A stretch of DNA of 64,000 bases from Rhodamnia argentea (Eukaryota > Streptophyta > Magnoliopsida > Myrtales > Myrtaceae), in assembly GCF_020921035.1 (NCBI RefSeq), contig NC_063158.1:8104001-8168000 (forward strand), given 5' to 3'. A program made the position numbers and the translations under genes. Each line of letters opens with the position of its first letter. Position 1 is the first letter of the stretch. Below are positions 1 to 64,000 of this stretch, one piece after another. The notes under the pieces are model-generated. The model did not search any database and was not told the origin of the DNA. It was given only the letters and a program-made list of their open reading frames with translations.

Positions 1-918
1 TAAGCAAGCATTCTTGCTCCACTGGCTTACAAAGGTTTGATCTTTTCCGACATTTTCGTGTTTCCCTTGCTTTGTTGGGTGCAGTCATGAGTGAGCTTGA
101 GCTACTTCCTCATCTTCATTTTTAAAGTCATCCTTGCTCCTGCTTCTTCTTACATTCGACCTTAATAACAATGTCTATGATCTGATAGTCTTTGACCTGA
201 CTCTGTATCACCCAATCTGAAGCATTGATCTGAGATTTCACGTTTTGGGACGACCCGGTTATGTTCCTGTCATAATGTTATTTGGGACTTGTGGCTTGCA
301 TGTGGCCCTAATTTCTTCAGACTAGAATCTGGGCTTGTGATGGTGCACGTCCCTGATTTTTGGACAAAGTTTTCTCCGCTTTCTAGCATAATTTCTTTTT
401 TCCATCTTTTCATGACCTGAGAAATTTCCCTCTCTCCGCAAAATGATTTTGCATTCGTTTTGGCTTTTCTAAAGGTGGTCATGGGGTCTGTGACGTGCAT
501 ACACACGTGTTTGTGTCATGTCCACATATACATGGATGGATTAGATGACTTATGTTCCTATAGCAGAGAAAACGGCACTGTTCCACGTCCATCGGCAGTT
601 CTGATGGGGGGAAGCATGGTTATTCAATGAAGCAGATGTCTATATCATTTGTGCTATAAAAGTCCAAATGTAAGAGCGGTGGTAAATCAAAAAAAGGAAA
701 TAAATTAAGCAACGCATTTGTTCGTGAACATTTCAAAGCTTTTATTTGCTCTGCTGTAGGAATTTTCCTTAAATTCTCTGTGTTTTCTCTAATGGTAACA
801 TAGGTCCTTGGCAAGCGGTATATCTCCTTTCAGCATAACACTCATGCATTCAACCGGCACTTTCAGACACTTTCGCCATGAAATATATCGCGACTAATAT
901 TTTTCTCTTCTCTGACAG
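1..918 (+). other. intron 1 of the OSCA/CSC1-like gene (5' exon lies outside the window)
   Basis: No coding exon of the channel gene is visible here. The stretch ends in a pyrimidine-rich acceptor (ttctctgacag at 908-918), and the next exon begins with the last base of a glycine codon, as expected from the family. In Arabidopsis OSCA1 proteins, roughly the first 100 residues, including the first membrane segment, precede this point. That exon is therefore expected upstream of base 1. Short open frames in this stretch look like chance. Confidence 0.7.
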
Positions 919-3900
919 CTTAAAGATTTTTGTGCCGATCACAATCATTGCGCTTCTCATTCTTATTCCAGTCAATGTATCAAATGGAACATTATCCTTT
1001 TTGAAGAGAGATCTGGTTATGAGTAACATTGACAAACTCTCTATATCAAATGTCCGTCCTCGATCAGTAAGGTAAACTCATGTTTCTTGTACATAATTAT
1101 AGATATCTGTTGAAGACCCAACTTTGTGCACTCATGCAAAAGATTGTCCCATGTTTTTACTTTCATAGGAGCTAGACAATTGTAGCTGTTCTAATCACCT
1201 AATTTTCATTTGGCTCTCTCTTTCCATCTAGAAGGAGTTCCTTTTGTAAATTTTGCCTGTAGTGTCTTAATGGTGAGCAATTGGGATAACATTTGTGAGA
1301 TCTTTATTTAACATTCTAAGCATCTCAACTATATCTGTTTCAGGTTCTTTGTTCATGTAGGATTGGAGTACCTGTTCACCATATGGACTTGTCTCATGCT
1401 TTACAAGGAATATGACAATGTAGCATCAATGAGGCTTCGTTTTCTGGCTTCACAGGGAAGACGTGTTGAGCAGTTCACTGTGAGTTGACTCTAAGTGCAC
1501 CCACCCTTTTCTTTGTATTTAGTTTTAAATCATACACCATGTAATGATCTGCCTTTGTCATTGTAGTGCTCTACAGTTTTGATATTTCTCTTGCAATATG
1601 GGCTGAAGACTTCAGCTACAATTACATAGCACAAACTTAATCCACATTCCATCGTTAATAATTAAGAGTCTTCTTTGAAGTCTTAAGTTTCAGTCATCTG
1701 CTTCCAAAAGTTCCGAACACCTTTATATCTCATTCATGCACGAGCAGACTGGTAGTCTGTAACCTTGATTTATTGAGCAACTTAAGTTGCCAAACAAAGA
1801 AATGTGAGTGGTTTGGACAACGGAGTACCTAGGCACATAATATAACTGTTTGCTCCTTATTTTGCATGCAACTACAAATTACTTGACTTTAAGTGATCTT
1901 CACTATTCTCTAAGTGATGACGATCTCTTCAAGCAAGAAGACCTTATCATCTATGTATGCTAAACAAGTCAGTTTATCATGTACATTGCACAAACTGATT
2001 TAGCCTTACATGAGGATAATTGGAACTCATATCGCACCATGTTTGAAACAGTTAAAGTTCATTAAGTAGAGATGACCTGATATTCATATAATTTCTTAAA
2101 GCTTGGTTTAAGTAGATTCTTTCTTGAGTTGCCCATCATAGACAACACGGGAATTGATTGGTAGAGGAAAACTGGAATTCCAACTGTGACTTTTCTCACC
2201 CCCGTTTTATTTAATTATTTTCTTTTTGGGAGATGTAATTTGTTCAGGCTTTGTATCTAGCATAAGCAACTATGATGCGGAATATGACTGACTTCTAATT
2301 TCCCGATGGCATTGTTTCTGTCACAAGTCGTCAACAAGATATACTTCCTGGAAGTCCACCATTGGATTGGTCATACGTAATATGAACTAGAACAATCAAC
2401 TGTTGATGCTCCACATAGGATTGGCCTGGTCTATTCTGGAGCTAGCAAGGTTGGACCTTGTCTGTACCATTGACTGCTCTATTGAATGAGCTAGCAACCA
2501 CGGGAAGGACAACATGCCTTTTGCAGTATAACGTGAAAAGTCTTTTTGTGGGGATTTAAGAACTTAAAGAGTTTTCTTTGGGAAGGTTTTGACCTATAAA
2601 AGAGGAGACCCACTGGTAATTTGCTTCAGGCTGCAAGTAAAAGATGCAATTTCATGTATCTTCTCAGTATTGACCTCATCCTTTCATGTATCTTCTCAGT
2701 ATTGACCTCATCCTTTTCATGCTTTGCTACATTAATAAGAAGTACGGCAGATACATAATTTGTGCCTCTAATAACTTGGAAGTCGTGGCAAATCACTTTA
2801 ACTGTTTGTTAAGAAACTACTGTATTGTATCTCCTGCTTATTGTTCGAGTAATTATGTCTATTGTGTTGCTGAAAGAATATTTGAGCTAGAGGCCTGCTC
2901 ACTTATCTTCATTACGTTTGTCTGGGTTAGAATTCAGACATACTGATTACTATTCGTTCACTTAACATATGTCAGCTATATGTTAATATGATTTCCAAAT
3001 GCAGTAATGGTTTTCTTACTGTCTTTCTTCATGTAAGTTGCTTCACCGTTCGCATGCTCAAACCATGTCTCAATGTTCTCATGATCTGTCAATTACCTTT
3101 CATCTCATCAAAGCTATGGACATCTTACTAAAGACAGATCAGGTGTAAATGAGAATGTCATGGAGTTGTCAAAGTTGAGAAGGCTTTGACCAATCTGACG
3201 CAGAAAATAGTACTTAAAACATTAATGGCATTTTGTTAATTGTTTCTCGTGAGGATATGCATAATTTGGAGGTCTGAGCTGGTATAGTTCTTGATATAAT
3301 GGAACTTTACTTGCGTAAATTTCATGATCTAGTAATCTTTGCCACAGTTCTGCTATTTGAAAGACTTCTGTTAAACCATACTTTTTTGCAGGTAGTAGTT
3401 CGAAATGTGCCTCGTGTTCCTCGCCAGTCAATATCAGATACTGTTGGCCATTTCTTTCGAACTAACCACCCTGAGCACTATCTTTGTCACCAAGTAATAA
3501 TTTATTTTCTTGATGGTTCTGTCTATGTTGTTTGTTGACAATTTTTTTAAGCATTTATCTTATAAGTCATGGGCATGCCTCCATGGGTACAGTTGTCTCT
3601 TTCTATCTTGAGGTCTTTTCTTCTGTCTGGAGTGATGACCTTTTTGTGTTTTGCTAAACTCCAGGGAGTGTACAATGCCAATAAATTTGCTAAACTTGTG
3701 AGAAAGAGAGACAGTCTTCAGAATTGGCTCGACTATAATCAGCTCAAATTTGAAAGGCATCTGGAGAAGAGACCAACTAAAAAGGTAAATCGTAGTTCTT
3801 CAAAAATAATCTTCCTAGTGTGTTTGTATTGGGTTCTTATCACACACACATGTATTAGCTTTGCAGTTATATGAATGAAAACTTCTCGATAGTTAGAGCT

Positions 3901-6900
3901 TGTAAACTAGATAGTCTTACTCCTTAATTTGCAGAAAGGTTTTTGTGGGCTTTGGGGTGAGCAAGTAGATTCAGTTGACTACTACAAGCAGCAGATAAAA
4001 GACCTCGAGAAAAGAGTAAGTGATATGTACATTTTGTTTATGTGTATATTTTCGTTCCTTAATCAATGTTTCCCTCTTCATTCATAACCAGTGACTTTCT
4101 GTACCCTTGCATTTTAACACTTGGCTGCTTTGACATTGTATATCAGATGGCCATAGTGCGGCAGAAAGTTATTAAAGATCCGAAATCTATCCTGCCAGTG
4201 GCCTTTGTGTCCTTCAATTCGCGTTGGGGTGCTGCGGTTTGTGCGCAGACACAGCAAAGCAAGAATCCAACCCTATGGTTGACCAACTGGGCCCCCGAAC
4301 CTCGTGATGTTTACTGGAAGAACTTAGCCATACCATTCTTTTCACTGAGCATTCGGAGACTTGTGATATCCTTGGTAGTCTTTGCTCTGGTGTTCTGTTA
4401 CATGATACCAATTGCTTTTGTCCAATCTCTCGCCAACTTGGAAGGACTTGAAAAAGTTGCTCCTTTCCTCAGGCCAGTGATAGAACTGTAAGTGAAGTAA
4501 CCATGTTCTTCAAATTTCTAATGAAAGGGGAAGGAATAAAATTTTTCTTTGTGGAGGCTCTTGCAAAATGTGTAATTCTTCTTGCTTTACCTTATTCTGA
4601 AGTGTGCATTATATTCCCTTGATAGACTAGTGATATGTCAAGCAAACAACTAGAATTTGATTTCTTATGAACTTCGTATAATATAGAAGTATTAGAGAGA
4701 ATTGTATTTTGCATTTGGAAAAATCTCAAACTTTTGAAGAATTTGATCTCGTTGCTCATGCACTCTGCATCCTTGTGACTCTGGCAAATTGTTTCTGCTT
4801 TGTCATTTTCCGCCATTTTCATTTGCTGTTTAACAGTGTCCTTGCCTGCCATTCCTTGTTGCATATTTGGAGGTTTTGCAACTAATGTATCAAAAATTAA
4901 AAAGTCTATGTAGTTTCTTCACTTGGTTGATATCAGTTCCTTGGTGCTTGAGTCTCCGATTTTCGATTGCCACCGTTGCTTTGGTTTTCTTCACTTCAAT
5001 CTGATGTATTGCATGTATGATGAAACAATCGGAGATTCGGTCATTTTCAGGAGGAGACCAACTCAATATGGTCTCTGGTTCCGTTTCTGTAGCTTACCAT
5101 GAACTCATCGTTATTGCAAATGCAGGAAATTCATCAAGTCATTCCTACAGGGTTTCCTCCCTGGTCTAGCTCTCAAAATCTTTTTGTTCCTTCTTCCTAA
5201 AGTTTTGATGCTAATGTCAAAAATCGAGGGACACATATCATTGTCGATGTTGGAGAGGAGAACAGCATCAAAGTACTACTTTTTCATGTTGGTGAATGTC
5301 TTTCTGGGAAGTATAGTGACTGGAACAGCTTTTGAGCAATTGCGTGCTTTTCTTCATCAAGCACCTGCACAGTACGACTTCTTATCCTTATCAATGGAGG
5401 CTTCTTTTTTTATTCCTGAATTTTGTAGCCAATTTCTCGTTTGATTCACAATTTCCAATTCGATGCCTTCACAGTGAAATGGATGGAGTGGTTAATAATG
5501 TGTATACTCTTCAGCTTATCATGGCTTTTCTATATGGGTTTTTCCCCTGAAGCATATATATTTAGTGTCATCTAACCAAATATACTTTTGTAACGTTGTC
5601 ATAATTGGTATCTTCTGTACAAGTTCTGTAATTTTGATGAGTTGAGTTCACCATTGCGTACCCTCAACATGGTGAATTACTTCACAGCATGCATTCTCCT
5701 TTTCCCCCAGTTCGTGGTCATATTCATGAAACTTCAGTTCCTAGGTAACTCGCTTATGTGTGATATGATTTTTTTGCAGGATTCCTAGAACCATTGGGGT
5801 GTCAATACCTATGAAGGCCACTTTCTTCATCACATACATAATGGTGGACGGATGGGCTGGCATTGCCGGGGAAATTCTTCGTTTGAAGCCCTTAATTATT
5901 TTCCATCTCAAGAATATGTTTTTGGTGAAGACAGAGAGAGACAGGGAGAAGGCGATGCACCCGGGAAGCGTGGATTTTCCAGAGACTCTCCCTAGTCTTC
6001 AACTTTACTTTCTTTTGGGGATCGTTTATGCTGTGGTTACTCCGATTCTCCTGCCGTTCATACTAGTTTTTTTTGCTTTTGCATATCTCGTCTACCGTCA
6101 TCAGGTCAGTTAATTGACTCTATATTTTTTTATGTATAATCTTTTAGTCTTGATGGACCATTTTTATGTGTTGGCGGGGAAGTTCACTTACATCTGATAT
6201 GTCTGGCTTCCTCTGATGGTTAATGTTGGCAGATAATTAATGTCTACAATCAACGTTATGAGAGTGCTGCAGCGTTCTGGCCACACGTTCATAGTCGGAT
6301 AATTGCAGGGTTACTAATATCACAGCTTCTTTTGTTGGGGTTGCTCAGCACTAAAAAAGCCGCGCACTCCACTCCTTTGCTTGTTATCTTACCGATACTT
6401 ACACTGTCCTTTCACAAGTACTGCAAACATCGATTTGAGCCAGCTTTCAGAAAGTATCCACTGGAGGTAAATTTCCATGATTTTCGAACTTCCGTTATGA
6501 ATCCTTGATGCTCATTTATCCAAGCTTGTTAGAGATACTTCTTTCATTGATTATTCAATTAGCATCCCTTGAACATGTTGGGGGTGTTGCATATTCTTGT
6601 GTTTGTAGGGCTTCTTGAGCCAGATCCAAATTGAAAAACCCAAATAAACTATTGCTCCATGGTGATGTGAATAATGTTGCAAACAGAGTAAATAACTTAG
6701 AGAAAGCAGACAATTACTGAAGATCAATATGTTACATTTTAGATTTGCTACGTTCAAGTAAGCTTGTCTTGCAGTGCCTGAAAGTTGCCTACCTAATGTG
6801 GGTTTCTCGTCATTAACAAAAGGGCTTGCCTTTCACTTACTGGCAGTTGTTTCCACAGGCATAACCTAAGAGCCCCAATGATTGTGGCTATCAATGTGCA

Positions 6901-7838
6901 CTTGTAAACCCTTTCCCATCTAGAGTCTTAGGGTCAAAGACATTTATCAACTTTGCCTTTAGTATTCTGAGGATAGAATGTCCACATTCCTCCTATTGGG
7001 TCTTTTGTGTTTTCAGCGCTTATACAATCCTTTTTTTCCTTTTCAATAACACATTATCTTGTAATATTTAGAAATTGACAGTATCCTCCTCACCATGAGC
7101 TGATAGATTTTGTTTACATCGTTAAAATGTAGATTTCACTGTACAAGGGTTTCCTCATCAGAATGGATTAACTTGCACCATAAGATTGCAATATTATCAC
7201 ATTACAGGGGAGGTCAAGTCAACTATAGAAACTCTGATATTATTTATGATGAATGGCTTTTTTCACTAGTGTCGGAAGTACTAGGATTTCAATTGAAAAA
7301 AAAGAAGGGTACTGGGATCACTTGACAAATGACTTGAGGTATTGGACATCAGCCCTCATTCTCAAGGATTAAAGGGGCATTTTGGGATTTGGAGTGGTAT
7401 ATTTCTCATTGCGGTTGTTGTGCTTATTTGTGTCATTGGTTTGCCTAACAGAATGACGAGTCAAATGTTCATGGTTAAAAGTCTGACAATAGGGTACTTG
7501 ACCCAAAACATTTTCCAACAAAAGAAGAAACATGATGCTGAGCTCTTTTCACTTGGCCAACATCCTTCGAGGCCTTCAGCATGGTTATCATGCGTAATTT
7601 ATGCAGATTGTCCTCTCGCTGTCCAAACCTACATCTTTGGCATCTCTAAGAATGTGGTTTTAGCTGTGCTTTTCTCCTTTTCCTGCAGGAAGCCATGGCA
7701 AAAGACCTAGCGGAACGGGAGGCAGAACCGGACCTAAACTTGAAGGCTTACTTAGCCGATGCCTACTTGCACCCGATATTCCAGTCCTCCGAAGCAGAGG
7801 AAGAGGAGTTACTTGAGGTTAAAGTGGACAGACGGTAG
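919..7838 (+). CDS. CSC1-like / OSCA1-clade hyperosmolality-gated cation channel (5' partial, 10 exons seen)
   Basis: Exons: 919-1071, 1344-1479, 3392-3493, 3665-3784, 3935-4015, 4147-4487, 5126-5371, 5780-6104, 6233-6466, 7689-7838 (TAG stop). All borders are GT-AG and the joined frame stays open for 628 residues. Family landmarks in order: LLILIPVNVSNGTL (membrane helix), DKLSISNV, VVVRNVPRVP, NPTLWLTNWAPEPRDVYW (cytosolic domain), the helix pair around VFCYMIPIAFVQSLANLEG, then IPMKATFFITYIMVDGWAG and LLPFILVFFAFAYLVYRHQI of the pore-side helices. OSCA proteins are dimeric plasma- or endomembrane channels opened by membrane tension or hyperosmolality and passing Ca2+. Wording is closest to what I remember of Arabidopsis At1g32090. 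The C-terminal tail after YLHPIF is short (about 20 residues) compared with that protein. The start and first helix are outside the window. Family assignment is firm; the subclade is less sure. Confidence 0.95.
2651..2714. repeat. 32-bp tandem duplication inside OSCA intron
   Basis: A 32-base unit beginning ttcatgtatcttctcagtat occurs twice back to back (2651-2682 and 2683-2714) in the 1.9-kb intron between the second and third exons seen. The two copies look identical, so the duplication is recent. No function is apparent. Confidence 0.85.
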
Positions 7839-9684
7839 TAATCTCATGTTCGGAGTCGTCCTTGGAATGTGAACACTGAGCATAACTCCCTCCTTGTCAT
7901 CCCAGTACATCTATCTCCATGAGACCAAGCTCCTTGTATAATTCCTCTCCACGCAAGGCCAAGAGCTTCCATTGACGGGTTAAACAGATCAAGTCTAACT
8001 GATTGTTTCAAGAAGAACACGACATCAGTTATCATCACTTATTTTGGATGATAGATTGTCGCTCTCTTTTTCTTGTCGCTTGTTTTCTTATTTATTGGTC
8101 CTTCTGTCCCACATATGATGCGAATAGTTTGCAATATTTTCTGGAGATGAATTTACTTTGACTCAGCTTCCTCTTCTTCAGATATTTTCTCTTGGAAACA
8201 GTTAATTTTCTTGGTGAGGTTTGGTAAGGTGATGGTCCACCCTCACTTGTACCTAGAGGCCCTCAGATAAAAATGTAGAAGTGGGGTTAGTCTATAATTA
8301 TCCATGTCGTGAGGACATCAATGCCCTTACAATTTAACACGGTCAGATCGCCAACAGTAAATCTCAGCCATGGCCGATTCACGGCTGAAATTCGAGGCAG
8401 GTGATTCAAATGGTCATATAATCCATGGGCACGATGCCATCTTGGCGGGATAGCGCTTATGTATCTTTTGCTTTGTGCAGTTGGGTCAACTGCACCAAAC
8501 ACGACACAATAGACAAAGACAAAAACACAGTAGAAATATATATTTGAGAGAATGTCCTATCAATAGTGGGTATTGAAAGTTGTCTTCCGCATTCTATAAT
8601 GAATTGGATAGAGAATTGGTCGATTTTCATAAAGAGCCGATCAGTTGATCATCTTCATCCGACGCCTGTTCAAGAAGTACCAGCGTAGGCTTAACCAAGT
8701 AAATATTCTTCTTCTATACATGCCATATTGAAGAAGACTGTCAAAGGACAGCAATAAAGTGGAGGAAGCAAACCCAAAAAGAGGAATTCAGGTTCACAAA
8801 GTAGGTAAGCTCCTCATAATTTCTTTCTAAAATTAGAGTGCATTGTCAATCCAAGAATATTTGATCGTGCGTGCGGTTATTAACCGATAAGCTAGTTCTT
8901 TTCTTCAAAATAGGGGCACTTCTTTGACTATATCAAACCAATGGGGGCACTTTTAAACATATTTCCTTAGGAGGGTACCCCATTTTCAAACGGCCCCGAT
9001 TTGCAAAATCAATTCAATTTAGTCCTTAGCAAATTATGTTTTCTTATCCTAGTGCCCCTATCTTGAAAAAACCGAACCATTGAAAAATATCGTGCCTTAC
9101 TATCTATTGCCTTACTCGTATATGTTTGCAGTCTGATAGAAGCATTGCATTGTTCTGTTCTTTATATTCGCTTCTATCAATGTTTAAATTTTTTTTATCT
9201 TCGAACTATCTTATCAAATTTAATTATAATCACCTATTCAGCCCTCTAAGTATAGCTTTAGCAAACAACATTTTCATTTTTTGGATTCACCATAAAATCG
9301 TGTGTAGGTGTAATTGTAGATTTAGGTGAAATTCGCATTAGATTGAATCGATTAAGGTGAATGCGGAGTCAAAACAACACGAGTGCGGTTCCAAAACAGG
9401 GGATTCTTTCCGTTTTTATGGCAGGCATCAATTAAGAAAGGCCTCCAAATCTTAACCGCCTCCAATGGCTCGCATTTCTTGCACGACAAACCATCCACGG
9501 GATCCACTCCTTGGCTCTGCCCGCTTCTCCATACTTCTGCTTCTTCTCTCTCTTCCTCCTCCGTCGCAAGCCTGCACGCACGCACGCACTGACACAAACA
9601 AACAAACAAACAAACAAACACATTCCTGGCACCTTCTCTGTAATCACAGCATTCCCACGAGCTTGACCAACCAATCCCTCGAAC
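7839..9684. other. 3' UTR of the channel gene, intergenic DNA and 5' leader of the ligase gene
   Basis: The first few hundred bases after the channel stop are probably 3' UTR. From about 8.5 to 9.3 kb the DNA is AT-rich without a recognisable gene. A stretch near 8920-9080 contains repeated phrases of the type gggcacttct and looks like a degraded dispersed repeat. A simple repeat of ACAA units sits at 9594-9621, probably in the leader of the ligase gene. Confidence 0.5.
9594..9621. repeat. (ACAA)n microsatellite
   Basis: About seven ACAA units, preceded by a short run of CGCA units, about 65-90 bases upstream of the ligase start codon and so probably in its 5' UTR. Confidence 0.9.
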
Positions 9685-12600
9685 ATGCAGACCAGCCCAC
9701 GAACGACACACCCTCCTCACTGGTACTCGCCAGTCACCGGAATCTACTGCAGCAAACACCCTCCCGTCGATCTTCCTTCCGACCCAGTAGACGACGTGGC
9801 TTCCTACCTCTTCTCTCGCACCGCTGATGACGGCTCAACCGCCCTCGTCGATTCTTTGTCCGGCTCGTCCGTATCCTACTCGGAGCTCCGCTCTCTCGTC
9901 CAATGCATGGCTTCAGGGATTCGCAGCATGGGCGTCTCGCAGGGCGACGTCGTCCTGCTCCAATTGCCCAACTCCGTCTACTACCCTGTCGTCTTCTTGG
10001 GCGTCCTGTTCGCTGGCGGGGTCGTCACCACCATGAACCCGCTGAGCAGCGTGTCGGAGATCAAGCGACAGATTTCGGATTGCAATGTGCGTCTCGCTTT
10101 CACTTCCTCCGACAACTGCGAGATGTTCAAGGCGTTGGATGTTTCAGCCACTGCTGTGCCAGAGGACGTATGTTATGGTTCGAGAGATTGCGAGTTTGTG
10201 GATTTTCGCATGCTTTTGTCGAGAAAATTTGAATCTTTCCAGAGGCCCATCGTGAAGCAGCAAGATATGGCGGCGATAGTGTACTCATCCGGCACTACGG
10301 GCGTGAGCAAAGGGGTTGTTCTCACACATGGTAATTTCATCGCCATGTGCGAGCTCTTCGTGAGGTTCGAGGCCTCCCAGTACGAGTACCCGAGCTCCGA
10401 GAATGTGTATTTGGCTGTCCTGCCGATGTTTCACATATACGGCATGTCGCTCTTTGTCTTGGGACTGTTGTCGTTGGGGTCTACTGTGGTTGTGATGAGG
10501 AGGTTCGATCCCAACGAGGTGGTCAAGGCCATTGATAGGTATGGAGTCACCCATTTCCCCGTGGTTCCGCCCATATTGACTGCTCTGACCAGGACAGTGA
10601 AGTGTTCCGGTGGAAGTGGCTTGATGAGCTTGAAGCAGGTCTCTTGTGGGGCTGCTGCTCTCAGCAGGAAGACCATTGACGACTTTGTTCGGACTCTTCC
10701 TCATGTTGACTTCATTCAGGTAGGGATGATGAAACTTGCATTTCTCTAATTGTTTTCTCGGTTCTACATCTCTGCCATGCCCAATCAAGCCTACTAGTTT
10801 CTTTTCATTTCTAGGACACGCTGATTTCCCTGCTGGGGCTCTGCAAGAAATAAACTGAAGTTTAGTTTTTTTTTTTTCCTTTTTTTGGGTTTTCTTGGCA
10901 TTCATTTGATCCGCAGACATTAAACAGCAGTTGAAACACTGAAATATGCTGGAAGTCTCGACTTCTTTTACCCTTTTTCCCATCACTTTTTAGATGGAAA
11001 ATTTTAATTCTGAGTTGATTGAATTTGAACTTATTATAGCATCACTTGAGGAGCCGTGTTTGCATGTCGGGGGATCACAAGGATTTCTGCTGTTTAGGCA
11101 TGTCCTGCCATTGATAATGTTGGTTAGCAGGGTTACGGCTTGACTGAGTCAACTGCAGTTGGAACCCGAGGCTTCAATACTGAGAAGTGTCCAAGATATT
11201 CTTCCATTGGACTTTTGGCTCCAAATATGCAAGCCAAGGTATTGGACTGCAAGACGGGATCCTTCTTGCCTCCAGGCAGCGGTGGCGAGCTTTTGTTACG
11301 AGGACCTGCAATCATGAAAGGTAAAATTATCTCTCTCTTTTTCTTTTTTGAATCTCTCATTCAACTCTCAAGCAGGTAGTAAGAAATTTGTTTTGCTAGA
11401 TTTGTTTTAACTTCTGGAGAAGAACCACGTGCGTACTGATGTGCTCGAATTACTTTTGCAACTGTGGTACTGTGTCTGTCTATTAACTGCATAAATCTGT
11501 GAGTATAGGTTGTATATTACCTTCATGCTTAGAGTATTCTTCTAGTGTTTCTTTACTTCTTTCTGGCTTCTGGAGATTCCATAAGTGTGCTAGATTTGTT
11601 GGCCTTTCAGTTAAGAGCTCTTTTCACCTGATTTTCCTGCAAAACAAAGGGTGTGCAGGGTCTGTGTGCTTGTGTTACTTCCCTATTTCCTTTTAAAATA
11701 AGATATTCAAACTGCCCACAGTTTTTCAGGGTACTTGAATAATGTCGATGCAACTAGGTTAATGATCGATGAGGATGGATGGCTACATACTGGAGATATT
11801 GTTCATTTTGATCAGGATGGATTTTTACATATACTCGATCGAGTGAAAGAAATTATAAAATACAAGGGCTTTCAGGTAAAAGCTTTACAGTTAATGTTGA
11901 TGGTTGTCACAGATTTGCTGATATATTGCTTTTCCTGGTGGCTTTTAGAGATAGGTCAGTTCTCTGCATTATGCTGTAAAGGGATGATGGTGCCCCAGTT
12001 TATATCTTCACTTCACCTGATTATATCAAAAGGAGATTATTACAGAACACAAATTCCTAAGAGATTATCAATTGCAATAAGCTCTTACATGGTCTTTGAC
12101 AAATTTTATAATACTAGCTAACTTTGTGTGACATCTTATGCTGCCAACAGATTGCTCCTGCTGATCTCGAGGCTGTATTAATTACCCATCCTGAAATTGT
12201 TGATGTTGCAGTAACAGGGTAAGCGAGACTTCAATGCCCCCACCCTAACTTCCCCCTAAAAAAGTAACCTTGCAAGTTTGGATATGAAAATCGAGGGTAG
12301 AGTCAGTTCCTTCCCAGTGATATAGATTAAGCATCTCAGTTATCTCGCAGCTGAATTGTCTTAATTTTTTGTTTCTGGGAACTAGTATAGTCAAAAAAGA
12401 TCAAAGAACCAATCCATCTTTGCTACGAAATATGTCCGTGACTGGAACGAAGTTTAATCATATGCTGTTTTAGTTGAATTTCTTTAGATGCCTTATTTTT
12501 CTCGTAATGTTGATCTGGTGATGTACCGTTACTTAGTTACTTTGTACCATACAGTGCCCTTGATGAAGAATCGGGTGAGATACCAGTGGCATTCGTGGTC

Positions 12601-12970
12601 AAGAGAATCGGAAGCGATCTTTCTGAGGAAGCTGTCGTGGACTACTTAGCTGCACAGGTTTCATCAAGTTAATTTGATGTCATCCCTCATGCACACATCC
12701 ACAAACTAAACATTTCCCAAGTTCTGTCGCTTATAAAAGATAATAGCAGTATGAAATGATTTTTATAGTGGTAAACATACTTGACCAGGCTTCGTTCGTC
12801 TTTCTTGATGATCAAATGAACTAAGCTTTTCAACATACACATCTTTGTGCTTATAGGTTGCTCCCTACAAGAAAGTGAGAAAGGTAGTTCTTACCAATTC
12901 AATTCCGAAATCAGCTGCTGGAAAGATTCTTCGGAGGGAACTCAAGAAGTTGTTGACTTCTAGATTGTGA
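9685..12970 (+). CDS. 4CLL6: 4-coumarate--CoA ligase-like 6-type acyl-activating enzyme, peroxisomal (6 exons)
   Basis: Exons: 9685-10719, 11131-11320, 11730-11875, 12151-12218, 12555-12657, 12857-12970 (TGA). The joined frame gives 551 residues. It is an ANL adenylating enzyme: P-loop-like AMP motif [11 protein letters not shown] starting at residue 200, adenine-binding GYGLTES at the start of exon 2, the TGD and hinge region ([28 protein letters not shown]), and the catalytic lysine region [13 protein letters not shown] near the end. The last three residues are SRL, a type-1 peroxisomal targeting signal. N-terminal and core wording match Arabidopsis At4g19010, a peroxisomal 4-coumarate--CoA ligase reported to feed side-chain shortening to 4-hydroxybenzoate for ubiquinone. 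The start ATG is the first in frame and fits that homologue. It is convergent with phosphoribulokinase, 1.2 kb away. Substrate is inferred from orthology and was not tested. Confidence 0.95.
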
Positions 12971-14140
12971 GGGCCATAATTTCTGGCTCTGATTCCTGAG
13001 CTGATAGCTGGGCAAGATAAGATGATATGATCTATTTCAATTTTGATGAGTCCTCCAAAAAATTGCAGTTCAATTATGATAGCCGCAAAAGATTAGAGAG
13101 TTCTGTGTTACTCGAGTTACCATTTGTTTCATTTTCTTGGAATAGGTGGCTTTAATATTAGCTATTGAGCGTCTCATCATTTTGTAGAAAGTTGCTCACA
13201 CTTTTGTGTTGTTTTTCCATTGATTTTCCTGAAGGCTTTTTGTATGTACTTTCACTGCATAGTGGCAATCGTATGGTCGTCTTAAGAGAGTTATATCTCT
13301 GTGCTTGAATTTTATTGTAATAGACAACATGGATCACCGTCTTTGATCCTTGACAATTATTATTGAGCATACAGGAAGTGATCTCATTTTAGATACATTC
13401 TGTTTTCCTTTTACCTGTAGTGGAAGCCTCATCATTTTTCTCACCTGCTTGATTTGTCGTTGCCCCTTGGTATATTTAACTGAGTTGGATGATCGAAATA
13501 CAGGCATTTTTCATGTTCTGTGTGGACTTAATGGGTATTAGACAATTTTTAGACAGCGATTTGCCAGTATCTCTCTATATTATTTCTTACTTGTGTTAGA
13601 ATTTCATGATGGTCTAGGGCCTGCCATATCTTCTCTATATCTCCAGCTGACTTTCTCTTATATTATGGACATGGCAAAATTTATGCACTTTGTTATGCTG
13701 GTTCAGGTGACAATCTATTTACGAGTGGCAAACAATTATTACCGCATGTATTTAGGTCGAAGTTTAGTTAAGAACAATGACTTGACAAGGTCGTCACGAT
13801 TCCTTTGTTTTGAACAGCGTGATTAATTTTTTTCTTGATATCACAAGTTCGTCACGTATAATGCACCGTCTTGTCTCCTAATTGCTTTTGTAATTAAATA
13901 CGATTTTCTGCTATCATTCCTCTATGTTACAAATTGGATTGAAATTACACGGGGAAAAGTATATACATGCTGAGCACTCCCCTCTACTCTTGTTGAAGCG
14001 TGAAGGAAAAACAAATTGGGTGATGAAGTAGAGATGAAAAAAAAAAAAAAAACAAGAGAAAAATAGTAAAGGAGAAAATAGGGCATGAGGGACTAAGATC
14101 AATACGGGTGGTTTTTGTTTTTCCTGCCATGTAGAAAGTT
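12971..14140. other. convergent intergenic region
   Basis: The 3' flanks of the ligase (+) and phosphoribulokinase (-) genes. AT-rich, with an A-run at 14038-14053. Several short open frames show no family resemblance. I see no gene here. Confidence 0.5.
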
Positions 14141-16749
14141 TCAAGCTTTTGCTGCTTCCAATGGAGCACCAGTTTTGGTGGCAACTATTTGTTCCAAGAG
14201 GTCTCTGATCTTCAAGCCAATGATGGTTTGGAAGAGGCCTGTGCCATTGTTGCTCCCAGGGAAATCAGAGTGCTTGAGCATTTGCTGGGTGATCTCTCCA
14301 TAGAACTTGGTGGAGAGGTTGCTGAGATGGCTCTCCACATATATCAGCTCATTTAGTCGGTCAAATTGCCCATCCATCTCCAACACAGACACCTGCAATT
14401 AGAGACCCCAAAAAAATGAAGTAGTCTTGTTCACCCTGCTTCTTTTTCCCTGTATATTCTTTGTACTGAAAATATACATTCCTGAGAGACAGACAGAGAA
14501 AGATCGACACAGACAGCCAGACAAACAACTAGGATCCAAACGAATTTCTAGGGAGAATTGAACCACAACTAGATTTGATTCATTCATTCAATTAATGAGA
14601 AAAACTTAGACAATGAAGATCCCACAATGTACAATATACAGAATGCATGGCCTCGATACGTTTTCTTTGCTGCTAAAATTCTTAGTTTTGGAGAACAAAA
14701 CATGAAGAAATATATGGAAGCAAATGATTACCTCATGACCAAAATAAGTGTCAGGGCTGTAGAAGAAGTTGATGCCAGGGTAAGAGCAGGTGAGTTTCCT
14801 TCCACAAGGAACCCACGAGATTGTTGAGCCCTCATCGAAGAGGTAAACTGGTTTGAAGTACTTCACTCCTTCCTTCATTATCAGTTTCACTCTCAACACC
14901 TTCCCTTCGTTGTCGTCAGGAATGAGCTGGGTCAGCAACACTTCGATCACTGCATCTGCGTATTGCTTTTGTGGATCTGCAAGTTTTGACAAAAAGGCAA
15001 AGAATGCTGAAGAGTCAATAATAGCTCAGGTTTCCCCTTTAACAGGGAAAGACGAGCATGGCATCTACACGGATTATGGACGCTAATATTGACGTCTCGT
15101 GTGAATTTGTACCTAATATGCAACAATGGCATAGTATCAGCACTAGCATGAGAACAGAAAGTTCATAGTAATTTTTTTTTCCGAAGAAATTTAATCAACG
15201 AGAAAATGGGTGTTATTTTTACCTATGTAAGCATCAAAGTCTGGCTTTCTGGCCTCAATGCTAGCTTTGATGCTTTCAAGACTGTGTCCTCTCTCAGCCA
15301 TGTCCCTCTGCAATTTTTGTCATAGTTTTTTTTTTTTTTCTCATCAGAAAATGAATCATGCATTCTCAGGCTGTCCATTGTGAGAGCCCAAAAATTCAGA
15401 TATCAGCAGATTCGTGCTACCTGAATCTTCCAAGCAAACTTGACATCATTGCTTATGTCCAAGTAAATACTGAAGTCCAGCAAGTCCCTCACTCGTGGGT
15501 CAAACCTGCAAATTCCCCCAGTTTGTCACAATGATTAAATTTGTGGGTCTAGACTTAACCAGTGATGAAGCTCCGTTGCTTAATAGGCCAAGCTCATGAG
15601 GGAAGTTCTTGTTTATGCTTCCAGGTCAAAGGTGGTCGATGCCTAGTACTTCCATGGAAGACATGGCCCAGTGTATGGCCCAGCTATTAAAGAAAAACGG
15701 AAAGATTTGATTTAATCGATTTGATAAGTTTTAAGAATTGATTTTTGTAATTTTTTAAAATTTTAGGATTCAACTTCTTTTTTTGACAAGTTTTAAGATT
15801 TAATTATACTTTTTAAAATTTTTACGACTTAATTACACTATTGATGACAAGTTTTAAGATTTCCAACACAATTATCCCTAAGTGTAATAAGTAAAAAAAA
15901 AATGTGAAGCATATCAAAGCATTTTTTTTAATCTCCGAAGAGGAGGATATAGCAAAACTATTAACAACAAACACATAAACCGATAGTAACACTGGTCTAT
16001 CTAATTTTTTTCCCGGTCTATCCCGAAATTTTCTAACTCTCAAACTACTCACGAAATCTTATTCCTCTCTAAGAAGTAAGAACTAGTCCATGTAACACCA
16101 ATTTGAAAATTCTTTTCTTTCTCTACTACATGATAAGAAGTGGATATTCCCAATTCCCCTGACTAGGAGACAGATAAGTAACATACATTGGGTGCAAACC
16201 CTCGATGACAAGGATCTTGGGCGGCACGATGAGCTCTGGCGGGTCGAGGTGGCCGGTAATGTGGTTGTAGATGGGCTTCTCGACTGCCTTGCCTTCCTTG
16301 AGCGCCTTGACCTGCTCGTACATCAGGTCAAAGTCATTGGCCCGCGGGTCGAGCGCAGTGACACCCTTCTCCTTCCTCCCTGTCCTGTCCAGGGCGTGGT
16401 AGTCATCCAGGCATATCACAGTCGTCGTGTCACTAATGAGGGTGTTGGAGTCCGGGTTCCCGCCCTTGGGGGGCCCGGCCCCCCCTCCGAACACGCTTGT
16501 CAGCCTCCTCATGAAGGTGCTCTTCCCGCACCCGGAGTCGGCGGCCAGGCCGATCACCAGCGTGTCATCGCTGCCGCTGCCGCCGGTCGCGGAGCAAATC
16601 AACACACAGGGCGATGATGGGTGGTTCTGGACGATGACCCCTCCTCTCTTGGTCATCATGGCTCTATTGCCATAAGTGCAGAAAAGGACCTGATTCTGGT
16701 GGAAGCCAAAGCTTCCCAACTGGACTGTGTGGACTGTGCACACTGCCAT
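14141..16749 (-). CDS. PRK: phosphoribulokinase, chloroplastic (5 exons)
   Basis: Exons in coding order: 16749-16187, 15505-15421, 15307-15223, 14976-14732, 14392-14141. All borders are GT-AG and the protein has 409 residues. It phosphorylates ribulose 5-phosphate to ribulose 1,5-bisphosphate in the Calvin cycle, in the stroma. The first 60 or so residues look like a transit peptide, followed by the P-loop GLAADSGCGKSTF. The thioredoxin-controlled pair is present: Cys74 in the P-loop and Cys113 in VICLDDYH, 39 apart as in other plant enzymes. The second C-terminal pair in WVPCGRKLTCSYPG is also present, so CP12/GAPDH complex regulation should be intact. Other landmarks are GHSLESIKASIEARKPDFDAYI and SHLSNLSTKFYGE. 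Two small departures from the sequence I remember are VLLTQLIP (usually VLPTQLIP) and FYSPDTYFGHE (usually YGPDTYFGNE). Confidence 0.97.
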
Positions 16750-16823
16750 TTCTTGAATACGATGTGATGATGTTTCTCTTTGCCCTTCTCTGAGGAAATT
16801 TTGGCAGTGATTAAAATCACTGA

Positions 16824-16827
<4 letters not shown>

Positions 16828-16865
<38 letters not shown>
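16828..16865. repeat. (GA)n microsatellite in the phosphoribulokinase leader
   Basis: An uninterrupted GA run, read as CT on the coding strand, about 80-115 bases upstream of the phosphoribulokinase start codon and just downstream of its probable TATA box. CT-rich leaders are common in plant genes. Confidence 0.95.
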
Positions 16866-16868
<3 letters not shown>

Positions 16869-16876
16869 GCAAGATG

Positions 16877-16883
16877 ATTTATA
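16877..16883 (-). promoter_or_regulatory. probable TATA box of phosphoribulokinase
   Basis: On the minus strand, tataaat occurs about 130 bases before the start codon and 12 bases before the CT run. A transcription start about 25-35 bases further on would fall in the CT run. This is inference from position and consensus only. Confidence 0.5.
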
Positions 16884-17126
16884 GAACATGTGGTCGGGCA
16901 ACCGGAAAGAATCAGCTTGTTTTCTTGGACAGGACGTGAGATGGGTGCTGCTTTCTGGGATTCAAGAAACCGAAACCGGAGGAGGTTAAGGTTGATGGAA
17001 AAACGTAGGCAGTTTTTCGAGAGGGAATGAAAAGAAACAAAGGGTTTTCTTTCGTTGTTGTTGATGATGAAGCGTGACATGTCTTTTAGCTTATGGGATT
17101 CTGTGACTACCCCTAGTTTTGGACAA

Positions 17127-17359
17127 ATTGGGAGGTGATTTTGAGGTGGCAATGGGGCATGGATGTCCTGGAAAATCCCCGGACGATGGGTTAAAACTGT
17201 CCTAAAATGATTAGTGAAACACGAGGCTGTTCTAATCTCATTTCTTCTTCTTCTTCTTCTTCTTCTCCACTTTTCTCTGCTGGGGAGATGGAATTGGGTG
17301 TTCTGTGATTGGGCAAAGGGCATGGAGAAGCATGGTGGCTATTTGTTTCGGTTTGGGAT
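17127..17359. repeat. segmental duplicate, copy 1 (partner at 19583-19849)
   Basis: About 230 bases, including gggaggtgattttgaggtgg and the phrase gtggctatttgtttcggttt, recur in the same orientation at 19583-19849 with scattered differences and a shared (TTC)n run. A second shared block follows (18612-18660 with 19889-19940). Copy 1 therefore carries about 1.25 kb between the blocks that copy 2 lacks. Confidence 0.85.
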
Positions 17360-18802
17360 TGTTCAGTCCGGGGGGGTGGGATGTAGGAAGGTGTGGAATG
17401 GAGGAGATGTATAGCCCATTGTTAGAGAAGATTCACAATCACAACATGAATTCTCGGATTTCGATTTCGATTTATAAACGAACATGTCATGTGCGTGAGC
17501 ATGAATTTATGTGTACTAAACGACACGATAGGACACGACCAATTTGTTCATATAATCATTTGCGACATGTCGTATCACTCAATATATCAATTATAATAGA
17601 TCTATCGTCACTTTCGATAATAGACAGACCTTATCAGATTGAACGATGGCTTAAGCATTTCATTTGAGAATTCGTAGTTTTTGTCCATGCCCACAAATTT
17701 CATTTGAGCCAATGTTGTGTTGCATCATGTTCAAGAGGAAAGGAAAGGGAGAGGCAACTTTGCTTCACAGACGCTCCAAAAAGTGAGCATTTTCTTAGGA
17801 TTTGGTCATTTGGTCCAATGGATTCATGGAGCTTTATGTAGCATGTATGCAATCACGAGTTTTGAAGAATAGGGACTGTCCCCACTAATCATTGAACATT
17901 AGAATAGTACTTCTAGTATATCTATAATCTAATTTATTGGACGAAGTAAGTCGACCATTTACACGGTTATATCCTATTTAACAAATGAAATGGTAAATAT
18001 AATGTATGTACATGCCCGCAATCAGGTTATCAATGCATGTCATATTTGCCGAGTTTTTTCGTATACATTTTACATTATTTATCATAATGGATTGACTGAG
18101 TGGTTAAACGCTTGATTTGAATGTAGCAAATTTTCTATTTAAATCACAGTGTCAGCCACTTATATCAATTTCCGGGGGCCACGCCCGCCACCCCATGGGT
18201 GGAGGTTGAGCCGTATGGATTAGTCGAGTAGCAAGGTTTTTTCTAGTATTTCATTTTACTGAAAAGAAAATCAATTGAGCTTATTTTGGAAATGTTTGTT
18301 CATAAGAGAAATGAAAACAAGAAAGCATATCTTAATGTGCAATGCTTATTCTAATCTAAGGTAATTGGTTTCTGCAACTTAAACAAAGATGGGCAAAAAA
18401 GCACACAGGATTAACAATTGTTGGATCCGGAAAGTAGCAAAATGCGGGTTGGAATTCTCTTACTAATATAATATTATTTTTCTTATCTGTGCTTTTTTAT
18501 AAAAAAAAAGAGTAAAAACAAATGTGAATTTGTGGGGTCCACATCAGCCATCAACCCGGTTTCTTGCTTGTCCAGCTTTCCTGGACCCCTCCTCTCGCTC
18601 TTCGGTCTGGTTTTGGAGGCATTTTGCTGGTTTTCTTAGGTGGAGTTGACCAGAATTCTTCAAAATAAACTAATTTATTATCTACATAGTGCGACTCCCA
18701 CATATTTTAACTTCAAAGCACTTAATCATGCTTTGCATTTTAATTATGGTTATATAGAATGTGCTTATCGCATTTTAGGTCGGTGTCCACGTCAAAAAAC
18801 GA
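17360..18802. other. gene-free repeat-rich stretch
   Basis: No gene seen. It holds the 1.25 kb that separates the two shared duplication blocks, including a tRNA-like SINE remnant at about 18087-18240. It also holds a 120-base block at 18660-18800 that recurs near 20945-21070 and 24680-24795, in the 3' flanks of the F-box units. Confidence 0.5.
18087..18240 (+). mobile_element. tRNA-derived SINE remnant
   Basis: The 5' part resembles a tRNA with a pol III A box (tgactgagtggttaaacgc at 18093-18111) and a degraded B-box-like region (tatttaaatcac). It is followed by a GC-rich body and a tail near gattagtcgagtagcaagg, a wording I associate with plant tRNA-derived SINEs. Clear target duplications were not found. 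Confidence 0.45.
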
Positions 18803-19092
18803 GGAAAAATTATCCAACCAATCATAATTTTTTTTGAATAGATGCCGCTTCAGTTTTAAAACTTGTCAATTTTCATCAATTTAGCCTTAAACAACGACAC
18901 AAAATTATAGTTGTTTGGGGTGAATTTTCACCTAAAATAGCCAACGTTGCGGTTTGATATTGTCGGCCGTTCTATGACTGAGCGGACTACATTGGAATGT
19001 TGCACAAGGTGTAAGACTAAGTTGGCTAAATTGATAATTTTTAGGACTAAAGTCGCATCCGTATAATAAGTTTAGGACTGATTGAGTAATTA
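18803..19092. mobile_element. MITE-like TIR element, family A, copy 1
   Basis: About 290 bases. The left end (ggaaaaattatccaaccaat) and the right end (aagtttaggactgattgagt, read reversed) form an imperfect terminal inverted repeat. The interior contains tgaccgagcggactacattg-type wording (here tgactgagcggactacattg), shared with copies near 24.8 and 27.6 kb. No coding capacity. Confidence 0.65.
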
Positions 19093-19520
19093 TCTTCTTC
19101 CTATCGTCCCTCTTTCCTCTTCTACGGCATCCACTAATTCAACTTCCCTCTCTTTATTGAGTTCATCATAAACCCATAAAGAAAAATAAGTTTGAGGCAA
19201 ACGCTCCACATTTGCATTTAGATTTCTCCTCCTACCATTGATTTCCCTCAACAATAGTCCAAAACTATAGACATGGGCTTTGTAAGAAATACTGTGCATG
19301 TCCGTGTAAAATAGATCGGGTGCCACATATACCTAGGATCCTCTTGCAACAATCAACCATATAATTTTGCAAGCCCAAAGTTAGAAACTTTTGGAGTAAA
19401 ATTCTAGTTTGGAAGAAGGTTGTGAGGCTTGATGTTAAATGTAGTTTGCATGTTGCATCCCCAATGCAGATATTCCATTTCCATAGCCACAGCAAGAGGG
19501 ATCGCATAGTTGGGGGACAT
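19090..19520 (-). pseudogene. LRK10L-type receptor-like kinase fragment, copy 1
   Basis: Read on the minus strand, the DNA encodes pieces of a protein kinase domain in changing frames: a catalytic-loop relic FNIKPHNLL, then a stop, then FTPKVSNFGLAKLYG (activation segment), a stop, and then MAPDLFYTDMHSISYKAHVYSFGLLLREI followed by NGRRRNLNANVE. This order and wording match the wheat LRK10-like family (FDIKPHNILLD, KVSDFGLAKLY, APELF, SYKADVYSFGM, GRRKN). The catalytic Asp of the HFD triad is replaced by Asn, and there are at least two in-frame stops and frameshifts. The N-lobe and ectodomain are absent. It cannot make a kinase. Confidence 0.75.
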
Positions 19521-19582
19521 ATGAAGCATGGAAAATCATTAATATAGCATCGCGAAGCATGCATGATGAGACAAGGGATATG

Positions 19583-19849
19583 ATTGGGAGGTGATTTTGA
19601 GGTGGCAATGGGAGGGGGGGCATGGATGTCCAAGAAAATCCATGGACGATGGGTTAAAACTGTCATAAAATGATTAGTGAAACACAAGGCTGTGCGAAAC
19701 TCATTTCTTCTTCTTCTTCTTCTTTTGAACTTTTCTCTGTTTGGGAGATGGGATGGGGTGTGTGTTGATGAGGTGATGGCCATGTTTCTTTCTGTGATTG
19801 AGCACAGGGCATGGATAATCATGGTGGCTATTTGTTTCGGTTTGGGATA
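19583..19849. repeat. segmental duplicate, copy 2 (partner at 17127-17359)
   Basis: Direct duplicate of the DNA upstream of phosphoribulokinase, joined here to the kinase remnant on its left. The homology resumes at 19889-19940 against 18612-18660. The open frame over the (TTC)n run is a by-product of the repeat. Confidence 0.85.
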
Positions 19850-19940
19850 TTCGGTATGGTTTTTATGTTCTTGTCTGAATTTTGACGTTTGGAGGCATTT
19901 GCTGGTTTTCTTAGGTGAAGTTGGCCAGAATTCTGAGAAT

Positions 19941-20414
19941 TGCAATCTCGTGGGTGGTTCTCATCATCACTTCTCCCACTTCGTTACACAAACAATTTTC
20001 CATAGCCATGTGTCATGGCCAATCGATCTAGCACTAACTTGCCCGTGCGATCTTAGGAATTTCTTCCCAAGTCAGCCTTTGTGAGTGTGTCAGCCTTTCC
20101 TTGCTCACGCTCACAACGATCGTAGAGAGAGATACTAGAAAAGCTCTTGAATGTATTCACTTGTGAATGAGATATAGAGGGATCTCATTGATCTAATGGT
20201 GGAGATTATATCTTCCCGATACCTATCTACACGAATGTATTACAAGAATCTGTAATTCCCTTATTGGTGGCCCCTAGGATCATTCTAAAATATTCAATGA
20301 CATCCTAGGAGATTCATCCAATCTCTCTTGTAAGATCACGGTCCACAGAGCATAAAAAACCTCTGGATCTGTGCATATCTCCCAAACCGTGTCACATGCA
20401 CATAACTTCTAGGG
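19941..20414. other. intergenic, no gene seen
   Basis: AT-rich DNA without a recognisable gene or complete repeat. Confidence 0.4.
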
Positions 20415-20942
20415 AACAAGTATCAAAATTTCATAAACTTATTATACCCAAGTTAATCTTAAACTTTTCAGTTGTGCTCATTTAGTCATTAACATTATTA
20501 CATTTTGTCAATTGAGTCCATTTGGCCAATTTAGATCGGAAATCACGAACATGAATGTCAAAAATCCTACGTAAAACAATTGGTGCTCACGTGGGTATTT
20601 TTATTTATAATATTTTAACATTTTTATAATTTTTCTTTGTTTCCTTTCTTTTCTCTTTCCCTTTTCTTTCTACTGGTTTGGCCAAAGGCCACAGGCCAGG
20701 GCAGCTTCGTCGAGTGTCGGTCGGGCAAGGAGGGCCCTCGCCGGCCACTGGCGAAAAGAGAAGAGAGAGAAAAAAGAAAAAAAAAAATAAAAAAATAAAA
20801 AAAGATTTGCACGTCAGCACCAGCATGGTAGGATTGCATACATCCACGTCAACGATTTTCGGCCTAAATTGATTAGATGAACTCAATTGGCAAAATTTGA
20901 AAATTTTAAGACTAAATTGACACAATTAATAGGATTTGGACT
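20415..20942. mobile_element. TIR element related to family A, longer form
   Basis: The left end (ttcataaacttattatacc, then ttgtcaattgagtccatttg about 95 bases in) matches the reverse complement of the right end (ttgccaattgagttcatcta near 20873-20900, then the segment ending at 20942). The matched outer arms run for about 100 bases. The centre is a purine/pyrimidine-rich stretch with a GC-rich core around 20680-20755 (gccaaaggccacaggccagg). No transposase is visible. Confidence 0.6.
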
Positions 20943-20944
20943 TT

Positions 20945-21520
20945 TTTTATACTAAAACCAATTAAACTAATATCTATATAGTGCGATTCCACACAATTCA
21001 ACTTTAAAATACTTTATCATGCTTCACATTTAAATTATTGATACATAGAATATGTTTATCGCATTTTAGGTGAGTGCGCACATTGAAAAATGATGCTCGG
21101 ATGCCGCAAAAAAACTGCGCTAACAACTTCTACAACATCATACCACACGTGATAGCTGCTTAATGTTGTCGTGAATGGTCAAACTACAGCTTGTCTTTAT
21201 GATTTTGACGATGAATCCATAATGAAATACTTAGCAAATATACAGCCGGCCAGATTGGTGGGCAATGATATAATATTGAATGGGTCGTGGATGTTAAGAA
21301 TATCCATTGGCTTTCCGGACAATGAATAATGTATAAAAATTAATGACAGAAATATATTTCAATCATTGTCCACAAAAATTTTTAGGCATAAATGATTGTT
21401 GATAATGAAAATATTTGTTATTAACTATATTTCAAGTGATATAAGCAAACATTTTTAGGAAAATATTTTTCAAATTATTAATTTTTCTCGAAATAAAAGG
21501 AACTTTAATGAGATATAAAT
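20945..21520. repeat. 3' flank of F-box unit 1 (shared with units 2 and 3)
   Basis: Blocks such as gttgtcgtgaatggtcaaac and ggccagattggtgggcaatg recur at about 25185-25300 and 28185-28300, each time downstream of an F-box copy. They mark the duplicated unit as extending at least 1.2 kb beyond the coding region. Confidence 0.75.
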
Positions 21521-21524
21521 AGAA

Positions 21525-21562
21525 AAGAAGAAGAAGAAGAAGAAGAAGAAGAAGAAGAAGAA
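21525..21562. repeat. (AAG)n microsatellite
   Basis: About 12 AAG units immediately downstream of the truncated F-box gene. Confidence 0.95.
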
Positions 21563-21573
21563 AGATCTATTTT

Positions 21574-22395
21574 TCATGAGAAAGAGTGTCCAACTAAAAA
21601 TACATCATGCGAAACCGGCAGTGCCAGGCATCCGTTGGACGACGTGATGAATTTCTCTTCGGAAGGTATCGAATCCGGCAGTGCCATTTCGCTAAAAACC
21701 GCCTCGACCATATCAAATAAGACCAACGGTGTAACGATTTGGCCGTGGACGTGCGCACGAGCGCACCAACAGATGAAATTTTGGAAGACCACTTGATGGC
21801 CTAATCTTTTGTTATGCCAAGAAGGGAAGATATTGCCGATGTTCTTCCAGGAATTGCTCCTCAAGCTATAAATCTGCGCTTGAGAAAAATGACGGTGTGG
21901 GTGCGTTTCAAACTTGTAATCTACGTAGACCACTTTGAAATCATCGAGATGGCCACTAAGAGGATTGAATCCAAAAGCAATCAATCCTGATGCCCGACAG
22001 TGATGTTGAGGAACGACCGTGCACTCATGGATTGATGGGTTCCATATAATTGTATCGGAAAGATTGGGGTTGTCTTTGTGATAAACGGATAAACAAAGGA
22101 CCCCATTGCATGAATCGACGACGTCGTATCCACCGGGATGATCGAACGAAGGATTAAAATGAGATGACTCCAGGTGATGCGAGCAGTAGATCCCAATTCT
22201 GGAGGAATTGTTGTCGTCGTACTTGAGAAGACCGATGGTCCGGAATTTCGACGATCGATCGAGATGGGCTTTGATGGAACAGGGGCCGGTGAGTAGGGAT
22301 TTCCAAGATTTGGACACGCACCGGAACCGAGCTAGCGATTTCACCGGAAGCCGGGATAAGATGTCTATTGTTATGTCGTCCGGGAAGGTTGTCAT
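21574..22395 (-). CDS. F-box protein, C-terminally truncated (unit 1)
   Basis: A single-exon frame of 273 residues. The N-terminus holds the F-box (DILSRLPVKSLARFRCVSKSWKSLL seen in part as LPVKSLARFRCVSKSWKSLL), which binds SKP1 in SCF ubiquitin ligases. The F-box-associated region follows (VVDSCNGVLCLS, WNPSIHECTVVP, SGLIAFGFNP, YSLRSNSWKNIGN). The intact paralogue at 25390-26493 has 367 residues and continues about 110 residues further. Here homology stops just after NGCL, and the last 15 or so residues come from what is 3' flanking DNA in unit 3. A deletion is the simplest cause. The F-box itself is intact, so a shortened adaptor lacking part of its substrate-binding region could be made, or the copy may be dying. 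Confidence 0.75.
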   Translation of the reverse strand: MTTFPDDITIDILSRLPVKSLARFRCVSKSWKSLLTGPCSIKAHLDRSSKFRTIGLLKYDDNNSSRIGIYCSHHLESSHFNPSFDHPGGYDVVDSCNGVLCLSVYHKDNPNLSDTIIWNPSIHECTVVPQHHCRASGLIAFGFNPLSGHLDDFKVVYVDYKFETHPHRHFSQAQIYSLRSNSWKNIGNIFPSWHNKRLGHQVVFQNFICWCARAHVHGQIVTPLVLFDMVEAVFSEMALPDSIPSEEKFITSSNGCLALPVSHDVFLVGHSFS

Positions 22396-22990
22396 CTTCC
22401 TTGCGCTCCTTGAAACGCACTATTGGTTCGGATTGGATATAAATGATGATGAACTACTTTGCATGTAACGATGTTTTCAACCTCATTTGGATGTTCTTTC
22501 AGCTTTTCCTCTTGTCCTGTTATTATGAAGACGATTGCAAGCATTACTGGAGAATAATCCGGGTTATTGATAACCACGATTACATCGCCAGAGTTTCATC
22601 CCCTAAGCATATTACCAAGACGCGAATAATAAGACACGTTGCAAAGTCCACCGCATTGCTCTCGTCTTCTGTGTTATAATGTAAGTTGACGTTGTGATAT
22701 TGTATAACCAGCCATTTCTTGTCCCGTTGGCAAAAATCAATTTAGAATTTGATCTCCTTGATAAAGATAAAGGTTTTGCCACACACACACAAAAAAAAAA
22801 AAATGGTCGAATGTGTAAAATCGTCTCCTTTACGAGTAAGACCGTTGATTTAGAATGCTCCGTTGTCACGGTATGAGCCATTGGCTCTAGCTCAAGAACC
22901 GCGTCATGTGCTATATACCAACTCTACCAACGCAAAGAAGTGCACGCTTAGTGTAATTAATTAGATAGTAAAGCGCCGTCCTTAGAGATT
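22396..22990. repeat. 5' flank of F-box unit 1, duplicated at about 26520-27070
   Basis: Several hundred bases upstream of both F-box starts match closely (for example atgatgatgaactactttgc and gtccaccgcattgctctcgt). The upstream region was thus duplicated together with the gene and may carry the promoter. Confidence 0.8.
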
Positions 22991-23037
22991 TCTCTCCAGA
23001 CAGTTCCAAACCTCTCTTTCCACAGTCGATAGTAGTT

Positions 23038-23146
23038 TTTTTTTTTTTTTATAACCAAGATGTCCCGCGGCCGGCGAGCTTGCGCTCAAATCAACGGTGG
23101 AGCACGACTAGTCCTCGGGGGCAACTGCAAGACCCCACCACCACAG
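23038..23146 (-). mobile_element. short tRNA-derived SINE with 17-bp target duplication
   Basis: A 109-base insertion begins on the plus strand with a T-run (a poly-A tail on the minus strand) followed by ataaccaagatgtcccgcgg. It is flanked by near-identical 17-base repeats, cacagtcgatagtagtt at 23021-23037 and cacggtcgatagtagtt at 23147-23163. Tail, size and duplication fit a SINE. The body wording (gcaagctcgccggccgcggg on the minus strand) resembles tRNA-derived plant SINEs. One mismatch in the duplication implies some age. Confidence 0.7.
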
Positions 23147-23163
23147 CACGGTCGATAGTAGTT

Positions 23164-24797
23164 CTCACCCGAACAATAGAAGAATCATGCATGCGGTCGA
23201 GATTTCTCTTACAAGCGAAAGATTATAGCCTCAAGTTACTATTATTATTTTTTGCGGTCGAAATTATTGCCCGAGTCAACACCTTGATTTTTGCCGGCAA
23301 ATGGAACATGCAATTTTTTTAAATAAATAAAAAGAAGTAGTATTAGAAGTAAAAATAATAAAATTAACAACAACAAGAATACTTATAATAAGAATAACGC
23401 AAAAAGTTGTTACATGTTATTGGTTCCAGAGCCATCCAGGTTCCATCTAACTAGAACTTACTTGTCGGAGCAGGTTCTTTAATTTTTTGAAATCTGCAAT
23501 CTATCTTACATACCATGAAACCTGGAATTGGACAGGTTTCCTATATATTCGGTTTTAGGTTTTACTCCGAAATCATGCTCACTCTTACAAACCGGCCCTA
23601 TCTCACCAGTCTCTTCTCTCTCTCTCCATCTCTATCATTAGTGGTAACACTTCCCAACCTCTCTTTCTTCGATTCGATCACCAACTGAGGCTAAGAATTG
23701 GCTCTGATTTCTAAAGACATTGGAAGTTACAGTTTTTTTAGGTCGGAAATGTGATGATGTGGGAAAAATCACTCTTCAAGCCAAGTTTCTTTTTTTTTTT
23801 TTTTGGGTCAGACAACTCAAGTTGATTGGTGAATTTCACTGGTGTTAACTTGCGAGTCTTTTGAAGTTCTTGTAAAGATCTTTTTATCTGTTGAAGGTTT
23901 AGAGAAGAATTCATTTACACTATCTAACAAGGTGGTGCTAAATTTAGTAAATTAAGCTAACAAAAAAAAGGGTCTATTTGTAACTTGTGCAATCAATGTT
24001 GCCCGCAACCGCATATGCGACTTACTCTTTGGAGCTCCAAATATATTACTGCATTTTTCTTTTCTTTTCTTTTCTTTTTAACTGTTTTTACCTTTTTTTC
24101 TACTCGACTTTTGCGCTTATGGAAAACCCATTAATCGAACTTCCTATTGCACAAAGATTGAAAGTTGTTTATGGAAATATTTTATGGAACTCCCTGTTGA
24201 TTACACCGATATAGTTTATTCGTTTTAGTTTCATTGTTGAAGGTTTACAGGAGAACTCATCGAGACTATCCAACACGTGGTACTGAAGTTTTATTGTCAC
24301 CTGCGATCGGGGGTGAGCAACGAGAACCGATCGAACCAGACCAAACCGGCCGGTTTTGGGCGGTTTTCGAGAGGACATGTCAGATAGCACCAAGGGCACA
24401 TCTCCAAGTAATCATCTCCCTTTGGCAATTTCCCAGAAAGCGTTCCACTGAAATTCCACCAAAAACACTTGGCGCAAATTCGCCCAATCTAACATCAACT
24501 AGTATATTGCTGATTGAGAATATATCTAGAATCTAATCATTCATCAAGATCACGTGTTTATTTATTTTTTTTAGCATTGTGGTTTGGTTGATTTTGCCGT
24601 AGTGCTGGCGCCCATCTATCACAAGAAACATATAACATCACAAAACAATTAAAGCAGTATGAGCCTTAAACGAGGGAAAATATTAACGCCCCACATATTT
24701 TAACTTTAAAGGACTTTTATCATGCTTTGCGTTTTGATTCCGGTTATATATAATGCGTTTATAGCATTTCAGGTGGGTGTGCACATTGAAAAGCAAG
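23164..24797. other. intergenic, degraded repeats
   Basis: No gene recognised. AT-rich with short poly-T and poly-A runs. The block at 24680-24795 is the dispersed flank repeat also seen at 18660-18800 and 20945-21070. Confidence 0.45.
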
Positions 24798-25090
24798 GGA
24801 AAATTATCCAATCAATCTTAAATCTTATGCACAGATGCTACTTCAGTTTTAAAACTTGTCAGTTTTCGCCAATTTCTCCTTAAACCATTTCACAAAATTC
24901 TAGTCCTTTTGGTCAATTTTCAACGGAAATAGCTGACGTGATGGCTTGGTATCGCCGGTCATTCTATGACCGAACGGACTACATTGGAATATCGTACAAA
25001 GGTGTAAGATTAAGTTCCCAAGATTGATAACCTTTAGGACTAAAGTAGAAAACCGTATGATAAGTTTAGGACTAATTGAGTAATTTTCCT
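24798..25090. mobile_element. MITE-like TIR element, family A, copy 2
   Basis: About 290 bases with imperfect inverted ends (ggaaaattatccaatcaatc, and aagtttaggactaattgagt read reversed). The body is the same as copy 1, including gaccgaacggactacattgg. It lies in the 3' flank of F-box unit 2. Confidence 0.7.
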
Positions 25091-25389
25091 AGACAGTGAT
25101 TTTGGCATGCACCATGCAAAAGAAATCGGCGGCAAAGAAATTGCACGGGCAACTTATATAACAACATATCACTCGTGACTTCTGCCTAACGTTGTTGTGA
25201 ATGGTCAAGCTACGGCTTGTTTATATGATCTTGACTATGAATACGAAATGATATGCTTGGTAAATATACTGCGGGCCAGACTGGTGGGCAATGATGCATC
25301 ACTTAATCCGGCGCGGATGCTAAAATACTTTGTCGGACATGGAGCATGTCCCTACTGAAACCACATTTATGAACTCCCAAACTCCAACC

Positions 25390-26493
25390 CTAATCTCTAG
25401 TTACAACAGAAACCAAACTCTCTGTATAATTGACCAATCGGCTGCTACAATACGCCTCCACTCCAACTTTAAATTCTTCGAATTCCCTTCTCCTTGTGTC
25501 GTATGAAACCACGTAGCTAGTTAGACTCAATCGCAACTCACAATAGAAGCTCTTGACGAAGAGAACTTCTCCGGAGCTCGCGGCTCCGAGCGGCCAACAC
25601 TGCAAAAATCCATCCATCAACACGGTGGTCGTGTACAGCTTGGCCCAAGACTCGGTGACCCCGAACTCTTTCATGGTCCACACTTCGTAACACTGCGACG
25701 AGGGGTTCTGTACGATTAGAGATAGGCATCCCTCGAACAAAGTGATGAATTTCTCCTCGGAGGGCATCGAATCCGGTAGAGCCATTTCGCGGAAAACCTC
25801 CTCGACCATATCGAATGAGACCAACGACGCAACGATTTGGCCGTTGACGCGAGCATGAGTGCCCCAACAAATGAAATTTTGGAAGATCACTTGATGGCCT
25901 AAGTTTCTGCCCAGCCAAGAAGAGAAGACATTGCCGATTTTCTTCCAGGAATTGCTCCTCAAGCTATAAATCTGCGCTCGAGAAGAATGGCAGTCTGTGC
26001 GCGCTCCAAAGTTGAAATTTATGTTGACCACTTTGAAATCATCAAGATGGCCACTAAGAGGATTGAATCCAAAAGCAATCAATCCCGATACACGACAGTG
26101 ATGTTGAGGAACGACCATGCATTCATGGATTGACGGGTTCCATAAAAATATATCTGGAAGACCGGGTTTGTCTTTGTAGTAAACGGATAAACAAAGGATC
26201 CCATTACATGAATCGACGACATTATATCTACTGGGATGACCGGACGAAGGATTAAGATGAGATAGCTCACGGTGATGCGGACGGTAGACCCCGATCCTGG
26301 AGGAATTGTTGTCGTCATACTTGAGAAGACTGACAGTACGGTATTTCGACGATCGATCGAAATGGGCGTTGATGAAACAGGCGCCGGTGAGCAGGGATTT
26401 CCAAGATTTGCACACGCACCGGAACCTAGCCACTGATTTCACCGGCAGCTGGGATAAGATGTCTGTGGTTATGTCGTTCGGGAAGCTTGCCAT
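25390..26493 (-). CDS. F-box protein with F-box-associated domain (unit 2, apparently intact)
   Basis: A single-exon frame of 367 residues starting MASFPNDITTDILSQLP. The F-box occupies roughly residues 1-45 (LPVKSVARFRCVCKSWKSLL). The associated domain follows (VVDSCNGILCLSVYYKDK, WNPSIHECMVVPQHH, SGLIAFGFNPLSGHLDDFKV, YSLRSNSWKKIGNVF, VWTMKEFGVTESWAKLY), as in the large plant F-box/FBA family of SCF substrate receptors. The frame is open upstream of this ATG but has no earlier ATG, and the chosen start matches unit 1. Substrate is unknown. No intron is needed. It is probably functional because the frame is intact while both neighbours are damaged. Confidence 0.85.
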   Translation of the reverse strand: MASFPNDITTDILSQLPVKSVARFRCVCKSWKSLLTGACFINAHFDRSSKYRTVSLLKYDDNNSSRIGVYRPHHRELSHLNPSSGHPSRYNVVDSCNGILCLSVYYKDKPGLPDIFLWNPSIHECMVVPQHHCRVSGLIAFGFNPLSGHLDDFKVVNINFNFGARTDCHSSRAQIYSLRSNSWKKIGNVFSSWLGRNLGHQVIFQNFICWGTHARVNGQIVASLVSFDMVEEVFREMALPDSMPSEEKFITLFEGCLSLIVQNPSSQCYEVWTMKEFGVTESWAKLYTTTVLMDGFLQCWPLGAASSGEVLFVKSFYCELRLSLTSYVVSYDTRRREFEEFKVGVEAYCSSRLVNYTESLVSVVTRD

Positions 26494-27071
26494 CTTCCTC
26501 GTGCTCTCAAAACATACCTTGAAACGCACTATTGGTTCGGATTAGATATAAATGATGATGAACTACTTTGCATGTAACGATGTTTTGAGCCTCATTTGGA
26601 GGTTATTTCAGCTTTTCTTCTTGTCCTGTTATTATGAAGACGAATAGAACATTGCAAACATTACTCAAGAACAATTCCGTTTATTGATATCCACGATTAC
26701 ATCGGCGAAGTTCCTCCCCACTAACAAAGCAAGTTATCAAGATGCGAACAATAAGACACTTTGCAAAGTCCACCGCATTGCTCTCGTCTTCTGTGCTATA
26801 TTGTAAGTTCATAGTGTGATATTGTATAATCAGCCATTTCCCGTTTTGTTGCAAAAACCAATTTAGAATTCAATCTCAGCTTGATAAAAATTAAGGTTTT
26901 GCGAAAAGAAATGGTTGAATGTGTAAAATCATCTCTCTTATGAGTAAGACCGTTGATTGAGAGTGCTCGGTCGTCACGGTGTGAGCCAATGACACCAGCT
27001 CAAGGACCGCGTCATGTATTATACCAACTCTACTAATGCAAAGAAGTGCACGCTCAGTATGTTAATTAGAG

Positions 27072-27556
27072 CGAAAATTTCAAATAGGGGCCTCGAATGT
27101 CATCATTTTCTCAAATAAAGATATGAAATGAATCTTATTTCAAATAAGTGTGTGAAGTGCCATCATTTTCTCAAATAAGGGTCTGAGGTAAATTTTGTTT
27201 CAAATGAGAGCATGAAGAGGTTATATCGGTCTCAAAAAAGGACCCGACATCACCGGTTGGTTAAGGGCATTTTCGTCCTTTAATTTTTCTTTAATTTTTT
27301 TTTTATGTTTTTAAACTCAAAAACGAAAACACAAAAAAGGAAAAAGAAAAAACCCTTAGCCAGTATTTTTTTAATTAAAACAACTAGTTTTCTAATATAA
27401 TTTAACTAAAATTTAGGTTAAAATCACTTTTGAACAAAAATGCCTTGACAAATTGGAATAATTAGCCGGTTGGCGAGGTGAAAACCTTATTTGAAACAGT
27501 CCCGGTCACTTCGGACTCTTATTTAAAACAAACTCTACTAAAGGCCCTTTTTAAGT
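27072..27556. mobile_element. TIR-like element, family C, copy 1
   Basis: The ends carry related inverted wording: tttcaaataggggcctcgaa on the left and, reversed, forms of tttcaaataaggttttcacc on the right. Inside are repeated caaataagggtctgaggtaa-type phrases and a gacattttcgtc-like motif (here gcattttcgtcctttaattt). Related DNA occurs at 37283-37713 and 61384-61500. No coding capacity. Confidence 0.5.
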
Positions 27557-27560
27557 AAAT

Positions 27561-28082
27561 GGGAAAAATTATCAAAAAAGTCTTAAACCCAATGCACTTT
27601 TGCCAATTTAGACTTAACCTTTGAATTTTGTCACTTTAGTCATAAACCTTTTACATTTGTGCCAATTCGGTTCTAAATCTTCTTTTTATTTCAATTCAGT
27701 CCTAAACCTCCTGCATTTGTGCTAATTTAATCCATTCGATCAACTTTGCCCCGGTGACACTGATGTGGATAATTTTTAATAATAATTTAATATTATTTAA
27801 TTATATTTATTTTTTTCTTTCTCTTTCCTTTCAATTTTTCCAATTCAGTTTTAAATTATATCAATTTTGCCAATTTAACCTAAACTTTTGCAGACAATTC
27901 AATGTAGTTCTTATGGTCAATATAGCCGACATGGCGGTTCAATTATCGCTGGCCGTTCTATGATTGAGCGCACTATATTGAAATTCCGCGCAAAGGCGTA
28001 TGAATAAATTGGCAAAATTAATAACTTTTAGAACTAAAATAGTGTTTGTGCAATAAGTTTATGACTGATTAATTAATTTACC
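27561..28082. mobile_element. TIR-like element, family A, copy 3 (expanded)
   Basis: The left part contains serial repeats of a phrase meaning roughly 'gtcataaaccttttacatttgtgcc', with variants at 27630-27730. The right end matches copies 1 and 2 (tgattgagcgcactatattg, then ataagtttatgactgattaa). The extra length lies in the serially repeated left arm. Confidence 0.5.
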
Positions 28083-28387
28083 TGAACAATGACATTGGCA
28101 GGCACCGTGCTAAAAAATCGACGGCAAAGAAAATGCAAAAAAAAAAAAAACTTATGTAACATCAAAACGCTCGTGATTGCTGTCTAATGTTGTCGTGAAT
28201 GGTTAAACTACGGCTTGTTTATATGATTTTGACTATGAATACGAAATGGAATAGTAAGCAAATGTGCTGCGGGCCAGATTGGTAGGCAATGATGTATTAT
28301 TCAATTGGTGATGGACGCCCAAAATATCCGTACCACAATTTCAAGACTTAAACAAAAAGAAAAAGAAAAAGAAATAGCTATATTTCG
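28083..28387. repeat. 3' flank of F-box unit 3
   Basis: Matches the flanks of units 1 and 2 (gaatggttaaactacggctt, ggccagattggtaggcaatg). It is separated from the F-box pseudogene by a 1-kb TIR element. Confidence 0.7.
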
Positions 28388-29410
28388 GGCAAAAGTACTT
28401 GCAGAGTGTCAATATTTATGCACAACGCTCACTTTAGTGCCAATATTTTTGTTATCGCTTAAGTGTCAAATCGAAAAAAAAAAAAGATCACTCAAGTGCC
28501 AATTTCGGCTAAAAACAATCACTTATGTGCAAATTCCAACGAAAGAGTGCACGTGACATTTTTTTTATTAATTTCTTAATATTATATGTATTTTTTAAAT
28601 AAAAAAATTCTATCCACGTGGACGTCACTTGGAACTTTTAAATTAAAAATTAAGTTATTTTTTAAAAAAATTAAAATTAAACAGAAAAATAACTTAAAAA
28701 ATAAATAAATAAATAAAACACACACACGCACACACAAACACAAACTTGCAATTGTAGCGGGAAGGCCGTGAACCCTTCTGCCACTGACCCACCAATGCTA
28801 GCCGGCAATGGGTGGAGGAGTGCTCGAGGGGGTCGCCGAGCCCATCGAGGCCTCTCTAGCAAGGGTCGATGAGGCCGGGTCGTGGCCGGTCAAGGCCTCA
28901 TAGACCCCATGGTGAGGCCGGAATTGCCCAACCAACACTCGGTGTGGTCATGGTTGGGCGATTCCGGCCTCGCCCAGCCACCGTGAGGCCACGGCCAGGC
29001 CTCACCAACCCCCGGCGAGGCCACAACGGAGGTCGTCGGGGCTCAACGACCCCCCGGGCACTCGCCCACCCATCGCCGGCGGGCGATGGGGACGGTGGCG
29101 AGGGCTCACAGCCTCTCGCCGCTACAACTTAATTTTTTTTTTAGCTTATTTTTAGTTTTTGAGTTTATTTGTACTTTTTTTAATATTACGTGGATTTTTT
29201 TTTATTGATTTTTAATTTTTTTTTTGCTGACCGGGATGCTTCGGCGGGCCACGTAGATGCCTTGTCAGATTTCCGGCAAAGCTCACTGGAGTTAGCACTG
29301 AAATAACCGTTTTTAAAAAAAATTAGCACTTAAGAAATTCAAAAAAAAAATATTGGCATTAAAGTGAGAGCCGTATACAAATTTTGACACTTCTAGTGTC
29401 CTTTTACCCT
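28388..29410. mobile_element. 1-kb TIR element, family B, with GC-rich core
   Basis: Long inverted ends: the left arm contains cactttagtgccaatatttt and the right arm, read reversed, contains cactttaatgccaatatttt. Matching extends over about 60-80 bases per arm. The middle (about 28745-29125) is strikingly GC-rich, with many gaggcc/ggcctc words, between A/T-rich shoulders. Open frames across the core have no family resemblance. It is probably a non-autonomous DNA element inserted into the unit 3 flank. Confidence 0.7.
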
Positions 29411-29544
29411 ATTTTTCATGAGTAAAAGTGTCCAACTGAAAAAACAACAGAAAAATACATGATACATCTTATACATAAAATACTTTGTCGGAGGTAAGGC
29501 CGGTTTCTTGTGAAACTTCATTTATGAACTTCCAAACTCCGACC

Positions 29545-30603
29545 CTAATCTCTAGTTACAACAGTAACCAAACTCTCTACGTAACTGACCAAACGGTTAC
29601 TACAATACGCATCCACTCGGCACTCCAACTTTAAGTTCTTCGAATTCCCTTCTCCTTGTGTCATGTGAAACCCCGTAACTAGTTAGACTGAAACACAAAC
29701 AGGAATAGAAACTCTTGACGAAGAGAACTTCTCCGGAGCTCGCGGCTCCAAGCGGCCAACACTACAAAAATCCGTCCATCAACACTGGTCCTGTACAACT
29801 TGGCCCAGGACTCGGCGATGCCGAACTCTTTCATGGTCCACACTTTGTAACACTGCGACGATGAGTTCTGTACGATGAGAGATAGGCATCCATCGAACGA
29901 AGTGAGGAATTTCTCCTCGGAAGGCATCGAATCTGGCAGAGCCATTTCGCAGAAAACCTCCTCAACCGTATTGAATAAGATCAATGACGTAACGACTTGG
30001 CCATTGACGTGAGCACGAGTGTCCCAACAGATGAAATTTTGGTAGACCATTTGATGGTCTAAGTTTTTGTAGTGCCAAGAAGGGAAGACGTTGCCGATTT
30101 TCTTCCAGGAATTGCCCCTCAAGTTGTAAATCTGCGCTTGAGAAGAATGGCAATCTGGGTGCACTCCAAATTTGAAATTATGTTGACCACTTTGAAATCA
30201 TCAAGATGGCCACTAGGAGGATTGAAGACAAAAGCAATCAATCCTGATACACGATGGGGACGTTGATGAACGACCATGCACTCATGGATTGATGGATTCC
30301 ATAGAAATATATCTGTTACAGCGGGGTTGTTTTTGTAATGAATGGATAAACAAACGACTCCATTGCATGAACCGACGATGTCATATCTAACGGGACGATC
30401 GAACAAAGGATTCTATGAGATAGCTCACCGTGGTGCGCACGGTAGACCCCAATCCTGGAGGAATTGTTGTTATACTTGAGAAGATTGACAGTACAACATT
30501 TCGACGATCGATCAAGATGGGCTTTGATGTAATAGGCGACGGTGAGTAGGAATTTCCAAGATTTGCACACGCACCAGAACCGAGCTAGTGATTTCACCGG
30601 AAC
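29545..30603 (-). pseudogene. F-box gene pseudogene (unit 3), 5' end replaced by kinase relic
   Basis: Homologous to unit 2 from PVKSLARFWCVCKSWKFLL through WNPSIHECMVVHQ, GNSWKKIGNVFPSW and VWTMKEFGIAESWAKLY to a stop at the same place as unit 2 (VTRD, then TAG). The frame changes near 30410, near 30165 and near 29785, so no full protein can be made. The first 15 or so residues of the F-box, including its start codon, are missing. The homology begins abruptly at about 30603, where a kinase fragment is joined in frame. Confidence 0.85.
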
Positions 30604-30990
30604 CATACCCTCTACATTTGCATTTAGATTTCTCCTCTTACCGGCCATTTCCACGAACCAACATTTCAAAACTATAAACATAGGCTTTGTAAGAAACATC
30701 ACCCATGTCCATATAAAATGGTTCAGGTGCCATATATACCTAGGATCCTCTTGCAACAATCAACCATATTATGCCATGATCATTCAGATACAATTTTGCA
30801 AGCCCAAAGTCAGAAACTTTTGGACTGATTCTAGTTTAGAAGAACTTTGTGAGGCTTGATGTCAAAGTCTAGTTTGCATGTTGCATTCCCAATGTAGATA
30901 TTCCATTTCCCTAGCCACAGCAATAGGGATGACATAGTTGGGGCACATATGAAGCATTGGAATCATTAATATACCATCGCAAAGTATGCA
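30604..30990 (-). pseudogene. LRK10L-type receptor-like kinase fragment, copy 2
   Basis: Same kinase region as the copy at 19.1-19.5 kb, again with frame changes and stops: DFDIKPH (catalytic loop, here with the Asp kept), KVSDFGLAKLYLNDHG, YMAPEPFYMDMGDVSYKAYVY, then KRRNLNANVE. It is joined directly to the F-box pseudogene. The two kinase fragments end at almost the same codon (NLNANVE), but copy 1 continues with a kinase-like C-terminus while copy 2 switches to F-box sequence. Confidence 0.75.
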
Positions 30991-31203
30991 TGATGAGCCA
31001 AGGGACACTACCAACTACATCATAAAAAAAAAACCGGCATGGCAAATTCGAATCTCCCCACAATGGGGAGGCTACATCACCAACGTACTCATGACTGTGT
31101 GAAATAGATATGATAATTACAGAAGAAAATCTCATCATAACAAAGCAGCTCGAACACCCATGGCAAGACAGCCAACCCAAGCCAGTGATGAAAAAGCAGG
31201 ATA

Positions 31204-34200
31204 TCACTTGTGTCCCCTGAAATACATGTAGGTTTTCTGCAGACAACAGTCAACAAAGTAATAAGCAGGATGACGAGAGATTTGTTTACGAAGAAAAGAG
31301 TCTCAGTGCATGCCAAATGCAAAAACTAGGAAGGCAAATTGCATGTTCTTCAAAAGACTATGTTATCTTTGACTATTCCAGCCTTTCAAATTCAAAATCT
31401 TGAACTAAAACACTGAGTTTCTATGTACACAACATATACTTTTTTGTTGATTTGCCTTTCCACTTTACCTGTGTAAACACGGAGTTTCTAGGTCCACATC
31501 AGCTCTAAATAAAACTTTCCATCCGTTAAGGTGTGTAAACGACATTAGCTCAGTCCGAAATGTTGCAATTAAAACATTTCTCATTATGCATGTTGACTTA
31601 GAAACAGCTAGAACTCATACTGTTTTTTCTATGCAGCTGGCTACAACATGTTACATGATTTCAGCACAAGACTTCTGGATGTTACTCATTAATCCTTTCA
31701 ATTAAAGAAATGCATGACAAATTGCTTTCTAGTTCACTTAATTAAGACAGCTCGGAAAGCTGTACCATTCAGTGCCAAGTAGATAAGAACGGATATTGAC
31801 TTCCAAACTTAAGCTAGGAGGAGGGAGAGGATTCTATAAGGAGTGTTAATTCAAGGTTAAGTAAAAAAACTCTTGACAGCGAAGAGAACATGAAAGATAT
31901 TTCAGTTCAATTGTTGCTCAACTCAAGATGTTCTTCAACAAGCAACTGAAAGAAACCCTAGATGATGCTTCTGCTCATTTGGCAGATCCCAGAAAACAAG
32001 ACAATATGAAAAATCCATTCTCTCACCTGAAGAACCCAAAAGCTCAGCAGTGATTCCAAGCAAAATAAAGCGAACCCAACCAAGTAGAAAATCTGCACCA
32101 AAGAAATAGTCAGCTTTGCCGAAAAGTTAACAGGAACAACAAAGGAAAGTAACGGAGCCCGAACCAAATTCAATAAAAAGATCAGAAAATGCAGGGATTA
32201 TTGCTGAAATAAGTAGAGACATGGTTAACAATATTCCTTCCTTCAAGGGTCTTAAAGGCACATATCAAAGAGATGGTACATCCCGAGAGCAAAATGAATT
32301 CTAAGTTTGGTTGATGAGAGCATAAAATATGTTATTCACCAGAGGACTACATAAATGGGAATACATGCCATATGCACACTTCCATCACCCATCCAGAAAT
32401 CACCACCTTATTTACTATAATGAAGAATTCCATGAAAATCTTCTCAACTCATGAGGAATTTTGAAAGCCAAATCTAAATAACAATGTGGTTCATCTAGCA
32501 CTGTATGTCACTAATGGGTCCCTTGACTCAAGCGTGTAGTATCCTATGTTCGCTATGTAGGAAAGCAGCAGCTTATGCAATTGGTACAAAGTCCGGCACT
32601 AACCCAAACAGCTGCTGAATCATAATAAATTTTGTGTCCAAAAGCTAAGAGATTATGAAGTTAAAACAAACAATCCAAGCATTTTGCATCCCCTTTGTCA
32701 CCATAAGTGGACATGTACAAAATAAATCAACTTTTGCAGCAATCATTAAACGGCACAAAAAGGTTGGAGTGCATGAAAACATACCCCAACCAACACATGG
32801 CCAGAAAACAGGTCAACCGCAGCGAGAATACCCCTGAAAAGAAAGAGATTTTTTGTTAGAAAAGAGCTAGGTACTTGGGGTCAACTAATGATAATTTCAA
32901 AGGAACTGTAGCTTCAACAAGGCAAGCAGACATGGTCTTAATCCATCTATTCCCACTAGTAACACTAGTTCAAAAAATTCCAACAACCAGCACATTATTT
33001 TTCAGGATAATAAAGTGCAGTAATTAAGAGCTTACGTGAGTGATTTCCCATGAAAGACAATTGGTGGAGCAATAGCAGCAAATATGCAAAAGCCAACATG
33101 CAGCTGTATGGACGAAACCATAGACATAAAACCATAAGCAACTTTTCACAAAAACGGTACCATACGCTATCAACTCTAGATTTTCAATTTTCAAATCAAA
33201 ATCCTTCACGAGTTGTACTAATAAAAAAGAAAGCTTACCAAATAGAAAAGGAAGAACCAACTAAAGTTCAATGCACTGTCAGTCCTGTAGATACAGACAA
33301 TTTAACATGCAAAAATGAAATGATATAGAACTAATAAGTAAACTCCACAAAACTCATATGTCTACCCAAGTCTGACCTCATTGCACGGTATAGGGGCCTG
33401 TACCACAATACATAGGACAGTGGGCAACCCATCAATGCATAGATTATTGCCAGGAAAAATATTTTGACACCTGCAGAACTCATGAGAAAAATCAAATCAG
33501 ACCTCATCCCTAGATCTATACCAAAAACCTCCATATAAAGAACATCATTAGGAAAATTCAAATGAAAAAAAGCTTACCCCCGCCCCTAATCCAACACACC
33601 ATCACTGCAATGACATTGAAAGCAAGGCAAAGAACTATACCTGCAAGGCATGTCGTAAATAGTACAAAGATGCTTAGTCCAGGAAAGAAACAAAAAATCT
33701 CTCCACATCATTAGTAACAATAGTCGCTACTTTAAGCGAAAGCTGTTATATTGTAAGAATAACATGCGGCCAAGAGAAGTTGGTAGAAGTAGCTTCATTT
33801 AAAATCAGAAGTATTGTCTCAAGTAGGCATACCTAACCAACTTGCAAAAGCCAGATATTGAAGCCGTTGCGCATGGACTGGTATCTCATTTGCTATATCG
33901 TGATGAATAATTGGAAAAAGGGGGGGCCAGTTCTTATCATCCAATGGGACACCAGCTGATACATTGTGACAAGTGAGATAACCCACATGACATCACTGAC
34001 TATTCTAATGGAAAAGGCTCATGAAACGAGATTATTTGAATCTGACGGAATTGCAATCGTAACAAGGATACCTTTAGCAATAGCATCTTCTCTCCGCTTT
34101 ATTTCCTTTAGAAGATGAGAAATAACGGTTAATTGCAAAATCGGAAATGTTATATTCAATTTATTTCGCTAAGGAAAAAATGGTAGAATGAATAGCTAAC

Positions 34201-36523
34201 CCTCTCTCTTCTTTTCAGATCTGCTTCCCAGGAAGCTAATTCTTTCACTTTTTCCTTGGAATCCTGTAAATGTAACCAGGGATTGTAACTTCAAGCTTCT
34301 GGAAAGTATCATCAAAAGAAAAAAATAGAGACAGAAAAAACATAAAGAGGAGGTGCTCTACACTCATTGTATCCAGAGGTATATCCACTGTCGCGTCATA
34401 TTTCTGACCAAAGCCAAGGGGTTCGGATGCAAGTGGAGGAAGGCGGGACTTTGATGCTGGAGCAGTACCATTCTGTAAAATTCCAAGATAAGTGTCAAAT
34501 GGATAAATAGGATGACCTAAACATATTGAAAGATACCAAATAGGACAGTTTATGCAGCTACACTCTGTATGCACGCCCAGGATTTATGAGCTCAATCAAG
34601 AGTTAATGCCAATTTAGGTGATTGGCCTACTGAAAGACAATAGCAACAGTCGTAAGAGTTAACGCCAATTTAGGTGATTGGGCTACTGATAGACAATAGC
34701 AACAGTCCTCATTTATCCAATGCACAGCACAAGTTGAAAAATTACAAAGACCAAGATATTTAGGATTTCTCTTTTACTACAATATCCCCAACACTGCACT
34801 CACAAGTAAGCATTCAGAAAGAGGCATCCCTAATGAGTGCATCTCAAGTGCAATGTCACAGTATTGGCGATGATCTGAATTAATTGACCTAGAAGATCCG
34901 TAAGATGAAGACTCTTGCTCCAACTAGAATCGTGCACATGAATGAAGGGGAACCAAATTAGAGCCACACATTCAATCTCATTGTATGCATAGTGCGTTGT
35001 GCTGGGCAAGTATGCCACCCACTGGAGTCTTTCTGCCAACTTTTACAGTACAACACAAGAGCTGGCCCAGTCCAGCCAGGCCCAACACGGAAAAGGTGGC
35101 CCTGGACCGCCATGGGGCAACCGTTCAATGAAGATAACATAATTTGAGAGAGTCGAATACAACATAGTACGATCACGATTAACTCAAAACCACAATGACC
35201 TGATATATCTTGACCTTTCTTGTCTGAAACCATGGGGAAAACTACTTGTCATCCTTTGGATCATAACCAGGAGCACATAAAGATGTTTTATCCATTTTAT
35301 TTTTTTTTGGTTTCTTATTACAGGGACTCTCTCTTCTCTTTTGTGTGTGTGTGTGTGTGTGTGTGTGGAATTGTTCAAATCGTTTCAAAAAGATAACAGT
35401 CCATTTATTATGAACAGAGGTAACAGTTGGTTTGAGCATCCTGAACTCCCTGTCTTTTTACTAAATTTGACTCGTTCAACTTTCTCAAATAAACAAATAT
35501 TGGTTACATTCAAATTAGACATTCAAGTGCAATTCAAGTGCCATGTCTTCCAGCCATCTCCATTATTCAGTTAAATTGCATGACGCATAACCTCACACCA
35601 AAACAATTAGAGGCAAAGTCCAATCTTTTGATAACTTGACCTTGTACTCTTATTCCTGCATTATTTGATATGTAAAATGCACCATAATTTGTAAATTTGT
35701 TGGTGAGAAGAAACTTCTTTCATGACCCGATACCCTTTTAGGTACACTAAAAGTTGTGGAAACTTTTGGCATTGGCAGAGTTAGCAGAGTCTAATAGCAG
35801 CAGACATATGATCAATATTCGGGTTTGCTGAGCTTTAAGGTCAGAAGTTTCTAACCCCTCATTGCAAATTAAATCTGTTGTTGCTACTTTTACTACTCCT
35901 ATAACTTTTTTATGATGTCTCGAAAGGCATTTTTGCTATCTGGTTACGATTGTATCGTATCCTTACCATATATGCTAGTCAATCTTCAAAGGGGACAAAA
36001 AGATGTGCACTATATTCCCGTGGAAACTAGCTTTAACAACTGGAACTTTAGCAAAGCGGGGGGTGAAAGAAAGGCTAAACACCTCGAGGGTATGCCTGCA
36101 ACACTCTCGGTTATCCCCTAGTCTACAGATGCGGTGGCATCAGTTCAGATAACTCAATTCAGCTGCAGCTAAACAATTGAGTCTACAGCCACGGCGAGAC
36201 AACAACGCGGGCCTCGAATTAAACATTACTGCAAAATCGGACCCCGATCGCGCACTACAACCACAGGAGAACCAGATCTAAAAAAACCAAACAGCGCCGC
36301 AACCGACCCGCGCCCCTCGCGAGACCACTGAATTCGGCTTCGGTGTCGAAGCATGCTACGGCATCCGACCACACAGAGCGAGCGGGAGCTCGATTCAAGC
36401 GCCAAGAAAAAAGAAGCGATCGAAGCGCAGATCTGCGCGGGGAGAGAGAGAGAGAGCACTCACAGAGAACGGATTGACCTCTTCTTCCTCGTCGAAAGGG
36501 TTGGGATCGCGGTGGCGATTCAT
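31204..36523 (-). CDS. SCAMP: secretory carrier-associated membrane protein (SCAMP), 12 exons
   Basis: Exons in coding order: 36523-36464, 34472-34362, 34263-34201, 34105-34072, 33955-33833, 33640-33578, 33470-33377, 33284-33239, 33103-33036, 32833-32785, 32092-32027, 31236-31204. All borders are GT-AG and phases match, giving 269 residues. SCAMPs are four-helix proteins of the trans-Golgi, plasma membrane and cell plate that act in vesicle traffic. The N-terminus has two NPF endocytic motifs ([14 protein letters not shown]). A short charged coiled coil follows ([27 protein letters not shown]), then four membrane segments with the conserved linker [19 protein letters not shown], and a short cytosolic tail YMYFRGHK. 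Length is normal for plants (about 260-290). Intron 1 is 2 kb and holds a 56-bp duplication and a TG repeat. Confidence 0.95.
34598..34709. repeat. 56-bp tandem duplication in SCAMP intron 1
   Basis: Two adjacent copies of a unit containing gccaatttaggtgattgg and gacaatagcaacagtc (34598-34653 and 34654-34709), with a few differences. Confidence 0.85.
35342..35367. repeat. (TG)n microsatellite in SCAMP intron 1
   Basis: About 13 TG units, uninterrupted. Confidence 0.95.
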
Positions 36524-36548
36524 TGTAGCAGCGGAAAGCTCGTCCCCT

Positions 36549-36569
36549 AGAGAGAGAGAGAGAGAGAGA
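36549..36569. repeat. (GA)n run in SCAMP 5' leader
   Basis: About ten GA units (CT on the coding strand), 26 bases upstream of the SCAMP start codon and therefore probably in its 5' UTR. Confidence 0.9.
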
Positions 36570-37282
36570 TTTGAACCGAAAAGAGCAACAATGTGATCTG
36601 TGTGCTGTTAAAGCAAAGTATTCAGGGTGAGAGGGCAGTCCTTATCTCCCTCCCTCCCTCCTGCCCTGGCTTAGCTACTACGCGGGACAACCGAAAAAAA
36701 TGAAATCGGTTTTCTCTTTACCCCCGAAGAGACCTCATATTTACCATTTTGCCACTGGTTCGAGAACGTGAGGCCCCCACCACGAGGTGCAATAGTCATT
36801 CGTTTTCAAATTTGGAATTTCGGGAGACGTGTGAGTGGGAGGAGTCTCGCGTGAGCTCTTGTCGGTGTGCTCGAATCTCATTGGTCGGAATAGCTGGGTT
36901 AGTGTGGAATTTCCCGCTTCCGATCGCAGCTCCCGGGTGATGCGTGCCGCGGATTCAGGAGGCGCGTGGGTAGGGTAGGGCTGCATTGTACGGTTATGGA
37001 GTCGGGCTCGGTCATCTAGATCTCACTACAAATCTCTTCTATCGATCCAGCGGGACGATCTCAAAAAACTCTCAAATGAATTTTCATTAAATTTTAGTAG
37101 AGGAGACTTGGAGCTATGAAAAATTAACAAAAAGAACTTCCATCTTGAGATTTTGTCCACTGCTTTCAGATTTGCTAACTCATTTGTTTTTATAATAAAC
37201 GCCTTTCATTTGATGATTAGGTTTCTTTTGTTTCATGAAAAAAAATGAATTATATAAAAATAAAATTTTGCTTGTAAAAAAA
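36570..37282. other. SCAMP promoter side and intergenic DNA
   Basis: The first few hundred bases contain the SCAMP upstream region, moderately GC-rich to about 37000. No second gene is recognised. The rest is AT-rich and leads into a family C repeat. Confidence 0.45.
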
Positions 37283-37713
37283 TTAAATAAGGGCATGAAG
37301 TGTCATAATTTTGTGTTATCGTCTTCTCAAATAAGTATTCGAAGTGGATTTTATTTCACAAAAGGGCTTGAAATATCCTTTTTTTTTATTTCAAAGAAAG
37401 GCCTAACAAATGACATTTTCTTAAAATTTTTTGATTTATTTTAACTTTTTTCTTCTTTTTTTTCCTTCTTCCTTTTGTTTTTTTTCCCCTACCTTCCTAG
37501 CCACCGGTGTGGGCTAGCCTTGTTAGATTTGGTCGACAAGAGTGAGGGGAGCCCTTGGCTTGCTTAGGTGAAGCCCTTGTCGGCCTCGAGGGTGGCCTTG
37601 CCTAGATGAGGTGTGCGAGAAGCTAGGGAGAAAAAAAAAAGCAAAGGGAAGAAAAAAAATAAAGAAATTTACGAAAATGTCATTGGTTAGGTGATTCTTT
37701 AAAACAAAGAGGG

Positions 37714-37800
37714 TGTTGGAATATATAGATATTAAACCACGCCTTCTTCTATCCGCTTAAGCTTTTAGAGCGGTTGGTCGTGGTTTCATCAAATCTTTCG
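37714..37800 (+). repeat. left LTR of the TRIM-like element
   Basis: 87 bases from tgttggaa to atctttcg. The terminal CA expected for an LTR reads CG here, consistent with a single substitution, because the right LTR keeps TTTCA. Confidence 0.8.
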
Positions 37801-37812
37801 TGGTATCGGAGC
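37801..37812 (+). other. primer-binding site (initiator tRNA-Met type)
   Basis: tggtatcggagc directly follows the left LTR and differs by one base from tggtatcagagc, the usual plant site complementary to the 3' end of initiator methionine tRNA. Confidence 0.8.
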
Positions 37813-38631
37813 GGAAGGTCTTGAGTTCAAATCTTTACAGGCCTCTATTTGCCTCCCCAATAAATATTTCCACGCGACCCCTAAACCCACGAAGAAAGTT
37901 CCGCATCCGAGAGAACAAGTAAGCGCTCGCGATTCATCCGAACAATCATCGGCCCTAGTAGTTGAGAAAACCTGAAGCTCTGTTAGGTTTCCCTATTTTT
38001 TGCCCACTGCCCTATTATGTTCAAGTGCCCTATTTCGTGGGCCCGTGTCGCAAGCCATAGTCTATTTTGGATCGAGCCGTATCTTGGGTAGTGGGCACGA
38101 GTGTCCGGGCCCACATGCTACTTTTCCTAGGCCGTGTGTCAAGCCCGTGGGTCAAGTGGCCGGGAAGTTGTGCCGATTTTCTAGGTCATGTCCCAAGTTG
38201 TGCTAGGCCGTATCTTAGATCGTGTTCTAAGTTGTGCCCGAGCCGAAGATTTTCAAGGATCATCGTTACACTCGCCTCGTGTAATTGACTTTGAGCCGAC
38301 CTATAATCCTTTGTTAGGAAGCTAATTGCGTTCAAATTAGTTTAAATAGATGATTAGGGTGTTTAGGTAGAAATGAACAATTCAACCATAATGATAAAGT
38401 GATCTAAAAGACTGACAAAAATGAACACTATGGTAATAAACATATGAATGGCGATTAATGACTTTACTATGGTGGAAAAATGGCAATTAATGAAGTGTTC
38501 ATTTCCAACTTCAACTCGTGTAATTTACTGTCATTAAGTGCTAATTGGTAATAAACATTATCGCTCTTAACAAATTTTAGGAATGGGCTGATGGATTGCG
38601 TACCCGCAATCAAAATATTTCTAACCATAAT

Positions 38632-38990
38632 GTTGAATACATCGGTGTAGCGCGCGTGCAACCCATAACATCTAATGGCATCACGGACCCGTTATTGTCT
38701 CAAACTTCCTTGGCTTAAGCGGCCATAGTCTCTTTAAGAAGCTGGCTGTGGAGATGTACATCAACATAGCTAGTTAGCAAACCGAGGTCTCGTTCGTTAT
38801 CAAAATTAACTAGACAAATCGCTCCCCCAACTAAGAACGGCCATGCACCACCGCCCATAGAATCAAGAAAGAGCTCTTAGTCCGTCAATCCTTACTATGT
38901 CCGGACTTGGTAAGTTTCCCCGTGTTAAGTCAAATTAAGCCGCAGGCTCCACTCCCGGTGGTGCCATTCCGTCAATTTCTTTAAGTTTCA
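38632..38990 (-). pseudogene. degenerate 18S rRNA fragment inside the TRIM-like element
   Basis: On the minus strand this reads as the 3' half of plant nuclear 18S rRNA: tgaaacttaaagaaattgac, gtggagcctgcggcttaatt, ctctttcttgattctatggg, catggccgttcttagttggg and gttgcacgcgcgctacacc-like wording, in the correct order. I estimate roughly 85-90% identity from memory of the conserved gene, with most changes being transitions. It is about 360 bases of an 1.8-kb gene, and both ends break off inside conserved sequence. It is not a working rRNA gene. Confidence 0.9.
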
Positions 38991-39083
38991 AAGATTCATC
39001 TTTGTTACCTTATATCGAAAGATATATTCCAATAAGCGTTCTCAAAGTTATGGCATGGCGTTTTTCTATATAGTGAGGGGGAG

Positions 39084-39199
39084 TGTTGGAATATATAGAT
39101 ATTAAACCACGTCTTCTTCTATCCGCTTAATTAAACCACGCCTTCTTCTATCCGCTTAAGTTTTTAGAGCGGTTGAGTGTGGTCTCATCAAATCTTTCA
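39084..39199 (+). repeat. right LTR of the TRIM-like element, with internal 29-bp duplication
   Basis: 116 bases. It matches the left LTR except that the segment ttaaaccacgycttcttcta...ccgcttaa is present twice in tandem, adding 29 bases. Confidence 0.8.
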
Positions 39200-39235
39200 G
39201 AGGGCACTTCATGCTCTTCTTTAAAATAAGATCCA

Positions 39236-40261
39236 TTACAAATTTTTATTTGAAATTTTTTCTTTATTTTTTACGAAATAGACAGGAGCTTGTGGATGGT
39301 GAGTCACATCCACGCTCGCCGCTCCCTCTTCGTTGCCTCCCTTAACTCTTTGGGCTGGACTCGAACTTGAAGTTGAAATCTTAGACCTGGGCTTCAGGTG
39401 ATCCAAATCCGGTCCCAACGTCCCTTTGGACACGATGACACCTTTCTCGATGGCCAAACTTGGGATCTCGGTTGACGAACCAGGGGGAATCAGTGAGTGA
39501 AAATTGTCTCTTTTCCCTATTTAGTTGTTTAATTATTAAGAATTCATTGCATTAAATGTTGCATTTGCTCCAACTTAGGGTGGGAATTTCCTACATGACA
39601 CCACCGAATTAGAGGATTTGGATTGAACTCAATTATTTGATTTGATTTCGTGTCGGCCCACGAAACACGATTGGTAAATCGTGTCATGTCCCGATTTAAT
39701 CTATTAGGCGCGAATTTGACTCGTATAATCGCTTAAATTAACAGGCAACTATTGACATGTAATGTAATATATGTGATCCGTTTTAACAAGATTAGTTTAA
39801 AATAAAGGTTATCATTCTCAAGCTACTCACCATTATGATTTGAAATGGTGATATTTAGTTCGTTATGAACATGTTATTTTAATGAACTATTATAATTTAC
39901 AATAAATTACATATATTTTGTGTCAAGTTTGTGTCGGTTATCATGTCATTTCTGGCACTAAACTACTGCTTATAAAGTTTATCACTCTCGCATTTTTGTT
40001 TCTAATTCTCATGTTTTCCATGCAAATTTTTTTTTTGTTTTTTGGTCGAAATGTTCTCCATCCATGCAATAACGAATCGAATGATTAGACAGAAATCGGT
40101 GGAAGGAAGAAAAAAGAAGAAGCGGCAAGCCAGAGCGAAAAGTCAAAACCCTAGAATAAAACCCACCACTTGCCCCCACCTCCTGATTTGGCACCGATTC
40201 GCTCCTCTCCCCCCCCAAAAAAAACCCACCGTCTCCTGCTGGGCAAGCTCCAGCGACGGCC
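39236..40261. other. intergenic and 5' leader of the helicase gene
   Basis: No gene seen. AT-rich to about 40000, then the probable promoter and leader of the helicase gene, including a C-run followed by an A-run at 40210-40228. Confidence 0.45.
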
Positions 40262-44594
<4,333 letters not shown>

Positions 44595-46528
44595 ATTACT
44601 GATGACAGTGGTAAGTAGTGGCTTTAGCTTGCATAAAAATGGTTTGGTTTTAAGTGCATTTGTGAGGCTCTTTTAATCTCGACTTTTTTTCTTTTCAATT
44701 TTTAAATAGTGAATGTGTTCTTTGGAGGATGCTTCACAGAAATATCACTATAGTGATTCTGAGTTGTGCCATCAGAATACCCGAACCCAATATGGCTGAT
44801 CATTGGGTTCCGGAGCTGTGTTCTTGCTCTATTTTGGAGATTTTAATGTCTTTTAGTATTCTAGCTAATAGGTCAGGCGAATGATATTTTTATCAAGGAG
44901 ACGAGGTGGCTCCACCATGTACACCTGAGGATCATATTATTGTTGCCAATTTGATTGCATTTTGTGTCTGCAAAATCAATGAATGTGTTGCCACTGTCGA
45001 CTTTGCTTCCCTGTGATATTGTATTGGAGATGCTTCATGATATAGTTTCTCACAGAGTACTTGCTGCTTCTATATTTGCATGCTCTTGATTTCATCGGGT
45101 TCAGCGAACTCTGTTTAGTTGATGCATTAGAAATTTAGAAGAGGATAATTGTGTTCAATGAAATTGGACGTGGTTGGTTTGGATGGGAAATGCTGAAAGT
45201 TGACTGATGTGCAGGTTTGTTTGAATGTATGTCCATTGTACTAGCTTTCGTTGAACATGTTTCTGAGTTGAATTAGGTTGCACTCTCTGGAGAGGATAAC
45301 AGAAGGCAATTGCACTTGCTACGAGGCTTCTTCACTTCATAGTTTGCAATATCGGTGTCTGTGTGTACAAGTTGCATGTGGACCGCTTTCTTTAGGAGAA
45401 AGTATATCCCAAACGGCTAACGTCAGACAAAATGGGACAACAGAGTTCGAGGGTCTCATGTTGCTAAACCATCCATGGAGATAGGAGTTGCCTTTGGTCA
45501 GCCAGCAGAGGAGGAGAATGCAGCAGATCGTAGAGTAAGTGGCGCAATGAGTCATATAGAATTCATGTAGGGTTTCTCTTTATGGGAAACTTCTGGTTTT
45601 TTACTTATTTGAGCTCTTTATATGGGGTATTGCTTTTGTCATCCTTACTTTGTTATTGGCATTGATAAGGCGAGTTAAAATAGTGAGCACGAAAGGAGTA
45701 GTAATTATCTTCAACTCGTATTTGGTTATTTTATTCTATCAATGGAAGATAAAAAGGAAATTTATCCATGGTAATTTAGTTTACTGTGATCGTGAGATCA
45801 TAGAATTCAATGTCGTAATATGAAAGGGCTTTCCGATCTTCTCCCTCTGTGCGATTTGAAAGCACACGCTTTTGCTTTTAGAATCTTCCTCGATAAGTGT
45901 GAAGAATGAGCTGGTGTATCATTTTCGTTGGTCGCCACACGCGGCATCACTGACGTCAGGATGATTTCCAGTGGATTGTTCCTTATTACAGCAGCCAAAG
46001 CATCCCCAATTCGTTGCATCTTTTAAGGTACATCAGATTTCATGACCCGATCTGACCAACTAAGGTCATTGGATATCCTTACGAATCTTATTTTTCAGCC
46101 GACCAAAAAATGGAAAAGATTTGAGTTTTTATATACCCTCTGGAAGTTACCATAACGTCCGGTTTGATAAGCAGGCTCGTTGAGTCGCTCCGTCAAAACT
46201 CTATAATTCGCTTGGAGAATCATATGTCAAAAATGTTGTTGCCTATAAGTGTTCGTATATAAAATAAAGTTGATCGACAAACCCGAAATCAAGCAGAAAG
46301 TGAGAAATTCGAATATAGACGAATGATCCGAGCCCAACGAAATGACATTGTGTCCTTAAGATAAGTTGGTTCTCTCAATCGGTACTTAAGGTTCTTGGAC
46401 AATTGCCTCTCAAGATAGAACGAATCGTTTTTCCTATGAAGCGGTATTTCTCCAAAGGAAATCTTCAAATGCAACTTTGCAGATTAATGGCACAAATGAT
46501 AATAATGAAATGGGAACGCACATTTAGA

Positions 46529-46592
<64 letters not shown>

Positions 46593-47847
46593 TTTTCGAG
46601 CAAGTCATTTGAACCAACCCTTTGAAGACTATTTATATTAGTATAAAAATGAACGTCGACAAAGAGTTACAAATTTGTACAGTTTCGTTGATGAAGGATT
46701 ACGAACCTTCATGAAAGAACACGAACCGAACAGCTCTCTTTTTTCCGAACAAACATGGTTGTTCAATCAAAGAAACAATTTCCGAACAAACATACATGTT
46801 CGGACATGCCCATTCGAATTGGGTCCGTTCGGTTTAAAAAGAATAGAATAAATAAAATTGATAGGTAAAAAAAAAATAAAAATAAATAGGAATGTGCAGG
46901 ACTGAATCAAGAGGTGGTGCGTGTGTGTGTGAGCCGATCTAGTTTTGCGTAGGTCCTCTCCCTTTCACAAAAGTAAGGTATCCCTTAGGGTTCAAATCAA
47001 ATTATGAGGTTTCAATATTTAAATTCATCTTTCATTTACTCTTTTTTTCAATGTAAAACTCTCCATTCTTCACTTCTTATTCAATTTCTTACGAGATTTT
47101 AAAATCAAAGTCCCAAAAAAAAAAAAATCGGCATGAATGCATATGCAAGTTATGGTCACGTTGAAGTACCTACTCTCAAATTTTTATTTTTTTTTTTAAA
47201 GGGTTGTGCTGATCTTTGCGCCTCGTACTTGCCGATGTTACTTGTGATGTGATTGAACATATTATTAAAGACATCCTGTAGAATACACAAAATAGTCTCG
47301 ATTGGCTGCGACGAATCGCCTTCGTTCTCGACCGTGTCATGATCATGACTTTTTTGAAGCAAAACGCAAGGGTAAGGGTGGCAAAACTGTCGGTACATGA
47401 GTCATTATTGGAATTCGTCCTTCTTGACGGAACGCTTCCATTGGACTCGTGTGAAGTACGAAATGGACAGGAAATGATATTAAAAGACTAAGGAAGACTG
47501 AAACGCTTGACGGAGGTAAAGTCGCTTACAGAGTCATTTGAAAACCAAATATTGGCTCAACAATCTCAGCCCCGACCCTGATAATTAACTTCATTATTCT
47601 GTATGGTAATATAATGTTGACGGTAATTATGCTCCACCAAATTTCAAATGGAATTTGTTATCCATTCATAAAGAAAAAAATAAATATTTATATGGTCATG
47701 TTTGATCAAGAACATTTCAAAAGAACACGGACCGATAGATTGGTGACTTATACAACGAGGAAACGTAAATTCACGGAAGTCATAAAAATTTCATATCGAT
47801 ATATTTTTCCTTACCCTTGATCTCGTGATATTAACCGTCCCTGTACC
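44595..47847. other. 3.2-kb intergenic region
   Basis: The helicase 3' UTR probably occupies the first few hundred bases. The rest has no recognisable gene. A 70-codon open frame on the minus strand at 45807-46019 has no family resemblance. A GA run lies at 46538-46589. AT-rich DNA with poly-A and poly-T runs follows to 47.8 kb. Confidence 0.45.
46538..46589. repeat. (GA)n microsatellite
   Basis: An uninterrupted run of about 25 GA units, the longest in the window. Confidence 0.95.
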
Positions 47848-48248
47848 CAAAATTTCTTTGCCGGTGGAGTCGCATATCTATTGGGAGAAAGCGGGTACTT
47901 TGATTTCAAGTTTCCATAACAAGTGGGCAGAAACAAAAAGGAAGAGTCAAAATTTCTTTGCCGGTGGAGTCGCATATCTATTGGGAGAAAGCGGGTACTT
48001 TGATTTCAAGTTTCCATAACAAGTGGGCAGAAACAAAAAGGAAGAGTCAAAATTTCTTTGCCGGTGGAGTCGCATATCTATTGGGAGAAAGCGGGTACTT
48101 TGATTTCAAGTTTCCATAACAAGTGGGCAGAAACAAAAAGGAAGAGTCAAAATTTCTTTGCCGGTGGAGTCGCATATCTATTGGGAGAAAGCGGGTACTT
48201 TGATTTCAAGTTTCCATAACAAGTGGGCAGAAACAAAAAGGAAGAGTC
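47848..48248. repeat. perfect tandem array, 4 copies of a 100-bp unit
   Basis: The unit starts aaaatttctttgccggtgga and ends aaaaaggaagagtc. Copies begin at 47848, 47948, 48048 and 48148. I see no base difference between copies in the whole array. The array ends 100 bases before a TATA box. The open frames through it are produced by the repeat and are not supported as genes. Confidence 0.97.
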
Positions 48249-48347
48249 TTGTGTCCAATTCTCCAGCCCCTATTTTAATCCGATCGTGCTATACGTCAGC
48301 CCACTTTCGTCAGCACACTTTGCCATTTTGTCTTGCAGCTGGTGTTC

Positions 48348-48476
48348 TATAAAAGAAGAGGAGAAGCAGGGGAGAGAGAGAGACAGAGAGAGACAGAGAG
48401 CGCGCGAGGAAAGTTTGGATTCATCGAGCCAGTGGATACATCGACACGCCGGATCAACGTTGTTTCGAAGCGCTCG
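48348..48476 (+). promoter_or_regulatory. candidate promoter and non-coding first exon upstream of NLR 1
   Basis: tataaaag at 48348-48355 is followed after about 20 bases by a purine-rich GAGA leader (48373-48415). After that come about 60 bases ending at a good splice donor (gctcg|gtaagaat, GT at 48477). A matching acceptor lies immediately before the NLR start (ccaagcag at 50067-50074, then agaATG). This suggests a 5' UTR intron of about 1.6 kb. The link is inferred and there is no transcript evidence. Confidence 0.45.
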
Positions 48477-50077
48477 GTAAGAATTCCAGGTCTTGATTCC
48501 TTTAATCGCAGATTATTTCCTAGTAAAGTAATAGTTTCCAGCGGTACTGTTAAGTTCTGAGTTAGTGGGTTGGCTCTACAGCTTGTCTACTTAATCGCAT
48601 ATTGTAAAGAACTTTGGGGTGTCGTGGACATGTAGAATCTTACACAGGTTGACTGTTTGATCGGGATGAAACTTTAAAGTTCGTTATGCACTGCTGGAAC
48701 CAGATTCGAACTGTTGTGTGTCGATGCCGGTTTTTGAGTTTTAACAAGCACTTTGCTGAAACAACTACAGGGGCTCCCAAGTTCGGCTTGTTCATTTGTG
48801 ATTCTTCCTTAGGTGATCAATTCGCTCTGTCTGAAAATTACTCCAAATTGCTTGACATAACGAGAAAATAGTGCTTTATAATCATAGATTCAGTATGTAG
48901 TTGAGTAAGCGGTCCATACGATGCAATGAACTTCAGCGTCAGAAACCAACATCAACATGAGAAGTTGAGATATATGCGTTTGCATGAGGAGAGGCATATG
49001 ATCATAAGCTAGTACATACTTTTTGTTTTGGCCCTTTTGAGAACAGAGTGAGCATGAGCATGTCCAAGAATGCAAACGTATCCACCTAATGGATGGCGAC
49101 ATTTCAATGAACAATCCAATTCATCTGCAAGAAGCAAGCATTGTTCATAATCATCCGACAATACGGCTCATTCATCATCATCTTATTCATGATCGCGCTT
49201 TCAAACTGAGATGAACTAGTCGGGGTTTAGTGGTCTCATTACTGCGAATTCCCAAATTTAAGACGTGCTTGACCATGCATTATTTAGACCGAAAAAGGGT
49301 ATTCCCTAGATTGAGATACGGGTCATTTATAATGTAAGTTCTGGTCGAACATACACTTACTGTGTGAAAAGTTAAAAAAGACGACTATGTCAATGAACTG
49401 AAGAGTCTGCTATTGCGTTTATACAAAAAAGATGAGCACCTTGAAGATTAGCATGACTTAAGTAGAGGTGTATAAAAACGATATGTACATCAATATGCTT
49501 TGAGGTGATTCTCTTTTCTGGCTTTAAAGAATTCTGGGGTCACAGAAATAGTTGGCTCGTTATCTTGCAAGAACAATCATTTCTTGAACACCATAAATGA
49601 ATTTGACCTCTGCTCTATCCACGTTTCGGGAACAATGAGCCACTGAACCTCACAAGTCTAGAGCTAAAACCAGTACTTAAATTTTAGACAGTTCTGAGAG
49701 GCCTCAGCTTTTCCAGACCATTTGCACAGTTTTAGATTTTTGAGTGGGACCTGAAATGCTCGAATAAATGTAGTGAATCCACAATGCAAAGCATCAAGAA
49801 GCGGAAATCTTAAAATCTCCGAGAGCCAAGCGAAGTTGGAGATAAGAGACTAGTAGCTCTAAAAGCAATACATGCCCTGAGAAAGTGTAGTCAACTAGTG
49901 CTGCAGGAGTAAACTTTATCTAAATGGTTTTGGAGCCCAACATGTTGAAGCATGGAGTCTACCCTATATACGAGCACATTTAGTAATGCACATCAATTTG
50001 AATCATAAAACCGCTGACACAGTTTGCAGTATTGTGACAGCCACTGACCTCTGATCTTGCAAAGTTCCAAGCAGAGA
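48477..50077 (+). other. putative 5' UTR intron of NLR 1
   Basis: AT-rich DNA without a credible gene, bounded by GTAAGA at the left and AG at 50073-50074. If transcription starts elsewhere, this is simply the upstream region of the gene. Confidence 0.35.
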
Positions 50078-52927
50078 ATGGCAGAAAGTGCAGTGCTGTA
50101 TCTACTTAGCAAGCTGGAAAGCTTTGTTGGGAATGGGATTCAGCAAGAAAGAGATGGTCACGAAGAATGGATGTCTCTGATGAGAGAATTTGAGCGCATC
50201 AAGGCCTTCCTAAAAACTGCAGATTCCATGGAAGAGTGCAATGAAGAAGTCAAAGTATGGGTTAAGCAAGTACGAGAAATTGCGTATGAAGCTGAAGATG
50301 TTCTTGATGAATATAAGCAACTCTCAGGGCAGGATCATCAAACTGAGGGCTTTCTACGAATGATTCAAACTAGTGTCAGAAACAGGAAAGCTCGACACCG
50401 ACTGATTTCAGCTATGAAAAGCATCAGCCCCAGAATCAAAAGTATCTGTGAAGGACAGCAGAGACTGTTTGACGGTTTCAGCACAACTGAGAGAGGTTCA
50501 AGCTCAACCTCTTCTTACGAAGACAACAAATGGCAAGACCATCGAGGTGATGCACTTCTGGTAGAAAAATCTGATCTGGTGGGCATCGAAGAGCCCAAAA
50601 AGGAGCTTGTCGAATGGTTGGTCCAGGGTGTTTCGCAATGCGAGGTAATTTCAGTGGTTGGCATGGGAGGTTTGGGGAAGACAACCCTGACAAAGCAAGT
50701 TTATGATGACCCAGCAGTGAAGAAACGATTCACAGTACGAGCTTGGGTCACTCTTTCTCCCTCATTAAGGACGGAAGATCTGCTGTTAGACATGCTTCAA
50801 CAGATCACCAGTAGCATCATGAAGACGGTTCCAGCGGAAGCAAAAACTCGCGATAGCAGTTGCATTAGAACGATGATCAAAGACCTCCTCCAGAAAAGGA
50901 AATCGAAATACCTAATCGTCCTAGACGATGTGTGGGACATGAACAAATGGGATGCAGTCAAATGTGCGTTACCCAACAATAACAATGGCGGTCGGATAAT
51001 GGTCACAACAAGGAAATCAGATCTAGCATCAGCATCCGGCACTGGATGTGCAGGGAAGGTCTACAACATGAAGCCCTTGTCAGCTGAACAGTCACATGAA
51101 CTTTTCTGTAGGAAGACGTTCAAAGAGAAAGCGTGCCCCAGCCATTTGGAGGAAATTTGTCGACACATCTTGAGAAAATGTGAAGGACTTCCCCTAGCCA
51201 TTGTGGCCATCGGTGGTGTTCTGGCCTCAAAGGACACAAGAAGAATTGATGAATGGGAACTTGTCCGTCGCAGTCTCCGTTCCGAAATCGAAGACAACGA
51301 AAAGCTAAAAAATCTGAAGCAGGTTCTTTCATTGAGTTTCAATGATTTGCCTTATTACTTGAAGTCCTGTTTTTTGCATTTGAGCGTATTCCCTGAGGCT
51401 CACAATGTCGAGTGTATGAGGATAATCCGACTCTGGGTAGCAGAGGGCTTTGTTGAAAGGAAAGAAGGTAAGACCCTGGAAGAAGTTGCTGCGGACTACC
51501 TTGATGAGCTCTTGAACAGAAGCCTCATCCAAGTGGCAGAGACAACCAGTGATGGAAGGGTCAAAATGTGCCGAGTTCATGGCCTTTTGCTGGAAATAAT
51601 CATTTCAAAGGCAAGGGATCAGAATTATGCAATCATAGACCAGGAACACAGCGAACTGTGGCCAGAAAGAGTTCGTCGCCTCTCTGTACACAAAGCGTTT
51701 CAGGTTGCGCAGCAAAACCGATCACTTTCCCATCTCAGATCGTTGTTAATGTTTGGCGTGGACAGGTCTTCTGTTGATGACGCTCTCTCATCTGAATTCA
51801 ACCTTCTCAGAGTCCTAGATTTATGTCATGCTCCAGTAGGCCGCTTCCCAGTTCAGGTACTTGACATGAATTGTCTTAGGTTTCTAAGCTTGAGATCTAG
51901 TCATATTCAAACCATTCCAAGTTCCATAGGGAACCTTCAGAACCTAGAGACGCTAGACCTCAAAGACACTCATGTCATGGCATTACCTGTGGAGATAGCA
52001 AAGCTTCAGCGACTACGTCATCTCCTTGTGTATCGGTATGAGACAATAGCTTATTCGCACTATAAATATGGTTTCAAAACCCCTGCAGATATCGGAGCTC
52101 TGCAGTCTCTGCAAAAGCTATGCTATATAGAGGTAGATGACGAAAGAAACCGTCGCAATATTTTGGGGCTGGGGAAACTTGATCAGTTAAGGAGGTTGTG
52201 TGTGTTAAAGTTGAGGAGAGAAGACGGAAGGAATCTGTGCTCATCGATAGCAAAGTTAACCAACCTCTCCTCACTGGCTGTCTATGCATTCGATGATGAA
52301 GAAGAACTCGATCTGCATCACCTTTCTTCACCTCCGCCACTACTTCAGAGGATCTTCTTGAGGGGACACTTACAGACCTTACCAAGCTGGATTGCGAACC
52401 TCCACAGCCTCGTAAAACTACGCCTGAGAATGTCCTGTTTAAGGGATGATCCACTGGAATCCCTTCAAAATTTGCCCAGTCTGGTTCATCTCGAGTTGCT
52501 GCATGTTTATAATTGGCAAACTTTGCGCTTTGAGGCCAAAGGGTTCATGAAACTTAAGACATTGGGGCTCGATCTTTTCGATGAGCTCGAGTTCATACAG
52601 GTGGAGGAGGGAGCAATGCCCTGTCTAGGAAAGTTGATCATCCAGCGGTGCAAATTGCTCAAGGATCTGCCATTAGGAATCGAGCACTTAAAGATGCTCA
52701 AGGTGTTGGAGTTCTTCGACCTGCCTGATGAATTAGTCCAGAAACTTAAGCCGGACGAACAAAATGAGGACTATCAGAAGGTTGCGCACGTTCCTGAAAT
52801 TCGTTACGCTTACTGGAGAGAGCAAGGTTGGGATGTCACGTCTGTAGAGACATCGGTCGAGGAAGAGGGCTCTCGTTTGCAGAGTTCTAGTATGAGGAGT
52901 AGTGAACTACCTCCTTGTTGGAAATAA
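50078..52927 (+). CDS. CC-NB-ARC-LRR disease resistance protein, RPM1-like (NLR 1)
   Basis: A single coding exon of 949 residues from the MAESAVLYLL start. The open frame extends slightly upstream but without an ATG. Domains: an Rx-type coiled coil (1-120) with VREIAYEAEDVLDEY in the EDVID position; NB-ARC with P-loop GMGGLGKTT from residue 195, RNBS-A FTVRAWVTLS, kinase-2 LIVLDDVWD near 279-287, RNBS-B GRIMVTTR and GLPLA near 369; and winged-helix wording VFPEAHNVECMRIIRLWVAEGF. The MHD motif reads VHG (His501-Gly502) instead of MHD. From about residue 560 come irregular LRRs (LRVLDLCHAPVGRFP, LETLDLKDTHVMALP, LQTLPSWIANLHSLVKLRL). The C-terminus ends PPCWK. Such proteins are cytosolic or membrane-associated immune receptors. 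The recognised effector is unknown. Confidence 0.93.
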   Translation: MAESAVLYLLSKLESFVGNGIQQERDGHEEWMSLMREFERIKAFLKTADSMEECNEEVKVWVKQVREIAYEAEDVLDEYKQLSGQDHQTEGFLRMIQTSVRNRKARHRLISAMKSISPRIKSICEGQQRLFDGFSTTERGSSSTSSYEDNKWQDHRGDALLVEKSDLVGIEEPKKELVEWLVQGVSQCEVISVVGMGGLGKTTLTKQVYDDPAVKKRFTVRAWVTLSPSLRTEDLLLDMLQQITSSIMKTVPAEAKTRDSSCIRTMIKDLLQKRKSKYLIVLDDVWDMNKWDAVKCALPNNNNGGRIMVTTRKSDLASASGTGCAGKVYNMKPLSAEQSHELFCRKTFKEKACPSHLEEICRHILRKCEGLPLAIVAIGGVLASKDTRRIDEWELVRRSLRSEIEDNEKLKNLKQVLSLSFNDLPYYLKSCFLHLSVFPEAHNVECMRIIRLWVAEGFVERKEGKTLEEVAADYLDELLNRSLIQVAETTSDGRVKMCRVHGLLLEIIISKARDQNYAIIDQEHSELWPERVRRLSVHKAFQVAQQNRSLSHLRSLLMFGVDRSSVDDALSSEFNLLRVLDLCHAPVGRFPVQVLDMNCLRFLSLRSSHIQTIPSSIGNLQNLETLDLKDTHVMALPVEIAKLQRLRHLLVYRYETIAYSHYKYGFKTPADIGALQSLQKLCYIEVDDERNRRNILGLGKLDQLRRLCVLKLRREDGRNLCSSIAKLTNLSSLAVYAFDDEEELDLHHLSSPPPLLQRIFLRGHLQTLPSWIANLHSLVKLRLRMSCLRDDPLESLQNLPSLVHLELLHVYNWQTLRFEAKGFMKLKTLGLDLFDELEFIQVEEGAMPCLGKLIIQRCKLLKDLPLGIEHLKMLKVLEFFDLPDELVQKLKPDEQNEDYQKVAHVPEIRYAYWREQGWDVTSVETSVEEEGSRLQSSSMRSSELPPCWK

Positions 52928-52969
52928 GTGTCTAGTAGTGAACTACCTCCTTGGTGGAAATAAGTGTCT
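52898..52969. repeat. 36-bp tandem duplication spanning the NLR 1 stop codon
   Basis: The segment agtagtgaactacctccttg...aagtgtct occurs at 52898-52933 and again at 52934-52969, with one difference (gttgg/ggtgg). The first copy contains the last codons and TAA stop. The second lies in the 3' UTR. Confidence 0.9.
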
Positions 52970-53528
52970 ATATCTTCTGTGAATCAATCTTTTCCAGGGT
53001 GTTTATGTTTACACTGCCATGGAAAATTCGATGTAATGCAGTTTACAGTAAATGAATTCTCAAACATATTCGAATGTTCGTTTTCGATTTGGCAATGTTT
53101 GGTCATTCAGTAACATTTTGTTCCTTACAGGGCTCCACCATTTATGGTTACCATTCCATGAATACAACCGATTTATACAGGATGGATGACATATCTCGTG
53201 CTGACCAATAAAGATAATCGAAGATTGAGATTTTTTCTCTTTCATGCTTGTTATAAGCGGTTGGGCCATCAATTGTAAAGTAAACCCTAGATCATTCATT
53301 CATAGAGGTGTGAAATAGATGGGTCGGGTCGGGTCGGGTTTAGATTGGGTCGAACATGGTCCGACTTATATTGACCTGTCTAGCTCGTTGTGACCTATAT
53401 TTAATGATCCATACCCAACTCAACCCGCAACCGAACCATGCACGACCCGACCCGTTTTTGACCAATATTAACAAAACACTCTAATATTCTAAAAAAACCT
53501 ACACTATTCATTTAACTTATTTTAAGCT

Positions 53529-53532
<4 letters not shown>

Positions 53533-53566
<34 letters not shown>
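53533..53566. repeat. (AT)n microsatellite
   Basis: About 17 AT units in AT-rich DNA. Confidence 0.95.
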
Positions 53567-53569
<3 letters not shown>

Positions 53570-53999
53570 ACCTGAAAAAAAATCACATTAAATAAAAAAA
53601 AGCAAATTAAACAATAAAATCTAGTGAATTTTGACTATGCTACTTAATCATTCATTAAATAGATAATTAGAGATCGACTCTGCTCTTTAATTGGACTCAT
53701 GCCAAATGGATTTAAGCACTAGCTCTATTCTTAATTGAATCTTGGGGATTGAGCCCATTGAACTCGGTCAATCTTTGGTTAAACCCGGTCTTCTCTCTTC
53801 CCTTCCCTCTTGTGAATCCACGAGAATGACCGTCGACATTTCATTGATTTATTTTTTTGGTCAAAGATATTTCATTGATTTCAATTACATAAACTGACGA
53901 GGCCCACGCTCCGCGCTCGAATTTTTCCTTTTGCAGGTTCTTAGCCACACCCTGCACCCTCCCCGACGCTACAACTAACTCTCCGGAAAAAGCTCACCA

Positions 54000-54245
54000 C
54001 GGGAGGTGGCGGCGACCGGCTGACGGGCAGCGGTCGGCAGGGGAGGGCGGTGGTAATGGTAGCAGTGGTTAATGATGGGCGGGCGGTGATTGACGGGCAG
54101 CGGCGCGGTGGCTAGCGGTGAAGGCGGTCGGTGGCAACGGTGGTCGGCGGTGGTGATAGTTGATGGCGGCGGCAGGAGACGGTGGTCGGCGGTGGTGGGC
54201 GGCGGCGGTTGGCGATGGCGGCTGCTGGAGGTGGTGGTGGGCGGC
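54000..54245. repeat. GC-rich low-complexity tract
   Basis: Imperfect repeats of ggcggtggtcggcggtgg-like words. Open frames here are compositional. Confidence 0.8.
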
Positions 54246-55254
54246 CCAGGTACAGCGATGACTTAACCTTTTGATGGGTCGACAATATATCGAAAATGGG
54301 TTCTATATGGGTTACATGTGTAATCCATTTTTGACCCATTAGATTTATTTTCAAATTTTTGGACCCATTTTTACGGAGCCCTCTAAAAGCTAACAACCCA
54401 TATAAGACTCATTTATTTAAAATATGGGTCAAAAATGGATGATGGATCCGTGCTCTAATCATTCATGAATTTGGATATGATTTAACCAAACTGAAAAGGA
54501 TTATCAGTGGTCGGCATTATCGCCTAGGTAATGAAGATTAAAATTAAGGAAATATCCTCCGAATCGATGATTTTCCGGGAGACAAGCGGACCATTAACTT
54601 TCCGCTGACTGTTTCACTTCCAAATGAATTTGGTCTTAACAAAACAAGGAATGAACTGCTACTGCTTATTCAAACGTAGCCAAACGGCAAGCAATAGTCG
54701 AATTGATGGGGCTCGACTGTCAACTTCACCGTCATCGATTTAGGTCTACTCACCAAAGTTCATTGCATTTAGCGCATTATTGTAGCTTCAAGCACCATTA
54801 TTGTATAACTGGTAGAGTTGGAAGACAGTGGAAATATATATCTGTTAGGTACATCAAGCGATTTCAATCCAATTTTTTTTTCAGTTAGGTTTGCTATCAA
54901 TACTGCAATTTTTGCTTCACTAAGACAAAACCAAATTACGCTCTAGCAATAGAAAGGGTTCGGGCAATCGTTTATTTGACTAGTCGAGCTACTCGAATTT
55001 GACTCATGGATTGCTCAAACTCTGCTCGGTTATTTTTTAGTTCAACCAGCTCGAGCACTTATCAAGCAGAGCTCAGTCTTGAATATTGCGAGCCCAATCG
55101 AAAATTACACATACATTTGTAAATGGATGTAAAACTAATAATATACTCATTCAATAGCATGCCGAGTCGAGTTGAATCAAGCTCTGAGCATCGAACTGCA
55201 TTGACTCGACTCGACGACATCCCTAGCTGATGCTGCAACCTTTCGGCAGCCTGT

Positions 55255-55752
55255 ATGATGAACTGTTCGGAGGAACAAATTGAAGAGAGCCGTAGGACCA
55301 TATTCTCTATCCCAATATGTTATCAAAACCCTTTGTGGGAAAAAAGAAGCAGCCTCCCCATCCTCTGCATTTTCAATGGTTTCCGATCAGTACACGCAAA
55401 CGAGGGTTTGGTAAAACGGACGAAGACGACTGTCATGCATGTGCACAGGCAAGACGAACGAGAGGACTTCCTCTTGACCGAGGATGGGGCATTAAATTCA
55501 TCGAATTTGACAGGGCTTGACCATCCTTCACGCTTAATCCTTATCTTGCAATCCTGGACTTCATGTCAAGCTCACGATCTTATCGGATTCGGGTCAAGAA
55601 AATTAAGTGATCAACATCATTTAATTAACAGTCAATTATGGGCGCTTGGTGCTCCAGTAAAGAAAGCTATAGCAAAAGTTGTTTCTTTTAAGCACAAAGG
55701 TCTGGACTTTAGCAAAGAAAAAGCAGACACGCACCCCCAATTTGAACCGTGA
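55255..55752 (+). CDS. unrecognised 165-codon open frame (doubtful gene)
   Basis: ATG to TGA, 165 codons (starts MMNCSEEQIEESRRTIFSIP). I recognise no domain, signal peptide or membrane segment, and composition is ordinary. It lies in the spacer between two NLR genes with no promoter evidence. It could be chance, a decayed exon, or an unknown gene. I would not annotate it without transcript support. Confidence 0.15.
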   Translation: MMNCSEEQIEESRRTIFSIPICYQNPLWEKRSSLPILCIFNGFRSVHANEGLVKRTKTTVMHVHRQDEREDFLLTEDGALNSSNLTGLDHPSRLILILQSWTSCQAHDLIGFGSRKLSDQHHLINSQLWALGAPVKKAIAKVVSFKHKGLDFSKEKADTHPQFEP

Positions 55753-55793
55753 ATCATATCTCCTCCACCTAATGGACGGTGACTATTGAATAC

Positions 55794-55796
<3 letters not shown>

Positions 55797-55829
<33 letters not shown>
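55797..55829. repeat. (GA)n microsatellite
   Basis: About 16 GA units. Confidence 0.95.
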
Positions 55830-55831
<2 letters not shown>

Positions 55832-57138
55832 GTGAGTGTTGATGATAGTCTCTTCTTTATAGTTTTGATGATTATCGTGTCTAACCTGATTTCTCATCTA
55901 CAGGTCACTGCTTACGTTAGTTTGCATATTGACCCCCAAGTGCTAATTTAACTTCTTTCACAATCTTCTGTGCGTCAGCCCACTCTACGTCACAGTGAAT
56001 TGCCTCACCAAACAATGCAATTCATTGCCTAATGTTTCCCTCGCTCAAGAACTTGGATTACAATACTCTAACCAGAGGTTAACCCTAGCTTAAGTCTAAT
56101 CAAGATTATAATTAAAAAAAAAAAGTAGTTGAATAGCCATACAGACCACCGAATTGCTCCTTTGTCCTTGAACAAGAAGACAAAGTGTGGAGAGGTTACT
56201 TGGATACCTCTTGTAAGAACCCAAGTACCTGAAGGAGGTAACTAGAAGACGTCACCCTACCGTTAGCTTCTTTTGCAATATGTCCGGTCGGACATGGATT
56301 CATGACTGCATTCGATAAGTTTTCTTCAGTCTAGAAATCCCTTTGTCATAGGTTATGAATTTGGGAATTTAAACAGATTCTGACATGGAAGGGCCACGAC
56401 TAACTTGCATGACACAGATTATGTCCTGTGAAATTTTCCAGAACAAAGACATGTACGAACTGAGAGCTAAAGCTAATTATGCAATGGATTCACCAAATAG
56501 CATTGCTTCGAGGAAAGCAAAATGTAAATGAAGGCACAAACCGCGGGGACAATGATGGACGAAATCATCTCGGTGAGTCCCTCGATCAAAGTTACTCCTA
56601 GGTGAACATCAAATTTCACATCACACTAATGACATCAACTTTTCCCTATAAGAATAAATTCAACTCTTCCCATTTTTCTCAGGGTAACAAGCAGAAACAC
56701 AATGGTCAGTCGTTAACACAAACCTCAAGTTTAGGCATTTGAATGGCTTTGCTTTCAGGATGCATACACTCTATCCAGGACTACTGTACCTGTAAGCAAG
56801 CTAAAGAAATTCAGTACAAAGCAGCATATACTTAGTACTGAATAATTTGAGTAAGAGAAGGCAAAGATTTAAAATACGAGAAACGGCACTAGAAGCTGCA
56901 AAAGCAATACATAAGTTTGCATGTCAACATGATGTGAAAGACATAGCAAATGAGCACCAGTTCAATTGGTCTGGATGTAGAGCCCCACCTGACTTTTTAC
57001 GATATAAACTGAACTATAAATTTAAACGTCAGAGTCATTCCCATCAAGCTAAACCTAAAGGAGAAAAATTGGAATCAATATTCTTAGGCACTATGAAACC
57101 CAGCAACTCCTGAAATTTCAGAAAGCCAAGTGTAGAGA

Positions 57139-59982
57139 ATGGCCGAAAGTCCAGTGATCTATCTGCTCGGCAAGCTTGCCAGCTTTTTCGAGAATGAGTT
57201 CCAGCATATGAGACAGGGCCGGGAAGAAATGATTGTGCTGAGAGGCGAATTCGAGCGCATCAAGGCCTTCCTGAGAGTTGCAGATTCCATGGAAGAGAGC
57301 AACGAGGAAGTCAAAGTATGGATCAAGCAAATAAGAGAAGTCGCATATGATGCTGAGGATGCTCTTGATGAATTCAAACTGCTCTTGGCACATGATCATG
57401 AGGGGCGCGGTCTTCTTTACAAGATCCCTTGCTGTATCAGGAATATGAAAGCTCGATATCAGTTGACTGCTGCAATCAAAAGCATCAGCTGCAGAATGAA
57501 AGACATCTGTGAAAGCCATCAGAGACTGTCTGAAAAATCAAACAGAGACCAAGAAGGTTCGAGCTCCACCTGTGAAGACGACACGTGGCAAGATCATCGA
57601 GCAGATGCAGTCTTTGTAGAAAAATCTGGTCTGGTGGGCATTGAAGAGCCCAAGAAAAAGCTTACTCAGTGGCTTGTTGACGGCATTTCAGAGAGGGAGG
57701 TGATATCAGTTGTTGGAATGGGAGGGTTGGGGAAGACGACTCTGGTAAAGCAAGTTTTTGATGATCCAGTTGTGAAGAAGCACTTTCCTGTGCGTGCTTG
57801 GGTCACACTTTCTCCATCTTCGAAGACAGAAGAGCTCCTAATGGACATGCTTCAACAAATTGCCAGTACCATCATGAAACCGGTTCCAAGTGGAGCAGAC
57901 ACCATGAACATCGATTGGCTGAAAATGATGATCAAGAGCTTCCTACAGGGAAGAAGATCAAGGTACCTGATTGTTCTTGATGATGTCTGGCACATGGACA
58001 AATGGGATGCTGTCAAGTATGCATTGCCCAACAATAACCGCGGAAGCCGGATAATGATCACAACCCGGAATGGTGAACTGGCACAGGCATCCTGCACTGA
58101 ATTTGATGGGCAGGTCTATGAAATGCAGCCGTTGCCGGTCGAACAATCATGGAAGCTATTCTGCAGGAAGACTTTCAAGAAAAACTTGTGCCCCTCCCAT
58201 CTGCAGGACATCTGTACCGACATTTTAAAGAAGTGCGAGGGCCTGCCCCTAGCAATTGTGGCCATAAGTGGCGTCCTGGCTACAAAAGACAAGCGGAGAA
58301 TAGAAGAATGGGATTTGGTCCGCCGTTGTCTTCGTTCAGAAATTGATGGCAATGACAAACTCAAAAACATGAAGAAGGTACTTTCACTCAGCTTTAATGA
58401 CTTGCCTTACTACCTGAAGTCCTGTTTATTACAGACATCTATATTCCCTGAGGCTCACATAATTGAGCGCATGAGGCTAACTAGACAATGGGTAGCAGAA
58501 GGTTTTGTTGAAATGAAAGATGCTAAGACCATGGAAGAAGTTGCAGATGGTTACCTAAATGAGCTTGTATATAGGAGTCTTATCCATGTGGTGGAGAGAG
58601 ACAAGGATGGGAGGGTGAAGTCATACCGAATCCATGGCCTTTTGCGGAAGATCATCATTTCAAAGTCAAGAGACCAGAATTTTGCAGCAATAGTTGACGA
58701 ACAAAGTTCAGCGTGGCCAGATAGAATTCGTCGCTGCTCAATTCACAATGAGCTTCAGATTGGACAACAGAACTTGTCACTTTCCCATCTCAGGTCCTTG
58801 TATGTATTTGGGGTAGACAAATTTTCCCTATATAGAATTCTATCTGGTGATCTGAAACTTCTTAGTGTTTTGGACTTGCAAAATGCTCCATTGAGGAGGC
58901 TCCCGGTGCAAGTTGTAGACATGCGTTGTCTAAAGTTTTTGAGTTTGAGGCATACTCAAATTCAGACAGTTCCAACATTCATAGGAAGGCTTCAGAACTT
59001 AGAAACTCTAGACCTCAAACACACTTATGTCACTTCATTGCCTGTAGAGATCATGAAGCTCCAACGCCTTTGCCATCTACTTGTATATCGTTATCAAACT
59101 GTATCATATACGCACTACAAACATGGCTTCAGCACCCCAGCACATATTGGAGCTCTACAATCTCTACAAAAGCTTTGCTACATAGATGCTGAGGATGATA
59201 GAACCAACAATGTTATAAGTGAGCTCGGGAAGCTAAATCAGCTGAGAAGACTATGCATTCTAAAGTTGAAGAAAGAAGATGGAAGGAAATTGTGCTGGTC
59301 AATTGCGAAGTTGACAAACCTCCAGGCCCTGGCTGTTTCTTCATTAAGAGATGATGAAGACATTGATCTGCAGTACCTTTCATCTCCACCACCGCTACTT
59401 CAAAGGATCTACCTGAGAGGACGTATGCAGGCATTACCACATTGGATAGCAAACATGCATAGTCTTGTCAAATTACATTTAAGATGGTGTTGCCTAAAGG
59501 AAGATCCACTGCCATCCCTCCAGGATTTGCCCAATCTTGTACATCTCGAATTACTTCAAGTTTACGATTGGCACACACTATGCTTTAAGGCTAAAGGGTT
59601 TCAAAAGCTCAAGATATTAGGTCTTGATTATTTTGAGGACCTAACATTTGTACAGATAGAGAGGGAAGCAATATCTAGCCTAGAGAAATTGATCATCCAG
59701 CGATGCAAACAGTTGAAGAGTATGCCATCAGGAATCGAGCATCTCACCAAGCTCAAAGTGCTGGAGTTCTTTGACATGCCTGAAGAATTAACCGAGAAGC
59801 TTAAGCTAGCAGAGAAGGATGAAGATTATCAGAAAGTGGCACATGTTCCAGAACTTCGTTATGGCTACTGGAGAGATGGGGCTTGGGATGTTACTTCAGT
59901 TGAGAGGTCAGGAGAGGAATGGAGCTCTCGACCTCAGGACACTATGACGAAGAGAAGTAATCTTCCTCCTTGTTGGAAATAA
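57139..59982 (+). CDS. CC-NB-ARC-LRR disease resistance protein, RPM1-like (NLR 2)
   Basis: A single coding exon of 947 residues, clearly a tandem paralogue of NLR 1. Domains: an Rx-type coiled coil with REVAYDAEDALDEF; P-loop GMGGLGKTT from residue 193; FPVRAWVTLS; kinase-2 LIVLDDVWH; SRIMITTR; GLPLAIVAISG; winged helix IFPEAHIIERMRLTRQWVAEGF. The MHD motif reads IHG (His499-Gly500), as in NLR 1. LRRs start near residue 560 (LSVLDLQNAPLRRLP, LETLDLKHTYVTSLP). The C-terminus ends LPPCWK. The ATG is preceded by gtgtag|aga, the same arrangement as the candidate splice acceptor of NLR 1, so a 5' UTR intron is possible here too. It is an immune receptor of unknown specificity. The frame is intact, so it is probably functional. 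Confidence 0.94.
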   Translation: MAESPVIYLLGKLASFFENEFQHMRQGREEMIVLRGEFERIKAFLRVADSMEESNEEVKVWIKQIREVAYDAEDALDEFKLLLAHDHEGRGLLYKIPCCIRNMKARYQLTAAIKSISCRMKDICESHQRLSEKSNRDQEGSSSTCEDDTWQDHRADAVFVEKSGLVGIEEPKKKLTQWLVDGISEREVISVVGMGGLGKTTLVKQVFDDPVVKKHFPVRAWVTLSPSSKTEELLMDMLQQIASTIMKPVPSGADTMNIDWLKMMIKSFLQGRRSRYLIVLDDVWHMDKWDAVKYALPNNNRGSRIMITTRNGELAQASCTEFDGQVYEMQPLPVEQSWKLFCRKTFKKNLCPSHLQDICTDILKKCEGLPLAIVAISGVLATKDKRRIEEWDLVRRCLRSEIDGNDKLKNMKKVLSLSFNDLPYYLKSCLLQTSIFPEAHIIERMRLTRQWVAEGFVEMKDAKTMEEVADGYLNELVYRSLIHVVERDKDGRVKSYRIHGLLRKIIISKSRDQNFAAIVDEQSSAWPDRIRRCSIHNELQIGQQNLSLSHLRSLYVFGVDKFSLYRILSGDLKLLSVLDLQNAPLRRLPVQVVDMRCLKFLSLRHTQIQTVPTFIGRLQNLETLDLKHTYVTSLPVEIMKLQRLCHLLVYRYQTVSYTHYKHGFSTPAHIGALQSLQKLCYIDAEDDRTNNVISELGKLNQLRRLCILKLKKEDGRKLCWSIAKLTNLQALAVSSLRDDEDIDLQYLSSPPPLLQRIYLRGRMQALPHWIANMHSLVKLHLRWCCLKEDPLPSLQDLPNLVHLELLQVYDWHTLCFKAKGFQKLKILGLDYFEDLTFVQIEREAISSLEKLIIQRCKQLKSMPSGIEHLTKLKVLEFFDMPEELTEKLKLAEKDEDYQKVAHVPELRYGYWRDGAWDVTSVERSGEEWSSRPQDTMTKRSNLPPCWK

Positions 59983-62558
59983 TGATATGCTATACCTTGA
60001 GTAACACACTTTTTCTCGATTTGCGCCCGTGTATTGTAACTAATGAGGCTGATAATGTTCATGCAAACATCAAAGGTTTATTGTCTCCAAGAAAACTGGG
60101 TAGGCCATTTTGTAGCCTGGAATTGCATCTGATATAGTGTCTACGCTATCCACCATGTGCATGTCGCTCGGGTGCACACCTATATATGTAGGCTTGGCAG
60201 TTCATCTATCCTTCATGGCAATATCTTCCGTATATGGAAGAGATCTTTCTAAGATGACATGTCAAATGACACCACATTTCTAACACATTAAGAAACAAAT
60301 TTTTCATGCACCAATATGTTATTACTCATATAAAGAGTTAGTATAACTATGTTGCATTATGTGAATTATACGTAAAATTAGGTGTTTAAATGCATCTAAT
60401 TAAGTCAAGAGGGTTAAACCATACATAACACCTCCATTCCCCATAAAACTCGATCAAGCAGGCTATGCTCAATTACATATCGTTGGTGTGCCATGCAAAC
60501 CAGTGGCATCATAACATTTATACCTCCATCCCCAAATTCAGTGACCTCAATCACAAAATTGTCCTAAATCACTCGAGCACATTTAAATTCTCCGAAACAA
60601 GCATGTTCCCTTCATCAAGAGGGCAAATTTAGGAAGGGTAGAAGAAATGATGCCACTTTTTCCGAGGAAAGCAAGGAGACGTGGCTGGTAACTCCATTGT
60701 TTAACTCATCCAAGAAATGCGGATAAGAGAACGAAACATGTCTAAACACCACATTTCAGTCCGACTTATACAGCAGGACAAGAAGTTACCTTTTTCCCCT
60801 GTGCTTTCCAGTTCTTTGACCGATGGAATCGGAGAAGGATTCATCCGGAATAGCAGTGCTACTTGAAGGATAGGCACCAATCACTTAACTGAAACGAACT
60901 ACGAAACCCTTAATTGTGTTCAAAGAGAGAGAGAGAGAGACATAGAATCAAATCGTTCTTTCAGCTTAAGACCATGTAGACATGCGAAGAAATCAGCAAA
61001 ACCAAACAATCGATTACTCAATCTAGAGGGTCATCCCGTTCAACCTCGACAGTCGAAGGGATAAATTTGAGAAGGCTAGAGGATTTAAAGTGAGGGTTCG
61101 TCGATCACGGACTTCCCAAAAGGCCAATCTCTAAGGCTGGTGGTGCCCTCGGAGCGTACGGACAAGCATTACGACGCCGATTCGGATTCGACACTGGCAC
61201 TGTCGCCATGCGAGGAGGAGGAACGATGACATTTTCACAGTTCTTCAGAGGAGAAGACGACCACAACGACGAAGCGGGAAAACGCGCCAAAAAGCGCCCC
61301 GGCCCCCGTGACCCATTTTGATTTGCAACCTCTTTGCTTACGCTCCAACGAAGCAAAAATTTTCCTTTCATTAAAAATTTAGAAGGATAATTTCAAATAA
61401 AGATTCAAAGTGCTCTTATTTTTTCAAATAAATGTCTAAAATAGCCACACAGTCTTAGAAAAGAGTTTGACTTGAAGGACATTTTCGTCATTTACTTTTT
61501 TATTTTTCTCCTTTTTTCTTTTTTTTTTCCTTTTTCTAATTTTAAAAATTAACTTTTAAAAAGAAAAAACACAGGCGGGAGGGGCCTAATCGCCACCTAG
61601 AGGCGAGGGCTTGTTGGCCCTCGCCAAGATTTTGGAGAAGGTCATGGCCTTCTCCCGGTTCGAGCCCTCGCCTCCGATTGGCGAGGGCCCGAACCATGAA
61701 TTAAATTGAATATATATCAAAAGTACATAGACTACATTGAATAAATTTAAAATTTAAAGATGACATTGTGCTAAGATTTAGGGACGACGTTGAACAAATT
61801 TGCATGTCAAGGATTGCGTAGCATATTATGTCAAAGCTAAGCGACCATTTGTGTTACTATCCCAAAATCAAAATCAAAATCATGATCATGAAAATACTAT
61901 GGAAGTCTAGTAGCATTGTTTGATTGTTGCTAAAAAAAAAATGAAAGAATTTTAAGGTTTAAATTAAATAAGAACAAAAAGTATGCATCGAGTAACATCA
62001 TCTACCGTAAATAATATAGTATCGGCGGTGATAGGCAGTGATCTGCCGCCATTTTTTCTCGGATTCTTGTTTTGGGATAAGTAGGACTATGCATTGGCAG
62101 CTTTACTCTTACATGCCCAATTGACTTCTCATTCCTACTGCAGCATAATGAACTTAAATTTAATGGGTAGATTTATGTGATGATGAGATCTTGTTCCAAC
62201 TTCATTTGCTCTACGAAAATGGACAGCCTAGGAGTTCTTGAAGAGGCAGAGGTGAAATTTGGTCCATTGGAGGCTGGACTGGAGCCAAAGTGCTCTCGCG
62301 ACTCTTCACCTACGTGAACCAGCAAAGTCTGCGTTCCTCTGAATCAGACCGGTTCAAGAACATGCTCATCCGGACAAGGAAGCTTGTCTAATTGGTAATA
62401 GACTGAAATATACTATAGCCCAAGAAACCAAACGAAAAACCAAGAAAATCTGGTATTTGGCAGCATGACATCAGTAAAAAATCCCGATATTTTGTGGAAA
62501 TAAAGTGCGGATGTTCATACCACTGTAATAACAACTTTTGAGGTTGTCAACCTTGAGA
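59983..62558. other. 2.6-kb spacer between NLR 2 and NLR 3
   Basis: No confident gene. A moderately GC-rich island at 61020-61330 could be the 5' end of a minus-strand transcript (short frame from ATG at 61206, beginning MATVPVSNPNRRRNA). A family C repeat starts at 61384 (ataatttcaaataaagattc), followed by a GC-rich palindrome-like core (gcgagggcttgttggccctc) near 61600. A short frame starting MDSLGVLEEAEVKFGPLEAG at 62220 is unrecognised. Confidence 0.45.
61384..61700. mobile_element. family C repeat, copy 3 (right end unclear)
   Basis: The left arm shares tttcaaataa, agtgctcttattttttcaaa and gacattttcgtcatttactt with copies at 27.1 and 37.3 kb. Its core contains gcgagggc/gccctcgcc inverted words. 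I could not place the right boundary. Confidence 0.45.
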
Positions 62559-64000
62559 ATGGCAGCTGCTATAGTAACCAAAGTGCTGAGAAAGGTTGGG
62601 AAAATTTTCGAGAATGAGGTGCTGAGGGTTAGAGATGGTTGGGAAGAAGTGAATGCTGTGAAAGAAGATTTTCTACGTGATGCAGATTCACTAGAAGAGG
62701 GTAGCCACTTCATCAAGGAATCAGTCAATAAACTGAGAAATCTTGCGTTTGACATCGAAGATGCACTCAGCTACTGAGGGCGCAAGATCATGGCCGTGGA
62801 CTCCTTTAATTTCTACAGGAGTCACATAGCTATGTGAAGAACTGGAAAGCTTGCAGAAGGATCATGCTTCGGATGAGGGAAATAAGTCCTAAAGTCAAAA
62901 GTACCAGTGAAGAACACCAAAAGGTGTGTTATAAGTTCAAAAAAGCTGCAGAACATGGCTTGAGCTCCCCCTCTCCATCCAGCACATGGCAAGACTAGCG
63001 TGGGAACGCCCTTTTATTGGAAACGGCTGATCTAGTGGGTATTGAAGAGCCCCTTGAGCAACTGGTGAAGCGGTTGGTGAAGGGTCCTCCTGAGAAAGAA
63101 ATAATTCCAGTTGTGGGAATGGGAGGTTCGGGGAAAACTACCCTCATAAAGCAAGTTTTTGAAGATCCAGCGGTGAAGAAACACTTCACAATCCGCACTT
63201 GGGTCACTCTTTCTCCACACTTGAGGACAGAGGACGTCCTCAGGGACATGCTTCGGCAAATCGCTAGCAGTAACATGAAGTCCGTACCCAGTGGAACAGA
63301 CAATTTAAGTGCTGATCTACTGAAAATGATGATCAAGAGCTTGCTGCAAAGAAGAAGATCGAGGTACTTGATCATTCTTGATGATGTGTGGGGTGTTGGT
63401 GAATGGGATGCCATCAAGTATGCATTTCCCGACAACAAAAATGGCAGTCGAATAATGATGACAACAAGGGATGTCATGATAGCATTATCTTCGTGCAAGG
63501 AATTTGCTGGAGAAGTCTATAAGATGAAGCCTTTGCATGCTGATCAATCATGGAAACTTTTCTGCATGAAGACATTTGAGGGTCACTCATGCCCTTCGAA
63601 TTTGAAGGAGACATGTGAATACGTTTTACAGAAGTGTGAGGGGCTGCCCTTGGCAATCGTTGCCATTAGTGGCATTTTGGCCACAAAGGACAACGACAAA
63701 ATAGATGAATGGCATCTAGTACGTCAAAGCATTCGTTCTGAAATTGATGGCAATGATAGGCTGGAGAACTTGAAGAAGGTACTTTCTCTTAATTTCAATG
63801 CCTTGCCTCACCACCTAAAACCTTGTTTCTAGCTTTTCAGCGTATTCCCTAGACCAACAGATTGAGCATATGCGGTTAATTCGATTATGGGTGGCGGAAA
63901 GACTTGTTCAAACCAAAGAAGGTAAGATGCCGGAAGAAGTTGCAGAAGAGTACAATAAGGATCTCCTAAGCAGGAGCCTCATCCAAGTTGCTGAGCTAAC
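62559..64000 (+). pseudogene. CC-NB-ARC-LRR pseudogene (NLR 3), cut by the window end
   Basis: It starts MAAAIVTKVLRKVGKIFENE with coiled-coil wording LRNLAFDIEDALSY, then hits a TGA at 62775 and further stops to about 63000. A long intact NB-ARC frame follows: LVGIEEPLEQLVK, P-loop GMGGSGKTTL, FTIRTWVTLS, LIILDDVWG, SRIMMTTRD, GLPLAIVAISGILATKD. It ends in a TAG at 63830-63832 where paralogues read a Cys-(Phe/Leu)-Leu stretch. A frame change near 63855 then leads into LIRLWVAERLVQTKEGK and LLSRSLIQVAEL. The remainder lies beyond base 64000. At least two stops and one frameshift argue against function, although the NB-ARC frame alone is open for about 270 codons. Confidence 0.85.

Follow-up and report, generated by a model that had tools for sequence, protein, structure and literature searches.

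The element at positions 37714-39199 of the window, a 64-kb stretch of DNA (C9:8104001-8168000) within the 346.66-Mb host assembly of 74 contigs, was found to be a TRIM-like LTR element carrying an internal antisense piece of 18S rRNA, and very probably represents an ordinary TRIM of which this one copy was patched. It belongs to a multi-copy host family, and the middle of its interior has been replaced by host sequence of mixed origin, with the tested junctions occurring nowhere else in the readable part of the assembly. The family exists independently of rDNA, with no sign that the rDNA piece was multiplied.

The short LTRs, the purine tract and the target-site duplication (TSD) reported in the preliminary description of this DNA were all confirmed. 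On the plus strand, the 5' LTR of 87 bp occupies 37714-37800 and the 3' LTR of 116 bp occupies 39084-39199, the latter consisting of 87 bp plus a 29-bp internal tandem duplication according to the LTR alignment. The element is bracketed by exact 5-bp GAGGG duplications at 37709-37713 and 39200-39204, and the polypurine tract GTGAGGGGGAG at 39073-39083 adjoins the 3' LTR. The left part of the interior (37801-37875) starts directly 3' of the 5' LTR with the primer-site-like motif TGGTATCGGAGC at 37801-37812, which corresponds to the primer site described before and is a putative priming site for the initiator-Met tRNA. Both TGGTATCGGAGC and GTGAGGGGGAG were identical or nearly so in other family copies. 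The two LTRs differed at 6 of 87 aligned sites in the pairwise alignment. The 3' LTR ends in CA and the 5' LTR in CG, at a position that is A in all ten left LTRs aligned from other copies. The total length is 1,486 bp, and no ORF of at least 120 aa overlaps the element. Within the 64-kb window, neither a second copy of the element nor any tRNA gene (ARAGORN) was detected.

Searching the host genome with the whole element gave 1000 candidates, and the 40 scored among them comprised the element itself, 31 rDNA places and eight places matching the end with the LTR and primer site. The rDNA places, located on C6 and C17, matched the 18S part only, with 87-92% identity. Each of the other eight had a second LTR match nearby and, when read, proved to be seven members about 290 bp long and an eighth that is truncated in its 3' LTR. 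When the query was restricted to the LTR and primer site, 40 of 589 candidates were scored, and these were the element and 39 other places. The next LTR began 201-206 bp after the first in 35 of these 39, and the remaining four, when read, likewise proved short inside, their right ends being truncated or altered; a long interior was thus seen in none of the 39 other family places among the 40 scored of 589 candidates. Fourteen other copies were fetched, and ten of them were measured for TSD, length and LTR differences. Nine had both LTRs (86-87 bp, n=9), an exact 5-bp TSD, a length of 288-292 bp and 0-7 differences between the LTRs; the tenth (L010) was truncated at its 3' side and had no matching TSD. 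The normal member is non-coding and about 291 bp long, with LTRs of 87 bp.

Short LTRs, a primer site with a polypurine tract, a 5-bp TSD and a multi-copy family all identify these sequences as TRIMs, and the nine normal members (288-292 bp) lie under the 1-kb length of this class, which the patched copy (1,486 bp) exceeds. In length (288-292 bp), LTR size (86-87 bp) and 5-bp TSDs the family is comparable to the short TRIMs known as SMART (292 bp; PMC10886601), a likeness in size and structure. Because of the 5-bp TSD and the published links between TRIMs and Copia, the family is presumably mobilised in trans by an element of the Copia type. Two host places (C7:6850196-6850666 and C5:30543087-30543442) showed three consecutive LTR matches and resemble published tandemly arrayed TRIMs or LTR-internal duplications, and another copy (L067) was directly followed at its right end by an inverted copy of the LTR.

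Comparison with the family copies showed that homology ends at 37875 and restarts at 39073. At this point the normal copy L011 has a 10-bp inverted repeat, CACGCTTAGT/ACTAAGCGTG. The patched copy retains CACGC and GTG, and the 30 bp in between, which sat within the central inverted repeat between CACGC|TTAGT and ACTAAGC|GTG, are gone; 1,197 bp (37876-39072) are present instead. As family homology stops and resumes in this manner with 30 bp lost, the event exchanged TRIM sequence for the insert, unlike a clean nested insertion. The fold of the whole normal interior was not exceptional (z -1.54, with 15 of 200 shuffles equally good), so that a hairpin there is supported by its perfect arms and not by energy.

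The 1,197-bp replacement brings together pieces of differing origins, namely spacer rDNA, a dispersed repeat and 18S. The preliminary description had reported about 360 bp of reverse-oriented 18S sequence, and this was borne out as a minus-strand fragment of 358 bp at 38632-38989 by Rfam and alignment. It had overlooked that the fragment accounts for only about 30% of the replacement, and that another antisense piece derived from rDNA, 73 bp long (37876-37948, minus strand), begins where the TRIM sequence ends. This second piece matched six places on C6, C17 and C7 with 90-93% identity, the C7 match being a dispersed copy, and at the one locus where an 18S was found nearby the match lay on the antisense strand, some 130 bp upstream of the 5' end of that 18S. 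We read it as external-spacer rDNA on the basis of that single locus and of where its matches lie on C6 and C17, at the beginning of each. The segment 38055-38371 (plus strand) belongs to a mostly non-coding dispersed repeat family, for which 39 other places of 71-87% identity were found among 40 scored of 380 candidates. Most of these matches span only the best-shared part at about 38243-38371. In all seven repeat copies read, the repeat family sequence runs on beyond the point matching 38371, and this continuation is not in the insert. The three remaining stretches, 37949-38054, 38372-38631 and 38990-39072, had no second match in the host assembly, and the queries 38372-38631 and 38985-39090 returned themselves as the sole candidate. 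The stretch 37949-38054 may be the diverged start of the adjoining dispersed repeat.

Read along the minus strand, the 18S comes first and is followed by the spacer that precedes an 18S, and both rDNA pieces have the same orientation. As this is the order of a tandem array lacking most of a unit, the two pieces possibly derive from one shrunken rDNA stretch. The donor could have been such a stretch, itself struck by a repeat and taken at once.

The 18S piece corresponds to eukaryotic SSU rRNA (RF01960, minus strand, 275.2 bits, E 2.7e-79), which was the sole Rfam match at gathering score in the 64-kb window. It was aligned with seven host array copies, the top matches of the whole-element search, all of which contain N stretches and at least one of which is interrupted; in this alignment the piece extends to 38990. 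It differed from the seven copies by 26-29 changes in 357-359 sites. Relative to an approximate plant 18S sequence as outgroup, 16 changes were common to the piece and the array, 11 of them present in all seven copies, four in six and one in three. These shared changes place the piece in the host rDNA lineage. The seven aligned copies also have in common an unusual variable-region sequence. Some array loci are decayed, with a long interruption of the 18S in L008 and shortened 18S sequences in L053 and L054; the L053 copy is 1,023 bp long, compared with 1,831 for the model.

With six gap columns left out, private change in the 18S piece amounted to 23 of 358 columns (6.4%), 16 of the 23 being C>T or G>A, and the change per lineage in the LTRs was 6 of 174 (3.4%; six changes in 2 x 87 sites). 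The difference between 23/358 and 6/174 was non-significant (p 0.116), and reached p 0.041 when five array-specific columns were included (28/358). The rate comparison thus leans only weakly towards capture before the last insertion, and a donor rDNA copy already in decay would yield the same result. An initial claim that capture must precede insertion, derived from p values of 0.003 (39/358, against the approximate plant 18S) and 0.014 (20/205, in conserved Rfam columns), was dropped because the seven host copies cut private change to 23/358, with p 0.116.

The occurrence of the composite was investigated with patterns spanning its junctions, allowing three mismatches or fewer each, in the readable (non-N) part of the host assembly. 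The left 18S, right 18S and TRIM/spacer junctions gave one match each, the patched copy itself (one forward, none reverse), with 0 matches for the controls. A copy departing from every one of these patterns by more than three mismatches would escape this search. The normal interior junction into the central inverted repeat, also allowing up to three mismatches, was detected at 277 places of the 347-Mb assembly (152 forward and 125 reverse), and the reversed control pattern gave 0 matches. The recovery of these 277 junctions demonstrates that the method finds hundreds of copies where they are present. N bases made up 95,980 of the 246,482 bases in the fetched rDNA-bearing loci and could hide a copy or the source of the insert.

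These findings are best explained by an ordinary host TRIM member of about 291 bp, inserted with the GAGGG TSD, that would have suffered a break at its central inverted repeat. The most likely route would then be repair of the break by copying several ectopic templates into the gap as filler DNA, either in the inserted copy itself or in a mother copy, so that 30 bp were exchanged for a 1,197-bp host patchwork including the two antisense rDNA pieces. The TSD was taken in the preliminary description to mean that the element had moved as a unit, which does not follow from the TSD alone; it shows that a TRIM inserted and not that it held rDNA at the time, since a normal 291-bp TRIM patched later would show the identical TSD. 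More generally, LTRs and a perfect TSD date a TRIM and not its contents. The 18S piece has no demonstrated role.

The main rival has the same structure with other timing and another route, namely capture that preceded or accompanied insertion. The patchwork would have been acquired in a mother copy, or through successive template switches while the cDNA was made, and the composite integrated as a unit. It is a serious possibility, albeit one that we hold to be less than even. The exact GAGGG TSD and the higher private change in the 18S piece than in the LTRs are consistent with it, and the lost segment within the inverted repeat would be a plausible switch point. There is also published precedent in TRIMs that contain fragments of host genes and have 5-bp TSDs, most of which were present in at least two copies, pointing to a real process (PMC4717578). 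Against it, the three hybrid junctions revealed no second copy in the readable host assembly, the rate difference was non-significant, and the donor may already have been decayed rDNA. The orientation is also unfavorable. A jump onto rRNA during minus-strand synthesis would leave the rRNA in the sense orientation, and simple template switching is therefore disfavoured, as both rDNA pieces are antisense.

A specific form of early capture can be proposed tentatively, in which a shrunken rDNA-unit stretch, running antisense from the 18S to the next-unit spacer, was taken up before or during copying and retrotransposed once. If so, a plant LTR element would have moved nuclear rDNA away from the arrays, and transcripts started in the LTR, if there are any, would be antisense to 18S rRNA. 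Had the rDNA travelled inside the element, this would illustrate one way in which rDNA pieces escape the arrays, and would extend the published TRIM captures to a non-coding RNA gene.

A later clean insertion into the TRIM of another mobile element bearing the 18S appears improbable. A direct repeat of 10 bp, AACCATAATG, with copies at 38384 and 38623, adjoins the 18S edge and speaks for such an event, but 30 bp of the TRIM are lost, the insert is of mixed origin and no second match was found for the stretches flanking the 18S. Least probable is the proposal of the preliminary description that a multi-copy family captured the 18S once and then amplified it, as the structure exists, but in one copy only, with hybrid junctions unique in the readable assembly against 277 normal ones, no long interior in the 39 other scored copies, and no further copy found there that combines both LTRs with these 18S breakpoints, the outcome that the description had itself named as counting against it. 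Claims of capture and spread need genome-wide junction counts first.

Comparable TRIMs are on record with other host sequences, and the unusual point is rDNA as the donor. Gao et al. (2016, PMC4717578) report 30 TRIM elements of 1,172-1,449 bp that contain host gene fragments, have both LTRs and are flanked by 5-bp TSDs; with two exceptions they were present in at least two copies. These TRIMs, GmaRetroS15 of soybean among them, resemble the patched copy in being small (about 1.2-1.5 kb), with both LTRs, a 5-bp TSD and an interior able to contain more than one host fragment, but their donors are transcribed exons and they are mostly multi-copy, whereas the patched copy holds rDNA and a dispersed repeat and occurs once. 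The same authors found 5S rRNA sequence in Cassandra alone among the TRIM families. Helenus and Ajax contain small-RNA-gene sequence within their LTRs (PMC10886601). Like the patched copy, Cassandra, Helenus and Ajax are TRIMs holding RNA-gene sequence; according to PMC10886601, this sequence is 5S rRNA or tRNA-like, lies in the LTRs, is conserved across copies and is proposed to serve as a Pol III promoter. In the patched copy, by contrast, the 18S is internal, antisense, decayed and found in one copy.

A Cassandra-type TRIM was rejected, as the sole gathering-score Rfam match in the window is the internal 18S, with none in the LTRs; a retrozyme was likewise rejected, as no hammerhead matched at gathering score in the window. 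No LTR element or TRIM with an internal 18S was found in the open-access literature searched, judging by the titles and abstract openings of the entries listed. The LTR core and one plant 18S variant had no match in public viral contigs. Another plant 18S pattern matched one viral contig and none of the genome contigs. A public viral contig ends in eukaryotic 18S joined to other sequence (L001 4059-4305), probably through chimeric assembly; 117 bp of its 18S aligned gap-free, and the Rfam match covered 247 bp.

The genes of the window are plant-like, comprising F-box genes and resistance genes of the NB-ARC-LRR class whose N termini are of the Rx type. The NB-ARC-LRR cluster lies at 50048-52927, 57136-59982 and 62999-63832, with two stop-to-stop frames of 959 and 948 aa and a third, NB-ARC frame of 277 aa. 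The region 17100-31000 includes an F-box match in two frames and several duplicated segments that are 73-86% identical. At 47848-48248, a 100-bp unit is repeated in four perfect copies (100% matches, no indels), the result either of tandem expansion in very recent time or of an error in assembly.
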